Part shown: positions 1 through 40,269 of the stretch, in pieces
Layout of the letters: each line of letters opens with the position of its first letter
Numbering within the stretch: the stretch's first letter is position 1
From: a virus
Reading direction: 5' to 3' (one strand)
DNA: 40,269 nucleotides
IMG/VR virus record: IMGVR_UViG_3300030106_005325
Coordinates: 1,575-41,843 of that record
Translations under genes and position numbers: made by a program
Notes under the pieces: model-generated
What the model was told of the DNA's origin: nothing
The model's database searches: none
What the model saw: the letters and a program-made list of their open reading frames with translations, nothing else

Positions 1-2
1 GA

Positions 3-2105
3 ACGATAGGAGAAATCGTTGAGATACAAGGTTTACAGATAGCTCTACCAAAAGAACCTAAAGAAGTTTATTCTTGTAGTAAAATAAAATCAGAACAAAA
101 ATGGAAACAATTTCCAGCTAATCCTGATTTTAAAAGAATTAAAACAGTATTTGATTGGCAAGATTATCCAGATGATTTCAAAGAGAAACATTATGGATAT
201 ATAGACGAAGAGTTTAGAAGGAGAGAAGAAGGTTTTTGGTTTATGAATAACGGTGAACCAACATATATAACAGGTACACACTATATGTATCTGCAGTGGA
301 GTAAAATAGATGTTGGAGCCCCAGATTATAGAGAGGCTAATAGATTATTTTTTATATTTTGGGAAGCTTGTAAAGCTGATAAAAGAAGTTATGGAATGTG
401 TTATTTAAAAAATAGACGTTCTGGTTTTTCTTTTATGAGTTCAGCTGAAACAGTACATCAAGCCACACTAGCTAGTGATAGTAGATTTGGTATATTATCA
501 AAAACTGGAGCTGATGCAAAGAAAATGTTTACAGATAAAGTTGTACCTATTAGTATTAACTACCCGTTCTTCTTTAAACCAATACAAGACGGTATGGATC
601 GTCCAAAGTCAGAGCTAGCATATAGAGTTCCAGCAAAGAAGTTTACTCGAAAGAAAATGAGGGAACGAGAGGAACAAGATGATATGGAGGGACTAGATAC
701 AACTATTGACTGGAAGAACACAGGTGATAACAGCTATGATGGTGAAAAACTTTCCTTATTAGTACATGATGAAAGTGGTAAGTGGGAGAGACCTGATAAT
801 ATAAAAAACAACTGGAGAGTTACAAAAACTTGTTTACGACTAGGTAGTAGGATTATAGGTAAGTGTATGATGGGTAGTACAAGTAACGCATTAGATAAAG
901 GAGGAGATAATTTTAAAAACTTATACTATAATTCAGATGTTACAAAACGAAACCGCAATGGACAGACTAAGTCAGGATTATATTCTTTGTTTATCCCTAT
1001 GGAGTGGAACTACGAGGGATTTATTGATGAATATGGACAACCCGTGTTTAACGCTCCTAAACAAGAAACACTTGATCCACATGGAGTAGAAATAGATTAT
1101 GGTGTTATAGATCACTGGGATAATGAAGCTGATGGATTACGAGATGACCAAGATGCTTTAAATGAATTTTACCGTCAATTTCCAAGAACAGAGGAGCACG
1201 CGTTTAGAGATGAAACTAAAAATAGTTTATTCAATCTTATAAAGATATACGAGCAGATTGATTTTAATGAAGGAAATAGAAACTCATCTGTACTAACAAC
1301 TGGTGGTTTTCAATGGGTTAGTGGAGTTAAAGATACAAAGGTTGTATTCAATCCAGATCCTAACGGTAGATTTAAAGTAAGTTGGATACCAGGGCAAAGA
1401 TTACAAAATAACGTTATAATTAAAAATGGCGTAAAATACCCAGGCAATGAACACATGGGTGCATTCGGCTGTGACTCATATGATATATCGGGTACAGTTG
1501 ACAATAAGGGATCGAAAGGAGCTTTACATGGATTAACCAAATTCTCAATGGAAGACGCTCCAGCTAATACATTCTTTTTAGAATACATAGCTAGACCTCA
1601 AACCGCTGAGATATTTTTTGAAGATATTTTAATGGCATTGGTATTTTATGGAATGCCAATACTAGCAGAGAATAATAAACCTAGACTTTTGTATTATCTT
1701 AGAAGAAGAGGATACAGGGGTTTTAGTATGAATAGACCGGATAAGGTTTGGAACAAATTATCTGTTGCAGAAAGAGAGGTTGGTGGTATACCAAACTCAA
1801 GTGAAGACATAAAGCAAGCACATGCTGCCGCGATTGAGATGTATATCAACGACCACGTTGGTTTAACTAGTGATGATACATATGGTAATATGTATTTTAA
1901 CGAAACATTAAATGACTGGTCAAAGTTTGATATAAATAAAAGAACAAAGCATGATGCTACAATAAGTTCTGGTTTAGCAATAATGGCTTGTAATAGACAT
2001 TTGTACACACCAAATCCAGAAAGAAAAAGAACACCAGTTAACCTCAATATATCAAAATACAATAATAAAGGAATTTCATCACAAATAATAAAAGAAAAAA
2101 CATGA
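3..2105 (+). CDS. terL: Terminase large subunit (TerL), 5' end outside the window
   Basis: ATPase-nuclease motor that pumps DNA into the prohead and cuts it. The frame is open from the first bases; the first in-window ATG is at 243, but the coding continues upstream without a stop, so the N-terminus is missing. A deviant Walker A of the terminase type (KNRRSGFSF, about 408-437) is followed by Walker B (LLVHDES, about 756-776) and a coupling-like GSTSNALDKG (about 873-902). The RNase H-like nuclease domain shows acidic residues in GCDSYD (Asp codons at 1473 and 1482) and in KHDATISSG (Asp at 1953). It overlaps the portal gene by 4 bases (ATGA), which suggests translational coupling. The motif order and the portal neighbour make the assignment firm; the subfamily is not decided. 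Confidence 0.93.
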   Translation, partial: TIGEIVEIQGLQIALPKEPKEVYSCSKIKSEQKWKQFPANPDFKRIKTVFDWQDYPDDFKEKHYGYIDEEFRRREEGFWFMNNGEPTYITGTHYMYLQWSKIDVGAPDYREANRLFFIFWEACKADKRSYGMCYLKNRRSGFSFMSSAETVHQATLASDSRFGILSKTGADAKKMFTDKVVPISINYPFFFKPIQDGMDRPKSELAYRVPAKKFTRKKMREREEQDDMEGLDTTIDWKNTGDNSYDGEKLSLLVHDESGKWERPDNIKNNWRVTKTCLRLGSRIIGKCMMGSTSNALDKGGDNFKNLYYNSDVTKRNRNGQTKSGLYSLFIPMEWNYEGFIDEYGQPVFNAPKQETLDPHGVEIDYGVIDHWDNEADGLRDDQDALNEFYRQFPRTEEHAFRDETKNSLFNLIKIYEQIDFNEGNRNSSVLTTGGFQWVSGVKDTKVVFNPDPNGRFKVSWIPGQRLQNNVIIKNGVKYPGNEHMGAFGCDSYDISGTVDNKGSKGALHGLTKFSMEDAPANTFFLEYIARPQTAEIFFEDILMALVFYGMPILAENNKPRLLYYLRRRGYRGFSMNRPDKVWNKLSVAEREVGGIPNSSEDIKQAHAAAIEMYINDHVGLTSDDTYGNMYFNETLNDWSKFDINKRTKHDATISSGLAIMACNRHLYTPNPERKRTPVNLNISKYNNKGISSQIIKEKT

Positions 2106-4492
2106 TAGAGTCTATCGTAAAAAATTTCCCATCACAATCAGTTAGTGATATAGAAAAAATGTCCCAGGAATATGGTGAAAAAGTTGCATTAGCAATAAAG
2201 CACGAGTGGTTCACGGGAACAACGTCTAAATACTACAGTAATCATGGTCAGTATCACCAATTAAGATTATATGCTAGAGGAGAACAATCAATAGAAAAAT
2301 ATAAAAATGAACTATCTATCAATGGAGATTTATCTTATTTAAATCTTGATTGGAAGCCTGTTCCTATAATACCTAAGTTTGTTGATATAGTAGTGAACGG
2401 AATGGCTCAAAGAAATTTTGAGATAAATTGTTTCTCTCAAGATGAATATGGTGTTAGCAAGAGGACAGAATACATGGAAGCTGTTTTAAGAGACATGAGG
2501 TCTAAAACGTTTAACGACGAGGTACAAAACCAATTAGGCATGGATCTTTATGAAACAAATAAAGATGATTTACCAGATACTGAAGAGGAATTAAAGTTAC
2601 ACATGCAACTTAGCTATAAGCAAGCAGTTGAGTTAGCTGAAGAGCAAGCTATAAATGTATTACTAGAAGGTTGTGATTATGATCTTATAAGAAGAAGAAC
2701 ACTTTATGATTTAGCTACAATAGGTATTGGCGCTACAAAAACAACGTTTGACTGGAGCAGTGGAGCTCGAGTTCAATATGTTGATCCTGCTAAACTAGTT
2801 TATTCACACACAGAATCACCTTACTTCGATGATATATATTACGTTGGTGAAGTAAAAGAAATACCCATCAATGAGTTAGTAAAAGAATTCCATGATTTAT
2901 CAGAAAGTGAAATAAGCGAGTTAACAGAAAAATCTACAAATCCTGTTAGTTCCACGAGCAATAAGGATAAAAATAAAGTTCACGTTCTATACTTTAATTA
3001 CAAGACGCATGCTAATAATGTTTATAAGTTAAAAAAGACTGGAACTGGAGCTGATAAGGTTATTGAAAAAGATGACACGTTTAATCCACCTGAGGACATG
3101 GATGGTGACTATAGTAAATTAGAAAGAGTGATCGAGTGTCTATATGAAGGTGTTTATGTTTTAGGTGCTAACAAACTATTAAAGTGGCAAATGGTGCCTA
3201 ACATGATGAGGAGTGATTCAGATTTCACTAGAGTTAAGATGAACTATCAGATAGTTGCACCAAGAATGTATAATGGTAAAATTGAGTCGCTAGTTAGTAG
3301 AATAACTGGTTTTGCGGATATGATACAGTTAACACACTTGAAGTTACAACAAGTAATGGCTAGAATGGTACCAGATGGTGTTTATTTAGATGCTGATGGT
3401 TTAGCTGAAATTGATTTGGGTAACGGAACGAATTATAATCCACAAGAAGCTTTAAATATGTTCTTCCAAACTGGTAGTGTTATCGGTAGAAGCTTTACAT
3501 CAGAAGGTGATATTAATCCAGGTAAAATACCAATACAACAAATACAGAACGGTGCTGGTGGAAACAAAATGCAAGCATTAATTCAAACGTATAATTATTA
3601 TCTACAGATGATAAGAGACGTAACCGGATTAAATGAAGCTAGAGATGCTAGCACACCAGATAGACACGCTTTAGTTGGTATTCAAAAAATGGCAGCCGCG
3701 AATTCAAATACAGCAACAAGACATATATTACAATCAATGTTGTTCTTAACGGCTAGAGCATCTGAGTGCTTATCTTTAAGAATAGCTGATATAATAGAAT
3801 ACTCTCCAACAGCAGAAGCTTTCATAAGAGCTATAGGTGCTCATAATGTAGCCACGTTAGAGGAATTAACAGAATTACATCTCCATGATTTTGGTATATT
3901 TATAGAATTATTACCGGATGAAGAGGAGAAAGCTATGTTAGAGAATAACATACAAGCCGCATTGCAACAACAATCTATAGACTTGGATGACGCTATAGAC
4001 TTGAGAGGAGTTAGGAATATTAAGTTGGCTAATCAATTGCTAAAGGTTAAGAGAAAGAAAAAGATGGAGAAAGACCAGCAAATGCAACAACAAAATATCC
4101 AAGCACAATCTCAAGCTAACCAACAAGCACAACAAGCGGCAGCACAAGCAGAGGTTCAAAAGAATCAAGCTAAAGCCCAAACAGATGCTCAATTAGAACA
4201 AACTAAAAATCAATTAAAAATTCAATACTTAAGAGAAGAGGCTGCTGTTAAAAGAGAGCTGATGCAGTTTGAGTTTGAATTAGGGTCTAGAACTAAGAGA
4301 ATGGAAATGGAGGTTAATAGCCAAAATGAAGTAGCAAGAGAAAATAGAAAAGACCAAAGAGTTGATAGGCAAGCAGAACATCAAAAACAAATGATAGATC
4401 AAAGAAACCAGGGTGATTCACTTAAAAATTTTGAATCCTCAGGTAATGATATACTAACAGGGGGAGCGAATATGGAAAGATTCGATCTCTAA
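2102..4492 (+). CDS. Portal protein
   Basis: Dodecameric ring at the unique capsid vertex through which DNA enters and leaves. The 796-aa length fits large podoviral portals. Evidence is the position directly after terL, a mixed alpha/beta N-terminal two thirds with conserved-looking segments (for example PKFVDIVVNGMAQR near residue 90 and QMIRDVTGLNEARD near residue 500), and a long helical C-terminal part. Residues from about 640 to 770 are very rich in Gln, Ala, Lys and Glu (repeated QAQ and AQA runs) and should form a coiled coil, comparable to the barrel found in P22-like portals. The start overlaps the terL stop in ATGA. The family call rests on context plus overall character, not on a single catalytic motif. 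Confidence 0.87.
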   Translation: MIESIVKNFPSQSVSDIEKMSQEYGEKVALAIKHEWFTGTTSKYYSNHGQYHQLRLYARGEQSIEKYKNELSINGDLSYLNLDWKPVPIIPKFVDIVVNGMAQRNFEINCFSQDEYGVSKRTEYMEAVLRDMRSKTFNDEVQNQLGMDLYETNKDDLPDTEEELKLHMQLSYKQAVELAEEQAINVLLEGCDYDLIRRRTLYDLATIGIGATKTTFDWSSGARVQYVDPAKLVYSHTESPYFDDIYYVGEVKEIPINELVKEFHDLSESEISELTEKSTNPVSSTSNKDKNKVHVLYFNYKTHANNVYKLKKTGTGADKVIEKDDTFNPPEDMDGDYSKLERVIECLYEGVYVLGANKLLKWQMVPNMMRSDSDFTRVKMNYQIVAPRMYNGKIESLVSRITGFADMIQLTHLKLQQVMARMVPDGVYLDADGLAEIDLGNGTNYNPQEALNMFFQTGSVIGRSFTSEGDINPGKIPIQQIQNGAGGNKMQALIQTYNYYLQMIRDVTGLNEARDASTPDRHALVGIQKMAAANSNTATRHILQSMLFLTARASECLSLRIADIIEYSPTAEAFIRAIGAHNVATLEELTELHLHDFGIFIELLPDEEEKAMLENNIQAALQQQSIDLDDAIDLRGVRNIKLANQLLKVKRKKKMEKDQQMQQQNIQAQSQANQQAQQAAAQAEVQKNQAKAQTDAQLEQTKNQLKIQYLREEAAVKRELMQFEFELGSRTKRMEMEVNSQNEVARENRKDQRVDRQAEHQKQMIDQRNQGDSLKNFESSGNDILTGGANMERFDL

Positions 4493-4518
4493 TATTTAAT
4501 ATTTTATAAAATTTTATT

Positions 4519-5700
4519 ATGGCAGAAGAAACAAAACAGGTTGAAGAGACTAATGTTGAACAACCAAAACTAGACAATGAGGTCGGTAAACTCAAGATAA
4601 AGAAAAAAAAGAATAAGTATTCTAACAATCCTGATGCTACCACTAAAATTGATTTAACTAAATCACCTATAAAAAACGAGGAAGCCAACAAGGAGGTTTC
4701 TGAAGAGGAGGTGATCGTAGTTAACCCAGAACCAGAAGTTAAAAGCGAGGAAGTAGCTAAAGAAACAGAAGAAGAGGATTTACCAGTTGTAGAAGAAATA
4801 ACAATGGAAGATCTAACTGAGGAAAAAGAAGAAGAGGTAGAAGAAGTTTTAGCAGAAGCAGAACAAACTGGAAAACCACTATCAGAGCAGTTACAGAAAG
4901 TTGCGGATTTCATGAAAGAAACCGGTGGTACATTGGGTGACTACGTAAAATTAAATAGAGATCTTTCTAAAATGGATGACTCTGAGATACTAGATGAGTA
5001 TTATAGAGAAACCAAATCTCATTTAAGCAATGAAGAGAGAGACTTTATGTTAGAAGAGAACTTTGGGTATGATGAAGAAGATGATCCAAAGGAAATTCAA
5101 AGAAAGAAAATAGCACTCAAAGAGCAAGTTGCCGAGGCTAAAGCCCACTTAGACAGGCAAAAGTCTAAATACTATGAGGAGATTAATGTTGGAAGTAGTC
5201 TTTCAGAAGAACAACAGAAGGCAATTAATTTCTTTAATAGATATAATAAGGAATCGAAGAATCGAGAAAAAATATCTAAAGCAAATAAAGAAGTGTTTTT
5301 AAAGAAAACCGATGACGTTTTCAATAAAGATTTCAAAGGTTTTGATTTTAATATTGGAGATAAAAAGTTTAGGTTTAATGTTAAAAACGCTGATGAAGTA
5401 AAAGCTAAACAAAGCGATATTAATAATTTTGTCAATAAGTTTGTTGACGAAGATAAAATAACTATTAAGGACGCTGCTGGTTACCACAAATCTTTATTTA
5501 CTGCCATGAATGCTGATGCTGTTGCTAGACATTTTTATGAGCAAGGAAGAGCTGACGCTATCAAAGGACGGGTTGCTAAAGATAAAAATATTGATATGGA
5601 ACCCCGTAAAATGCACGGTGAAACAAACGTGGGTGGGGTTAAGTATAGAGTATTAGGTGATTCTGCTCAAGATTTCAAATTTAAAATTAACAAGAAATAA
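4519..5700 (+). CDS. Probable scaffolding or capsid assembly protein
   Basis: This 393-aa protein lies between portal and major capsid protein, the usual place for a scaffold. The first 120 residues are strongly acidic and low in complexity (runs of Glu with Val and Pro), with a short basic patch (KIKKKKNK) near residue 25. The middle (residues 120-230) is predicted helical and charged, and the C-terminal third is mixed with many Lys, Phe and Asp. No catalytic motif or protease signature is visible, so self-cleavage is not indicated. The start ATGGC follows an AT-only leader ending in ttatt, typical of this genome. It could instead be a minor head protein; the scaffold role is inferred from position and composition. 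Confidence 0.6.
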   Translation: MAEETKQVEETNVEQPKLDNEVGKLKIKKKKNKYSNNPDATTKIDLTKSPIKNEEANKEVSEEEVIVVNPEPEVKSEEVAKETEEEDLPVVEEITMEDLTEEKEEEVEEVLAEAEQTGKPLSEQLQKVADFMKETGGTLGDYVKLNRDLSKMDDSEILDEYYRETKSHLSNEERDFMLEENFGYDEEDDPKEIQRKKIALKEQVAEAKAHLDRQKSKYYEEINVGSSLSEEQQKAINFFNRYNKESKNREKISKANKEVFLKKTDDVFNKDFKGFDFNIGDKKFRFNVKNADEVKAKQSDINNFVNKFVDEDKITIKDAAGYHKSLFTAMNADAVARHFYEQGRADAIKGRVAKDKNIDMEPRKMHGETNVGGVKYRVLGDSAQDFKFKINKK

Positions 5701-5723
5701 AAATTTATTAAAAATATAGGAAA

Positions 5724-7280
5724 ATGAGTGTATCAAGTACTTTTAGCCCTACACCTTCACCGGTGAAAAAAACTGTCCAATCAGCATTTATAGATTTTGC
5801 TGATGGTAGTTTTAATCAATGGGCACAACAATATTTACCAGACCTTATGGAAAAAGAAGCCGAGGTCTTTGGTAATAGAACAATTTCAGGCTTCTTAGAA
5901 ATGGTAGGAGCTGAGGAGGCTATGGCTGCTGATCAAGTAATTTGGTCAGAACAAGGTAGACTTCACTTAGCATACAAAGGTTCAGTCGATGGTAGTGGAT
6001 TAAAAATCTGGTTAGTTGGAGATTCTAGTGGATCCGCAACTAATGATATATATAGTGGTGGTGTTGGAAAAGATCACGGTGTTAGAGTTGGTGATATGAT
6101 TCTCGTGGCTTCACATAATGCAGTTAGAAGATGTTATGTAAGTGATGTTCATGATACTAATGGACAATTAACTGTTGATCCATATCTTGGAGCCAGCCTT
6201 AATGCTGTTGCTGGTGGTGGTGCAATTGTCGATGCGGATACTTTAGCCGGTGGTTCTGAAGGGTCAGCAAACGTTAGAGTTTTAGTTTATGGTTCTGAAT
6301 TTAGAAAAGGTAGTAATGGTAGAGCTAGTGGAAACGAAGCAAAAGTTAAAACTTACGCAAACAACCCAATTATCATGAAAGATAAGTATTCTGTATCAGG
6401 ATCTGACGCTTCTCAAATTGGCTGGATTGAAGTTACAGGAGAGGAAGGACAGAACGGTTACCTATGGTATTTAAAATCTGAAGGTGACACAAGAGCAAGA
6501 TTTACTGATTACTGTGAAATGGCTTTAATTGAGTCTTGTCCAACTAGTGTTGTTACTTCTCAAGCTAATCCAGTTGCTGGTGCTTTAGTAGGTTCTGAAG
6601 GTTTATTTCATGCTTTAGAAACCAGAGGTAATGTAGCTAGTGGTGTATTAGGTTCTAGTGAAGATACTGACTTAATTGAATTTGACGCTATCTTAGCTGA
6701 GTTTGATAAAAATGGTGCAATTGAAGAGAACATGATGTTCTTGGCAAGAACTCCATCTTTAGCAATCGATGATATGTTAGCTGCTAAATCTGCGTATGGA
6801 GCCGGTGGTACATCTTACGGTGTATTCGATAACTCTGAGGACATGGCGTTAAATTTAGGTTTCAATGGTTTTAGAAGAGGTTCTTATGATTTCTATAAAA
6901 CAGATTGGAAATATTTAAATGACCAAGGAACTAGAGGTTGGATCAATGGAGCTTTAGATCAAACGGTTGCAACAGGTGCATTAACTGGTGATTATGAGGC
7001 GTCGCCTACTAGCGGTGGAGAGTTAATCGGTGGTATCAGAGGTGTTATAGTACCCGCTGGTGTTACTTCGGTTTATGATCAAATGCTAGGTAAGAATCTA
7101 AAACGACCGTTTTTACATACTCGTTTTAGAGCTTCTCAAACTGAAGACAGAAGATTCAAAACTTGGATTACTGGTTCGGTTGGGGCTGTTACATCTGATT
7201 TAGACGCGATGGAAGTACATTATTTAACTGAAAGATGTTTAATAGTACAAGGTGCAAATAACTTTATGTTATTGAACTAG
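5724..7280 (+). CDS. Major capsid protein
   Basis: Main shell subunit, 518 aa. Assigned by its place after portal and scaffold candidates, its length, and the sequence type familiar from marine phage capsid proteins: a helical N-terminal segment (residues 15-60, FADGSFNQWAQQYLPDLMEK), then Gly/Ser/Asp-rich beta segments, a central stretch with NPIIMKDKYSVSG near residue 215, and a C-terminal domain ending GANNFMLLN. An HK97-type fold is expected from the family but cannot be shown here. A hairpin terminator begins 15 bases after the TAG stop, which would set this highly expressed gene at the end of a transcript. The start has a 'aggaaa' purine stretch just upstream, one of the few here resembling a ribosome binding site. 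Confidence 0.85.
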   Translation: MSVSSTFSPTPSPVKKTVQSAFIDFADGSFNQWAQQYLPDLMEKEAEVFGNRTISGFLEMVGAEEAMAADQVIWSEQGRLHLAYKGSVDGSGLKIWLVGDSSGSATNDIYSGGVGKDHGVRVGDMILVASHNAVRRCYVSDVHDTNGQLTVDPYLGASLNAVAGGGAIVDADTLAGGSEGSANVRVLVYGSEFRKGSNGRASGNEAKVKTYANNPIIMKDKYSVSGSDASQIGWIEVTGEEGQNGYLWYLKSEGDTRARFTDYCEMALIESCPTSVVTSQANPVAGALVGSEGLFHALETRGNVASGVLGSSEDTDLIEFDAILAEFDKNGAIEENMMFLARTPSLAIDDMLAAKSAYGAGGTSYGVFDNSEDMALNLGFNGFRRGSYDFYKTDWKYLNDQGTRGWINGALDQTVATGALTGDYEASPTSGGELIGGIRGVIVPAGVTSVYDQMLGKNLKRPFLHTRFRASQTEDRRFKTWITGSVGAVTSDLDAMEVHYLTERCLIVQGANNFMLLN

Positions 7281-7295
7281 TACTTAATTAAGATT

Positions 7296-7318
7296 AGGGG
7301 AGCGCGAGCCGCTCCTCT
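7296..7318 (+). terminator. Hairpin terminator after the capsid gene
   Basis: Nine-pair stem (AGGGGAGCG with CGCTCCTCT, one G-U pair) and a 5-base loop, followed by tatctttattta rather than a clean T run. It lies between the capsid gene and the next start at 7354. The GC-rich stem stands out from the AT-rich surroundings. The downstream tract suggests a partial terminator or a 3' stabiliser. Confidence 0.7.
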
Positions 7319-7353
7319 TATCTTTATTTATTAATTATATTATATTTTATATT

Positions 7354-8202
7354 ATGGCAAAGAAAAATGAAAAAAAAGTTGAGGTACAAGAACCTCAAGT
7401 AGAAGAAACGGTTGTAATGGAAAAACCGAAGGTTGAAACTACTAAAGTAAAAAAAGAAGTTAAACCTGAACCAAAAAAAGATAAATGGGAGATTAAAGAT
7501 AGATTGTACGTGCTAAAGGGTAATCAAACGCCTTTATCAAGAATGATAAGTACAAAGAATATGAGGTGGTTTGATAAAGAGAAAGGGTATGAAAGAGAGG
7601 TTATGCCAACTTTAAACCAATCGACATGTTTTGTTGATGAAATGAAGGGTAAAATAATGCCGATAAAGATCGTGTTTAGATATGGAAGCTTATTTGTTCC
7701 AAGAAACAAGGTTATGCTGCAAAAGTTTTTATCTATATACTGCCCACTTTTAAATAACGTTTACACTGAAGTGAACGAGGAGAAAGCCGCGGATAATGAA
7801 CTAGAATGGTTAGAGTATGAACTAGAGGCTTTAAACGCAGCAAAGAACATGGACGTAGATATGGCTGAAGCTATAATGAGAGTAGAGAACGGCTCTAAGG
7901 TTGCTAGCATGAGTTCTAGGGAATTAAAGAGAGATCTACTAGTGTTTGCTAAGAAAGATCCAGCTTTATTCTTAGATTTAGCTAAAGATGAAAATGTTCA
8001 ATTAAGAAACATTGGATTAAAAGCTATGGAACAAAACATTATAAACATGTCTCCAGATAAAAGATATTTTGAATGGAAAAACACTGGTAGAAAACTAATG
8101 ACAGTTCCATTTGATGAAAACCCATATTCAGCTTTAGCTCAATGGTTTAAAACTGATGAAGGTGTAGATGTTTTATCTTCAATAGAAAAACAACTTAAAT
8201 AA
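7354..8202 (+). CDS. Conserved phage protein of unknown function
   Basis: This 282-aa protein begins with a 45-residue low-complexity tail of Lys, Glu, Val and Pro. A compact domain starts around KWEIKDRLYVLKG. It contains a mixed segment with ENMRW-like aromatic and basic residues (ISTKNMRWFDKEKGYEREV), then VFRYGSLFVPRNKVMLQKFLS, and a helical, acidic C-terminal half. I recognise the pattern as recurrent in marine phages of Bacteroidota but know no assigned function. It sits alone between two hairpin terminators, directly after the capsid gene, so it may be a capsid-associated or assembly factor. No enzyme motif is visible. Confidence 0.6.
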   Translation: MAKKNEKKVEVQEPQVEETVVMEKPKVETTKVKKEVKPEPKKDKWEIKDRLYVLKGNQTPLSRMISTKNMRWFDKEKGYEREVMPTLNQSTCFVDEMKGKIMPIKIVFRYGSLFVPRNKVMLQKFLSIYCPLLNNVYTEVNEEKAADNELEWLEYELEALNAAKNMDVDMAEAIMRVENGSKVASMSSRELKRDLLVFAKKDPALFLDLAKDENVQLRNIGLKAMEQNIINMSPDKRYFEWKNTGRKLMTVPFDENPYSALAQWFKTDEGVDVLSSIEKQLK

Positions 8203-8220
8203 CAAACAATAGTTTTGTAG

Positions 8221-8249
8221 AAATAGCCACTCATTTTGGGTGGCTATTT
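8221..8249 (+). terminator. Rho-independent terminator
   Basis: Perfect 10-pair stem (AAATAGCCAC with GTGGCTATTT) with a 9-base loop, followed by ttattt. It begins 18 bases after the stop of the gene ending at 8202 and closes the capsid-region transcript. Confidence 0.85.
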
Positions 8250-8277
8250 TTATTTGGGGCTAACCTTTCCACTTATT

Positions 8278-8308
8278 ATGTAACTATAATAGTGTAAATT
8301 AAATTAGT
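8278..8308 (+). promoter_or_regulatory. Possible promoter with ATGTAACTATA element
   Basis: The 59 bases between the terminator ending at 8249 and the small gene at 8309 contain ATGTAACTATAATAG, which includes TATAAT (8285-8290). The same 11 bases (ATGTAACTATA) recur in the gap at 19845, and TAACTATA recurs in the gap at 34091. A restart of transcription is expected after a strong terminator. No clear -35 box or Bacteroidota TTTG/TAnnTTTG pair is seen, so this is tentative. Confidence 0.3.
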
Positions 8309-8464
8309 ATGAAATCACGAGGATTAGGAGATACAGTGGAAAAAATAACAAAAGCCACAGGTATTAAAACATTAATGGAAATAGCTATGTCAAGAAGATG
8401 GTCAGATTGTGGATGTGATAAACGTAAAAATTGGCTAAATAGGCAATTTCCTTATAAACAATAA
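8309..8464 (+). CDS. Small CxC protein (51 aa), function unknown
   Basis: A 51-aa ORF fills the space between the terminator and the next gene, ending 2 bases before the start at 8467. The N-terminal half (GLGDTVEKITKATGIKTLME) is an amphipathic helix candidate; the C-terminal half has a Cys-Gly-Cys-Asp-Lys-Arg motif followed by NWLNRQFPY. The combination 'GLGDT-KxTKATGI ... CGC-KR ... LN-FPY' is one I recognise as a recurring small-protein pattern in phages and bacteria of marine environments. The two cysteines could bind metal, perhaps as a dimer. Its position at the head of the connector block suggests a virion or assembly role. Confidence 0.6.
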   Translation: MKSRGLGDTVEKITKATGIKTLMEIAMSRRWSDCGCDKRKNWLNRQFPYKQ

Positions 8465-8466
8465 GT

Positions 8467-9282
8467 ATGGTAAATATAGATAATGTATATCAAAAAGTTT
8501 TAACGCTTATAAATAAGGAGCAAAGAGGACACTTAACTCCTCAAGAATTCAATTTGTTAGCGGATAAAGCGCAGATGGAAATAATAAATGATACTTTCCA
8601 CGCGTTAAAAACTGCGTATCATAAAAGAAAGAACGCAACAGAAGCTTTTGACGAGACAGAAATGTTACAAGAGAAATTAAGTCCACTAAGAAATAGAGTG
8701 CAATACATTACATCAAATGGTATTATAGCTCCTCCGGGTAGTGCGGAAGCTACATTTTATCCACCTGAGTCAGCTTACTACGTGTCATCAATACAATTAT
8801 TAAACTGCAAGGGTGTATCACTAACTGAGTTTGGTGTTGAAGCTGGGATTTTTCCAGAAATAGTTCGAGTTACAAAAGATGAGTTAACAAAGATGATGCA
8901 GCACCCTCTAACAAGACCTAGTATAAAAAGACCTGTTTACGTGGCAATTGAAAATATGGGTGGTCAAACAATAACTTATAGGTGTTACGCTGGGATACAA
9001 GGACAGGATCCTCTTGTTAATACTATTGGTACAACAAACATATCAGGAGTTGAATACGATTACTTTGAGAAACCACCAACACCACGCTGGGCGTATGTCG
9101 TTGTTAATGGAAAAGCTCTTTACAATTCTAATCAATCTGTTCATTTTCAAATCCACAAGATGGAGGAGGAAAACTTAGTAACTAGAATTTTAGAGTTAGC
9201 TGGTGTTACTATTTTAAAACCAGATATAACAGCACACGCGATGAGAGACAAGATGAATACTAAACAAACACAAAATAGTTAA
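8467..9282 (+). CDS. Probable head-tail connector or structural protein
   Basis: This 271-aa protein opens with NIDNVYQKVLTLINKEQRG followed by LTPQEFNLLADKAQMEI, a start I recognise from many marine phage structural genes. The first 80 residues are helical; the rest is mixed with a C-terminal helix (LVTRILELAGVTIL) near residue 240. There is no catalytic motif. It lies between the capsid region and the large tail genes, where adaptor and stopper proteins usually sit, and is followed after 2 bases by the next gene. The connector role is inferred from order only. Confidence 0.6.
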   Translation: MVNIDNVYQKVLTLINKEQRGHLTPQEFNLLADKAQMEIINDTFHALKTAYHKRKNATEAFDETEMLQEKLSPLRNRVQYITSNGIIAPPGSAEATFYPPESAYYVSSIQLLNCKGVSLTEFGVEAGIFPEIVRVTKDELTKMMQHPLTRPSIKRPVYVAIENMGGQTITYRCYAGIQGQDPLVNTIGTTNISGVEYDYFEKPPTPRWAYVVVNGKALYNSNQSVHFQIHKMEEENLVTRILELAGVTILKPDITAHAMRDKMNTKQTQNS

Positions 9283-9284
9283 TT

Positions 9285-10367
9285 ATGGGATTACTAGATG
9301 GTCAAAGTCAATATCAATACTACCCAACATCTTTCGGTGGAGCTGGAGAAGGTGATTTAGGTGGTTATCAATTTGTAACACTTGACAATATTATATCAGC
9401 TTTTCTTATAGCATATGTTGGAGAAAATAAACTGATAACAAAAGTAAGTAGAACGGATGTTCAGTTTCACGCAATGAGAGCTGTACAGGAGTTATCGTAT
9501 GATGTGTTTCGATCGGTTAAATCTCAGGAGCTAGAGGTTCCACCATCTTTAACAATGCCACTTCCTCAAGATTATGTTAATTATACTAAAGTAGTTAGAG
9601 TTGGTAGTGATGGTATTGAAAGAGTTTTATATCCAACAGGTAAAACATCTAATCCATTTGCTATAGAGCAAAATGACGATGGTAGTTATGTGTTTTATAA
9701 TCAAAACCCATACACTGATGGTAGTGATTACACAAATTCATTAAACGTACCAACCGACATAATGGAACAAGGAGATGACACTGACCCAGCAAACGCTTAT
9801 GTTTATAACTCTGGAACGGGGTCAATGGTTGACATTGATGGTGATGGTGATGGAGATATGTGGATTGGAGATGCGGTTAATACAACTGTTAATGTTAATG
9901 ACGATAACTATAGTGATACATGGACAAATTATCAATCAGAATCGTCAACATACACGTCTAGTACCAACGATGATGACGCTGATAGCTTTGAACTAGATAA
10001 TATAGGTAGAAGATATGGATTAGATCCACAGTATGCGCAAGCTAATGGTACATTTTTTATAGACTATCAAAGAGGATATATACATTTTGGATCTTCATTG
10101 GTTGGGGAAACTATAACATTGAAATATGTTAGTGATGGTTTAGGTACAGATGCTGAGATGGTTGTACATAAGTTTTGTGAGGAAGCTTGCTATAAGTGGA
10201 TAGCGTGTGCTATATTATCAACTAGAAGTAATATACCTGAATATATAGTTCAACGATTTAAAAAAGAAAAGTTCGCTGAAACTAGAAAAGCAAAGATTAG
10301 ATTATCTAATATAAAAATAGAAGAATTTACTCAGATTCTAAAAGGAATAAGTAAGCAAATAAAATAA
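9285..10367 (+). CDS. Probable tail adaptor or tail tubular-like structural protein
   Basis: The 360-aa protein has a helical segment early (LDNIISAFLIAYVGENKLI, residues 30-50, then a helix around HAMRAVQELSYDVF) followed by VPPSLTMPLPQDYVNYTKV. This layout resembles gatekeeper or tail tubular A-type proteins of podoviruses, although I cannot prove homology. Residues about 180-195 form an Asp/Gly repeat (DIDGDGDGDMW) of calcium-loop type, in a region (150-235) rich in Asp, Asn, Ser and Thr that looks like a surface insertion. The C-terminal 90 residues are helical and basic. It is followed after 4 bases by the giant tail gene, consistent with a connector partner. Confidence 0.55.
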   Translation: MGLLDGQSQYQYYPTSFGGAGEGDLGGYQFVTLDNIISAFLIAYVGENKLITKVSRTDVQFHAMRAVQELSYDVFRSVKSQELEVPPSLTMPLPQDYVNYTKVVRVGSDGIERVLYPTGKTSNPFAIEQNDDGSYVFYNQNPYTDGSDYTNSLNVPTDIMEQGDDTDPANAYVYNSGTGSMVDIDGDGDGDMWIGDAVNTTVNVNDDNYSDTWTNYQSESSTYTSSTNDDDADSFELDNIGRRYGLDPQYAQANGTFFIDYQRGYIHFGSSLVGETITLKYVSDGLGTDAEMVVHKFCEEACYKWIACAILSTRSNIPEYIVQRFKKEKFAETRKAKIRLSNIKIEEFTQILKGISKQIK

Positions 10368-10371
10368 TAAC

Positions 10372-13300
10372 ATGCCAGAAATTAAACACACTTTTACCAC
10401 CGGCAAAATGAACAAGGACGTCGATGAAAGACTTGTTCCCAACGGTGAATACAGAGACGCTTTAAATGTAGAGGTTAGAACAACAGTTGGTACAGATGGT
10501 GTTGTTAGTGGTACTGGAGGCGAAGGTAATGCTGGTTCTATCCAAAATATTAGAGGAACATTATTGGTTCCAGATAAACCCCATACAACAACGAATTACA
10601 TGGGTGTTAGCTCTAGGTTTATTGGAAGTGTTGCTGATGAAAAAAACAATTCAGCATACTTTTTAGTACAAGCTCCTCAACCTAGTTTTTCAGATATAAG
10701 TCAAGTGATCAACGGTTCTCCTATGAAATTCATAGATAGCATATGGAGATACAGAACTGGATTTGGTATGGGTTCTCCTTATGCGGAACCTATTGTTGTT
10801 GATTATTTTGCTCTATTGATAAGCAGGTTGGACGCTTGTGGTGATCAACAGTATACTAGTGTTAGTTCAGAAGGATACTCTTCTCTTAATGTCTTAGATG
10901 GATCCATGTACAGGGTCGGTATGGTTGTCGAAGCGTTTAATATAGATGGAGTAAATGTTTTTACAGAAGAAGTTACAATAAAGAATATAGTCACGCCAAG
11001 TACTGGTAGTGATTATATAGAGTTATCTGGAGGACAAACAGCAAACCCAAAATCAATTCAAGCTTTTAGATTTACACATCCTGGAGCTTTAAATTTTCAT
11101 AAATCCACTTTTCTTATAACAGGTATAAACGTAATAGGTAATTTTTTATTTTGGACAGATAACACAACTGAGCCTAAAAAGATAAATATAAAAAGATCAA
11201 AACGAGGAACACCTATTAGTGGCGTGAGTCACACTCAACTATACTTAAAAGATCCACTGTCTCCATCAGGTACAGACAACGACTTGGTTGATTTACAAGA
11301 ATTAGAATTCCCAAACACTCCCCAAGATTTAAAAGAAGAACACATAACTGTTATACGTAGAGCACCTATGGCGGCGCCTAGTATAGAAATGAAATCATCA
11401 GATAGAGATGGTTCAGTTTCTGTATCTGGGATTGATTATGCTTTTGCTACCATTGAAAACCCTGACCCAGAAATTGGTTCTGTGTTTAATTTGGAAGATG
11501 TTGTTTTTGCTACCACAGATTGGATGGCTAATGATGTGCTCACGTTTTATGGTACTGACGAAGATAGTTTTGTATTCAGAACATTAACATTTAAATTCCT
11601 GTCATATATAGAGGATTTTGATGGTTTAGGTGAAGAAACAGATTCAGCAACAACGATAATTAAAGTTGAGCTCATGAGCTCTTCGGCTTCTTTGCCACTA
11701 GGTTCTATACAGTGGGAAATAAAATTACAAGAATCAACACCATTGTTTGAATTAAAACTTGGTAGATTTGCTTATAGATATAGATATGATGATGGAGAGT
11801 ATTCTACTTTCTCACCTTGGTCTAAATTAGGATTCTTACCTGGAGAGTATAATTTTAAGTCAACTAAAGGGTATAATTTAGGTATGATGAATACGGCTAG
11901 ACAATTTATTGTTAGTGATTTCATACCGTTTCGAGGTGAAAGACCTGACGATGTTGCTAGCGTTGAGATACTATACAAGACTACAGATAGTCCCAATGTT
12001 TACACTATTAAAACAGTTCATAGGGAAAAAGATGACTTATGGGAAACAACATCTTTAACAGAATCAAATCTAGACATAACTGCAACTGGTAAGCTTAAGA
12101 TAACATCAGAGATGATACATAGAGCTTTACCTAAAAATCAGATACTTAGAGTTTGGGATAACGTTCCAATAAAAGCTTTAGCACAAGAGATTGTCGCTAG
12201 TAGATTGGTTTACGCTAATTATCAACAAGGTTATAACATGCCTTTATCTTTAACTGGTTTAGAGCAAAGGACTAGAACTATAGGGCGCGCTACTAAAGCG
12301 GTTCCAAAACCTTCAATAAAATCAATGAGAAGTTATAAGTGGGGTATGGTTTTTGGAGATAAATATGGTAGAGAAACGCCAGTTATAGAATCAGCTCACG
12401 TAAGTTTAGGTCCTGTTGCGGGTGACAGTGGTTTATCACAGGAATACAGTAATTTTACCGGTGATATATATATTGAAAAATACTTGTCATCAACTCAAAA
12501 TGCTTTTCAATTAAGACAGGTTTGGGGGTCCGTTATTAACGGTGAAAGTGGAGAACCAGACGATTGGATGAGTTACGTTAAGTATTATGTCAAAGAAACG
12601 TCCAATGAATATTACAACTTAGTAATGTACAACTGGTATCTTGCTGAACCAAAACTAGTAAATAACACCGTTGCTGAATCAGCCGCTTGTGTTTGGTTGT
12701 CGTTTAACTCTGCTGATAGAAATAAAGTGGATGAAGAAACTCATTTGATATTAAAAACAGAGCACGGGCAAGAAGATGAAGATTTAGCACCTGTTGTTGA
12801 GAAAGCTAGATTTAAAATACTAGCAATAGAAAACGAAGCTCCTGACTACATTAAAACAGAGGAAAGAAAAATAGGTGAAATAACACTCCAAGCAAGTGAT
12901 CAAGATTTAGCTGGATGGAACAGTACTATATCATCAGGTAACCTTGCTTCTTCAGATGCTTCTTTTAATCCGGATGAATTAACTAACTATTTAACATTTA
13001 AGCTACCAACCGGTTCTGTACCCCCTGGTTTTCTAAATGACCACACTGGTATAGGTAACGTAAGAGTTAGAGTTAGGGGTGAATCAAATTCCGACACTAA
13101 ACTATATAGTAGGTGGATAACGTTAACTAATTGGCATATTAGTAGCGATAATAATAATTTTGAAGTAACAGTGCTAGAGATGTTCGGACAGGACGCTAAC
13201 ATGACAAGTCGATTTACTGATACCTTTGGATCAACAACTGGTCTATCATATTTCTTAGAATTTAGAGAAGATGTTATTGAAAACAAACCTGAGTTTGATG

Positions 13301-16300
13301 GAAGATTTTTTGTAAAAGTTGAAAAAGATGGAGAAGGAGTATTGCAAGAGAGAGTTTTAAAAAAATTAGAAGATACATCAGATTGGTTACCTATTAGGTC
13401 GTTTAAGATGGGTTATATAACTAGTAGTTATGAAAACGAAGCACAAGTAGGACCTAGAGCAAATGATGTGTATAATGGTGCTGATTGGTATTATGGTGTA
13501 TTTAACCAGGGTGAGGTTCAAAACACTGGAGGTAGTACATTTAGCGGAACAAGTGTTGATACTATTGCCGCTGATACTGGTTTACTAGGTGTTGAAGGTT
13601 TTATGGGACAATGTATTGGTAGATTTGAAACGGAAGATTTTTGGAGAGAACGTAGAGAAAATGATAACGTTAAAGGAGTTTGGTTCATAGATAGTGCAAA
13701 TATGGCTCAAAACGAGACAGACGGTGATATGGACAATTCTAATAACGCTCCATATAAACCAACTGGACTAGACCAAGGAGATGCAGCAAATGGAACGCTG
13801 GGAAGAATGTACTTATCTATTAATTATAAAAATAAAAGTGATGCGCAGTTAGACGCTCCTGGTGATGATCCCGCTGTTTTTTGGGATTTAATGTCAGATA
13901 CAGATACTTATTTTAGGTTTCAAAATGATAACACCGGTGTTGATTCCGCTGGTAACCCAACTGGTATAGTTTATAAAGTTGTTGGTTTTGAAAATGGAGA
14001 TAGAGAAAGAAGTTTCTATAGCACAGATTACTACAACTATCCTAGTTATACAGAAATGCTTAATTATGACCAAGCTTATTATCCTCAAGGTAGTGGTGGA
14101 AACGATGATGGGTATTCTGAGAATTGTCCAGCTTGTAAGCAGGAAGAATCATATGTTTGTAAAAGAAAAGGAATGAGAATTGAATTCAGGAGACTTAACG
14201 ATGATGGAACGGTATCTGATCAGGGTTTAAATCCATCTTTCTTTGATCCAAGAGGAGAGGTCTATCACGATGGTAGAGATAGCCAAATAATAGAAATAGT
14301 TACAAGATCAACATCGTCTGCTCAAAAAATATTCCCAAATAAAAATGCTGCAGTTTGGGAAACTGAGCCTAAAGAGGATGCTGATTTAGACTTGTATTAC
14401 GAAGCGTCCAACGCTTTACCAATGACACTTAGTATGGATAATAATATGGTATTTGCTCCAGTGTTAGCACCTGTTACGGTTAAAAGAATTATAAATGGCG
14501 TTGAGACTGAGGTGCAAATGACAGATGGAGCTATAACTCCAACTAATGTATTTAAAACTAGAAGAGCAGCTTCGGGAGTTGAAACATCATATTCAACTTG
14601 GCCATATAAAACAATAGCCATACAACTACAGAGTAATAATCTGCAAGATGGCACTGGAATTTGGACAACTCAAACAACCAACTTAGGTTTAGGTGATTAT
14701 TTAGAATTCACTCACGACGACGGAACTATAACAACCACAACCATACAGGGATTTTACGACTATAACACTAATCCTATAACTGGTAATATGGATTTTTTAC
14801 AAAACCCAATAGTTTATGTCGATATAACACTTACGGACTTGAGTAGTTATGGATTCCCTGGTTTAACTGGTATTTTTGCAGCAAGTGGGGAACAAGTTTC
14901 ACTTACATCTGGTATGGCCATTTTTAACACAACATCTCAATCATACACTGTAGATGCTGTTCCTCCTGGTATTTTAATAACAAGTGTTGGATCATTGGGA
15001 ATTGTTTTAAACGATGATAGTTGGATGGTAGAGGGCCAAACGTACAGTGTTATAGCCACAAGAACATCTGGGTGGCTCGCATTAGACCCAAGAGTTTGGC
15101 AGTATCCAGTTATATTAGGTTGGCATAATTGCTGGGCTTTTGGTAATGGTGTAGAATCTGATAGAGTGAGAGACGACTTCAATGCACCACAGATAGATAA
15201 TGGTTCTAAGGTTTCAACAACTTTTGATGACTATGGTAGAGAGGTTATAGGTAGTGGAATGATATATTCAGGTTTATACAACTCACAATCAAGTGTTAAT
15301 GATTTAAACCAGTTTAACATGGCTGAAAAGATTACAAAAACTTTAAACCCTTCTTATGGTTCTATTCAAGCTTTAAGAACAAGAAATACAGATATAGTTA
15401 CACTATGTGAAGATAAGGTTTTAAAAGTTTTAGCAAATAAAGATGCTTTATTCAATGCTGATGGTAATCCGCAATTAACAGCAACAAATAAAGTCCTCGG
15501 TACAGCAGTACCATTTGCTGGTGATTATGGTGTATCTAAAAATCCAGAATCACTTGCGGCAGATCAATATAGATTGTATTTTACAGACAAACAAAGAGGA
15601 GCTGTTCTTAGATTATCTGGAGACGGTTTAACGCCTATATCTAACGCTGGTATGTCAGCTTGGTTTAGAGATCATTTAGAAAAAACTCAAACATTAATTG
15701 GTACATTTGACACTGTATCAGGTGAGTATAATATTAAGTTAGATTATTTAAAAGGCCTTGGACCTAGATTTAAGAATACAATTGTTTCTTTTAATGAACA
15801 GTCTAAAGCTTGGGTAAGCTTCAAGTCTTTTGGAGAGGATTTAGAAACAGGAGTGTCAGTGAGTGGTAAATATGTAACCGCGGCTACCGTACCAGAAAGT
15901 GATAGCGTTACTACACTTATGGCAACCATGTGGACTCATCATTGGGATGAGGGTCCTAGAAATAATTTCTATGGTAAGCAATCGTTCTCGTCTGTCGATG
16001 TTGTGTTTAATGACATGCCGAGTACTGTCAAAATGTTTACAGCTGTGAACTACGAGGGCTCTCAAGCTAGAGTTGAAGAATTTACAACAGAGCAAAACAT
16101 TTTTGATTCTGCTGGAAACTCCGTTTATTCACCTGAATTATTTGACGCAACAGCGACATACCAGAGTCTTTCTGATGGTGAGTATTATAATCTAACCGGT
16201 AAACCTGGTTGGTTCGCTGAGGAATTTAATACAGATCTTCAAGAAGGTCAAGTATCTGAGTTCATAAATAAAGAGGGCAAATGGTTTAATAAAATAAAAG

Positions 16301-16509
16301 GTAAAAAAACAAATATATCTAATTTAGATGAAAGAGAATTTACTGTGCAAGGTTTAGGTAATCCAAAAGAAGAACCCACTCAGGTAGCAGGTGGTAATGT
16401 ATCGATAACACTAACAAGCGATATGATAGATGACCCATTGAACACTGGCATGGGAACATCTAGTGCTGATGGAAGTTTTGTTGATGGTAACGATTATGAA
16501 AATGAATAA
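10372..16509 (+). CDS. Giant tail nozzle or stabilisation-like protein
   Basis: 2045 aa. The N-terminus (HTFTTGKMNKDVDERLVPNGEYRDALNV split over residues 5-32, then IQNIRGT) is the signature I know from Bacteroidota phage 'tail stabilisation' proteins, functionally compared with P22 gp10 and T7 gp12. The body is beta-rich with many Gly, Asp, Thr and Ser. A segment near residues 1580-1830 (NCWAFGNGVESDRVRDDF, SLAADQYRLYFTDKQRGAVLRLS) has the repeated character of a propeller domain. A Cys cluster (CPAC and VCKRKG, residues 1253-1265) may bind metal. It would form the distal short tail through which DNA and ejection proteins leave. The size is large for the role and suggests added receptor-facing domains. 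Confidence 0.6.
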   Translation: MPEIKHTFTTGKMNKDVDERLVPNGEYRDALNVEVRTTVGTDGVVSGTGGEGNAGSIQNIRGTLLVPDKPHTTTNYMGVSSRFIGSVADEKNNSAYFLVQAPQPSFSDISQVINGSPMKFIDSIWRYRTGFGMGSPYAEPIVVDYFALLISRLDACGDQQYTSVSSEGYSSLNVLDGSMYRVGMVVEAFNIDGVNVFTEEVTIKNIVTPSTGSDYIELSGGQTANPKSIQAFRFTHPGALNFHKSTFLITGINVIGNFLFWTDNTTEPKKINIKRSKRGTPISGVSHTQLYLKDPLSPSGTDNDLVDLQELEFPNTPQDLKEEHITVIRRAPMAAPSIEMKSSDRDGSVSVSGIDYAFATIENPDPEIGSVFNLEDVVFATTDWMANDVLTFYGTDEDSFVFRTLTFKFLSYIEDFDGLGEETDSATTIIKVELMSSSASLPLGSIQWEIKLQESTPLFELKLGRFAYRYRYDDGEYSTFSPWSKLGFLPGEYNFKSTKGYNLGMMNTARQFIVSDFIPFRGERPDDVASVEILYKTTDSPNVYTIKTVHREKDDLWETTSLTESNLDITATGKLKITSEMIHRALPKNQILRVWDNVPIKALAQEIVASRLVYANYQQGYNMPLSLTGLEQRTRTIGRATKAVPKPSIKSMRSYKWGMVFGDKYGRETPVIESAHVSLGPVAGDSGLSQEYSNFTGDIYIEKYLSSTQNAFQLRQVWGSVINGESGEPDDWMSYVKYYVKETSNEYYNLVMYNWYLAEPKLVNNTVAESAACVWLSFNSADRNKVDEETHLILKTEHGQEDEDLAPVVEKARFKILAIENEAPDYIKTEERKIGEITLQASDQDLAGWNSTISSGNLASSDASFNPDELTNYLTFKLPTGSVPPGFLNDHTGIGNVRVRVRGESNSDTKLYSRWITLTNWHISSDNNNFEVTVLEMFGQDANMTSRFTDTFGSTTGLSYFLEFREDVIENKPEFDGRFFVKVEKDGEGVLQERVLKKLEDTSDWLPIRSFKMGYITSSYENEAQVGPRANDVYNGADWYYGVFNQGEVQNTGGSTFSGTSVDTIAADTGLLGVEGFMGQCIGRFETEDFWRERRENDNVKGVWFIDSANMAQNETDGDMDNSNNAPYKPTGLDQGDAANGTLGRMYLSINYKNKSDAQLDAPGDDPAVFWDLMSDTDTYFRFQNDNTGVDSAGNPTGIVYKVVGFENGDRERSFYSTDYYNYPSYTEMLNYDQAYYPQGSGGNDDGYSENCPACKQEESYVCKRKGMRIEFRRLNDDGTVSDQGLNPSFFDPRGEVYHDGRDSQIIEIVTRSTSSAQKIFPNKNAAVWETEPKEDADLDLYYEASNALPMTLSMDNNMVFAPVLAPVTVKRIINGVETEVQMTDGAITPTNVFKTRRAASGVETSYSTWPYKTIAIQLQSNNLQDGTGIWTTQTTNLGLGDYLEFTHDDGTITTTTIQGFYDYNTNPITGNMDFLQNPIVYVDITLTDLSSYGFPGLTGIFAASGEQVSLTSGMAIFNTTSQSYTVDAVPPGILITSVGSLGIVLNDDSWMVEGQTYSVIATRTSGWLALDPRVWQYPVILGWHNCWAFGNGVESDRVRDDFNAPQIDNGSKVSTTFDDYGREVIGSGMIYSGLYNSQSSVNDLNQFNMAEKITKTLNPSYGSIQALRTRNTDIVTLCEDKVLKVLANKDALFNADGNPQLTATNKVLGTAVPFAGDYGVSKNPESLAADQYRLYFTDKQRGAVLRLSGDGLTPISNAGMSAWFRDHLEKTQTLIGTFDTVSGEYNIKLDYLKGLGPRFKNTIVSFNEQSKAWVSFKSFGEDLETGVSVSGKYVTAATVPESDSVTTLMATMWTHHWDEGPRNNFYGKQSFSSVDVVFNDMPSTVKMFTAVNYEGSQARVEEFTTEQNIFDSAGNSVYSPELFDATATYQSLSDGEYYNLTGKPGWFAEEFNTDLQEGQVSEFINKEGKWFNKIKGKKTNISNLDEREFTVQGLGNPKEEPTQVAGGNVSITLTSDMIDDPLNTGMGTSSADGSFVDGNDYENE

Positions 16510-16522
16510 AGTATAATTAATT

Positions 16523-19435
16523 ATGGCGGGAAATGTTAACTACATAATAACGAATAATACAATATCAGTGGCTACAACAGGGCCAAACTGGGGAACTCAA
16601 GATGTGCCTCCACCAGGTCAACTCACTGGAGATGGTGAAGTTGATCTAGGTGCAATTCCAATTGGTATGGTTATAGAACCATCTAATGGATATATGGTTA
16701 AAAAAGAATACTTCACTATAGGTGGAGTTGATGCTGATAGTGGCGGATTATATTCTGGACAATTGTATCCTGGTGGACCATCGGGTGTTTATATTAGAAG
16801 TTGGGAAGATGGTCAAGAATCCGTGGGTATAGCAACTGGAGATGACGAACCTATAGAACTACCTGATTACGTTGAGCGGGTTGTTATGTATGATAGTATG
16901 GACTCTAATAGTCCTCAATTTCCAATAGGTAACACAGTTGTTGTTTTAGCTTTTTTAAGTGAAAACGCACCTATGGGCAACACGAGCACGTTAGTTACAC
17001 TTGATATTGATGGTGATGCAGTATTGATAGAAGATGGGATTAGTGGGAGTGGAGACGTAGAGCCAGGTGATGATAGCGCGACCGGTAATGTTACGTTTAA
17101 TATATCGGCACTACCTAAACCTACTGGACCAGTAGTTGGTCCGCAGTGGATGTTTGAGCTAGAGTCGCAATTTATAGAAGGCGCGAACATATCAACATTT
17201 GTTTACAATGGACAAGCTTGGGATGGTCCAAACAATAATACTTTACCAAGCGCGGGTAACACTGGAGCTGTAGTTATAGATGATTATTTATACAACGCGT
17301 ATATAGAATCTTCTCCCATGACACCAACCTCTTCACCATCTGCTTATATATTAATATCACCCACTAGTCCTGCTGCTACCTTAGATGCAGCTAATTTCAG
17401 TGTAGATGATTTCCCCACAATTATCACCGCAGGCGTAAACAACATAGCAATTACAGCACCCGGAACTGATATAACCACATATCAAATGCCACGAGTGTAT
17501 ACCGGTTATAGCATTGACAACCAATCTGATCCAACAACAACGACAGATCCTGCTATCAACATGGGCACGGGTGAGCAAAATAATATTATTGAATACATAA
17601 CAATAGAAAACACAACTCAAGCTGGATGGAGTAACAATAGTATTTTAATAAAAATATATTTCTACGACTATTTCATGTTGCCAAGTAATCCTAATTTTAA
17701 TCTTTATATAGGTTTAAATGGAGTCGCAGATATAGCCCCACCAATAGAGGTTGAGGACGGATTAGATATAGTTAGTGGTACTGGATTTGAGATGGAAATG
17801 GGTTTACCTTTAGCGCCATCAACGGTTGATTTTAGTGTAGACTTAATAGCGGGAAATAATTTACCTAATGTTAAAACTGAAATAAATGTTCCCAAAAAAA
17901 ATGCTTATATGCTTGTAGATGTTCCTCAAGATTTTACAAAAACTAAGAGTATTACGAGTGACGATAGAGAAAACTTCAAAATAACCGGGAGTGTTAAAGC
18001 TGGTGAACCAACCGTTATTGCTACTATTACTATTTCTCACGATGGTAGAATTTTAAATCAAAAGTACTACGACTGGAAGGATGGCGAAATAATAGAGGAT
18101 ACTACCGCTTGGATACCCAAGGCGCCAACTATGACGTTTAGTAGAAATGGAAGAAAAACATTAAGGTTTAGGAGAAAGATTGCTGAATCTTGGACCTCCG
18201 ACAATGACAAAAATGCTATGATTCAAGTTTGGGTACCAAGTAAATATATATATGAGGTAATATACACCGCTTATAGTACAACAAGAGTTAGCGACGGTAT
18301 AAAGGGAACTGTTAATGCTATTGCTAAGCGACGTCCAAAAGGAGCGCCAAAAGATAGTGTTTTATATATAAATAGTATTAACTGGGGAGCAAATAAAAAT
18401 TTCTCTTCAACTGGAGAAACAAGAACTATAACTATAACAGGTCAGCCCGGCGCACAATTCTACTACATGTTAACCAAGGTTGAAATGTCTAGTTATCAAA
18501 GTTTACCGAGAGATCCGTTTACTAATATAGAACCTCATAATCACAATATAATTGTCCAGGAGGATACTATAATGCCAAGGATAGCAGCAGGAAACGTCTC
18601 TAATTATAATCCACGAGGAGGTGAATATGGAATAGCTGTTGTGGGCTCTAGAATGCTTACATCAAACCCCTCTGCACCTAAAAACAGAGATGTCTGGAGC
18701 GTTGAAATGCCTAAGAGTGGAGTATGGAGCTATACTCAACAGTTTCCAAAAAATACTAGTGGTGTTGTCCAATATTACTATTTAACATTGTGGAACGCAA
18801 TTGGTACTAGTCTTTTACACTTTAAAGGACCTACTGCTTATGCTAATGCCCAAAACATTGGAACAAAAATAGAGGACCCAAGTAGAGGAGTTTGGGGTAA
18901 ATATTACCCGACTTTTATACTTAAGCAAAGTAGCGCTACTAGAGTTTTAATGGGATTCAACTTCTACAAAGGTGCTACGCTTTCTGCTACAAACCTAAAC
19001 GGAAGTGGAGTAACACCAGTGGTTCAATCTACTGGTAGATTTGGTTTAGCTAACTCTACTAGAGAAGAAGCGAGTTGGGTTCCAGGTTTAAATGATAAGT
19101 GGACTTTCACGATGGTACTAGTGTCCACAGATGGGACCGCGTTTAGATTAGCTGGTGGTAGAACAAATGCTGATTTAATTTTCGACCCTAGAGCTAAAGA
19201 CCCTTTTATTAAATGGCACCGTGCCATAGATTCTACAACATGGGATGAAACAACACGAATGGCGCTACCAGAGGAAAATGGTGGCACAGAGTTTGTGGTT
19301 AAAAACTTTAATATTACAGGCCTTGAAACAGTTGGGCCTTGTACTTTATCGTGTGAATTTTACGTTACTAAGTGGGGTGATTCACCACTCACACCATCAT
19401 TAGATCTTAGTTCGATATTGGTAAAAGTACCATAA
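16523..19435 (+). CDS. Large beta-rich virion protein, probably tail-associated
   Basis: This 970-aa protein has no recognised enzyme motif. The first 460 residues are Gly, Asn, Thr, Pro and Asp rich with few Lys or Arg, typical of stacked beta-sandwich or fibre domains. The second half (from about residue 470) is more basic and includes WDLs such as TMTFSRNGRKTLRFRRKIAESW and an Ig-like strand pattern around INSINWGANKNFSSTGETRTITITG, here described by its alternating residues only. It follows the giant tail gene by 13 bases with a start in the attATGGC context. A tail spike, fibre anchor or baseplate-like role is likely; the exact function is unknown. Confidence 0.5.
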   Translation: MAGNVNYIITNNTISVATTGPNWGTQDVPPPGQLTGDGEVDLGAIPIGMVIEPSNGYMVKKEYFTIGGVDADSGGLYSGQLYPGGPSGVYIRSWEDGQESVGIATGDDEPIELPDYVERVVMYDSMDSNSPQFPIGNTVVVLAFLSENAPMGNTSTLVTLDIDGDAVLIEDGISGSGDVEPGDDSATGNVTFNISALPKPTGPVVGPQWMFELESQFIEGANISTFVYNGQAWDGPNNNTLPSAGNTGAVVIDDYLYNAYIESSPMTPTSSPSAYILISPTSPAATLDAANFSVDDFPTIITAGVNNIAITAPGTDITTYQMPRVYTGYSIDNQSDPTTTTDPAINMGTGEQNNIIEYITIENTTQAGWSNNSILIKIYFYDYFMLPSNPNFNLYIGLNGVADIAPPIEVEDGLDIVSGTGFEMEMGLPLAPSTVDFSVDLIAGNNLPNVKTEINVPKKNAYMLVDVPQDFTKTKSITSDDRENFKITGSVKAGEPTVIATITISHDGRILNQKYYDWKDGEIIEDTTAWIPKAPTMTFSRNGRKTLRFRRKIAESWTSDNDKNAMIQVWVPSKYIYEVIYTAYSTTRVSDGIKGTVNAIAKRRPKGAPKDSVLYINSINWGANKNFSSTGETRTITITGQPGAQFYYMLTKVEMSSYQSLPRDPFTNIEPHNHNIIVQEDTIMPRIAAGNVSNYNPRGGEYGIAVVGSRMLTSNPSAPKNRDVWSVEMPKSGVWSYTQQFPKNTSGVVQYYYLTLWNAIGTSLLHFKGPTAYANAQNIGTKIEDPSRGVWGKYYPTFILKQSSATRVLMGFNFYKGATLSATNLNGSGVTPVVQSTGRFGLANSTREEASWVPGLNDKWTFTMVLVSTDGTAFRLAGGRTNADLIFDPRAKDPFIKWHRAIDSTTWDETTRMALPEENGGTEFVVKNFNITGLETVGPCTLSCEFYVTKWGDSPLTPSLDLSSILVKVP

Positions 19436-19468
19436 GCTAAGAAAGTATAAAATATTTAAACATATATT

Positions 19469-19834
19469 ATGGCATTATTAAATTTAGAATTTTCAAGTGG
19501 CGCACAAGCAAATATATCACTTAGAGAGGGTGATTTGATTTACTATGTAAATACAACTAACATCGCAGAGTTTAGTGTTAGTAGTAGTAATGCTCAATTA
19601 CTTGGACCGTGTGTATCTATCGCTTATGGTACTTATAGTTTTTCAATTAACGTTGAGGTACCTGATAATTCACCTGTTCCATCACCTGATGACTTTGTGT
19701 TTTTTGCTAAGAATAATGAAGTTGATTTAGCTTCTTTAAAAGGCTATCATGGTGTTTTAAAAATGAAAAATACATCCACTGAAAAAGCAGAGTTATTTGC
19801 TGTGTCGTGTGAAACGGTAGAAAGTAGTAAATAA
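19469..19834 (+). CDS. Small conserved virion-associated protein
   Basis: This 121-aa protein is beta-rich, starting with LEFSSGAQANISLREGDLIYYV and ending with a DLASLKGYHGVLKMKN segment followed by AELFAVSCE. The pattern 'GDxIYYV ... DDFVFFAKNNEVDLASLKGY ... KAELFAVS' is one I recognise from small proteins in marine phages, including large ones, without a known function. It has no signal peptide or membrane segment. It lies between tail and ejection genes, so it is probably a small virion subunit or decoration. Confidence 0.55.
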   Translation: MALLNLEFSSGAQANISLREGDLIYYVNTTNIAEFSVSSSNAQLLGPCVSIAYGTYSFSINVEVPDNSPVPSPDDFVFFAKNNEVDLASLKGYHGVLKMKNTSTEKAELFAVSCETVESSK

Positions 19835-19890
19835 TTAGTAAAAAATGTAACTATATATTAGTAATAATTAATAATTTAAAAATTAAAGAT
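19835..19890 (+). promoter_or_regulatory. Intergenic gap with ATGTAACTATA element
   Basis: A 56-base AT-only gap contains ATGTAACTATA at 19845-19855, identical to the element at 8278-8288, followed by TATTAGTAATAATTAATAA. No gene or hairpin is seen. It may be a promoter for the ejection-protein block; evidence is only the shared element and its intergenic position. Confidence 0.25.
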
Positions 19891-20157
19891 ATGGCATTTA
19901 AAATGAAAGGATGGCAAGCACACTCAAGTTCTCCATTCAAAGACCCTAAAGGTAAGTTTTTCACGAACTTAAAAGACAAATTTATGGGTGGAGTTAGAGA
20001 CCTGTGGCAAGATATAAAAGATAAATCAATCAACATGAGTAATGCTACTGGAATGGGTTCAGACTGGGTTGATAGTCAGAGAGCAAACGACGCGAGAATA
20101 AACGCGGAGAGACAAAAGTATATTGACGCTTTAAAAGCTCAAAGAGAAAAAAAGTAA
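19891..20157 (+). CDS. Small basic protein with N-terminal FKMKG...SPF motif
   Basis: 88 aa, basic, no cysteines. The start MAFKMKGWQAHSSSPFKDPK resembles the starts of the 54-aa protein at 36447 (MGFKMSGFSPFTK) and of the next gene (KKGSPFNF). The rest is helical and charged, with a C-terminal helix ending in KALKAQREKK-like residues. It abuts the ejection-protein candidate at 20159 with a 1-base gap. A shared N-terminal tag suggests a common fate such as packaging into the virion or processing. The function is unknown. Confidence 0.55.
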   Translation: MAFKMKGWQAHSSSPFKDPKGKFFTNLKDKFMGGVRDLWQDIKDKSINMSNATGMGSDWVDSQRANDARINAERQKYIDALKAQREKK

Positions 20158-20158
20158 G

Positions 20159-20854
20159 ATGAGCGAAGAGAAAAAAGGAAGTCCTTTTAACTTTGCACTA
20201 CCCGCATTAGCTCTTGGTGGTAAAATCGCGTTAGCTGGTATGGGTGCAAAGATTGGTATGGGTCTTTGGGCTGGGGCTAAGGCTAGAAAAGCTGAAAGAG
20301 AAGCTAGAGCGGAAGAGATTAAATCTAGACGAGAAATGAATAGACTAAGAAATGTCTATGCTAATCTCGATACTAGTAATCCATTTATGAACATGGAGAA
20401 TCCAATGGAGGATTTAACTGTAAATCAACAGCAGTTTGAAATGCAAAGACAGATGACGCAGCAATCTCAAGCTACAACATTAGATTCTCTTAGGGGAGCA
20501 GCTGGTGGTAGTGGTATAGCAGCGTTAGCTCAATCAATGGCTCAACAAGGACAAATGGCTTCTCAAAGAGCAGCCGCACAAATTGGTCAACAAGAAGCAG
20601 CAAATCAAAAAGCTGCTGCAGCACAAGCGGCGGCTATACAAAAAATGGAAAGACAAGGTGAGATAAGATCTAGAAATTGGGAGAGAGATAAACAAGGAAC
20701 ACTATTAGGTATGGCTCAAGAAGAGACAGCCGCATATGCTAAGCAGGCACAAGAAGCTCAGCAGCAGAAATTTGATGCAATTGCCGGTGGATTTGGTGAG
20801 GCTGTTAATATGGGTTTTAGTGCTTTTGGTCCTGGTGGGGGCGGATTTAAATAA
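20159..20854 (+). CDS. Probable internal virion (ejection) protein
   Basis: 231 aa. The N-terminal region has a hydrophobic Gly/Ala segment (residues 14-42, with ALALGGKIALAGMGAKIGMG) followed by a long Ala, Gln, Glu and Arg-rich helical region (residues 45-210) and a Gly-rich tail (FGPGGGGF). This architecture, membrane-active segment plus coiled coil, is typical of small ejection proteins such as T7 gp14 or P22 gp7. It begins with GSPFNF near residue 7, echoing its neighbour. It lies just before two larger proteins ending in the giant cargo protein, as in gp14-gp15-gp16 order. Assignment is by architecture and context. Confidence 0.6.
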   Translation: MSEEKKGSPFNFALPALALGGKIALAGMGAKIGMGLWAGAKARKAEREARAEEIKSRREMNRLRNVYANLDTSNPFMNMENPMEDLTVNQQQFEMQRQMTQQSQATTLDSLRGAAGGSGIAALAQSMAQQGQMASQRAAAQIGQQEAANQKAAAAQAAAIQKMERQGEIRSRNWERDKQGTLLGMAQEETAAYAKQAQEAQQQKFDAIAGGFGEAVNMGFSAFGPGGGGFK

Positions 20855-20860
20855 TATAAT

Positions 20861-22234
20861 ATGGCAATAGATAAAACTTTAATACAAGGAGCTGGGAAAG
20901 CTGTTAAACAGTTTGATTATGGTGCTGATGCTATAATGAAAGCTAGTGAGCAACTTGGGAAGTCATATGAAAAAATGACTGATAAGGTTAATGAAGCTAG
21001 AGAAGAATGGCAAACATTAGCCCAAGATGCTATTGATAAAGGTGAAGATCTATCTGATGAACAATTTGATCAAGTTTTACAAGAATTAAACGCAGATAGA
21101 GAAAAATATATATGGGGTAATTCCACTGATAGAGCTAAACTCATGAGGGGTTTAAATCAACGTATTGAAAGTTTAGGTGAAAACCAAGTGTTTATTGATG
21201 AACTAGCCACTAGTGTTAAGATGAGTGGTGATGGTGAAAGTGGATTGAGACCTGAATTTCTAGTTAGTTCTGTTGGTGAGGAACTTAAAGATATCATGGC
21301 TGGTAAAGCAGAGATGGTTCAAAGAGGTAAGAATTATGGTTATTACATCACAGATGAAGAATTCTTAGAAGACGGTAGTCAAAATCCTATTTATGAAGGA
21401 GCGGTTGATATACCAATGGATGCGCTAAATGATGCTCAAAGAGCTGTAGTAGAACAACGTGAAGCATTAAAAGCTGGAAAAAGATGGACATCTGTTAATG
21501 ACTTAAGAGAGATAGTTCAAAAAAACTCTAACAACACAGAACTGAGAGATGGTATTAATGACCAAGTTACTGAGATGATGGAGATATCAAAAAACATACA
21601 ACCAGGTGCCAACACGGATTTCCCTAGAGAACAGTATAGACAATGGGTTGATCAAAACTTAACAATAGAACCAAACATAAATTCATTAATAAATGATCCA
21701 CACTTAGGTAATCAATCTTTTAAAAATAACCTAACAAGCTATATAGCTGGTAATGATTGGGATAGCCTTGGGATTAGTAAAGAACAAGCAAGATCAATGG
21801 GCTTGAGAAATAGAGATGTTAATAATGATGGTAGAATAGACGAGGATGATGCTAGGGCTATAGTTGAAGAGTTCACTAAGAAGCAAGACGGTAAGTATTC
21901 TATAGCAACAAAAGATTTATTGTCTAGATATTACACTCAACACTTTGAAACAAAGTGGGAGGACATGGCGCAGTATAGACAGGGACAAACAGCAAAATCA
22001 AAGTTTACACAAAATGGGACAACGACTGAAACCACTACTACCACAACCACTACTACCACCGGTTTAACAAAACAGCAAACATTGGGTTTTCTAAATGATG
22101 CGAATATCTCTGATGAAAAGAAAAAAGAGATTCTTACTGACTATAATAAAAATAATCCAAATGATAAAATAGATAAGTCCTCAGGTTTTCTGTGGTACAG
22201 AAATTGGGCAGGAGACGGTCCTAAATATGATTAA
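20861..22234 (+). CDS. Probable internal virion protein with EF-hand-like loop and Thr-rich linker
   Basis: 457 aa, helical and charged. Residues 319-330 (DVNNDGRIDEDD) form a canonical 12-residue EF-hand or dockerin-type calcium loop, with Asp at positions 1, 5, 9 and 12, Asn at 3, Gly at 6 and Ile at 8. From about residue 385 to 402 there is an almost pure Thr tract (nt about 22017-22063) that should act as an extended linker to a 55-residue C-terminal segment. No signal peptide. The position between the gp14-like candidate and the giant protein suggests the second ejection protein (gp15-like position). No enzyme motif is visible. Confidence 0.55.
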   Translation: MAIDKTLIQGAGKAVKQFDYGADAIMKASEQLGKSYEKMTDKVNEAREEWQTLAQDAIDKGEDLSDEQFDQVLQELNADREKYIWGNSTDRAKLMRGLNQRIESLGENQVFIDELATSVKMSGDGESGLRPEFLVSSVGEELKDIMAGKAEMVQRGKNYGYYITDEEFLEDGSQNPIYEGAVDIPMDALNDAQRAVVEQREALKAGKRWTSVNDLREIVQKNSNNTELRDGINDQVTEMMEISKNIQPGANTDFPREQYRQWVDQNLTIEPNINSLINDPHLGNQSFKNNLTSYIAGNDWDSLGISKEQARSMGLRNRDVNNDGRIDEDDARAIVEEFTKKQDGKYSIATKDLLSRYYTQHFETKWEDMAQYRQGQTAKSKFTQNGTTTETTTTTTTTTTGLTKQQTLGFLNDANISDEKKKEILTDYNKNNPNDKIDKSSGFLWYRNWAGDGPKYD

Positions 22235-22266
22235 ATAAATAAAGAACGGGTAACTAACGATACAGT

Positions 22267-25200
22267 ATGATAACACGATATAAAGGTAACGACGGTAAGG
22301 TTTACAAAGTAAAACCCGACGACGTTGAAAAATTCTTAGAAGATAATGATAAGGCAATCCTAATGCCTACAGTAGGAGATAACTATGTGTACCAAAAAGA
22401 AGATGGTGACACTATACAGGTTCCTCCCGAACATCTTAATCATTTCTTAAATAATCCAAAAAATAAAAATTCAAAACTAATTAGAGGAGGAGAAGAAGAT
22501 ATAACTGTTCCACCACCACAATATGGTATAGGTGAAATGGGAGGTGTTATGTATCCCCAAACTAGATCACAGTTTAAAAAATTACTAGAAGATCCTAAGA
22601 GTCAGTACTGGAAAAAGATAATAGACGGTGAGCTTGATGTTAATATAAGTGACGACCCTGAAATGCAAAAGTGGTTTGAAAGTAGTCTTAAAGCACATAA
22701 AGGGGCCACAAAACTGAAGGATCACACAGATACCGTGCTTCAAACTTTTGCCTTAAGTGGTCATATGGGCCCCATACAAGCTATAACTGCTGTTGGAGCT
22801 AAAGAGTTGTTAACAAAAACTGAAACAGGCAAGTTGGTACAACAAAAAATTAAAAATGCTTGGGAATGGATAAATCCAACTATTGAATCTAAGACCAAAG
22901 GAAAACAACTATCAGAAGAAAAATACAACGAGATATACAATGAGAACGGTCTTGTAAATGAAGACTTTATGGGCGCGATGATAGATGTTATTAACAACGA
23001 AGATGACGCGGGTTTAGAATATGATACTGATAGAGATGATAAAGTTCCTTTTCCACTAACATCAGCTTCTTTAAAAGCTCCCACGAAGAAAGGTTATGGT
23101 GGGTTTCTTGTTGGTCAAGAAAAAAGATTACAAAGATTCTTAAATGATTATTTTAAGGACCAAGGTGTTGTTTTCAAAGAAGCTAGAACCGGCCACGATG
23201 CTTTAACTGTGCATGGAGATGGTTGGGATTCTAAACCATTTAATATACATGTTCCGTATAAAGAAGGTAGCGATAGAATACTTCGTGGTGAAACATCAAG
23301 GAGGATAGGTGAGGGAACAGAGTGGGATGCTGAAGTTGGTGTTTCTGGATCGTCTCTACAAATTGATGTAGCGCAACTAAACGACATGATGCAAGAAATA
23401 AAGATGAGGCAAGACCCTGAGTCAATGGTAAATAATAGTTTATTTGTGCTTGATAGAATGAAAAATTCTAAATACTTAAATTCTATTGAAAACGAATGGC
23501 ACGAAGCAGAGTTTTATCAGCATCTAGACGTAATGTTTCACCGTGATAAATTTGGTGGGATGGCTCCTTCTAGATTAATTATTGACGATAACTCACGAAG
23601 TGATTTTAATGATGGTGTCGTAGGTGTAAATAAGGAAGGTTGGGTTGAGTTACCAGATGGTAGTAGGTTGTCCTATAAATATATATGGGATAATAGAGAA
23701 AGACTCTATGATTTGAAGTTGGCGGAAAGTGATATAAACTTTCAAAACGAAAAAGAAGATCTTCACATGAGTGATGAAGATAGGGCCGAGTTGATGAATT
23801 TAGAAACACTTAGAAGCAAGGGTGAGATAGACCCACAAGAGTATGCTAATAAAAAATACAAGCTTCAAACCAGGGGAGTTGATACTCACTTAGAGCGCAC
23901 AGACGCGTATTACCAAGGCAAAGAACCTGCTGCTTTAAAAAAGATAAATAATGAAATTAAGTTGTTGGAGTCTGGTTATATTAATGAATATGATGATAAG
24001 CAGAGGAAGTGGAACTTGGTTGAAGCTGATCAAAGTGAAGTAGAAGAAAAGTTAAAATTTTTAAAGGGAGAAAGAGACGCTTTAGTGGAGATAATAGGGG
24101 TGCAAGATTTAATTGAAAAAAATGAGGATGGCAGCTATGGAAAGTGGATAGGCGTTAATACGCTTAAATGGATAATGAATCCAACTAATCCAGAAGAGAT
24201 GATTCAGGTTGATCAAAACAACATACCAACTGGAGAAAAAAGAAAAGCTACTGGAGATGAGATTTTTATAGAAGAAGCTGCTGAGAGAATGGCTGAAACG
24301 ATGCCTAGGGATTATGTGTTAGAGCAACGTAGAAACGCTTACTATAGATTGTTATCAACTGGACAGGCATCTTGGGACCATAAAGATCAAATAGAAAAAG
24401 AAATACACTGGATACATAGAAACTTTGCTAATTTTTTTGACCATAAAAATAAGAGTTGGGACAATGATAAGCAGCAGCTAAAACATGCTTTTGGTGACGG
24501 TGGTACTAGAGATATATTTGATCTAAAACTTGCTGTAAACCCTTTAACAGGGGTGTTATCAGGACCACCTGGAGTCGGACAATTTACAAATGACTTAATT
24601 AGAGCAGCGGGAGATGTGAAAGCTAAGATGGAAGATCCTGAATATCGCGTTGGTCCAATGTTTACTACGCCGGAGGGATTCACTGAACAACCTGGGGGAT
24701 CAAACTATGCTGAAGATTTTAATAAAGCTTTAACCGAATACAAGATGTGGTCTAGAGCTGTAGATTTAAATATGAATCCACGTGAATCAAATATGGAGAA
24801 TCTTTTATTTGGAGTTAACTTTAATCTTAAAAACCTAAAAGATGCTAAGATGTTTGGTGGTGATAAAACACTTTTTCCAACCAAAGGAAGTTGGAACTCA
24901 GTTATAACAACAGGGCATGGATCGACACTTGTTGATGGTTTAGGTAAGGCGTTTTTTGGTGGACAGGGTGGACTGGAGGAGGTTACGCAAGCTGATATGG
25001 CTGAAATCTTTGAACACAAGTTGTTAGAGACGGGTATATATGATTTACCAGACGTTAGAAACGAAGGCTGGAATGGTAGAGGTAGTAGGGCTAGACAGAT
25101 ATCGAATGCCGCTACGAACACAGTAACATCGTTAGCACCACTACTAGCTGAGCTTTACGTTTTTAAAAGAGTAGGTGGTTTAAAAGCTTTAAATAAAACG

Positions 25201-28200
25201 TTTCATGGTTTAGCAAGAGCGTTTACTAAAAACTCAAATAGCAAACTATATAAAAATCTAGTTCACAAGGTTGTTGTACCTAGTGTTGTAACACCTATAG
25301 AGTGGGCTGCTGCAGAATACGGCGGTGAAGTAATGTTCGCTGATGGAACGGGTATGTTTGATGGTCACACTCTTCATTTTAATAGAGAGACTGGTGAGAT
25401 TGAAACGAACTTTATTTTCCCATGGGCGATGGGTGCTAGTGGTGGATTGTTTGGAATGGGCCTTAAAGGTTTTCAAAACAAAGTATTAAAACCACTTATA
25501 AATAAAGAGGGAGGAGCTGGTGGACAAATATTACTTTGGTTAGATAAACAAAAACACAAAGGTACATTAAGGAATTATATACTTGGTGATACAGGAGCTA
25601 AATTCGGTAAGTGGGTAGGCCAAGGAGTTACAGCTAGTGGTTTATTAACCGTTGCTAGCGCTGCTGAGCAAATAAAAAAGGATTTGGAAAATGGATGGTG
25701 GCCTTGGAGTAATGTAGATCCAGACTCAGAAGAAGGTAAACGTAGAAAAGAAGAGTGGAAATCTTTTACCACTCTAGATCATTTTGTAGCTACAACTGCA
25801 GCTATGATGACCGTGGGATACAGAGGTCTAGGTGGTATAAAAAAAGATATACAAAGAGATTTCTTAAGATTAAAAAATGAAACCCCAGCAACAGTTGCCG
25901 CAGACAAAGGTTTAGGCATGAGCGTGAAGAATGAAAAAAATGAAAATGGTACTTGGGAAAACAAAGATATATTATACGAGGCAGAGCAAATAAATAAACT
26001 GTTAGAAGGGGAGGTATTCTCAATAGAGGCTGAATTAAAAGAATTGAGAGATCAAGAGATGAACCCTAAAACAAAAGGTGTTTACGACGCTGTTAATGGT
26101 AAGGGTGCTTTAAAAAAGAAGGTTGAAAGTTTAACAAAAAAACTAGAAGAGATTAACAAAAGTAAAGCGGAGGTTAATAAGTGGTCTAACGATTTAATTA
26201 GAAGAAATGAAATTATTGAACTAAAAGAATCAATCAAGAATGAAGGTGAGTATTTAGATTATCTTAAAAGCGAATGGAATATAGCTAGGGGTCTCGCTGA
26301 GGGTGATTTAAAAGCTGACGACTTAGATAGAATAGCAGATTTAAATGCTAAAGAATTTGAGATGTTTTTAGAAAATGAAAACATAAAGGGTGATAGAGCT
26401 GATTATTTAAGATCTGTTTATAACGTTGTTTTTCAAGCTGGATTAATGGCTACTAAGTTGAAAATGGGTAAAAGAGGTAGTGAAACTAGAGACATGTGGA
26501 TGGAATCTCAATATGAATTAGCTCATAATTACAATAGGTTAAAAATACTAAAAGAAGCACAAGGAGATGGAGGCACGCATGGTGTTCAAATAAGAGACCT
26601 AGAAAGTAGAAACAAAGAGTTAAATGATAAGTTAGACAAGCAGTTTAAAGAACATAATATAGAATTTAAAAAAGAACTCTTGCGTCAACTAGAGCTAGAT
26701 AAAGTACTAGCTAAAGAACTCGGCGCTGATCTACATGTTGTAGATGAAAAGAAGTACATGGAGGCTCTAAAAAGAGAGGGTGAAGATATTGCTGCATCTA
26801 AATTTAGTGAAGCTTTTATTAATAAGAAAGGTAATGAAATATTCATAAATCTAAACCAAGCTCTAAAAGTTAAAAATCTTGGGGTTGGTAGACACGAGAT
26901 AATGCATAAATTATTATGGGACTCACTAAAAGAAAGCTACACATACAAAGACCCTTTGACTGGTAAAAAAGAAATTAGAAAAAGAATTTCAAAACAAGGA
27001 ATAGACGTTATCGACATGTTCTTAAATAGTTTATACTCTAAGGATAGGAAGTTAATAAAAGAAAGAGTAGAGAATAATTACAAGTATGAAAAAGATGTTA
27101 GATTTGTTAAGAAAGATGGTAAGAAAGTTTTAGAAGAATTTGATATCTTAATAGATGGTAAGAAAGTAGAAAGAGATCCTAGAGAATATTATGAAGAGTA
27201 CTTAACGGCTACAGTAGACGCAATTAAAAATGGACAACTTATAAAAGATTACTCAACTGGTAGACAGATTGGAAAAATAATTTGGCCTATATTAAAACAA
27301 AAAGGTCCGTATAAGAATATGTATAAATTCCAGGTTAATGGAGTTAACTCCAAAAAAGCTGTTAATGATCTATGGGCGATGATAGAAACCTTAACTAGAG
27401 AATCCGAGGTTAATGTCGGAATGGTTGTTGACGGTAAAAAAGTCAAAGGAGAAGGTGGCGCAAAGTCCAAAAGTAATGTTGAGGGTTTAGTTAGCAAGCA
27501 TGGTGGTAGTGCACCTAAAATGCTTAGAAAAGAATTGAATCGATATCCTGATTCTTTTGCTAAGAGAGAAGACGGTAGCTTTATACTGGATAGTGAAGGT
27601 AGAAAAATACCAGTAGAAGGAGCAGAGATTGATTGGTCTAGACATGAGTACCCAATTAATGAAAGTTCATTTGGAAAAGAAATAGGACCTATAGTTGGAA
27701 GTATATTAAAAAGACTATATGACCCTATAACTAGATACCCTAGCGGTAAAGAAGCGTTAAACGAACTAGGTATAACGAGAGAACAGTTTAAAAACGAATT
27801 AATACTTAGAGCTTCCTCACTTATAGATAGAGGAGGAGAATTTAGAAGAGAGGATTTAGGTAAGAATCAAACAATAGACGATTTTATTAGCAACAGACTT
27901 AATTTAAGAGCTAATGCTCTAGCTAAGGAGTTGGGTTTACCATCCGCTGAAGTGTTGGTTAAAAAAGAAAAATTAGAACAAAGGTCTGGTGAAGATGTTT
28001 ACGAAAGACAAGTTGGGGTAAAGGATAAGAGAATGAGTGATTTTGAAAACCAACAAATATTACTTAAGGAATCGACAAAAAAGGAAATATCTCAATTTAG
28101 AAAAGATTTTGGAATTGAAGATGGAACGGTTGAATATGAAACCCTAAAAAAGAAAGCCTTTGATGCTACATTAAATTCATTTAAAAAATCAAAAGTAAAA

Positions 28201-31200
28201 GTTTTTGATAGTGAAGGAAATATAAACCCCAAGTTTGTTTTAGATTTAAAACAAAATATCCGTAAAGAAGTAATGACCACCGTTAAAAAAATGTTTTTAG
28301 ATGGTGGTAAGAAGGGTGTTATCAATTTTACTGAAAAATACGGTAAAATGTTTTGGGAAAACTACGTAATGAGAACTCTTGATGGCAAGAACTGGATAGT
28401 TAAAGCTGGAACACCTAGTAAAGCTGTATTAAAAAAATATCCAGACGCTAAGGCTTTTGGTAGAGAGGTTGTTATTGAAAGAGCTAAGGTTGGTATTACT
28501 AAAAAAGCTCAAGGAATGGAGCAACTTAGAATGACAGCTGGAGAGACATCAGGCGCTGCTATATACAGAGTTAAAACATGGGAGGAAATAAATGGCAACA
28601 TGGGACTTCAAGCTCTTTTAAACGGGGAGTATTATAATCCAAAAACAAAAGAAACAATACAAGCTGAAGATATAATTGGTTGGAGTGGTAAAGCTGCAAC
28701 TGGAAATTACTTTGCTGGTAAAAGAGAGTCATTATCTAACTTTTTAGTTGACAACATAACTAAGAGTGTTGTTGATCAAGTTAGAAGAGAAAATAAAATA
28801 GAAGAAGTTAACGGAGAAAAAGTTATCGAAGGTCTATTAGATAAGATAGTAAACTCGGTTGGTGGTGAGATCGGTGTTAACTTCTCTAAGTCAACAGAGT
28901 TTAACGTAGATCACGCTAGAGAATTACTAAAGGATATATGGGAACATGGGTTGGGAGATGTTATTAGAGTTAGTGAAAAGGGTGACCTACAATTGTTAAG
29001 AAACTATGGAGAAAAGAATATAAGCAAGGAGACTATTAGTAAGGTAAATTCTATATGGGATTTTGCTCCAGTAACATCTAATGGTATTAAATTTATATCT
29101 GGTATAAAAAACCACAAAAATCCATTAATGCAAGAGATTGCAGACGCTTTTAAAAAAGACAGATTCACTAGAGACGATCTGCAAACTATAGGTAGAATAG
29201 AAAGACAATTACCAGAAATAGTTAAAGCTCTAGGAAAAGACATTCTACAAATGAAACCATTGTGGGATATGTTGGGTTATCATAGACGTATTATGAATTC
29301 AGCGTTTAAACAAGAATGGAGTTGGTGGAGGGATTTGTCTAAAAAAGAACAAGATAAATTAGTGAAAGAGCATGGTGAAGACGTTAAGTATCAGAAAACA
29401 AAAAATGGGAAACTAGTAAGTGCTCCATTTTACTCTTCTAAAAAAAGATTAATGGAACTAGCAGATAGTTTCAAGTCTGAACCTAAAATTAAAAAACTAG
29501 TTGATAAAGTTAAATTGATGAACAAGGGTTCTGGTGGTCCCTTTAAGGCTGTTGAAGACATATTAAATAAAGATATCACACAAGCGGAAAAAATACTTGA
29601 GCTTAAAAAAATTGAATCAGAGATTAGAAAAGCTAGTGAAGCCAACATAAACCTACATGTTGAGATAATAAACAGGTTAACCAAGGGAGTTAAAGAAAAG
29701 AAATTCGACGAAGCCACTGTAGCCCATATACTGCAAGCTCAAACTAGTTTAGTAAAAGGATTTAGAGCGTTGAGTAGATTGGAATTGGTAGACGTTAGAA
29801 CAGGATCTCAAGCAACTTATAGATACACAACTAAAACTAGATCTGGTAAGGTTGTAGAGAAGTTTACCAATAAACTAACTGACGCTAAAAAAGGAATTGA
29901 ATACAGTGTTAATAAAAGAAACCCTTGGTTTAAAGAAGCTGTTAAATGGTACGGTAGTGAAAAGATTGTGATGGAAAAAATAGCCAAAGGTAAACTTGGT
30001 ATAAAGGGTGAGCACGTAGGTCCTAGTGCTATAACTAATATAAAGTTAGTTGAATTCATAGCTGAAGCTACTAGAGGTGAAAAATATAAAACAGATAAAG
30101 ATAGAAAAGCTAGAATAAAAGAAATACTAACAGAGCATTCTCAGTTAATAACTGCTGACTTCATCACCGACATAATAGATAAAGGAGGTAAAACAAATCC
30201 AGCTGGGTTTGATAGAATAAAGTTCCTAGATCAATTTCACGCTGAGGGTAAACACATAGATAATATTTTCTCTTTAAAAGGTGAGGGTTACTATCAGTTT
30301 CTAACAAGTAAAAAAATATCTAAATGGGAGAAGGAAAACGTAAAGAAGTCGTTTGAACAAAAAGAAAAATTAACTAGAGATCGAAACATACATGAAAGTG
30401 GTCTTAAGTTCTCTAAGTCTGGTAAGAAAAAGGGTATGTCTACTTTTGATTTTGACGAAACACTCATTGTTAAAGGTAAGAATTTTGTCACAGCTAAAAA
30501 CCCATTAACCGGTGAAATTAAAAAAATAAAATCTGAAGCTTGGCCAACTGAAAGTTCTAAATTAATAAAAGAAGGATATGAGTTTGATTTTGGAGATTTT
30601 GTAAATGTTAAAGGTGGAGTTGATGGACCACTTCTGCAGAAGATGAAAAATCAAATTAAAAAATATGGAGTTGAAAATGTATTTGTTTTAACAGCTAGGC
30701 CAGCTCAATCTGCAATAGCTATACATGGATGGTTAAAGTCTAAGGGTATAAATATACCTATAGAAAATATAACCGGACTAGGTAATGGTACTAGTAGAGC
30801 TAAAGCTGAGTGGATGTTAGATAAATTTGCTGAAGGTTATAACGATATGTATTTCGTTGATGACGCCCTTGGTAATGTTAAAGCTGTTAAGGAGGTATTA
30901 GAGCAACTAGATGTTAAATCAAAAGTTGTTCAAGCTAAAAACAAGGTACGAGTAGGTAAATACATAGTTGATATAACTACAAAAGAAGGTAGAGATTTTG
31001 TTAAAAATTATGAAACAAACCCTGGTAAGAAAGTTGTTTTCCTCGCGGGTGGTGCTGGTAGTGGTAAAAGTAATGTTGTTAAGAAATTAAACTTAAGAGA
31101 TCAAGGGTTTGAGATAGTGAATCAAGATATATCGTTAGAGTGGTTAAAAAAGCAAGAGGGTGTACCAGAAGATATGAGGGAGTTAACGAAAGAGCAAAGA

Positions 31201-34077
31201 AGTACACTTGGTAAAATTGGACACCAAGCTAGAGGTATTATGCAGAGAAAGAGGCTTAAGTTCCAAGGACAAGGCAAGGGTATAGTTGTTGATGGTACAG
31301 GTGGTTCAATGAAAGCTATGGAAAAACTTATAGCAGAGTTTAAAGAAAAGGGATACGAAACAAGCATGTTGTTTGTTGAGACGTCCAAGGAAACGGCTTT
31401 AGCTAGAAATAAGGCTAGAAAAGAAAGATCTTTATTAGATATTATAGTTATAAAAAATCATGAAGCGGTTCAAGGAAATAAACCTGGATTTAAGAAGATG
31501 TTTAAAGACAACTTCATGGAAGTTAAGACAGATAAATTAACACAAAAAGATTTAATGCCACCTGAACTTATTGCTAAGATGAACAAGTTTGTTGGTAGAG
31601 GTAAAGAGTTAAAGTTAGGAAAAGAATTGCCAGATTGGATAGTTGACACAACCACTCCAAAGGGTAAAAAACTAATTGAAAGTGTAGAAGGACTACCTGT
31701 TGTAAAAGGCAAGGGGTTAAGTAAGGTTCAGTTTTCTAAAAGTATAGATGCTGAGTTTAATGAAATGATTGAGCGTAGATTTAAGGTTGGTGCTAAAGAC
31801 GTTATAAGCGGTGATGTTGCTAGAATAAAAGGTAGGAACATAGGTAAGTTTAACTTCTTTATACCACCATCAGCCGAGGACTTCGCTGGACTAATGTATT
31901 CGCTTTTAGGTAAAGGAAAACAAGGGAATGCTGACATGGCTTGGTTTAAAAAGAATCTATTCGATCCATTTGCTATTGGTATTAGAGATCTAACTGTTAC
32001 TAAGCAAAAAATGTCTGAAGAGTATAGATCTTTAATTAAACAAATAAATAAAGAGCTTGGTACTAAAAATACTTTTGGTAAGAAAAGATTCGACTTTAAT
32101 AAAAAAGTTGAAGGGACTGTGCATACTGTTGATACTGCGATTAGAACATATCTGTGGGAGAAGAATGGATTTGAGGTACCTGAAATGACTGAGGCTACTA
32201 AAAACAAGTTGCTAGATTATATAAATAGCAATCCTAAGTTAATTAATTTCGCTGAAGTTCTAAACAATATAACTAGAGCTAAGGAGGGATATGAAGCTCC
32301 AGGAGAGTATTGGATGATGGAAAATATATCTCACGATTTAAATAGATTGGTTCAAGAAAAAACGAGAGCTGATTTCTTAGCCAAGTGGATAGAGAATAAA
32401 AATATAATTTTTTCCGAGAAAAATTTAAACAAGATAGAAAGCGTACTTGGTTCTGGTTATAGAGAGGCGTTAACTAATATGTTGTACAGAATGGAGACTG
32501 GTACCAATAGGTTGATTGGCACTAAAGATGGACCAACTAAAAGATTTTACGATTGGATAAATGGTTCTGTTGGAGCAACGATGTTCTTAAACACTAGATC
32601 AGCTACGCTACAGACCATATCTATGGTTAACTTTATAAACCATAAAGACAATAGTATATTTGCGGCTGCTAAAGCTTTTGCTAACCAACCACAGTTTTGG
32701 AAAGACTTTTCTTTTATAATGAATTCACCCATGCTAAAACAGAGAAGAGCTGGATTAGAGATAGATGTATCAGCTTCTGAACTAACAAACCTTTTTGAAA
32801 GAAGCGGAAGAAACCCTCAGTCAGTTTTAAAATATCTTTTACAACAAGGTTTTTTACCTACTAGATTAGCAGATAGTTTTGCTATCGCGATGGGTGGCGC
32901 ACCATTCTATAGAAATAGATTAAACATGTATTTAAAGCAAGGTATGAGTGCGGCTAAAGCTAAAGAAAAAGCTTGGTTAGATTTTCAAGAGATAGCTGAA
33001 GCAACGCAGCAGTCTTCTAGACCTGATTTAATTTCTCAACAGCAAGCTGGACCACTTGGTAGACTTATACTTGCTTGGGCTAACACGCCAATGCAGATGA
33101 CTAGATTAATGAAGAAAGCTATGTCCGACCTAGTCAATGGTAGAGGTTATTGGATGAATAATGTTTCTAAGATGGTTTACTATGGAGCTGTTCAAAACCT
33201 ATGGTTTATGACATTACAAACTGGATTAGGTTGGTTGTTGTTTGGCAGTGATCAAGAGGAGATGATTGAAGACAAAACAGAAAGAGTTTTCAATGGAGCT
33301 TTTGATACTGTACTTAGAGGTACTGGAATATATGGAGCCAGTGCTGCAACAATTAAAAATGTTGTACTTCAATATCAACGTGAAAGAGAAAAAGATTTTG
33401 GAAAAAGAGATATGGGTAATGCTGTTATAGAGATGATAAATCTATCTCCACCTTTAGGAGCTAAATCTAGAAAGGTTTATAGTGCTATGAAAACATGGAC
33501 ATACAACGAGGGTGTTGGAGAAGAGTTGGGTTTTAGAATAGAGAATCCAAACCTACGAGCAACAGCTAACGTTATAGAAGCATTAACAAATGTTCCTGCA
33601 GCCAGAGCGTTAAATAAAGCTAATAACTTAGAAGAGGTTGTGACAGGTGGACACGCTTTATGGCAAGACGCCGCTATGATCGGTGGTTGGAGTCCGTGGA
33701 ATATAGGTGTGAAAGACGCTGAGTTAGAAGAAGCTAGAGATCGGGCTGATGTAAAAAATAAAGAGGAGAGAGCAGCTCAAAAAGAACGTGATAAAGAAAT
33801 TGAGAAGAAAATAGAGGAAATGAAAATGACTAACCAGGGTTACAAGAGCAAAAGGTGTTCTGGTAGAAAATCTAATGGTCAACGTTGCAGTATAACTGGA
33901 TGGACAAAGGGTAAGTCGTTTAGATGTGGTTATCACACATCATATAAACCTAATCAAAGTAGTGATAGAGATAACGATGGTGTTAAGGAATACCAGTGTA
34001 AGGCTCGAACTTCTTCTGGTAAGAGGTGTAAGAACAGAACAGAACATAAAAGCAAAAAATGTTATGCTCACAGATAA
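22267..34077 (+). CDS. Giant multidomain polyvalent ejection protein (metallopeptidase, HAD, P-loop kinase, zinc-like repeats)
   Basis: 3936 aa, probably injected with the DNA. N-terminus: two short repeats of the 'KVYKVKPDDVEKFLED' type (residues 10-26 and 50-65). Residues 950-1190 hold several Gly/Ala hydrophobic segments that could cross a membrane; 1230-1330 is coiled coil. Residues 1543-1547 are HEIMH, with a downstream EEYLTA (1643-1648) that may supply the third ligand of a zinc peptidase. A HAD phosphatase carries DFDET (2728-2732), LTAR (2808-2811), Lys2846 and DD (2865-2866). A zeta-toxin-like kinase follows with GGAGSGKS (2928-2935), NQD (Asp2954) and VVDGTG (3007-3012). Residues 3432-3456 belong to a C-terminal region common in marine phage giant proteins. 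The last 75 residues carry two C-x9-C-x10/12-C-x2-H repeats. Ejection role is inferred from position. Confidence 0.8.
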   Translation: MITRYKGNDGKVYKVKPDDVEKFLEDNDKAILMPTVGDNYVYQKEDGDTIQVPPEHLNHFLNNPKNKNSKLIRGGEEDITVPPPQYGIGEMGGVMYPQTRSQFKKLLEDPKSQYWKKIIDGELDVNISDDPEMQKWFESSLKAHKGATKLKDHTDTVLQTFALSGHMGPIQAITAVGAKELLTKTETGKLVQQKIKNAWEWINPTIESKTKGKQLSEEKYNEIYNENGLVNEDFMGAMIDVINNEDDAGLEYDTDRDDKVPFPLTSASLKAPTKKGYGGFLVGQEKRLQRFLNDYFKDQGVVFKEARTGHDALTVHGDGWDSKPFNIHVPYKEGSDRILRGETSRRIGEGTEWDAEVGVSGSSLQIDVAQLNDMMQEIKMRQDPESMVNNSLFVLDRMKNSKYLNSIENEWHEAEFYQHLDVMFHRDKFGGMAPSRLIIDDNSRSDFNDGVVGVNKEGWVELPDGSRLSYKYIWDNRERLYDLKLAESDINFQNEKEDLHMSDEDRAELMNLETLRSKGEIDPQEYANKKYKLQTRGVDTHLERTDAYYQGKEPAALKKINNEIKLLESGYINEYDDKQRKWNLVEADQSEVEEKLKFLKGERDALVEIIGVQDLIEKNEDGSYGKWIGVNTLKWIMNPTNPEEMIQVDQNNIPTGEKRKATGDEIFIEEAAERMAETMPRDYVLEQRRNAYYRLLSTGQASWDHKDQIEKEIHWIHRNFANFFDHKNKSWDNDKQQLKHAFGDGGTRDIFDLKLAVNPLTGVLSGPPGVGQFTNDLIRAAGDVKAKMEDPEYRVGPMFTTPEGFTEQPGGSNYAEDFNKALTEYKMWSRAVDLNMNPRESNMENLLFGVNFNLKNLKDAKMFGGDKTLFPTKGSWNSVITTGHGSTLVDGLGKAFFGGQGGLEEVTQADMAEIFEHKLLETGIYDLPDVRNEGWNGRGSRARQISNAATNTVTSLAPLLAELYVFKRVGGLKALNKTFHGLARAFTKNSNSKLYKNLVHKVVVPSVVTPIEWAAAEYGGEVMFADGTGMFDGHTLHFNRETGEIETNFIFPWAMGASGGLFGMGLKGFQNKVLKPLINKEGGAGGQILLWLDKQKHKGTLRNYILGDTGAKFGKWVGQGVTASGLLTVASAAEQIKKDLENGWWPWSNVDPDSEEGKRRKEEWKSFTTLDHFVATTAAMMTVGYRGLGGIKKDIQRDFLRLKNETPATVAADKGLGMSVKNEKNENGTWENKDILYEAEQINKLLEGEVFSIEAELKELRDQEMNPKTKGVYDAVNGKGALKKKVESLTKKLEEINKSKAEVNKWSNDLIRRNEIIELKESIKNEGEYLDYLKSEWNIARGLAEGDLKADDLDRIADLNAKEFEMFLENENIKGDRADYLRSVYNVVFQAGLMATKLKMGKRGSETRDMWMESQYELAHNYNRLKILKEAQGDGGTHGVQIRDLESRNKELNDKLDKQFKEHNIEFKKELLRQLELDKVLAKELGADLHVVDEKKYMEALKREGEDIAASKFSEAFINKKGNEIFINLNQALKVKNLGVGRHEIMHKLLWDSLKESYTYKDPLTGKKEIRKRISKQGIDVIDMFLNSLYSKDRKLIKERVENNYKYEKDVRFVKKDGKKVLEEFDILIDGKKVERDPREYYEEYLTATVDAIKNGQLIKDYSTGRQIGKIIWPILKQKGPYKNMYKFQVNGVNSKKAVNDLWAMIETLTRESEVNVGMVVDGKKVKGEGGAKSKSNVEGLVSKHGGSAPKMLRKELNRYPDSFAKREDGSFILDSEGRKIPVEGAEIDWSRHEYPINESSFGKEIGPIVGSILKRLYDPITRYPSGKEALNELGITREQFKNELILRASSLIDRGGEFRREDLGKNQTIDDFISNRLNLRANALAKELGLPSAEVLVKKEKLEQRSGEDVYERQVGVKDKRMSDFENQQILLKESTKKEISQFRKDFGIEDGTVEYETLKKKAFDATLNSFKKSKVKVFDSEGNINPKFVLDLKQNIRKEVMTTVKKMFLDGGKKGVINFTEKYGKMFWENYVMRTLDGKNWIVKAGTPSKAVLKKYPDAKAFGREVVIERAKVGITKKAQGMEQLRMTAGETSGAAIYRVKTWEEINGNMGLQALLNGEYYNPKTKETIQAEDIIGWSGKAATGNYFAGKRESLSNFLVDNITKSVVDQVRRENKIEEVNGEKVIEGLLDKIVNSVGGEIGVNFSKSTEFNVDHARELLKDIWEHGLGDVIRVSEKGDLQLLRNYGEKNISKETISKVNSIWDFAPVTSNGIKFISGIKNHKNPLMQEIADAFKKDRFTRDDLQTIGRIERQLPEIVKALGKDILQMKPLWDMLGYHRRIMNSAFKQEWSWWRDLSKKEQDKLVKEHGEDVKYQKTKNGKLVSAPFYSSKKRLMELADSFKSEPKIKKLVDKVKLMNKGSGGPFKAVEDILNKDITQAEKILELKKIESEIRKASEANINLHVEIINRLTKGVKEKKFDEATVAHILQAQTSLVKGFRALSRLELVDVRTGSQATYRYTTKTRSGKVVEKFTNKLTDAKKGIEYSVNKRNPWFKEAVKWYGSEKIVMEKIAKGKLGIKGEHVGPSAITNIKLVEFIAEATRGEKYKTDKDRKARIKEILTEHSQLITADFITDIIDKGGKTNPAGFDRIKFLDQFHAEGKHIDNIFSLKGEGYYQFLTSKKISKWEKENVKKSFEQKEKLTRDRNIHESGLKFSKSGKKKGMSTFDFDETLIVKGKNFVTAKNPLTGEIKKIKSEAWPTESSKLIKEGYEFDFGDFVNVKGGVDGPLLQKMKNQIKKYGVENVFVLTARPAQSAIAIHGWLKSKGINIPIENITGLGNGTSRAKAEWMLDKFAEGYNDMYFVDDALGNVKAVKEVLEQLDVKSKVVQAKNKVRVGKYIVDITTKEGRDFVKNYETNPGKKVVFLAGGAGSGKSNVVKKLNLRDQGFEIVNQDISLEWLKKQEGVPEDMRELTKEQRSTLGKIGHQARGIMQRKRLKFQGQGKGIVVDGTGGSMKAMEKLIAEFKEKGYETSMLFVETSKETALARNKARKERSLLDIIVIKNHEAVQGNKPGFKKMFKDNFMEVKTDKLTQKDLMPPELIAKMNKFVGRGKELKLGKELPDWIVDTTTPKGKKLIESVEGLPVVKGKGLSKVQFSKSIDAEFNEMIERRFKVGAKDVISGDVARIKGRNIGKFNFFIPPSAEDFAGLMYSLLGKGKQGNADMAWFKKNLFDPFAIGIRDLTVTKQKMSEEYRSLIKQINKELGTKNTFGKKRFDFNKKVEGTVHTVDTAIRTYLWEKNGFEVPEMTEATKNKLLDYINSNPKLINFAEVLNNITRAKEGYEAPGEYWMMENISHDLNRLVQEKTRADFLAKWIENKNIIFSEKNLNKIESVLGSGYREALTNMLYRMETGTNRLIGTKDGPTKRFYDWINGSVGATMFLNTRSATLQTISMVNFINHKDNSIFAAAKAFANQPQFWKDFSFIMNSPMLKQRRAGLEIDVSASELTNLFERSGRNPQSVLKYLLQQGFLPTRLADSFAIAMGGAPFYRNRLNMYLKQGMSAAKAKEKAWLDFQEIAEATQQSSRPDLISQQQAGPLGRLILAWANTPMQMTRLMKKAMSDLVNGRGYWMNNVSKMVYYGAVQNLWFMTLQTGLGWLLFGSDQEEMIEDKTERVFNGAFDTVLRGTGIYGASAATIKNVVLQYQREREKDFGKRDMGNAVIEMINLSPPLGAKSRKVYSAMKTWTYNEGVGEELGFRIENPNLRATANVIEALTNVPAARALNKANNLEEVVTGGHALWQDAAMIGGWSPWNIGVKDAELEEARDRADVKNKEERAAQKERDKEIEKKIEEMKMTNQGYKSKRCSGRKSNGQRCSITGWTKGKSFRCGYHTSYKPNQSSDRDNDGVKEYQCKARTSSGKRCKNRTEHKSKKCYAHR

Positions 34078-34115
34078 ACGTGTAATAATATAACTATAAC
34101 AATAAAAAATAAAAC

Positions 34116-34295
34116 ATGATAAATTGGATAAACTCCTGGAAAGCAGGTAATAAAAAAGAAGTATACGAAATAAACTTTAGATTAGGAACATGGACAATAT
34201 TTGAAATGATGTTCTGTCCTTGTTGGGAGTGTAAAAAGAAAGGTAAATGTTCAAGGTTTAGATTTATGATTTTAAATTTTGGATTTGAAATATAA
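34116..34295 (+). CDS. Small Cys-rich protein (59 aa), function unknown
   Basis: ATG at 34116 opens a 59-aa frame ending 3 bases before the fibre-like gene. It contains CPCWECKKKGKC (residues 34-45), four cysteines in a knuckle-like spacing (C-x-C-x2-C-x5-C) that could hold one zinc ion. Around it are a Trp-rich start (INWINSW) and a C-terminal aromatic segment (FRFMILNFGFEI). Spacing to the neighbours and the AT-only leader fit a real gene. The function cannot be assigned. Confidence 0.55.
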   Translation: MINWINSWKAGNKKEVYEINFRLGTWTIFEMMFCPCWECKKKGKCSRFRFMILNFGFEI

Positions 34296-34298
34296 AGC

Positions 34299-35510
34299 AT
34301 GAAATGGATAGGTCAACATGTATGGAGTTTTATATCTAGATTTCGCTCTGATGTTTATTTAGAGAGCGTGGACTCTGGTACGATCGCTAGTGGTGGTAAT
34401 CTTGGTTTAGATTCAAACAACAAGGTAGTTAAGCAAGCTGATACTGGGGTTACAGATCTTCATGGGGCTGGAGTAGATGGCGCTGATAATAACATGTTAA
34501 CAGATAAAGGTGATGGAACTATAACTTCTGAGTCTACTTTAACATATAATTCAGATATTGGTATATTAAATTTAGATAATTCAGGCTTGAGTGCTTTTCA
34601 GATAAATAACTCAAGCGCTACCACAGTGCCGGGCCATCTATATTTACAAAATAAAAGAGGTGGAGGAGCGGGTTCGAGTAGTGATCAATGTGGAAAAATA
34701 GTATTTGAAGGTCAAAACAGCAACTCGGAAACAATAGGCTTCGCAGCAATAATTGCTGATATCGAGAATGTAGGTGACACGGATGAAGCGGGTAAACTTT
34801 ATATCCAAGTCGCCGCTAGCAATGGTTCAACATCTACACCAAAAGGAGCTTTAGTAGCTACGGGTCATGGTACCGATAACAGGGTTGATGTAGTTATAGG
34901 CTACAACACAACGTCAGTAACAACGATAGCTGGTGATTTAGATATTGATGGAGACACAATTACCTCAGCTGGTGATTTAACCTTTGATTGTCCCGGTGAT
35001 ATACACATAGATGCTGCGGGTGGTGATATACATTTTAAGGACAACGGGTCGTTATTAGATACAATAAATTCTGATGGTTTTTCTGGTCAATCTAAGTCAG
35101 CTGGGACTTTAAGCTGGAATGGAACAAGTTGTAAGGTTTTTCCAAATGAATTTATGGTTGATGATGGGGGTGGAACCTGGAGGGTTTTTGAAACTGCTGG
35201 AGGGGTATACTCAGGTAAGTTTAGTGATACTAGCACAGAGGCTATTTGCTACTTTAGAATTCCAGATGGTAAAAAGGTGACTAGAGTAATATTTAACACT
35301 ACCACTACAGCTACAAATGTCTGCTCAGTGAGACCCTTTAATTACACAACTGGACAAGCTGGTTCAGAGGAAACATTTAACAGTAATACACTTGCAAATT
35401 TATCTGCACAAATTGCAGGAGCTTTAACAACCGATTTGCTGTTAACATTTAAACCCGCTAGTTCAACAACAGGTTTATATGGAGTATTAATAACAATGAT
35501 AGACGTATAA
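34299..35510 (+). CDS. Fibre-like structural protein
   Basis: 403 aa. The start MKWIGQHVWSFISRFRSDVYLE followed by a GNLGLDSNNKVVK stretch is a virion-protein pattern I recognise from marine phages. The middle is Gly, Asp, Ser and Thr rich with repeating short strands (GDLDIDGDTI, GDLTFDCPGDI, GDIHFKDNGS; residues 206-250), suggesting a beta-helix or trimeric fibre. The last 100 residues form a distinct domain (AICYFRIPDGKKVTRVIF to the end) that may be the receptor-binding or trimerisation tip. It is followed 1 base later by a small beta-rich gene. Role inferred from sequence character and position between ejection and lysis genes. Confidence 0.6.
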   Translation: MKWIGQHVWSFISRFRSDVYLESVDSGTIASGGNLGLDSNNKVVKQADTGVTDLHGAGVDGADNNMLTDKGDGTITSESTLTYNSDIGILNLDNSGLSAFQINNSSATTVPGHLYLQNKRGGGAGSSSDQCGKIVFEGQNSNSETIGFAAIIADIENVGDTDEAGKLYIQVAASNGSTSTPKGALVATGHGTDNRVDVVIGYNTTSVTTIAGDLDIDGDTITSAGDLTFDCPGDIHIDAAGGDIHFKDNGSLLDTINSDGFSGQSKSAGTLSWNGTSCKVFPNEFMVDDGGGTWRVFETAGGVYSGKFSDTSTEAICYFRIPDGKKVTRVIFNTTTTATNVCSVRPFNYTTGQAGSEETFNSNTLANLSAQIAGALTTDLLLTFKPASSTTGLYGVLITMIDV

Positions 35511-35511
35511 C

Positions 35512-35802
35512 ATGATAACAATTAACACAACGAGCGCGGCACAAACATTAATAACTAAAGGTACTGATGGTAGGGGTAATATTAAAAAAATTCTTGTAAC
35601 CAACTATAGTACCAACCCCGGTGTTGTATCTTTGTTTTTAGAGGACGCTTCAGCTGTAAAATACTATTTTTTAGTAAATCAAGTTATACCACCAAAAACA
35701 CCACTGGTGATTGAGGACTGTTTATCCTTTAACTCATCTGTTTATAACTTAAAAATGACAAACAGTGGTACAGATCCGAAGTTAACTATAATAATTAAAT
35801 AA
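35512..35802 (+). CDS. Small beta-rich protein, probably virion-associated
   Basis: 96 aa. Strand-rich sequence with KKILVTNYSTNPGVVSLFLED and LVNQVIPPKTPLVIED segments, resembling a small jelly-roll or Ig-like subunit. No signal peptide, cysteine motif or catalytic residues. It follows the fibre-like gene with a 1-base gap and precedes the DUF5675 gene with no gap (TAA then ATG). It may be a fibre accessory or head decoration subunit. I recognise the pattern from marine phages but not a function. Confidence 0.5.
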   Translation: MITINTTSAAQTLITKGTDGRGNIKKILVTNYSTNPGVVSLFLEDASAVKYYFLVNQVIPPKTPLVIEDCLSFNSSVYNLKMTNSGTDPKLTIIIK

Positions 35803-36300
35803 ATGAATTTAGAAGTGATTAGATTTTCTAGTGGTACTGATAGTACAAATGGAATGTTATTAGAACTAAATAAGATGGCATCAAACCCTCACGCTGAAGG
35901 ATTTAGATGTAAAAGAACATTTTTAGCGTACACACTAGAAGATGAATATAGAAAAGAAAAGAAATATGGAGAAACAAGGATACCAAATGGAACTTACAAG
36001 TTACAACTTAGGAAAGAAGGCGGGTATCATCAGAAATATAGTAAACGTTTTCCAGACATTCATATTGGGATGTTACACGTTACTAATGTGCCTGGTTTTG
36101 AGTATATTCTTATACATTGTGGTAATACCGATGAGCATACAGCTGGTTGTCTCCTCGTTGGTGACTCCCAAGAAAACAACCAAATCACGAAGGACGGTTT
36201 TATAGGTAAATCGACTCAAGCATATAAAAGAATATATCCACGAATAGCAGAAGCTATTGAATGTGGAGAGGAAGTAACAATAACATATAGAACAATATAA
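35803..36300 (+). CDS. DUF5675 family protein, candidate lysis enzyme
   Basis: 165 aa, covering a full DUF5675 domain. Diagnostic segments are IRFSSGTDSTNG (6-17), TLEDEYR (44-50), GETRIPNGTYKL (56-67) and the core LIHCGNTDEHTAGCLLVG (103-120). The core has His105, Asn108 and a Gly-Cys (115-116), reminiscent of the HxGN...GC signature of L,D-transpeptidase-like enzymes. DUF5675 is frequent in phages of Bacteroidota near lysis genes, so peptidoglycan cleavage is plausible but unproven. No signal peptide, so release would need the holin candidate downstream at 38998. Its TAA overlaps the next ATG by one base. Confidence 0.8.
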   Translation: MNLEVIRFSSGTDSTNGMLLELNKMASNPHAEGFRCKRTFLAYTLEDEYRKEKKYGETRIPNGTYKLQLRKEGGYHQKYSKRFPDIHIGMLHVTNVPGFEYILIHCGNTDEHTAGCLLVGDSQENNQITKDGFIGKSTQAYKRIYPRIAEAIECGEEVTITYRTI

Positions 36301-36431
36301 TGGCTAAAAGAACCGCATTTGTATTCATGGAAAAGAAACGTGTAAAAAGAGGTGTACACGCAAAATCTAAAACCTCTAGTAATAAAGGTAGTGATAACTA
36401 CAAAAAACAATATAGAGGACAAGGAAAATAA
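36300..36431 (+). CDS. Small highly basic protein (43 aa)
   Basis: Starts in a TAATG overlap with the DUF5675 gene. 43 aa with about one third Lys or Arg, only a few acidic residues, and no cysteine. The segment GVHAKSKTSSNKGSDNYKKQYRGQGK is of a type I recall from many phages of Bacteroidota (HAKSKxSxNK-SxNYKKxYRGQGK, written here as a pattern). It may bind nucleic acid or act in the virion. The translational coupling and the recognisable pattern support it as a real gene; function unknown. Confidence 0.6.
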   Translation: MAKRTAFVFMEKKRVKRGVHAKSKTSSNKGSDNYKKQYRGQGK

Positions 36432-36446
36432 TTAAAACAATATATT

Positions 36447-36611
36447 ATGGGATTTAAAATGAGTGGGTTTTCTCCATTTACAAAAATGGACGAAAAAACA
36501 GCAAAACAAAAATATGAAGAAGCCGTGAAAGCCGGTAAAGTTAAGCCAGATTATTTTAATAATTTTATGTATAAACTCACTGGAAATATAAAATATAAAA
36601 CTAGAAAATGA
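36447..36611 (+). CDS. Small protein with N-terminal FKMSGFSPF motif (54 aa)
   Basis: Starts in the atattATGGG context and overlaps the next gene in ATGA. The first 12 residues (MGFKMSGFSPFT) match the start of the 88-aa protein at 19891. The rest is helical and basic (EEAVKAGKVKPDYFNNF). No cysteines or membrane segment. The motif sharing suggests a virion-directed or processed small protein. Function unknown. Confidence 0.55.
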   Translation: MGFKMSGFSPFTKMDEKTAKQKYEEAVKAGKVKPDYFNNFMYKLTGNIKYKTRK

Positions 36612-37660
36612 AAAAATTAATTATATTATTTTTGCTAATTAGTACTGTTTGTACGGGGCAAATAAAAGACTTCTTTAAATATTCTACATTCTATACATCG
36701 ATGACAATGGGTACGTCATTTGTTGAAACAGAAGATTACATTGCTGTAAACAAAGGATACGAAGATGTTACTGAAGTTAATCCTTATGATTACAATCTAA
36801 CAATCGGGCTAAGAAAGATTGCTCGCATGGACTATGAGTATAAGGTTAAAACGTGGTATTATGGAACTGAAGATGGCGTAAGTGATAATGTAACTATAGG
36901 TAACGCTATTGGTTGGGAATATTTACTTAACTACTCTTTTATACGCGAACGTGGTGAGAAGTTTAATAATCAAAACTTTTGGTTAAGATATTTAGGTAAC
37001 AGTTGTGTTACTAAATTACAATACACAGACAATCAAAGAGTTAATTTAAGGTTTGGTTCTTTCGATACTAGATTTAGATTAACTAAGGGGAACTGGGACT
37101 TCACCATTGGTGCTATGGCTAGAATACACCCAGTATATGGTGTAACTCCAATAGATGATTTTTGGGTGCCAGGAGAAAACACATTTCAAGATTTAGCAGA
37201 AGATTTTGGTTACGCATCTCAACCTTGGATTCAAGGATTTTATATCGACCAGAATTGGTACGATGTTAGTGGTGGAGATTCCGTACTTATCGCTACCTCA
37301 AACGACGAGTTTTTCCACCACTATTTTGGAGACGCGGTAGCACGATTTAACGAGCGTGAATTGGAGAAATTAGGTTTACAAAGAGAATTAAGCGCGGTAA
37401 TAGGTTTAGCTTATTATAAGTATACACCTAAATTATGGCTACACATTTGGGCAAATTGTTTACCATATCACTATGGATTAGATGATTACTCATTTGAATA
37501 TAAAAGTGGAATTCTAAATAATATAGAATGGGATACTGGAATAGTATTTGGTTCAAGGATTACAAAATCCCTTGGAATGTTCATTGAAGGAACTCACATG
37601 AAGTACTGGGAGAAACCAGTATATGAAGTGAAGTTTGGTTTTAACTATTTAATATTTTAA
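36608..37660 (+). CDS. Exported protein, possible outer-membrane beta-barrel
   Basis: 350 aa with a clear N-terminal signal peptide (MKKLIILFLLISTVCTG, cleavage likely before Gln18, a common Bacteroidota pattern). The mature part is rich in Tyr, Phe, Trp, Asp and Asn with alternating hydrophobic strands and ends in EVKFGFNYLIF, an aromatic terminal strand typical of outer-membrane proteins. It is coupled to the upstream gene (ATGA). A phage-encoded outer-membrane protein made late could block receptors or alter the envelope before lysis. A secreted or virion protein is the alternative. I recognise similar proteins in phages of flavobacteria but no tested function. The 'STVC' is a poor lipobox. 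Confidence 0.55.
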   Translation: MKKLIILFLLISTVCTGQIKDFFKYSTFYTSMTMGTSFVETEDYIAVNKGYEDVTEVNPYDYNLTIGLRKIARMDYEYKVKTWYYGTEDGVSDNVTIGNAIGWEYLLNYSFIRERGEKFNNQNFWLRYLGNSCVTKLQYTDNQRVNLRFGSFDTRFRLTKGNWDFTIGAMARIHPVYGVTPIDDFWVPGENTFQDLAEDFGYASQPWIQGFYIDQNWYDVSGGDSVLIATSNDEFFHHYFGDAVARFNERELEKLGLQRELSAVIGLAYYKYTPKLWLHIWANCLPYHYGLDDYSFEYKSGILNNIEWDTGIVFGSRITKSLGMFIEGTHMKYWEKPVYEVKFGFNYLIF

Positions 37661-37661
37661 T

Positions 37662-37805
37662 ATGAGTAGAAGAAGATATATGCATGGAGCACGGAGACAC
37701 CCTAGCCATAAAATAGGTTGGGATGAGCACGTAGACCACAATACTGAAGAAGAGTATAAACATATGACAATAATTAGAAACGGTATAAAAAAGAAAAAGA
37801 AATGA
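37662..37805 (+). CDS. Small His/Arg-rich protein (47 aa)
   Basis: Starts 1 base after the previous stop and overlaps the next gene by 4 bases (ATGA). 47 aa with an Arg-rich start (MSRRRYMHGARRH), a His-containing middle (GWDEHVDHN) and a terminal Lys run (KKKKK). The tight coupling on both sides supports translation. Function unknown; it could bind nucleic acid or membrane. Confidence 0.5.
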   Translation: MSRRRYMHGARRHPSHKIGWDEHVDHNTEEEYKHMTIIRNGIKKKKK

Positions 37806-38578
37806 AAAAATATATTATAATACTATTTGCATTCATTGGCTCGTTTGTCAATGCGCAAGATTACGATTTTCAAGAACTATGTATAGCGTGCGCGGAGGCA
37901 CAAGGATTTTATTGTGGAGACGATCCAACAAATTGGACTCAATATTCTCCAGAAGGTTGTGTTCCAAACAATTGGCTTAACGATGGTTGGGAAGACTGTG
38001 TTGATGCTTCAGACGAAAACGAAGCTGAACCAACATCAATAGAGGAGTGCGCTCCACCACCACCACCACCTTGCGATACAGTTTATGTTGAAGTGCCTAT
38101 TATAGAAATTGACACTATAGAAGTAGACGTGCCTTTCTATATATATGAAACAGAATTTATATTTGATACTATTATTGAGACTGAATATATTACAAATATC
38201 GTTATAGACACGTTTGAGATTGAAACATTTGTTCCGGAATACGTTTATATAACTGACACGGTTTTTGTTTACGAGGACGTCTTAGATACGTTGTTTGTTG
38301 ATGTTATTGAATACGTTGATGTTATTGTTTACGATACAATTATAGAAACACAAACTGAATATATAGAAATATTTGTAGTTGACACTATTACTGAGTATGT
38401 TGAGATAACAAACACTGAGTATATCGACTGTGACTCAGGGTTACCGTGTAACTCAAGTATTATGGAGATAGTAGATAAATCAAAGCAAAATAATGTGATA
38501 TATAATATGAAAGGACAAGCGATATTAACGAGAGAGGGTTTATATATAGAAAACGGAAAAATCTATTTCAAAAAATAA
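37802..38578 (+). CDS. Secreted protein with LDL-receptor-A-like motif and T9SS-like C-terminal sorting signal
   Basis: 258 aa. Signal peptide MKKYIIILFAFIGSFVNA with cleavage before Gln19. Residues 27-83 are Cys-rich (C27, C30, C38, C53, C66, C83); CVPNNWLNDGWEDCVDASDE (53-72) matches the end of an LDL-receptor class A module, with Trp58, Asp61, Asp65, Asp71 and Glu72 at calcium-ligand positions, but Asn60 replaces the usual fourth Cys. After a Pro run (85-90) comes an acidic, strand-forming repeat region (92-208) with recurring 'DT-(V/I)-(F/Y)-V' and 'E-Y-I/V' units. The last 29 residues (IYNMKGQ ... GLYIENGKIYFKK) resemble a type IX secretion sorting domain, shorter than usual. It would be shown on, or released from, the host surface. 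Confidence 0.65.
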   Translation: MKKYIIILFAFIGSFVNAQDYDFQELCIACAEAQGFYCGDDPTNWTQYSPEGCVPNNWLNDGWEDCVDASDENEAEPTSIEECAPPPPPPCDTVYVEVPIIEIDTIEVDVPFYIYETEFIFDTIIETEYITNIVIDTFEIETFVPEYVYITDTVFVYEDVLDTLFVDVIEYVDVIVYDTIIETQTEYIEIFVVDTITEYVEITNTEYIDCDSGLPCNSSIMEIVDKSKQNNVIYNMKGQAILTREGLYIENGKIYFKK

Positions 38579-38579
38579 T

Positions 38580-38987
38580 ATGTATACTTATAAAGCTAAA
38601 TTAGATAGGGTTATCGATGGTGATACTATTGACGCTAATATAGATCTTGGATTTGACGTTAGTGTACACAAAAGAATTAGGTTAACAGGTATTGACACAC
38701 CTGAATCTAGAACTAGAGACTTAGAGGAAAAAGCTAGGGGATTAGCTTCTAAAGCTAGATTAATAGAATTACTTGGAGATGGCGATTTTATATTAGAAAG
38801 TAGAGAGGTTGGTAAATTCGGAAGGGTGTTAGGTACTTTATATACTATAAGTGAAGAGTCTATTAACATAAATGATAAGTTGGTTGAAGAAGGTTATGCA
38901 GTTGAATATTGGGGTGGCAAAAAAAAGAAGAATAAAAAAGAAGTAGATAAACAAGATCAAAACGAAGACGTTCCGTTTGGAGATTAA
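38580..38987 (+). CDS. Staphylococcal nuclease-like (thermonuclease) protein
   Basis: 135 aa. The fold is that of SNase: VIDGDT (11-16), then IRLTGIDTPES (33-43), then GKFGRVLGTLY (78-88). The catalytic residues of the family are all present: Arg34, Glu42 and Arg82, with metal ligands Asp15, Asp39 and Thr40. The C-terminal tail (from residue 107) is Lys-rich then acidic. No signal peptide is seen, so it should act in the host cytoplasm, or in the virion. It may degrade host DNA or RNA late in infection, or trim packaged DNA. It lies in the lysis block 1 base after the secreted-protein gene. Confidence 0.88.
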   Translation: MYTYKAKLDRVIDGDTIDANIDLGFDVSVHKRIRLTGIDTPESRTRDLEEKARGLASKARLIELLGDGDFILESREVGKFGRVLGTLYTISEESININDKLVEEGYAVEYWGGKKKKNKKEVDKQDQNEDVPFGD

Positions 38988-38997
38988 AATAAATAAT

Positions 38998-39210
38998 ATG
39001 AATATATTTAAAGATAATAATGATTGGAACGAGAAATCAATTATTGGTTTTGTCGCGTTCACGATAATGTGCTTAATAATGGTTGCTGATTTAGTTACAG
39101 GATGGGTTGGTAAAGATTTAGTTATAAATGAGTTTGTTTATGACTCATTTGTATGGGTTGTGTTAGGATGTTTTGGAATCAGTGGAGTAGAAAAATTTGC
39201 TAAAAAATAA
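38998..39210 (+). CDS. Holin candidate (two membrane segments)
   Basis: 70 aa from the ATG at 38998, which follows an AT-rich leader (taaaataaataat). A longer frame from 38977 would overlap the nuclease gene by 11 bases and is less likely. Two hydrophobic helices are visible: about 14-36 (IIGFVAFTIMCLIMVADLV) and 45-64 (FVYDSFVWVVLGCFGI), separated by a short polar loop with GKD, and a basic C-terminus (KFAKK). This is the layout of small class II-type holins. The neighbours (nuclease, DUF5675, membrane coiled coil) support a lysis role; it has not been matched to a named family. Confidence 0.6.
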   Translation: MNIFKDNNDWNEKSIIGFVAFTIMCLIMVADLVTGWVGKDLVINEFVYDSFVWVVLGCFGISGVEKFAKK

Positions 39211-39213
39211 ATA

Positions 39214-39558
39214 ATGACTAAAGAACTATCAGAAGACAGTAAGTTTCAAATAAGTATAAAAACTTTAATTGCTATAGTAGTAGCTGTTGCTACAGTTATA
39301 TCAGCTTACTTTGGTTTAATGGCAACAATCAACTCTAAATTTGGAGAGCTAGAACTTAAGGTTAATGAAGCGTTAGAATTGCCTAAACCTGGAACAGGTA
39401 CATATACAATAGACATGGGTGATCCAGCTGCCACCAACACGTGGCCACCAACTAGAATGGAGTTTAATATGAAAGATCAAATGGCTCGTAACCAAATTGA
39501 TGCGTTAGTAAAGGAAGTAGATGAATTGAAAGACGAAATAAAATTATTAAGAAAATGA
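39214..39558 (+). CDS. Membrane-anchored coiled-coil protein, possible spanin or lysis accessory
   Basis: 114 aa. One membrane helix at about residues 13-38 (TLIAIVVAVATVISAYFG), then a short helix, a Pro/Gly-rich spacer (LPKPGTGTYTIDMGDP), and a C-terminal coiled coil (residues 84-114, QIDALVKEVDELKDEIKLL). The topology, short N-terminus inside and coiled coil outside, is that of an inner-membrane spanin-like or holin-associated subunit. It ends in an ATGA overlap with the thioredoxin-like gene, so these two are probably translated together. The role is inferred. Confidence 0.5.
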   Translation: MTKELSEDSKFQISIKTLIAIVVAVATVISAYFGLMATINSKFGELELKVNEALELPKPGTGTYTIDMGDPAATNTWPPTRMEFNMKDQMARNQIDALVKEVDELKDEIKLLRK

Positions 39559-39950
39559 TTAGAATAGATATATCAAATTACGTTTACATCCTATTAATGC
39601 TACTTGCTTTTGGTTGTGGTACAGTTATGGGTCAAGAATTCATTAATGGTGATTTTAAAGATCGTGTAGCCAAAGACGTTGTTACGGTAGAATTTTGGGC
39701 TGATTGGAACAAGGCTAATCAATTTGCTGAACTAAATAAGTTAAAAGAATGTGAAGTATACAGATTAGACATAATGACCAACTCTGATATACAAGCTGAA
39801 TACAATATAACTGGTATTCCAACTGTTATTATATTTGACAATGGTGTTGAAAAAGTGAGGTTTAAACCAAATATAATGTTTCAGTTAGAAGCTGATAAAA
39901 AAGTAATTCAAAATTCTGTTGACACAATAATACTAAATAAATTTCAATAA
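39555..39950 (+). CDS. Exported thioredoxin-fold protein lacking the CxxC active site
   Basis: 131 aa. A signal peptide or membrane anchor covers about residues 9-27 (VYILLMLLAFGCGTVMG, then Gln27). The rest is a thioredoxin fold: VTVEFWADWNKANQF (43-57), then VYRLDI, then the cis-Pro segment GIPTVIIFDNG (87-97). At the site of the normal WCGPC the sequence is W-N-K-A-N (51-55): both cysteines are replaced by Asn, so it cannot do disulphide exchange. The only remaining Cys are 21 and 66. A redox-dead fold in the periplasm could bind or chaperone a lysis or surface protein. Recognised as recurrent in marine phages; function unknown. Confidence 0.7.
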   Translation: MIRIDISNYVYILLMLLAFGCGTVMGQEFINGDFKDRVAKDVVTVEFWADWNKANQFAELNKLKECEVYRLDIMTNSDIQAEYNITGIPTVIIFDNGVEKVRFKPNIMFQLEADKKVIQNSVDTIILNKFQ

Positions 39951-40033
39951 TGTGTCCATGTCCAATATGTACTACCGCTGCAATAGTTGGTTTAGTAATT
40001 TTTAAAATAGCAATAAAAAAAGGGAGTCGTTAA
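39950..40033 (+). CDS. Tiny Cys-rich membrane peptide (27 aa)
   Basis: TAATG overlap with the previous stop. The 27 residues hold CPCPIC (2-7), a hydrophobic helix (AAIVGLVIFKIAI, about 10-22) and a basic end (KKGSR). The terminator that follows overlaps its last codons. The coupling and coherent topology support translation, but the short length keeps confidence moderate. It may be a membrane accessory in lysis. Confidence 0.45.
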   Translation: MCPCPICTTAAIVGLVIFKIAIKKGSR

Positions 40034-40042
40034 ACTCCCTTT
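40019..40042. terminator. Bidirectional rho-independent terminator
   Basis: Nine-pair stem (AAAGGGAGT with ACTCCCTTT), loop CGTTAA. On the plus strand it is followed by attatttt; on the minus strand the upstream A run gives a T tract. It sits between convergent genes and so can stop both transcripts. A second AT-only inverted repeat (aagtata-tat-tatactt) lies at 40051-40067. Confidence 0.85.
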
Positions 40043-40065
40043 ATTATTTTAAGTATATATTATAC

Positions 40066-40245
40066 TTAGCTATTTTTAATAGCTTGAATTTGCACTCTTA
40101 CGTTCTGAGCAGCCTCTTTAATTGTTTGCATACTCTTTCTAGCTCTAGTTCCAGCGGATTTATTTCCACTCATAAACTTTTCTATTTCTTCATGTGCACT
40201 GTGCATTTCATCTTGCATAGTGTCTAATAATTCTGGTAAATTCAT
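40066..40245 (-). CDS. Hc1 histone H1-like small DNA-binding protein
   Basis: The 59-aa minus-strand ORF reads from an ATG at 40245 to a TAA at 40066. The C-terminal half (FMSGNKSAGTRARKSMQTIK and onward to QIQAIKNS) matches the Hc1-type histone H1 family of Bacteroidota, in which GNKxAGTRxRK...IKxxAQxxRxxIQxxK is the hallmark. The N-terminal half is a short acidic helix (ELLDTMQDEMHSAHEEIEKF). Host versions bind DNA and affect nucleoid packing. A phage copy could condense phage or host DNA, or compete with the host protein. It is the only minus-strand gene seen and faces the late block, so it probably belongs to a separate, possibly early, transcription unit outside the window. Confidence 0.8.
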   Translation of the reverse strand: MNLPELLDTMQDEMHSAHEEIEKFMSGNKSAGTRARKSMQTIKEAAQNVRVQIQAIKNS

Positions 40246-40269
40246 ATTTTAAATTTTATTAAATTAAAC
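40246..40269 (-). promoter_or_regulatory. AT-only leader of the Hc1-like gene
   Basis: The last 24 bases read, on the minus strand, gtttaatttaataaaatttaaaat directly before the ATG. There is no Shine-Dalgarno sequence, in keeping with the leaders elsewhere in the window. Any promoter lies outside the window. Confidence 0.3.

Follow-up and report, generated by a model that had tools for sequence, protein, structure and literature searches.

The window, by which we mean the whole 40,269-nucleotide stretch of DNA that was analyzed, covers positions 1575-41843 of a virus record that is 41,843 bases long and carries on its plus strand a gene for a giant protein of the polyvalent type (Table 1). 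Two enzyme domains of this protein, a HAD phosphatase and a P-loop kinase directly behind it, were recognized by both profile and fold. An HExxH motif, which marks a candidate metallopeptidase such as polyvalent proteins are reported to contain, was recognized by eye in a region that Pfam did not call.

Table 1. Features of the giant protein gene in the window (all on the plus strand).
Feature	Residues	Nucleotides	Strand	Remarks
Giant polyvalent-type protein	3936 aa	22267..34077	+	closes the virion gene block
HEIMH (HExxH), candidate metallopeptidase domain		26893..26907	+	recognized by eye in the sequence
FSKS motif	2715-2718	30409..30420	+	ahead of the HAD; possible linker or processing site
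HAD phosphatase domain	2716-2892	30412..30942	+	motifs I D2728/D2730, II T2809/R2811, III K2846, IV D2865/D2866
Tip of HAD cap hairpin, NPLTGE	2745-2750	30499..30516	+	slot for kinase or ART-like domain in relatives; empty in the window
VDxTTxxG linker repeat, copy 1	2896-2913	30952..31005	+	ahead of the kinase
P-loop kinase domain	2919-3110	31021..31596	+	AAA_33/Zeta_toxin
VDxTTxxG linker repeat, copy 2	3121-3142	31627..31692	+	after the kinase
FSKS motif	3156-3159	31732..31743	+	closes the HAD-kinase cassette

The window terminase (56-92% identity) and portal (52-82%) are present in 25/25 related contigs tested, every domain architecture described below included, and the isolated relatives of the phage are Flavobacterium Elemovirus and Cellulophaga podoviruses. 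The giant gene is syntenic with gp101 of Cellulophaga phage phi40:1 and gp123 of phi18:3, each of which is large, ends the structural block, and is annotated as structural from MS/MS data, and with Elemovirus gp21, a structural protein of 3694 residues in the same last-gene position. However, BLAST and profile searches revealed no similarity between the giant protein and the syntenic proteins of phi40:1, phi18:3, Elemovirus, and Manatee Spring phage. Because the position matches that of MS-confirmed proteins in the absence of sequence similarity, virion packaging can only be inferred; by this analogy with the Cellulophaga phage proteins, the giant protein is probably carried in the virus particle, and its delivery at injection, again judged from synteny, is plausible.

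Several other observations concern the same protein and its surroundings. Residues ~3150-3860, C-terminal to the HAD, are the most widely shared part (~75 of the best 80 relatives) and gave no Pfam match. The C terminus itself (residues ~3860-3936, nucleotides 33844-34077) holds repeated Cys/His units of the form RCxxRxSxGxRC...CxxH that resemble small zinc-binding repeats. In the nearest deposited genome, MW202828.1, the giant protein (741-12320, minus strand) bears the name 'reticulocyte binding/rhoptry protein', which we suspect to be an artefact of naming. Elsewhere in the window, a Lys/Ala-rich ORF of 59 residues (40066-40245, minus strand) has the look of a bacterial histone H1-like protein, as judged by eye only.

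An earlier note on this DNA, made from the letters alone, had assigned HAD motifs DFDET, LTAR, Lys2846, and DD and kinase motifs GGAGSGKS, Asp2954, and VVDGTG to the giant protein, and all of these are located where it placed them. The HAD motifs begin at residues 2728 (DFDET, nucleotide 30448) and 2808 (LTAR, nucleotide 30688), followed by K2846 and by FVDD at residues 2863-2866 (nucleotide 30853), so that the domain shows the four motifs of the HAD superfamily (DxD, T/S, K, and an acidic DD). Both Asp residues of motif I are present in 194/194 distinct HADs, and T2809, R2811, K2846, D2865, and D2866 are invariant in 190/190 distinct HAD cores. When the HAD was searched alone, the sole Pfam match was DUF2608 (2.9e-5, just above the cut-off), which we take to be a HAD-fold family; the general Pfam HAD models do not match this domain, which is too divergent. 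A sequence search of the PDB with the HAD brought up ResA, but these were chance matches only. An AlphaFold2 model of the window pair (20-row alignment, mean pLDDT 72) shows strands alternating with helices in a HAD-like manner and then a P-loop kinase. Its HAD strands (7-13, 25-29/36-40, 90-94, and 143-149) form, with moderate confidence, a Rossmann-like core with an insertion-prone hairpin. Thus, the model gives both folds that the earlier note had proposed, and the kinase is additionally supported by Pfam.

In the kinase, GGAGSGKS begins at residue 2928 (nucleotide 31048), D2954 lies at nucleotide 31126, and VVDGTG begins at residue 3007 (nucleotide 31285). Both AAA_33 (4.1e-11) and Zeta_toxin (5.7e-10) exceed their Pfam cut-offs, the latter with 39.4 bits against a curated cut-off of 22.3, and profile matches also include adenylate kinases and UMP-CMP kinases. 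Residues K2934, D2954, D3009, R3047, R3051, and R3054 are invariant in 45/45 kinases from giant proteins. Catalytic residues are therefore not lost across homologues, the outcome that the earlier note had regarded as fatal to its assignment, but are invariant in ~190 HADs and 45 kinases. We consider both domain calls to be firm. Comparison of the window with its relative L001 by the Nei-Gojobori method, under which dS is near saturation, yielded a dN/dS of ~0.07 in the HAD and ~0.10 in the kinase, so both domains are under purifying selection as read from these codon comparisons. The HAD is a conserved and apparently active phosphatase.

Members of the same kinase family also occur outside giant proteins. 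The kinases of Pelagibacter phage HTVC008M and Methylophilales phage Melnitz share 26-28% identity and the same invariant residues with the window kinase; unlike it, they are products of single-domain genes without a HAD and do not belong to the clade of giant-protein kinases. The family also occurs fused to CTP_transf_like nucleotidyltransferases (L134, L148, L156, L164, and L174) or to NTP_transf_2 (L122) in further proteins of marine phages, and nucleotidyltransferase fusions overall occur in more than one domain order.

The window kinase is flanked by the two copies of a VDxTTxxG linker repeat, and similar units also follow the HAD in relatives L003 and L061. Most relatives with a DFDET motif have a constant linker of ~46 residues behind the HAD. 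The FSKS motifs at either end of the cassette likewise have counterparts elsewhere: a motif of the form [FY]S[KRM] lies within 35 residues upstream of the HAD in 51/182 relatives, when ~5% would be expected (~6-fold enrichment), and within 12 residues downstream in 56/175, when ~1.5% would be expected (~20-fold). Such motifs could be processing sites or recombination-prone linkers. A further FSKS-type motif is present at residue 2206 (nucleotide 28882) of the window protein.

To collect relatives, IMG/VR was scanned with the HAD-kinase pair and later, in two further scans, with distant HADs, and the best 80 matches were kept per scan; the ART-like set described below was retrieved by an ART-bearing query. 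A single kinase query returned 4 loci, and an alignment of kinases was used as the query instead. Note that the resulting architecture counts represent kinds of arrangement rather than population frequencies, because they derive from the best 80 matches per scan and from three choices of query. Among the best 80 loci of the pair scan, 49 carry only the HAD, 2 have the HAD and then the kinase, and 29 have the kinase seemingly ahead of the HAD.

The last of these arrangements proved to be something else once motif I was located. In these loci the sequence order is DFDDTLxxTKSGVRxxxPNxxGxPKPxRKV, the kinase, YEKxRLDAEEFAxQG, and then the remaining HAD. Since motif I lies upstream of the kinase and the rest of the HAD downstream, the kinase resides inside the HAD, between motifs I and II. 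End-to-end alignment of 26 such proteins places the kinase between these two motifs throughout, and in an AlphaFold2 model of a nested protein (mean pLDDT 75) it sits between strands 15-20 and 221-226, which are the two arms of a hairpin. The window HAD has the same hairpin, but there the six residues NPLTGE close it. Classification of HAD phosphatases follows the cap that sits in the hairpin after motif I, and we take the kinase-bearing hairpin to be the C1 cap site of the HAD fold. The nested arrangement is as firm as the two domain calls.

Among the 194 distinct HADs in the matches listed from three scans, the hairpin is short in 122 and holds a nested kinase in 47; the kinase is C-terminal in 3, and the remaining 22 carry some other insert. 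The pairing, which the earlier note had been unable to place, is thus not a one-off: the kinase is nested inside the HAD in 47 relatives. A kinase behind the HAD was found only in the window, L001, and the truncated L002 among the HADs listed. In every giant protein found with this kinase clade, including those from the kinase-alignment scan, the kinase adjoins the HAD.

The 22 other inserts at the hairpin tip comprise 11 ART-like domains, 1 possible second ART type, and 10 small inserts. The 11 ART-like inserts (L200 and L274-L283, around 3546-3950) lie in the HAD cap hairpin, and the ART-PolyVal profile matches 9/11 of them, with a best score of 24.1 bits (E 6.8e-5) against a cut-off of 31.2; we call them ART-like only, as they fall below the Pfam cut-off. 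The insert of L349 at the hairpin slot is seemingly of a different ART type, as judged by eye. At the same tip, an insert of 46 residues was noted in 9-10 relatives (L239, L240, L242, L244, L245, L254, L270, L321, L336, and L351) and one of ~70 residues in L301.

The two domains of the window pair do not group alike in phylogenetic trees. A tree of 139 kinases places the 45 giant-protein kinases on one side of a branch (support 100) and the 94 stand-alone or otherwise fused kinases on the other. In a tree of 55 kinases, those of the window and L001 group with 29 nested kinases (support 99/94), leaving 14 other nested kinases outside this group. None of 200 bootstraps (0/200) kept the nested kinases as a clade without the window and L001 kinases; with an AU test value of p 0.067, such a nested-only clade is disfavored yet not rejected. 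The window HAD instead falls with 49 HAD-only proteins (support 96, SH-aLRT only, in a tree of 108 columns), and motif I reads DFDET in its clade versus DFDDT almost throughout the nested HADs. With the HAD in a kinase-less clade and the kinase among nested kinases, the two domains therefore seem from these trees to have different histories, and the HAD-kinase pairing seems to have formed twice. A relocation of the kinase from the nested position to behind the HAD is likely.

What such a pair might do is first suggested by polynucleotide kinase-phosphatases. A Pnkp-type enzyme would heal nucleic-acid ends, with the HAD removing 3'-phosphates and the kinase phosphorylating 5'-OH groups, and would mend tRNA cut by the host or nicks in the DNA of the phage shortly after it enters. 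Among jumbo phages, Pnk proteins that fuse a kinase to a HAD are known (PMC7824862). By using Foldseek, we found that the alignment of the window model extends across both domains for mammalian PNKP (3zvl, 2.1e-6, 455 columns), the only two-domain phosphatase-kinase covering both parts among the top matches listed. CthPnkp (4gp7) is the best single-domain fit to the kinase (TMt 0.74), and the nested model aligns with Pnkp1 (4xrp, 2.9e-7) and T4 Pnk (2ia5, 2.5e-6). The kinase has a P-loop kinase fold with a catalytic Asp and lid Arg residues; it shares this fold, the Asp base, and the RN-x-x-R lid with T4 Pnk (PseT), Pnkp1, and CthPnkp, and its profile alignment with T4 Pnk (3.2e-8) matches the lid residues. 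The earlier note had described the domain order as reversed, which holds relative to T4 Pnk, where the kinase precedes the HAD, but not relative to mammalian PNKP (3zvl and 3u7g), where the phosphatase precedes the kinase as in the window and which is the best two-domain match; two-domain PNK matches from Foldseek come in both orders. That the same kinase was apparently tied to the same HAD a second time also suggests a joint task.

Several features argue against reading the pair as a Pnk. Polynucleotide kinases are marked by an Asp-x-x-Arg motif whose Arg, R38 in T4 Pnk, has a known role. The equivalent position is Leu or Ile in 45/45 giant-protein kinases (L2957 in the window) and Phe, Leu, or Tyr in 90/94 further relatives, and Asp-x-x-Arg is missing in all 139. 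The window HAD yields no profile match to the T4 Pnk phosphatase, and the window pair is only ~15% identical to mammalian PNKP. Because the domain packing is unlike that of PNK structures (rmsd 17-24 A) and HAD-plus-kinase proteins are few in the PDB, so that a two-domain match is partly forced, the fold match serves as a lead only. Moreover, an ART-like domain is able to replace the kinase in the HAD slot. Some relatives do encode an RNA_ligase-family protein: an ORF of ~283 residues matching this profile, for which assignment as an RNA or a DNA ligase is unsettled, is present in 10/23 related contigs (L025, L026, L038, L045, L050, and others). However, it does not track the kinase: among contigs longer than 64 kb, it is present in 1/3 nested versus 6/8 HAD-only ones. 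The window record, itself a fragment, yielded none. RtcB was looked for and was absent, and a T4 Rnl1 profile matched nothing, the controls included. On this evidence we regard end healing as unlikely.

A zeta-type toxin would phosphorylate UDP-N-acetylglucosamine and so make the cell wall weaker, and the HAD would then be either an enzyme working independently or a brake. The window kinase exceeds the Zeta_toxin cut-off, matches zeta toxin 1gvn by profile (1.1e-5) and by fold (2.6e-5), and has the P-loop and the D-G-T-G strand of zeta toxin and PezT (1gvn and 2p5t); polyvalent proteins are reported to contain zeta-like kinases, which are also reported as MuF fusions (PMC5512222). The ambiguity between zeta toxin and PNK voiced in the earlier note accordingly persists, as the kinase has a Pfam Zeta_toxin match together with PNK fold matches. 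Nevertheless, where the zeta sequence has an Arg after the conserved GTG, giant-protein kinases have Gly (31/45) or Ala (14/45), the fold match to zeta is weaker than that to PNK (TMt 0.48 versus 0.74), and many general kinases match equally well. The window kinase also differs from zeta/PezT in its fusion to a phosphatase. This makes a zeta toxin very improbable in our view.

We likewise give little weight to a module of nucleotide or NAD metabolism, in which the kinase would phosphorylate a derivative of a nucleoside or nucleotide and the HAD would work as a nucleotidase, so that a signal of host immunity is changed or removed or a cofactor is regained. ART domains use NAD as part of their family definition, and the ART-like domains in the same HAD slot would do so too. 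The nucleotidyltransferase fusions of the kinase family and its profile matches to adenylate and UMP-CMP kinases point in the same direction, as do the NadR-type kinase-adenylyltransferase fusions described in phages (PMC9503650). However, Pfam reveals no nucleotidyltransferase in the window protein, the nucleotidyltransferase-fused kinases fall outside the giant-protein kinase clade, and no substrate-specific residue was identified in the kinase. Finally, the HAD and the kinase might be unrelated cargo domains brought together by chance in a shuffled mosaic. Polyvalent proteins are strongly mosaic (PMC5512222), the repeated linkers flanking the kinase could drive shuffling, and the HAD slot takes unrelated domains. 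The kinase nevertheless touches the HAD in all giant proteins found with its clade and was apparently attached to it in two different ways, and chance neighborhood is improbable on these grounds.

The reading that we prefer, and hold with about even confidence, makes the HAD and the kinase a single cassette in a polyvalent protein of marine Bacteroidota podoviruses that is probably packaged in the virion; the HAD is a docking platform with exchangeable enzymes, and the kinase has been re-attached behind the HAD in the window lineage. The HAD phosphatase would serve as the platform, and in relatives its cap hairpin would hold an exchangeable enzyme, most often this kinase and in some cases an ART-like domain. 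The slot is empty in the window lineage, where a kinase of nested descent would have been re-attached right behind the HAD between two linker-repeat copies. Delivered with the DNA, the kinase would add phosphate and the HAD would remove it, the likeliest targets being host nucleotides, nucleic-acid ends, or nucleotide-linked metabolites, and the purpose, early in infection, may be to blunt host defence or to redirect the host. What we infer for the cassette is its packaging in the virion, its injection, a substrate common to both enzymes, and this biological purpose. Because Asp-x-x-Arg is missing in 139 kinases and an ART-like domain shares the slot, we describe an interchangeable effector cassette rather than a demonstrated Pnkp or zeta toxin. 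More tentatively, and with some doubt, the HAD could be a dedicated docking and control module in which the hairpin is the swap site and the phosphatase governs or complements the docked enzyme, the cap itself being another enzyme.

The window protein resembles the polyvalent proteins of Iyer et al. 2017 (PMC5512222) in being a giant multidomain protein in the late/virion block of a phage, with a zeta-like kinase, ART-like domains (in relatives of the window), and an HExxH motif. That zeta-like kinases and ARTs occur in polyvalent proteins was therefore already known (PMC5512222), but a HAD docking module is not described in the main text of that paper, which is without the words 'haloacid', 'phosphatase', 'inserted', and 'insertion'. 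Our literature searches, which mostly reached papers outside subscription, found no HAD with a kinase as a cap insert.

We know of no report in which an entire P-loop kinase, or an ART-like domain, forms a HAD cap insert that is exchanged among close phage relatives. The natural series of an empty slot, a kinase, an ART-like domain, and a kinase outside the slot allows testing of whether opposed activities share one substrate. The HAD hairpin slot is also worth searching for further unknown effectors.

Follow-up and report, generated by a model that had tools for sequence, protein, structure and literature searches.

Organization of the putative cargo locus

An open reading frame at positions 37802-38578 (+) of the analyzed window, a 40-kb part (40,269 nucleotides) of a 41.8-kb virus record, encodes a 258-aa protein in which a Sec-type signal peptide, a Cys-rich head, an acidic stalk and a putative C-terminal sorting tail follow one another. 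In anticipation of the reading proposed below, the protein is called the cargo. The features of the locus, with the evidence on which each assignment is based, are as follows.

36608..37660 (+), partner gene encoding a signal peptide and a predicted outer-membrane beta-barrel, 350 aa, ending NYLIF (adjacency, AlphaFold, Foldseek/VIA)
37802..37855 (+), cargo signal peptide, residues 1-18, predicted to be cleaved ahead of Gln19 (basic-hydrophobic N-terminus, AQ-type site)
37880..38074 (+), Cys-rich head, residues 27-91 (alignment A4, AlphaFold, domain shared with host genomes)
37955..38020 (+), LDL-A-like calcium-cage segment, residues 52-73 (PF00057 E 0.0014, cage acids, structural alignment)
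38072..38449 (+), stalk of variable length, residues 91-216 (O-glycosylation motifs D(S/T)(A/I/L/V/M/T))
38453..38575 (+), predicted short T9SS C-terminal signal, residues 218-258 (profile A2, hhalign, motifs of PMC11969387)
38580..38987 (+), staphylococcal-nuclease-like protein, a variable passenger in 20/85 neighborhoods (PF00565 E 2.6e-12, phrog_452 E 5e-40)
38977..39210 (+), small holin-like protein with two predicted TM segments, 40/85 neighborhoods (sequence inspection)
39214..39558 (+), protein with N-terminal TM and C-terminal coiled coil, i-spanin-like topology, 72/85 neighborhoods (inspection; phrog_20984 E 3.7e-7)
39555..39950 (+), signal-peptide thioredoxin-fold protein without CxxC, 74/85 neighborhoods (PF00085 E 7.8e-8)

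Members of the cargo family were collected from IMG/VR, where a peptide-pattern scan returned 26 loci and a subsequent search with an alignment returned 227 matching stretches; per-residue counts refer to the 85 members with a readable head. The Sec signal expected of a T9SS cargo was recognized by inspection of the aligned N-termini. In the window protein, cleavage is predicted, also by inspection, between MKKYIIILFAFIGSFVNA and the following Gln (...FVNA/Q), and this Q19 is invariant in the 49 family members of alignment A4. AlphaFold modeled the cargo with pLDDT values of approximately 77-86 over residues 21-80 and 71-81 in the tail. Most of the stalk reached 25-32 in this full-length model, which is unreliable, and no stalk structure is therefore claimed.

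The terminase of the window matched 87 phage records. All relatives with a recorded host are phages of Flavobacteriaceae (Flavobacterium, Cellulophaga, Tenacibaculum or Maribacter), which bears out the flavobacterial setting assumed in a preliminary description of this DNA. The closest terminase (65% identity) belongs to an environmental podovirus record from Manatee Spring for which no host is recorded. Genes for the terminase, the portal and virion structural proteins precede the cargo gene in the order found in the Flavobacterium elemo phages, and the place of the cargo gene directly after the structural genes suggests that it is expressed late.

The Cys-rich head resembles an LDL-A module

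Seven cysteines of the head (C27, C30, C38, C53, C66, C83 and C91) are invariant in alignment A4. When the head was searched against all of Pfam, the LDL-A family PF00057 was matched with an E-value of 0.0014 (19.2 bits), and a search of the phage genome alone yielded 1.1e-5 (22 bits); in both searches the head stays below the curated gathering cut-off of 24.1 bits. The same holds for the 12 of 49 family members with a PF00057 match at E<=0.01, the best of which reached 4e-4. The segment CVPNNWLNDGWEDCVDASDE (residues 53-72) was aligned to LDLR repeat 5, whose residue numbering we take as the guide for placing the calcium ligands. The corresponding acids D61, D65, D71 and E72 are invariant in 85/85 homologues, as is an Asn at the position of LDL-A Cys4, and this joint invariance argues against a chance resemblance. 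The preliminary description had proposed an LDL-A-like calcium cage in a phage-encoded protein with a Sec signal and had remarked that one Cys is Asn; the cage stands, with a profile score below the cut-off, and the replacement proved to be a trait of the whole family.

Structural comparison pointed weakly in the same direction. LDL-A-bearing proteins fill 10 of the 14 rows returned by Foldseek for the head model, but at E>2, and all seven rows with Z>=2 in the VIA structural alignment are LDL-A repeats, with Z 2.0-2.2 and rmsd 2.3-3.5 over alignments of 35-40 residues. Weak matches are to be expected for so small a domain. The phage head shares with the LDL-A module (PF00057) the cage pattern W/Y-x-x-D-G/x-x-x-D-C-x-D-x-x-D-E, its size and, tentatively, its predicted shape. 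It differs from this module in its longer C2-C3 and C5-C6 loops, in a score below the family cut-off and in Cys4, which is always replaced (by Asn in the phages, by Gly/Ala and others in host relatives). The six-cysteine 1-3, 2-5, 4-6 pattern of LDL-A is not followed by the head, in which other Cys residues are present and the spacing is altered. Judged by sequence and model, the head looks LDL-A-like, yet it does not look like a standard LDL-A member.

LDL-A modules are mostly known from animals, as the preliminary description stated. Related Cys4-less heads, however, were found in secreted proteins of large size encoded by four genomes of small-genome Flavobacteriales. Because the same Cys4-less domain occurs in these proteins, an animal-derived LDL-A was set aside and a host source of the head appears likelier than an animal import. 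A search for literature on bacterial LDL-A domains found nothing relevant.

A glycosylation-motif stalk and a predicted short C-terminal signal

The stalk is acidic and ends in a conserved YIDC-D/S/T-GLPC box. O-glycosylation in Bacteroidota takes place at the motif D(S/T)(A/I/L/V/M/T) (PMC8550257, PMC12871550), which occurs seven times in the stalk of the window protein and 0.98 times in shuffled sequences; the corresponding family means are 7.26 and 0.86. Expressed as density, the cargo contains 2.71 motifs per 100 aa and the other proteins of the window contain 0.25. The natural reading of the stalk would be a rod of O-glycans on an exported protein.

The C-terminus of the cargo, ending YNMKGQAILTREGLYIENGKIYFKK, contains the motifs B (YNMKGQ), D (GLYI) and E (K-x-Y-F-K-K). 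These motifs are found in this order, with proper spacing and at the extreme C-terminus in the 85 tails listed and in alignment A2. No curated sorting-domain model (PF18962, NCBIfam) matches the tail of the cargo, and the tail searched alone against Pfam and NCBIfam gave no match. A profile of 22 phage tails (A2) was searched in 296 genomes from the order of a Bacteroidetes single-cell genome. Of the 25 matches with E<=0.01, 22 are located no more than 25 codons from a stop codon, mostly in secreted proteins, and the host proteins concerned are unrelated (e.g. fasciclin-like, metalloprotease-like and plastocyanin-like, named by inspection). Four Flavobacteriales genomes were matched at E<1e-15, with one protein in each, and here a stalk and tail of the phage type are joined to other extracellular heads, namely leucine-rich repeats in L028/G001 and CTDPxACNY-type repeats in G007. 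The chromosomal leucine-rich-repeat protein of L028 (5325-6836; single-cell genome AG-343-M05) is likely the host-side counterpart or the donor of the display chassis.

Profile-profile alignment with hhalign connected the phage tail to the host short tails, which had themselves been found by the phage tail profile, with a probability of 97.9 (E 6e-13). These host tails in turn aligned to full CTDs with a probability of 95.4 (E 1.8e-8); column-shuffled controls remained at <=2.7%. The direct alignment of the phage tail to full CTDs is weak (probability 21) and no curated model matches, so the link between the tail and the full CTDs is transitive. PorV exceeds the cut-off in 4/4 and PorU in 3/4 of the genomes with phage-type tails, PorU being below the cut-off in the remaining one; this check concerns the tail-bearing genomes, which need not be those of the phage's host.

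A class of short CTDs is cleaved and glycosylated in Prevotella intermedia (PMC11969387). These signals comprise ~40-55 residues at the extreme C-terminus of proteins with an N-terminal Sec signal, and they contain a motif B with Tyr and Gly, a motif D with GxY followed by Ile, a basic motif E and a gap of 1-6 residues between B and D, all of which is also seen in the cargo. In contrast to the P. intermedia proteins, the cargo is encoded by a phage of Flavobacteriales and its export and cleavage are predicted from sequence. A further difference concerns a minority of the phage tails (L010, L012, L017, L022, L064 and others), in which the supposedly invariant Gly of motif D is replaced by Ser (ESIYI).

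The T9SS-like tail named in the preliminary description is thus supported by short-CTD motifs and by homology to host tails, but not by a curated sorting-domain match; the comparison with sorting profiles that had been suggested as a check came out negative with the curated models, and this outcome was overturned by the short-CTD bridge. The proposed export by the type IX system of the host is well supported by homology, and the claim stops at that level.

An outer-membrane barrel is the constant neighbor of the cargo

The barrel gene lies directly upstream of the cargo gene in 84 of the 85 distinct contigs, and the 85th contig ends at this point; the median overlap of the two genes is 3 bp. 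The AlphaFold model of the barrel (pLDDT 74, pTM 0.68) was compared by Foldseek and VIA, and the top structural matches are all outer-membrane barrels, Tsx (Z 15.8 over 187 residues) being one of them. The structural matches also include OMPLA, and a phospholipase reading was considered. The last residue is F in 76/85 members. The modeled partner accordingly displays the signal peptide, the antiparallel barrel and the C-terminal aromatic residue of a predicted outer-membrane beta-barrel. A search of the barrel against Pfam gave no match. An identity as PorP/SprF or PorV was rejected, as hhalign gave probabilities of 2.8 and 0.5 with the signal peptide alone aligned; PorV and SprF structures are also not among the structural matches listed, which excludes nothing. 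Since the barrel is unlike PorV and PorP/SprF by profile, a mechanistic partnership with the cargo rests on gene linkage.

A divergent barrel homologue is present in L166, a phage contig that binning had placed with a Flavobacteriales genome. The operon in this contig begins with genes for a two-TM protein, a secreted protein of 994 aa that carries a canonical T9SS domain (PF18962, E 3e-13) and the barrel, followed by an N-TM coiled-coil protein, a thioredoxin-fold protein and an amidase. Genes resembling the 7-deazaguanine (queuosine-type) pathway and a thioredoxin gene are located near this operon (L166 1946-5035), and a ribonucleotide reductase is encoded further along (13906-16609).

At least 541 stretches in IMG/VR are related to the L166 barrel. 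PF18962 exceeded the cut-off in 49 of 50 sister-barrel records, which were partly picked for a visible upstream cargo, so that this rate of 98% is an upper estimate; 47 of the 50 barrels have a same-strand PF18962 cargo no more than 1.2 kb upstream. When all 72 sister loci that have an ORF upstream are considered, a full-domain cargo was directly adjacent by pattern in 49. One sister contig of 245 kb contains two barrels and two full-domain cargoes, one beside each. None of the 41 records from the window's own clade contains PF18962. The distribution (49/50 versus 0/41) indicates one cargo per barrel, either full-domain or short-tail, as if the two putative cargo types substitute for each other. 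The preliminary description mentioned neither the barrel partner nor the O-glycosylation motifs of the stalk, nor the full-CTD cargo that serves as the alternative. Head, barrel and N-TM protein were detected in no isolate of the phage collection and PF18962 in none of the 8 records examined; consequently, the search yielded no laboratory phage that carries the module.

Further downstream, the holin-like and i-spanin-like genes beside the barrel-cargo pair are possible flavophage lysis genes; the family matched by the latter, phrog_20984, is of unknown function. Catalysis of disulfide formation in the Cys-rich head was considered as a role of the thioredoxin-fold neighbor and rejected because a CxxC motif is present in 2/74 proteins only and absent in the other 72. 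A redox-dead structural or binding role is likely.

A proposed system for remodeling the host surface

Bacteroidota export proteins to their surface mainly through T9SS, and the 258-aa protein is very probably a phage-encoded cargo of this system in the host. Sec would export the cargo and the periplasmic glycosylation machinery would coat its stalk. The tail would then be recognized by PorV/SprA, which would carry the protein across the outer membrane, and trimmed by PorU, so that a glycosylated rod would present the head at the cell surface or close to it. The barrel would be the outer-membrane partner of the displayed cargo, either helping in its display or acting alongside it. Such remodeling of the host surface late in infection might keep progeny from re-adsorbing to the cell or to its debris and/or prevent superinfection. 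For the barrel as a working partner of the cargo the odds are slightly better than even, and the partnership of cargo and barrel taken together is somewhat favored. The weakest step is the purpose; exclusion or receptor masking is the first guess, at odds below even. With a surface tag and a phage-made outer-membrane pore traveling along, the virus apparently redecorates its host during infection. The full reading, a widespread two-gene system of flavobacterial phages in which a barrel and an interchangeable T9SS-exported glycosylated protein would rebuild the infected cell's surface, so that T9SS would be put to a dedicated phage use in excluding superinfection or controlling the outer membrane, is given a probability of about 0.35.

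Gene pairs of a SprB/SprF-type cargo and a PorP/SprF barrel occur in Flavobacterium, where a T9SS cargo gene adjoins a gene for an outer-membrane barrel as in the phage. The phage pair differs from these in that the barrel has no profile similarity to PorP/SprF and the tail is type A-like rather than type B. Phage-made outer-membrane proteins that block adsorption are exemplified by Llp of T5 and the Lc porin of phage PA-2. These change the host surface in the way proposed here and are likened by function, not by sequence; unlike the proposed cargo, they do not use T9SS. Phage-encoded T9SS cargo has been reported for Cryophage (PMC7468147) and noted for the crAss-BACON phages (PMC6949934), and only these isolated remarks were found in the literature. 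As in the present case, Cryophage and crAss-BACON cluster 2 carry a phage gene with a T9SS sorting signal and are presumed to use the host machine. Their cargoes are enzymes, PA14 or BACON proteins with recognized sorting domains, whereas a Cys-rich LDL-A-like head, a glycosylation-motif stalk, a short tail and the pairing with a barrel are found here, in hundreds of contigs. No description of a barrel-cargo pair, an LDL-A-like phage head or phage short CTDs was found in the available literature. If the proposal is true, a barrel-cargo pair in hundreds of contigs would make T9SS surface control a routine element in the life cycle of phages from a large group, offer a handle on superinfection control in Flavobacteriales and provide a source of compact secretion signals that curated models miss.

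The gene neighborhood could also be read as a Bacteroidota-specific lysis apparatus, in which barrel, cargo and the i-spanin-like, holin-like and thioredoxin-fold proteins act together on the outer membrane, weakening or breaching it as infection ends. The conserved holin-like and i-spanin-like topologies and the location of the cluster beside an amidase (L166) or DUF5675 gene agree with such a role, and no known spanin pair was recognized among the cluster neighbors. However, a glycosylated, calcium-cage, T9SS-targeted cargo has no obvious membrane-disrupting part, and barrel and cargo stay together while lysis genes are often re-ordered or several genes away; a lysis function is thus considered unlikely. 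Similarly doubtful is an adhesin or a nutrient or attachment factor from which the infected cell would profit or which would help progeny to spread, by aggregation or by binding of particles or polysaccharides through the head. LDL-A modules do bind ligands, the nearly invariant head residues suggest one conserved ligand, and in host relatives this head or tail is combined with other extracellular modules, but the benefit to the host would be small if the gene, following the structural genes, is expressed late in the lytic cycle.

It is improbable that the C-terminus is a generic hydrophobic/basic sequence and the protein simply periplasmic. Although no curated CTD model matches, 85 members have motifs B, D and E in order and properly spaced, unrelated secreted host proteins bear the same tail and full-CTD cargo takes its place in sister phages. 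Least probable is a virion component, i.e. a tail or fiber decoration with misleading N- and C-terminal features: the gene does lie just downstream of the structural module and lectin-like domains are possible on phage fibers, but Sec signals of the cleavable type, O-glycosylation motifs and T9SS tails are hallmarks of proteins outside the cytoplasm, stalk and tail are shared with host chromosomal relatives and the sister cargo has a canonical CTD.

Other genes of the window

A 3936-aa protein (22267-34077) with an AAA/zeta-toxin-like kinase domain (PF13671 E 4e-11, PF06414 E 6e-10) occupies the position of the giant structural protein of the elemo phages. The 2045-aa protein at 10372-16509 matches the crAss muzzle C-terminal domain (PF25729 E 9e-7), hinting at a possible kinship with Crassvirales tails. 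A small Hc1 histone-like protein (PF07432 E 7e-18) is encoded at 40066-40245 (-).
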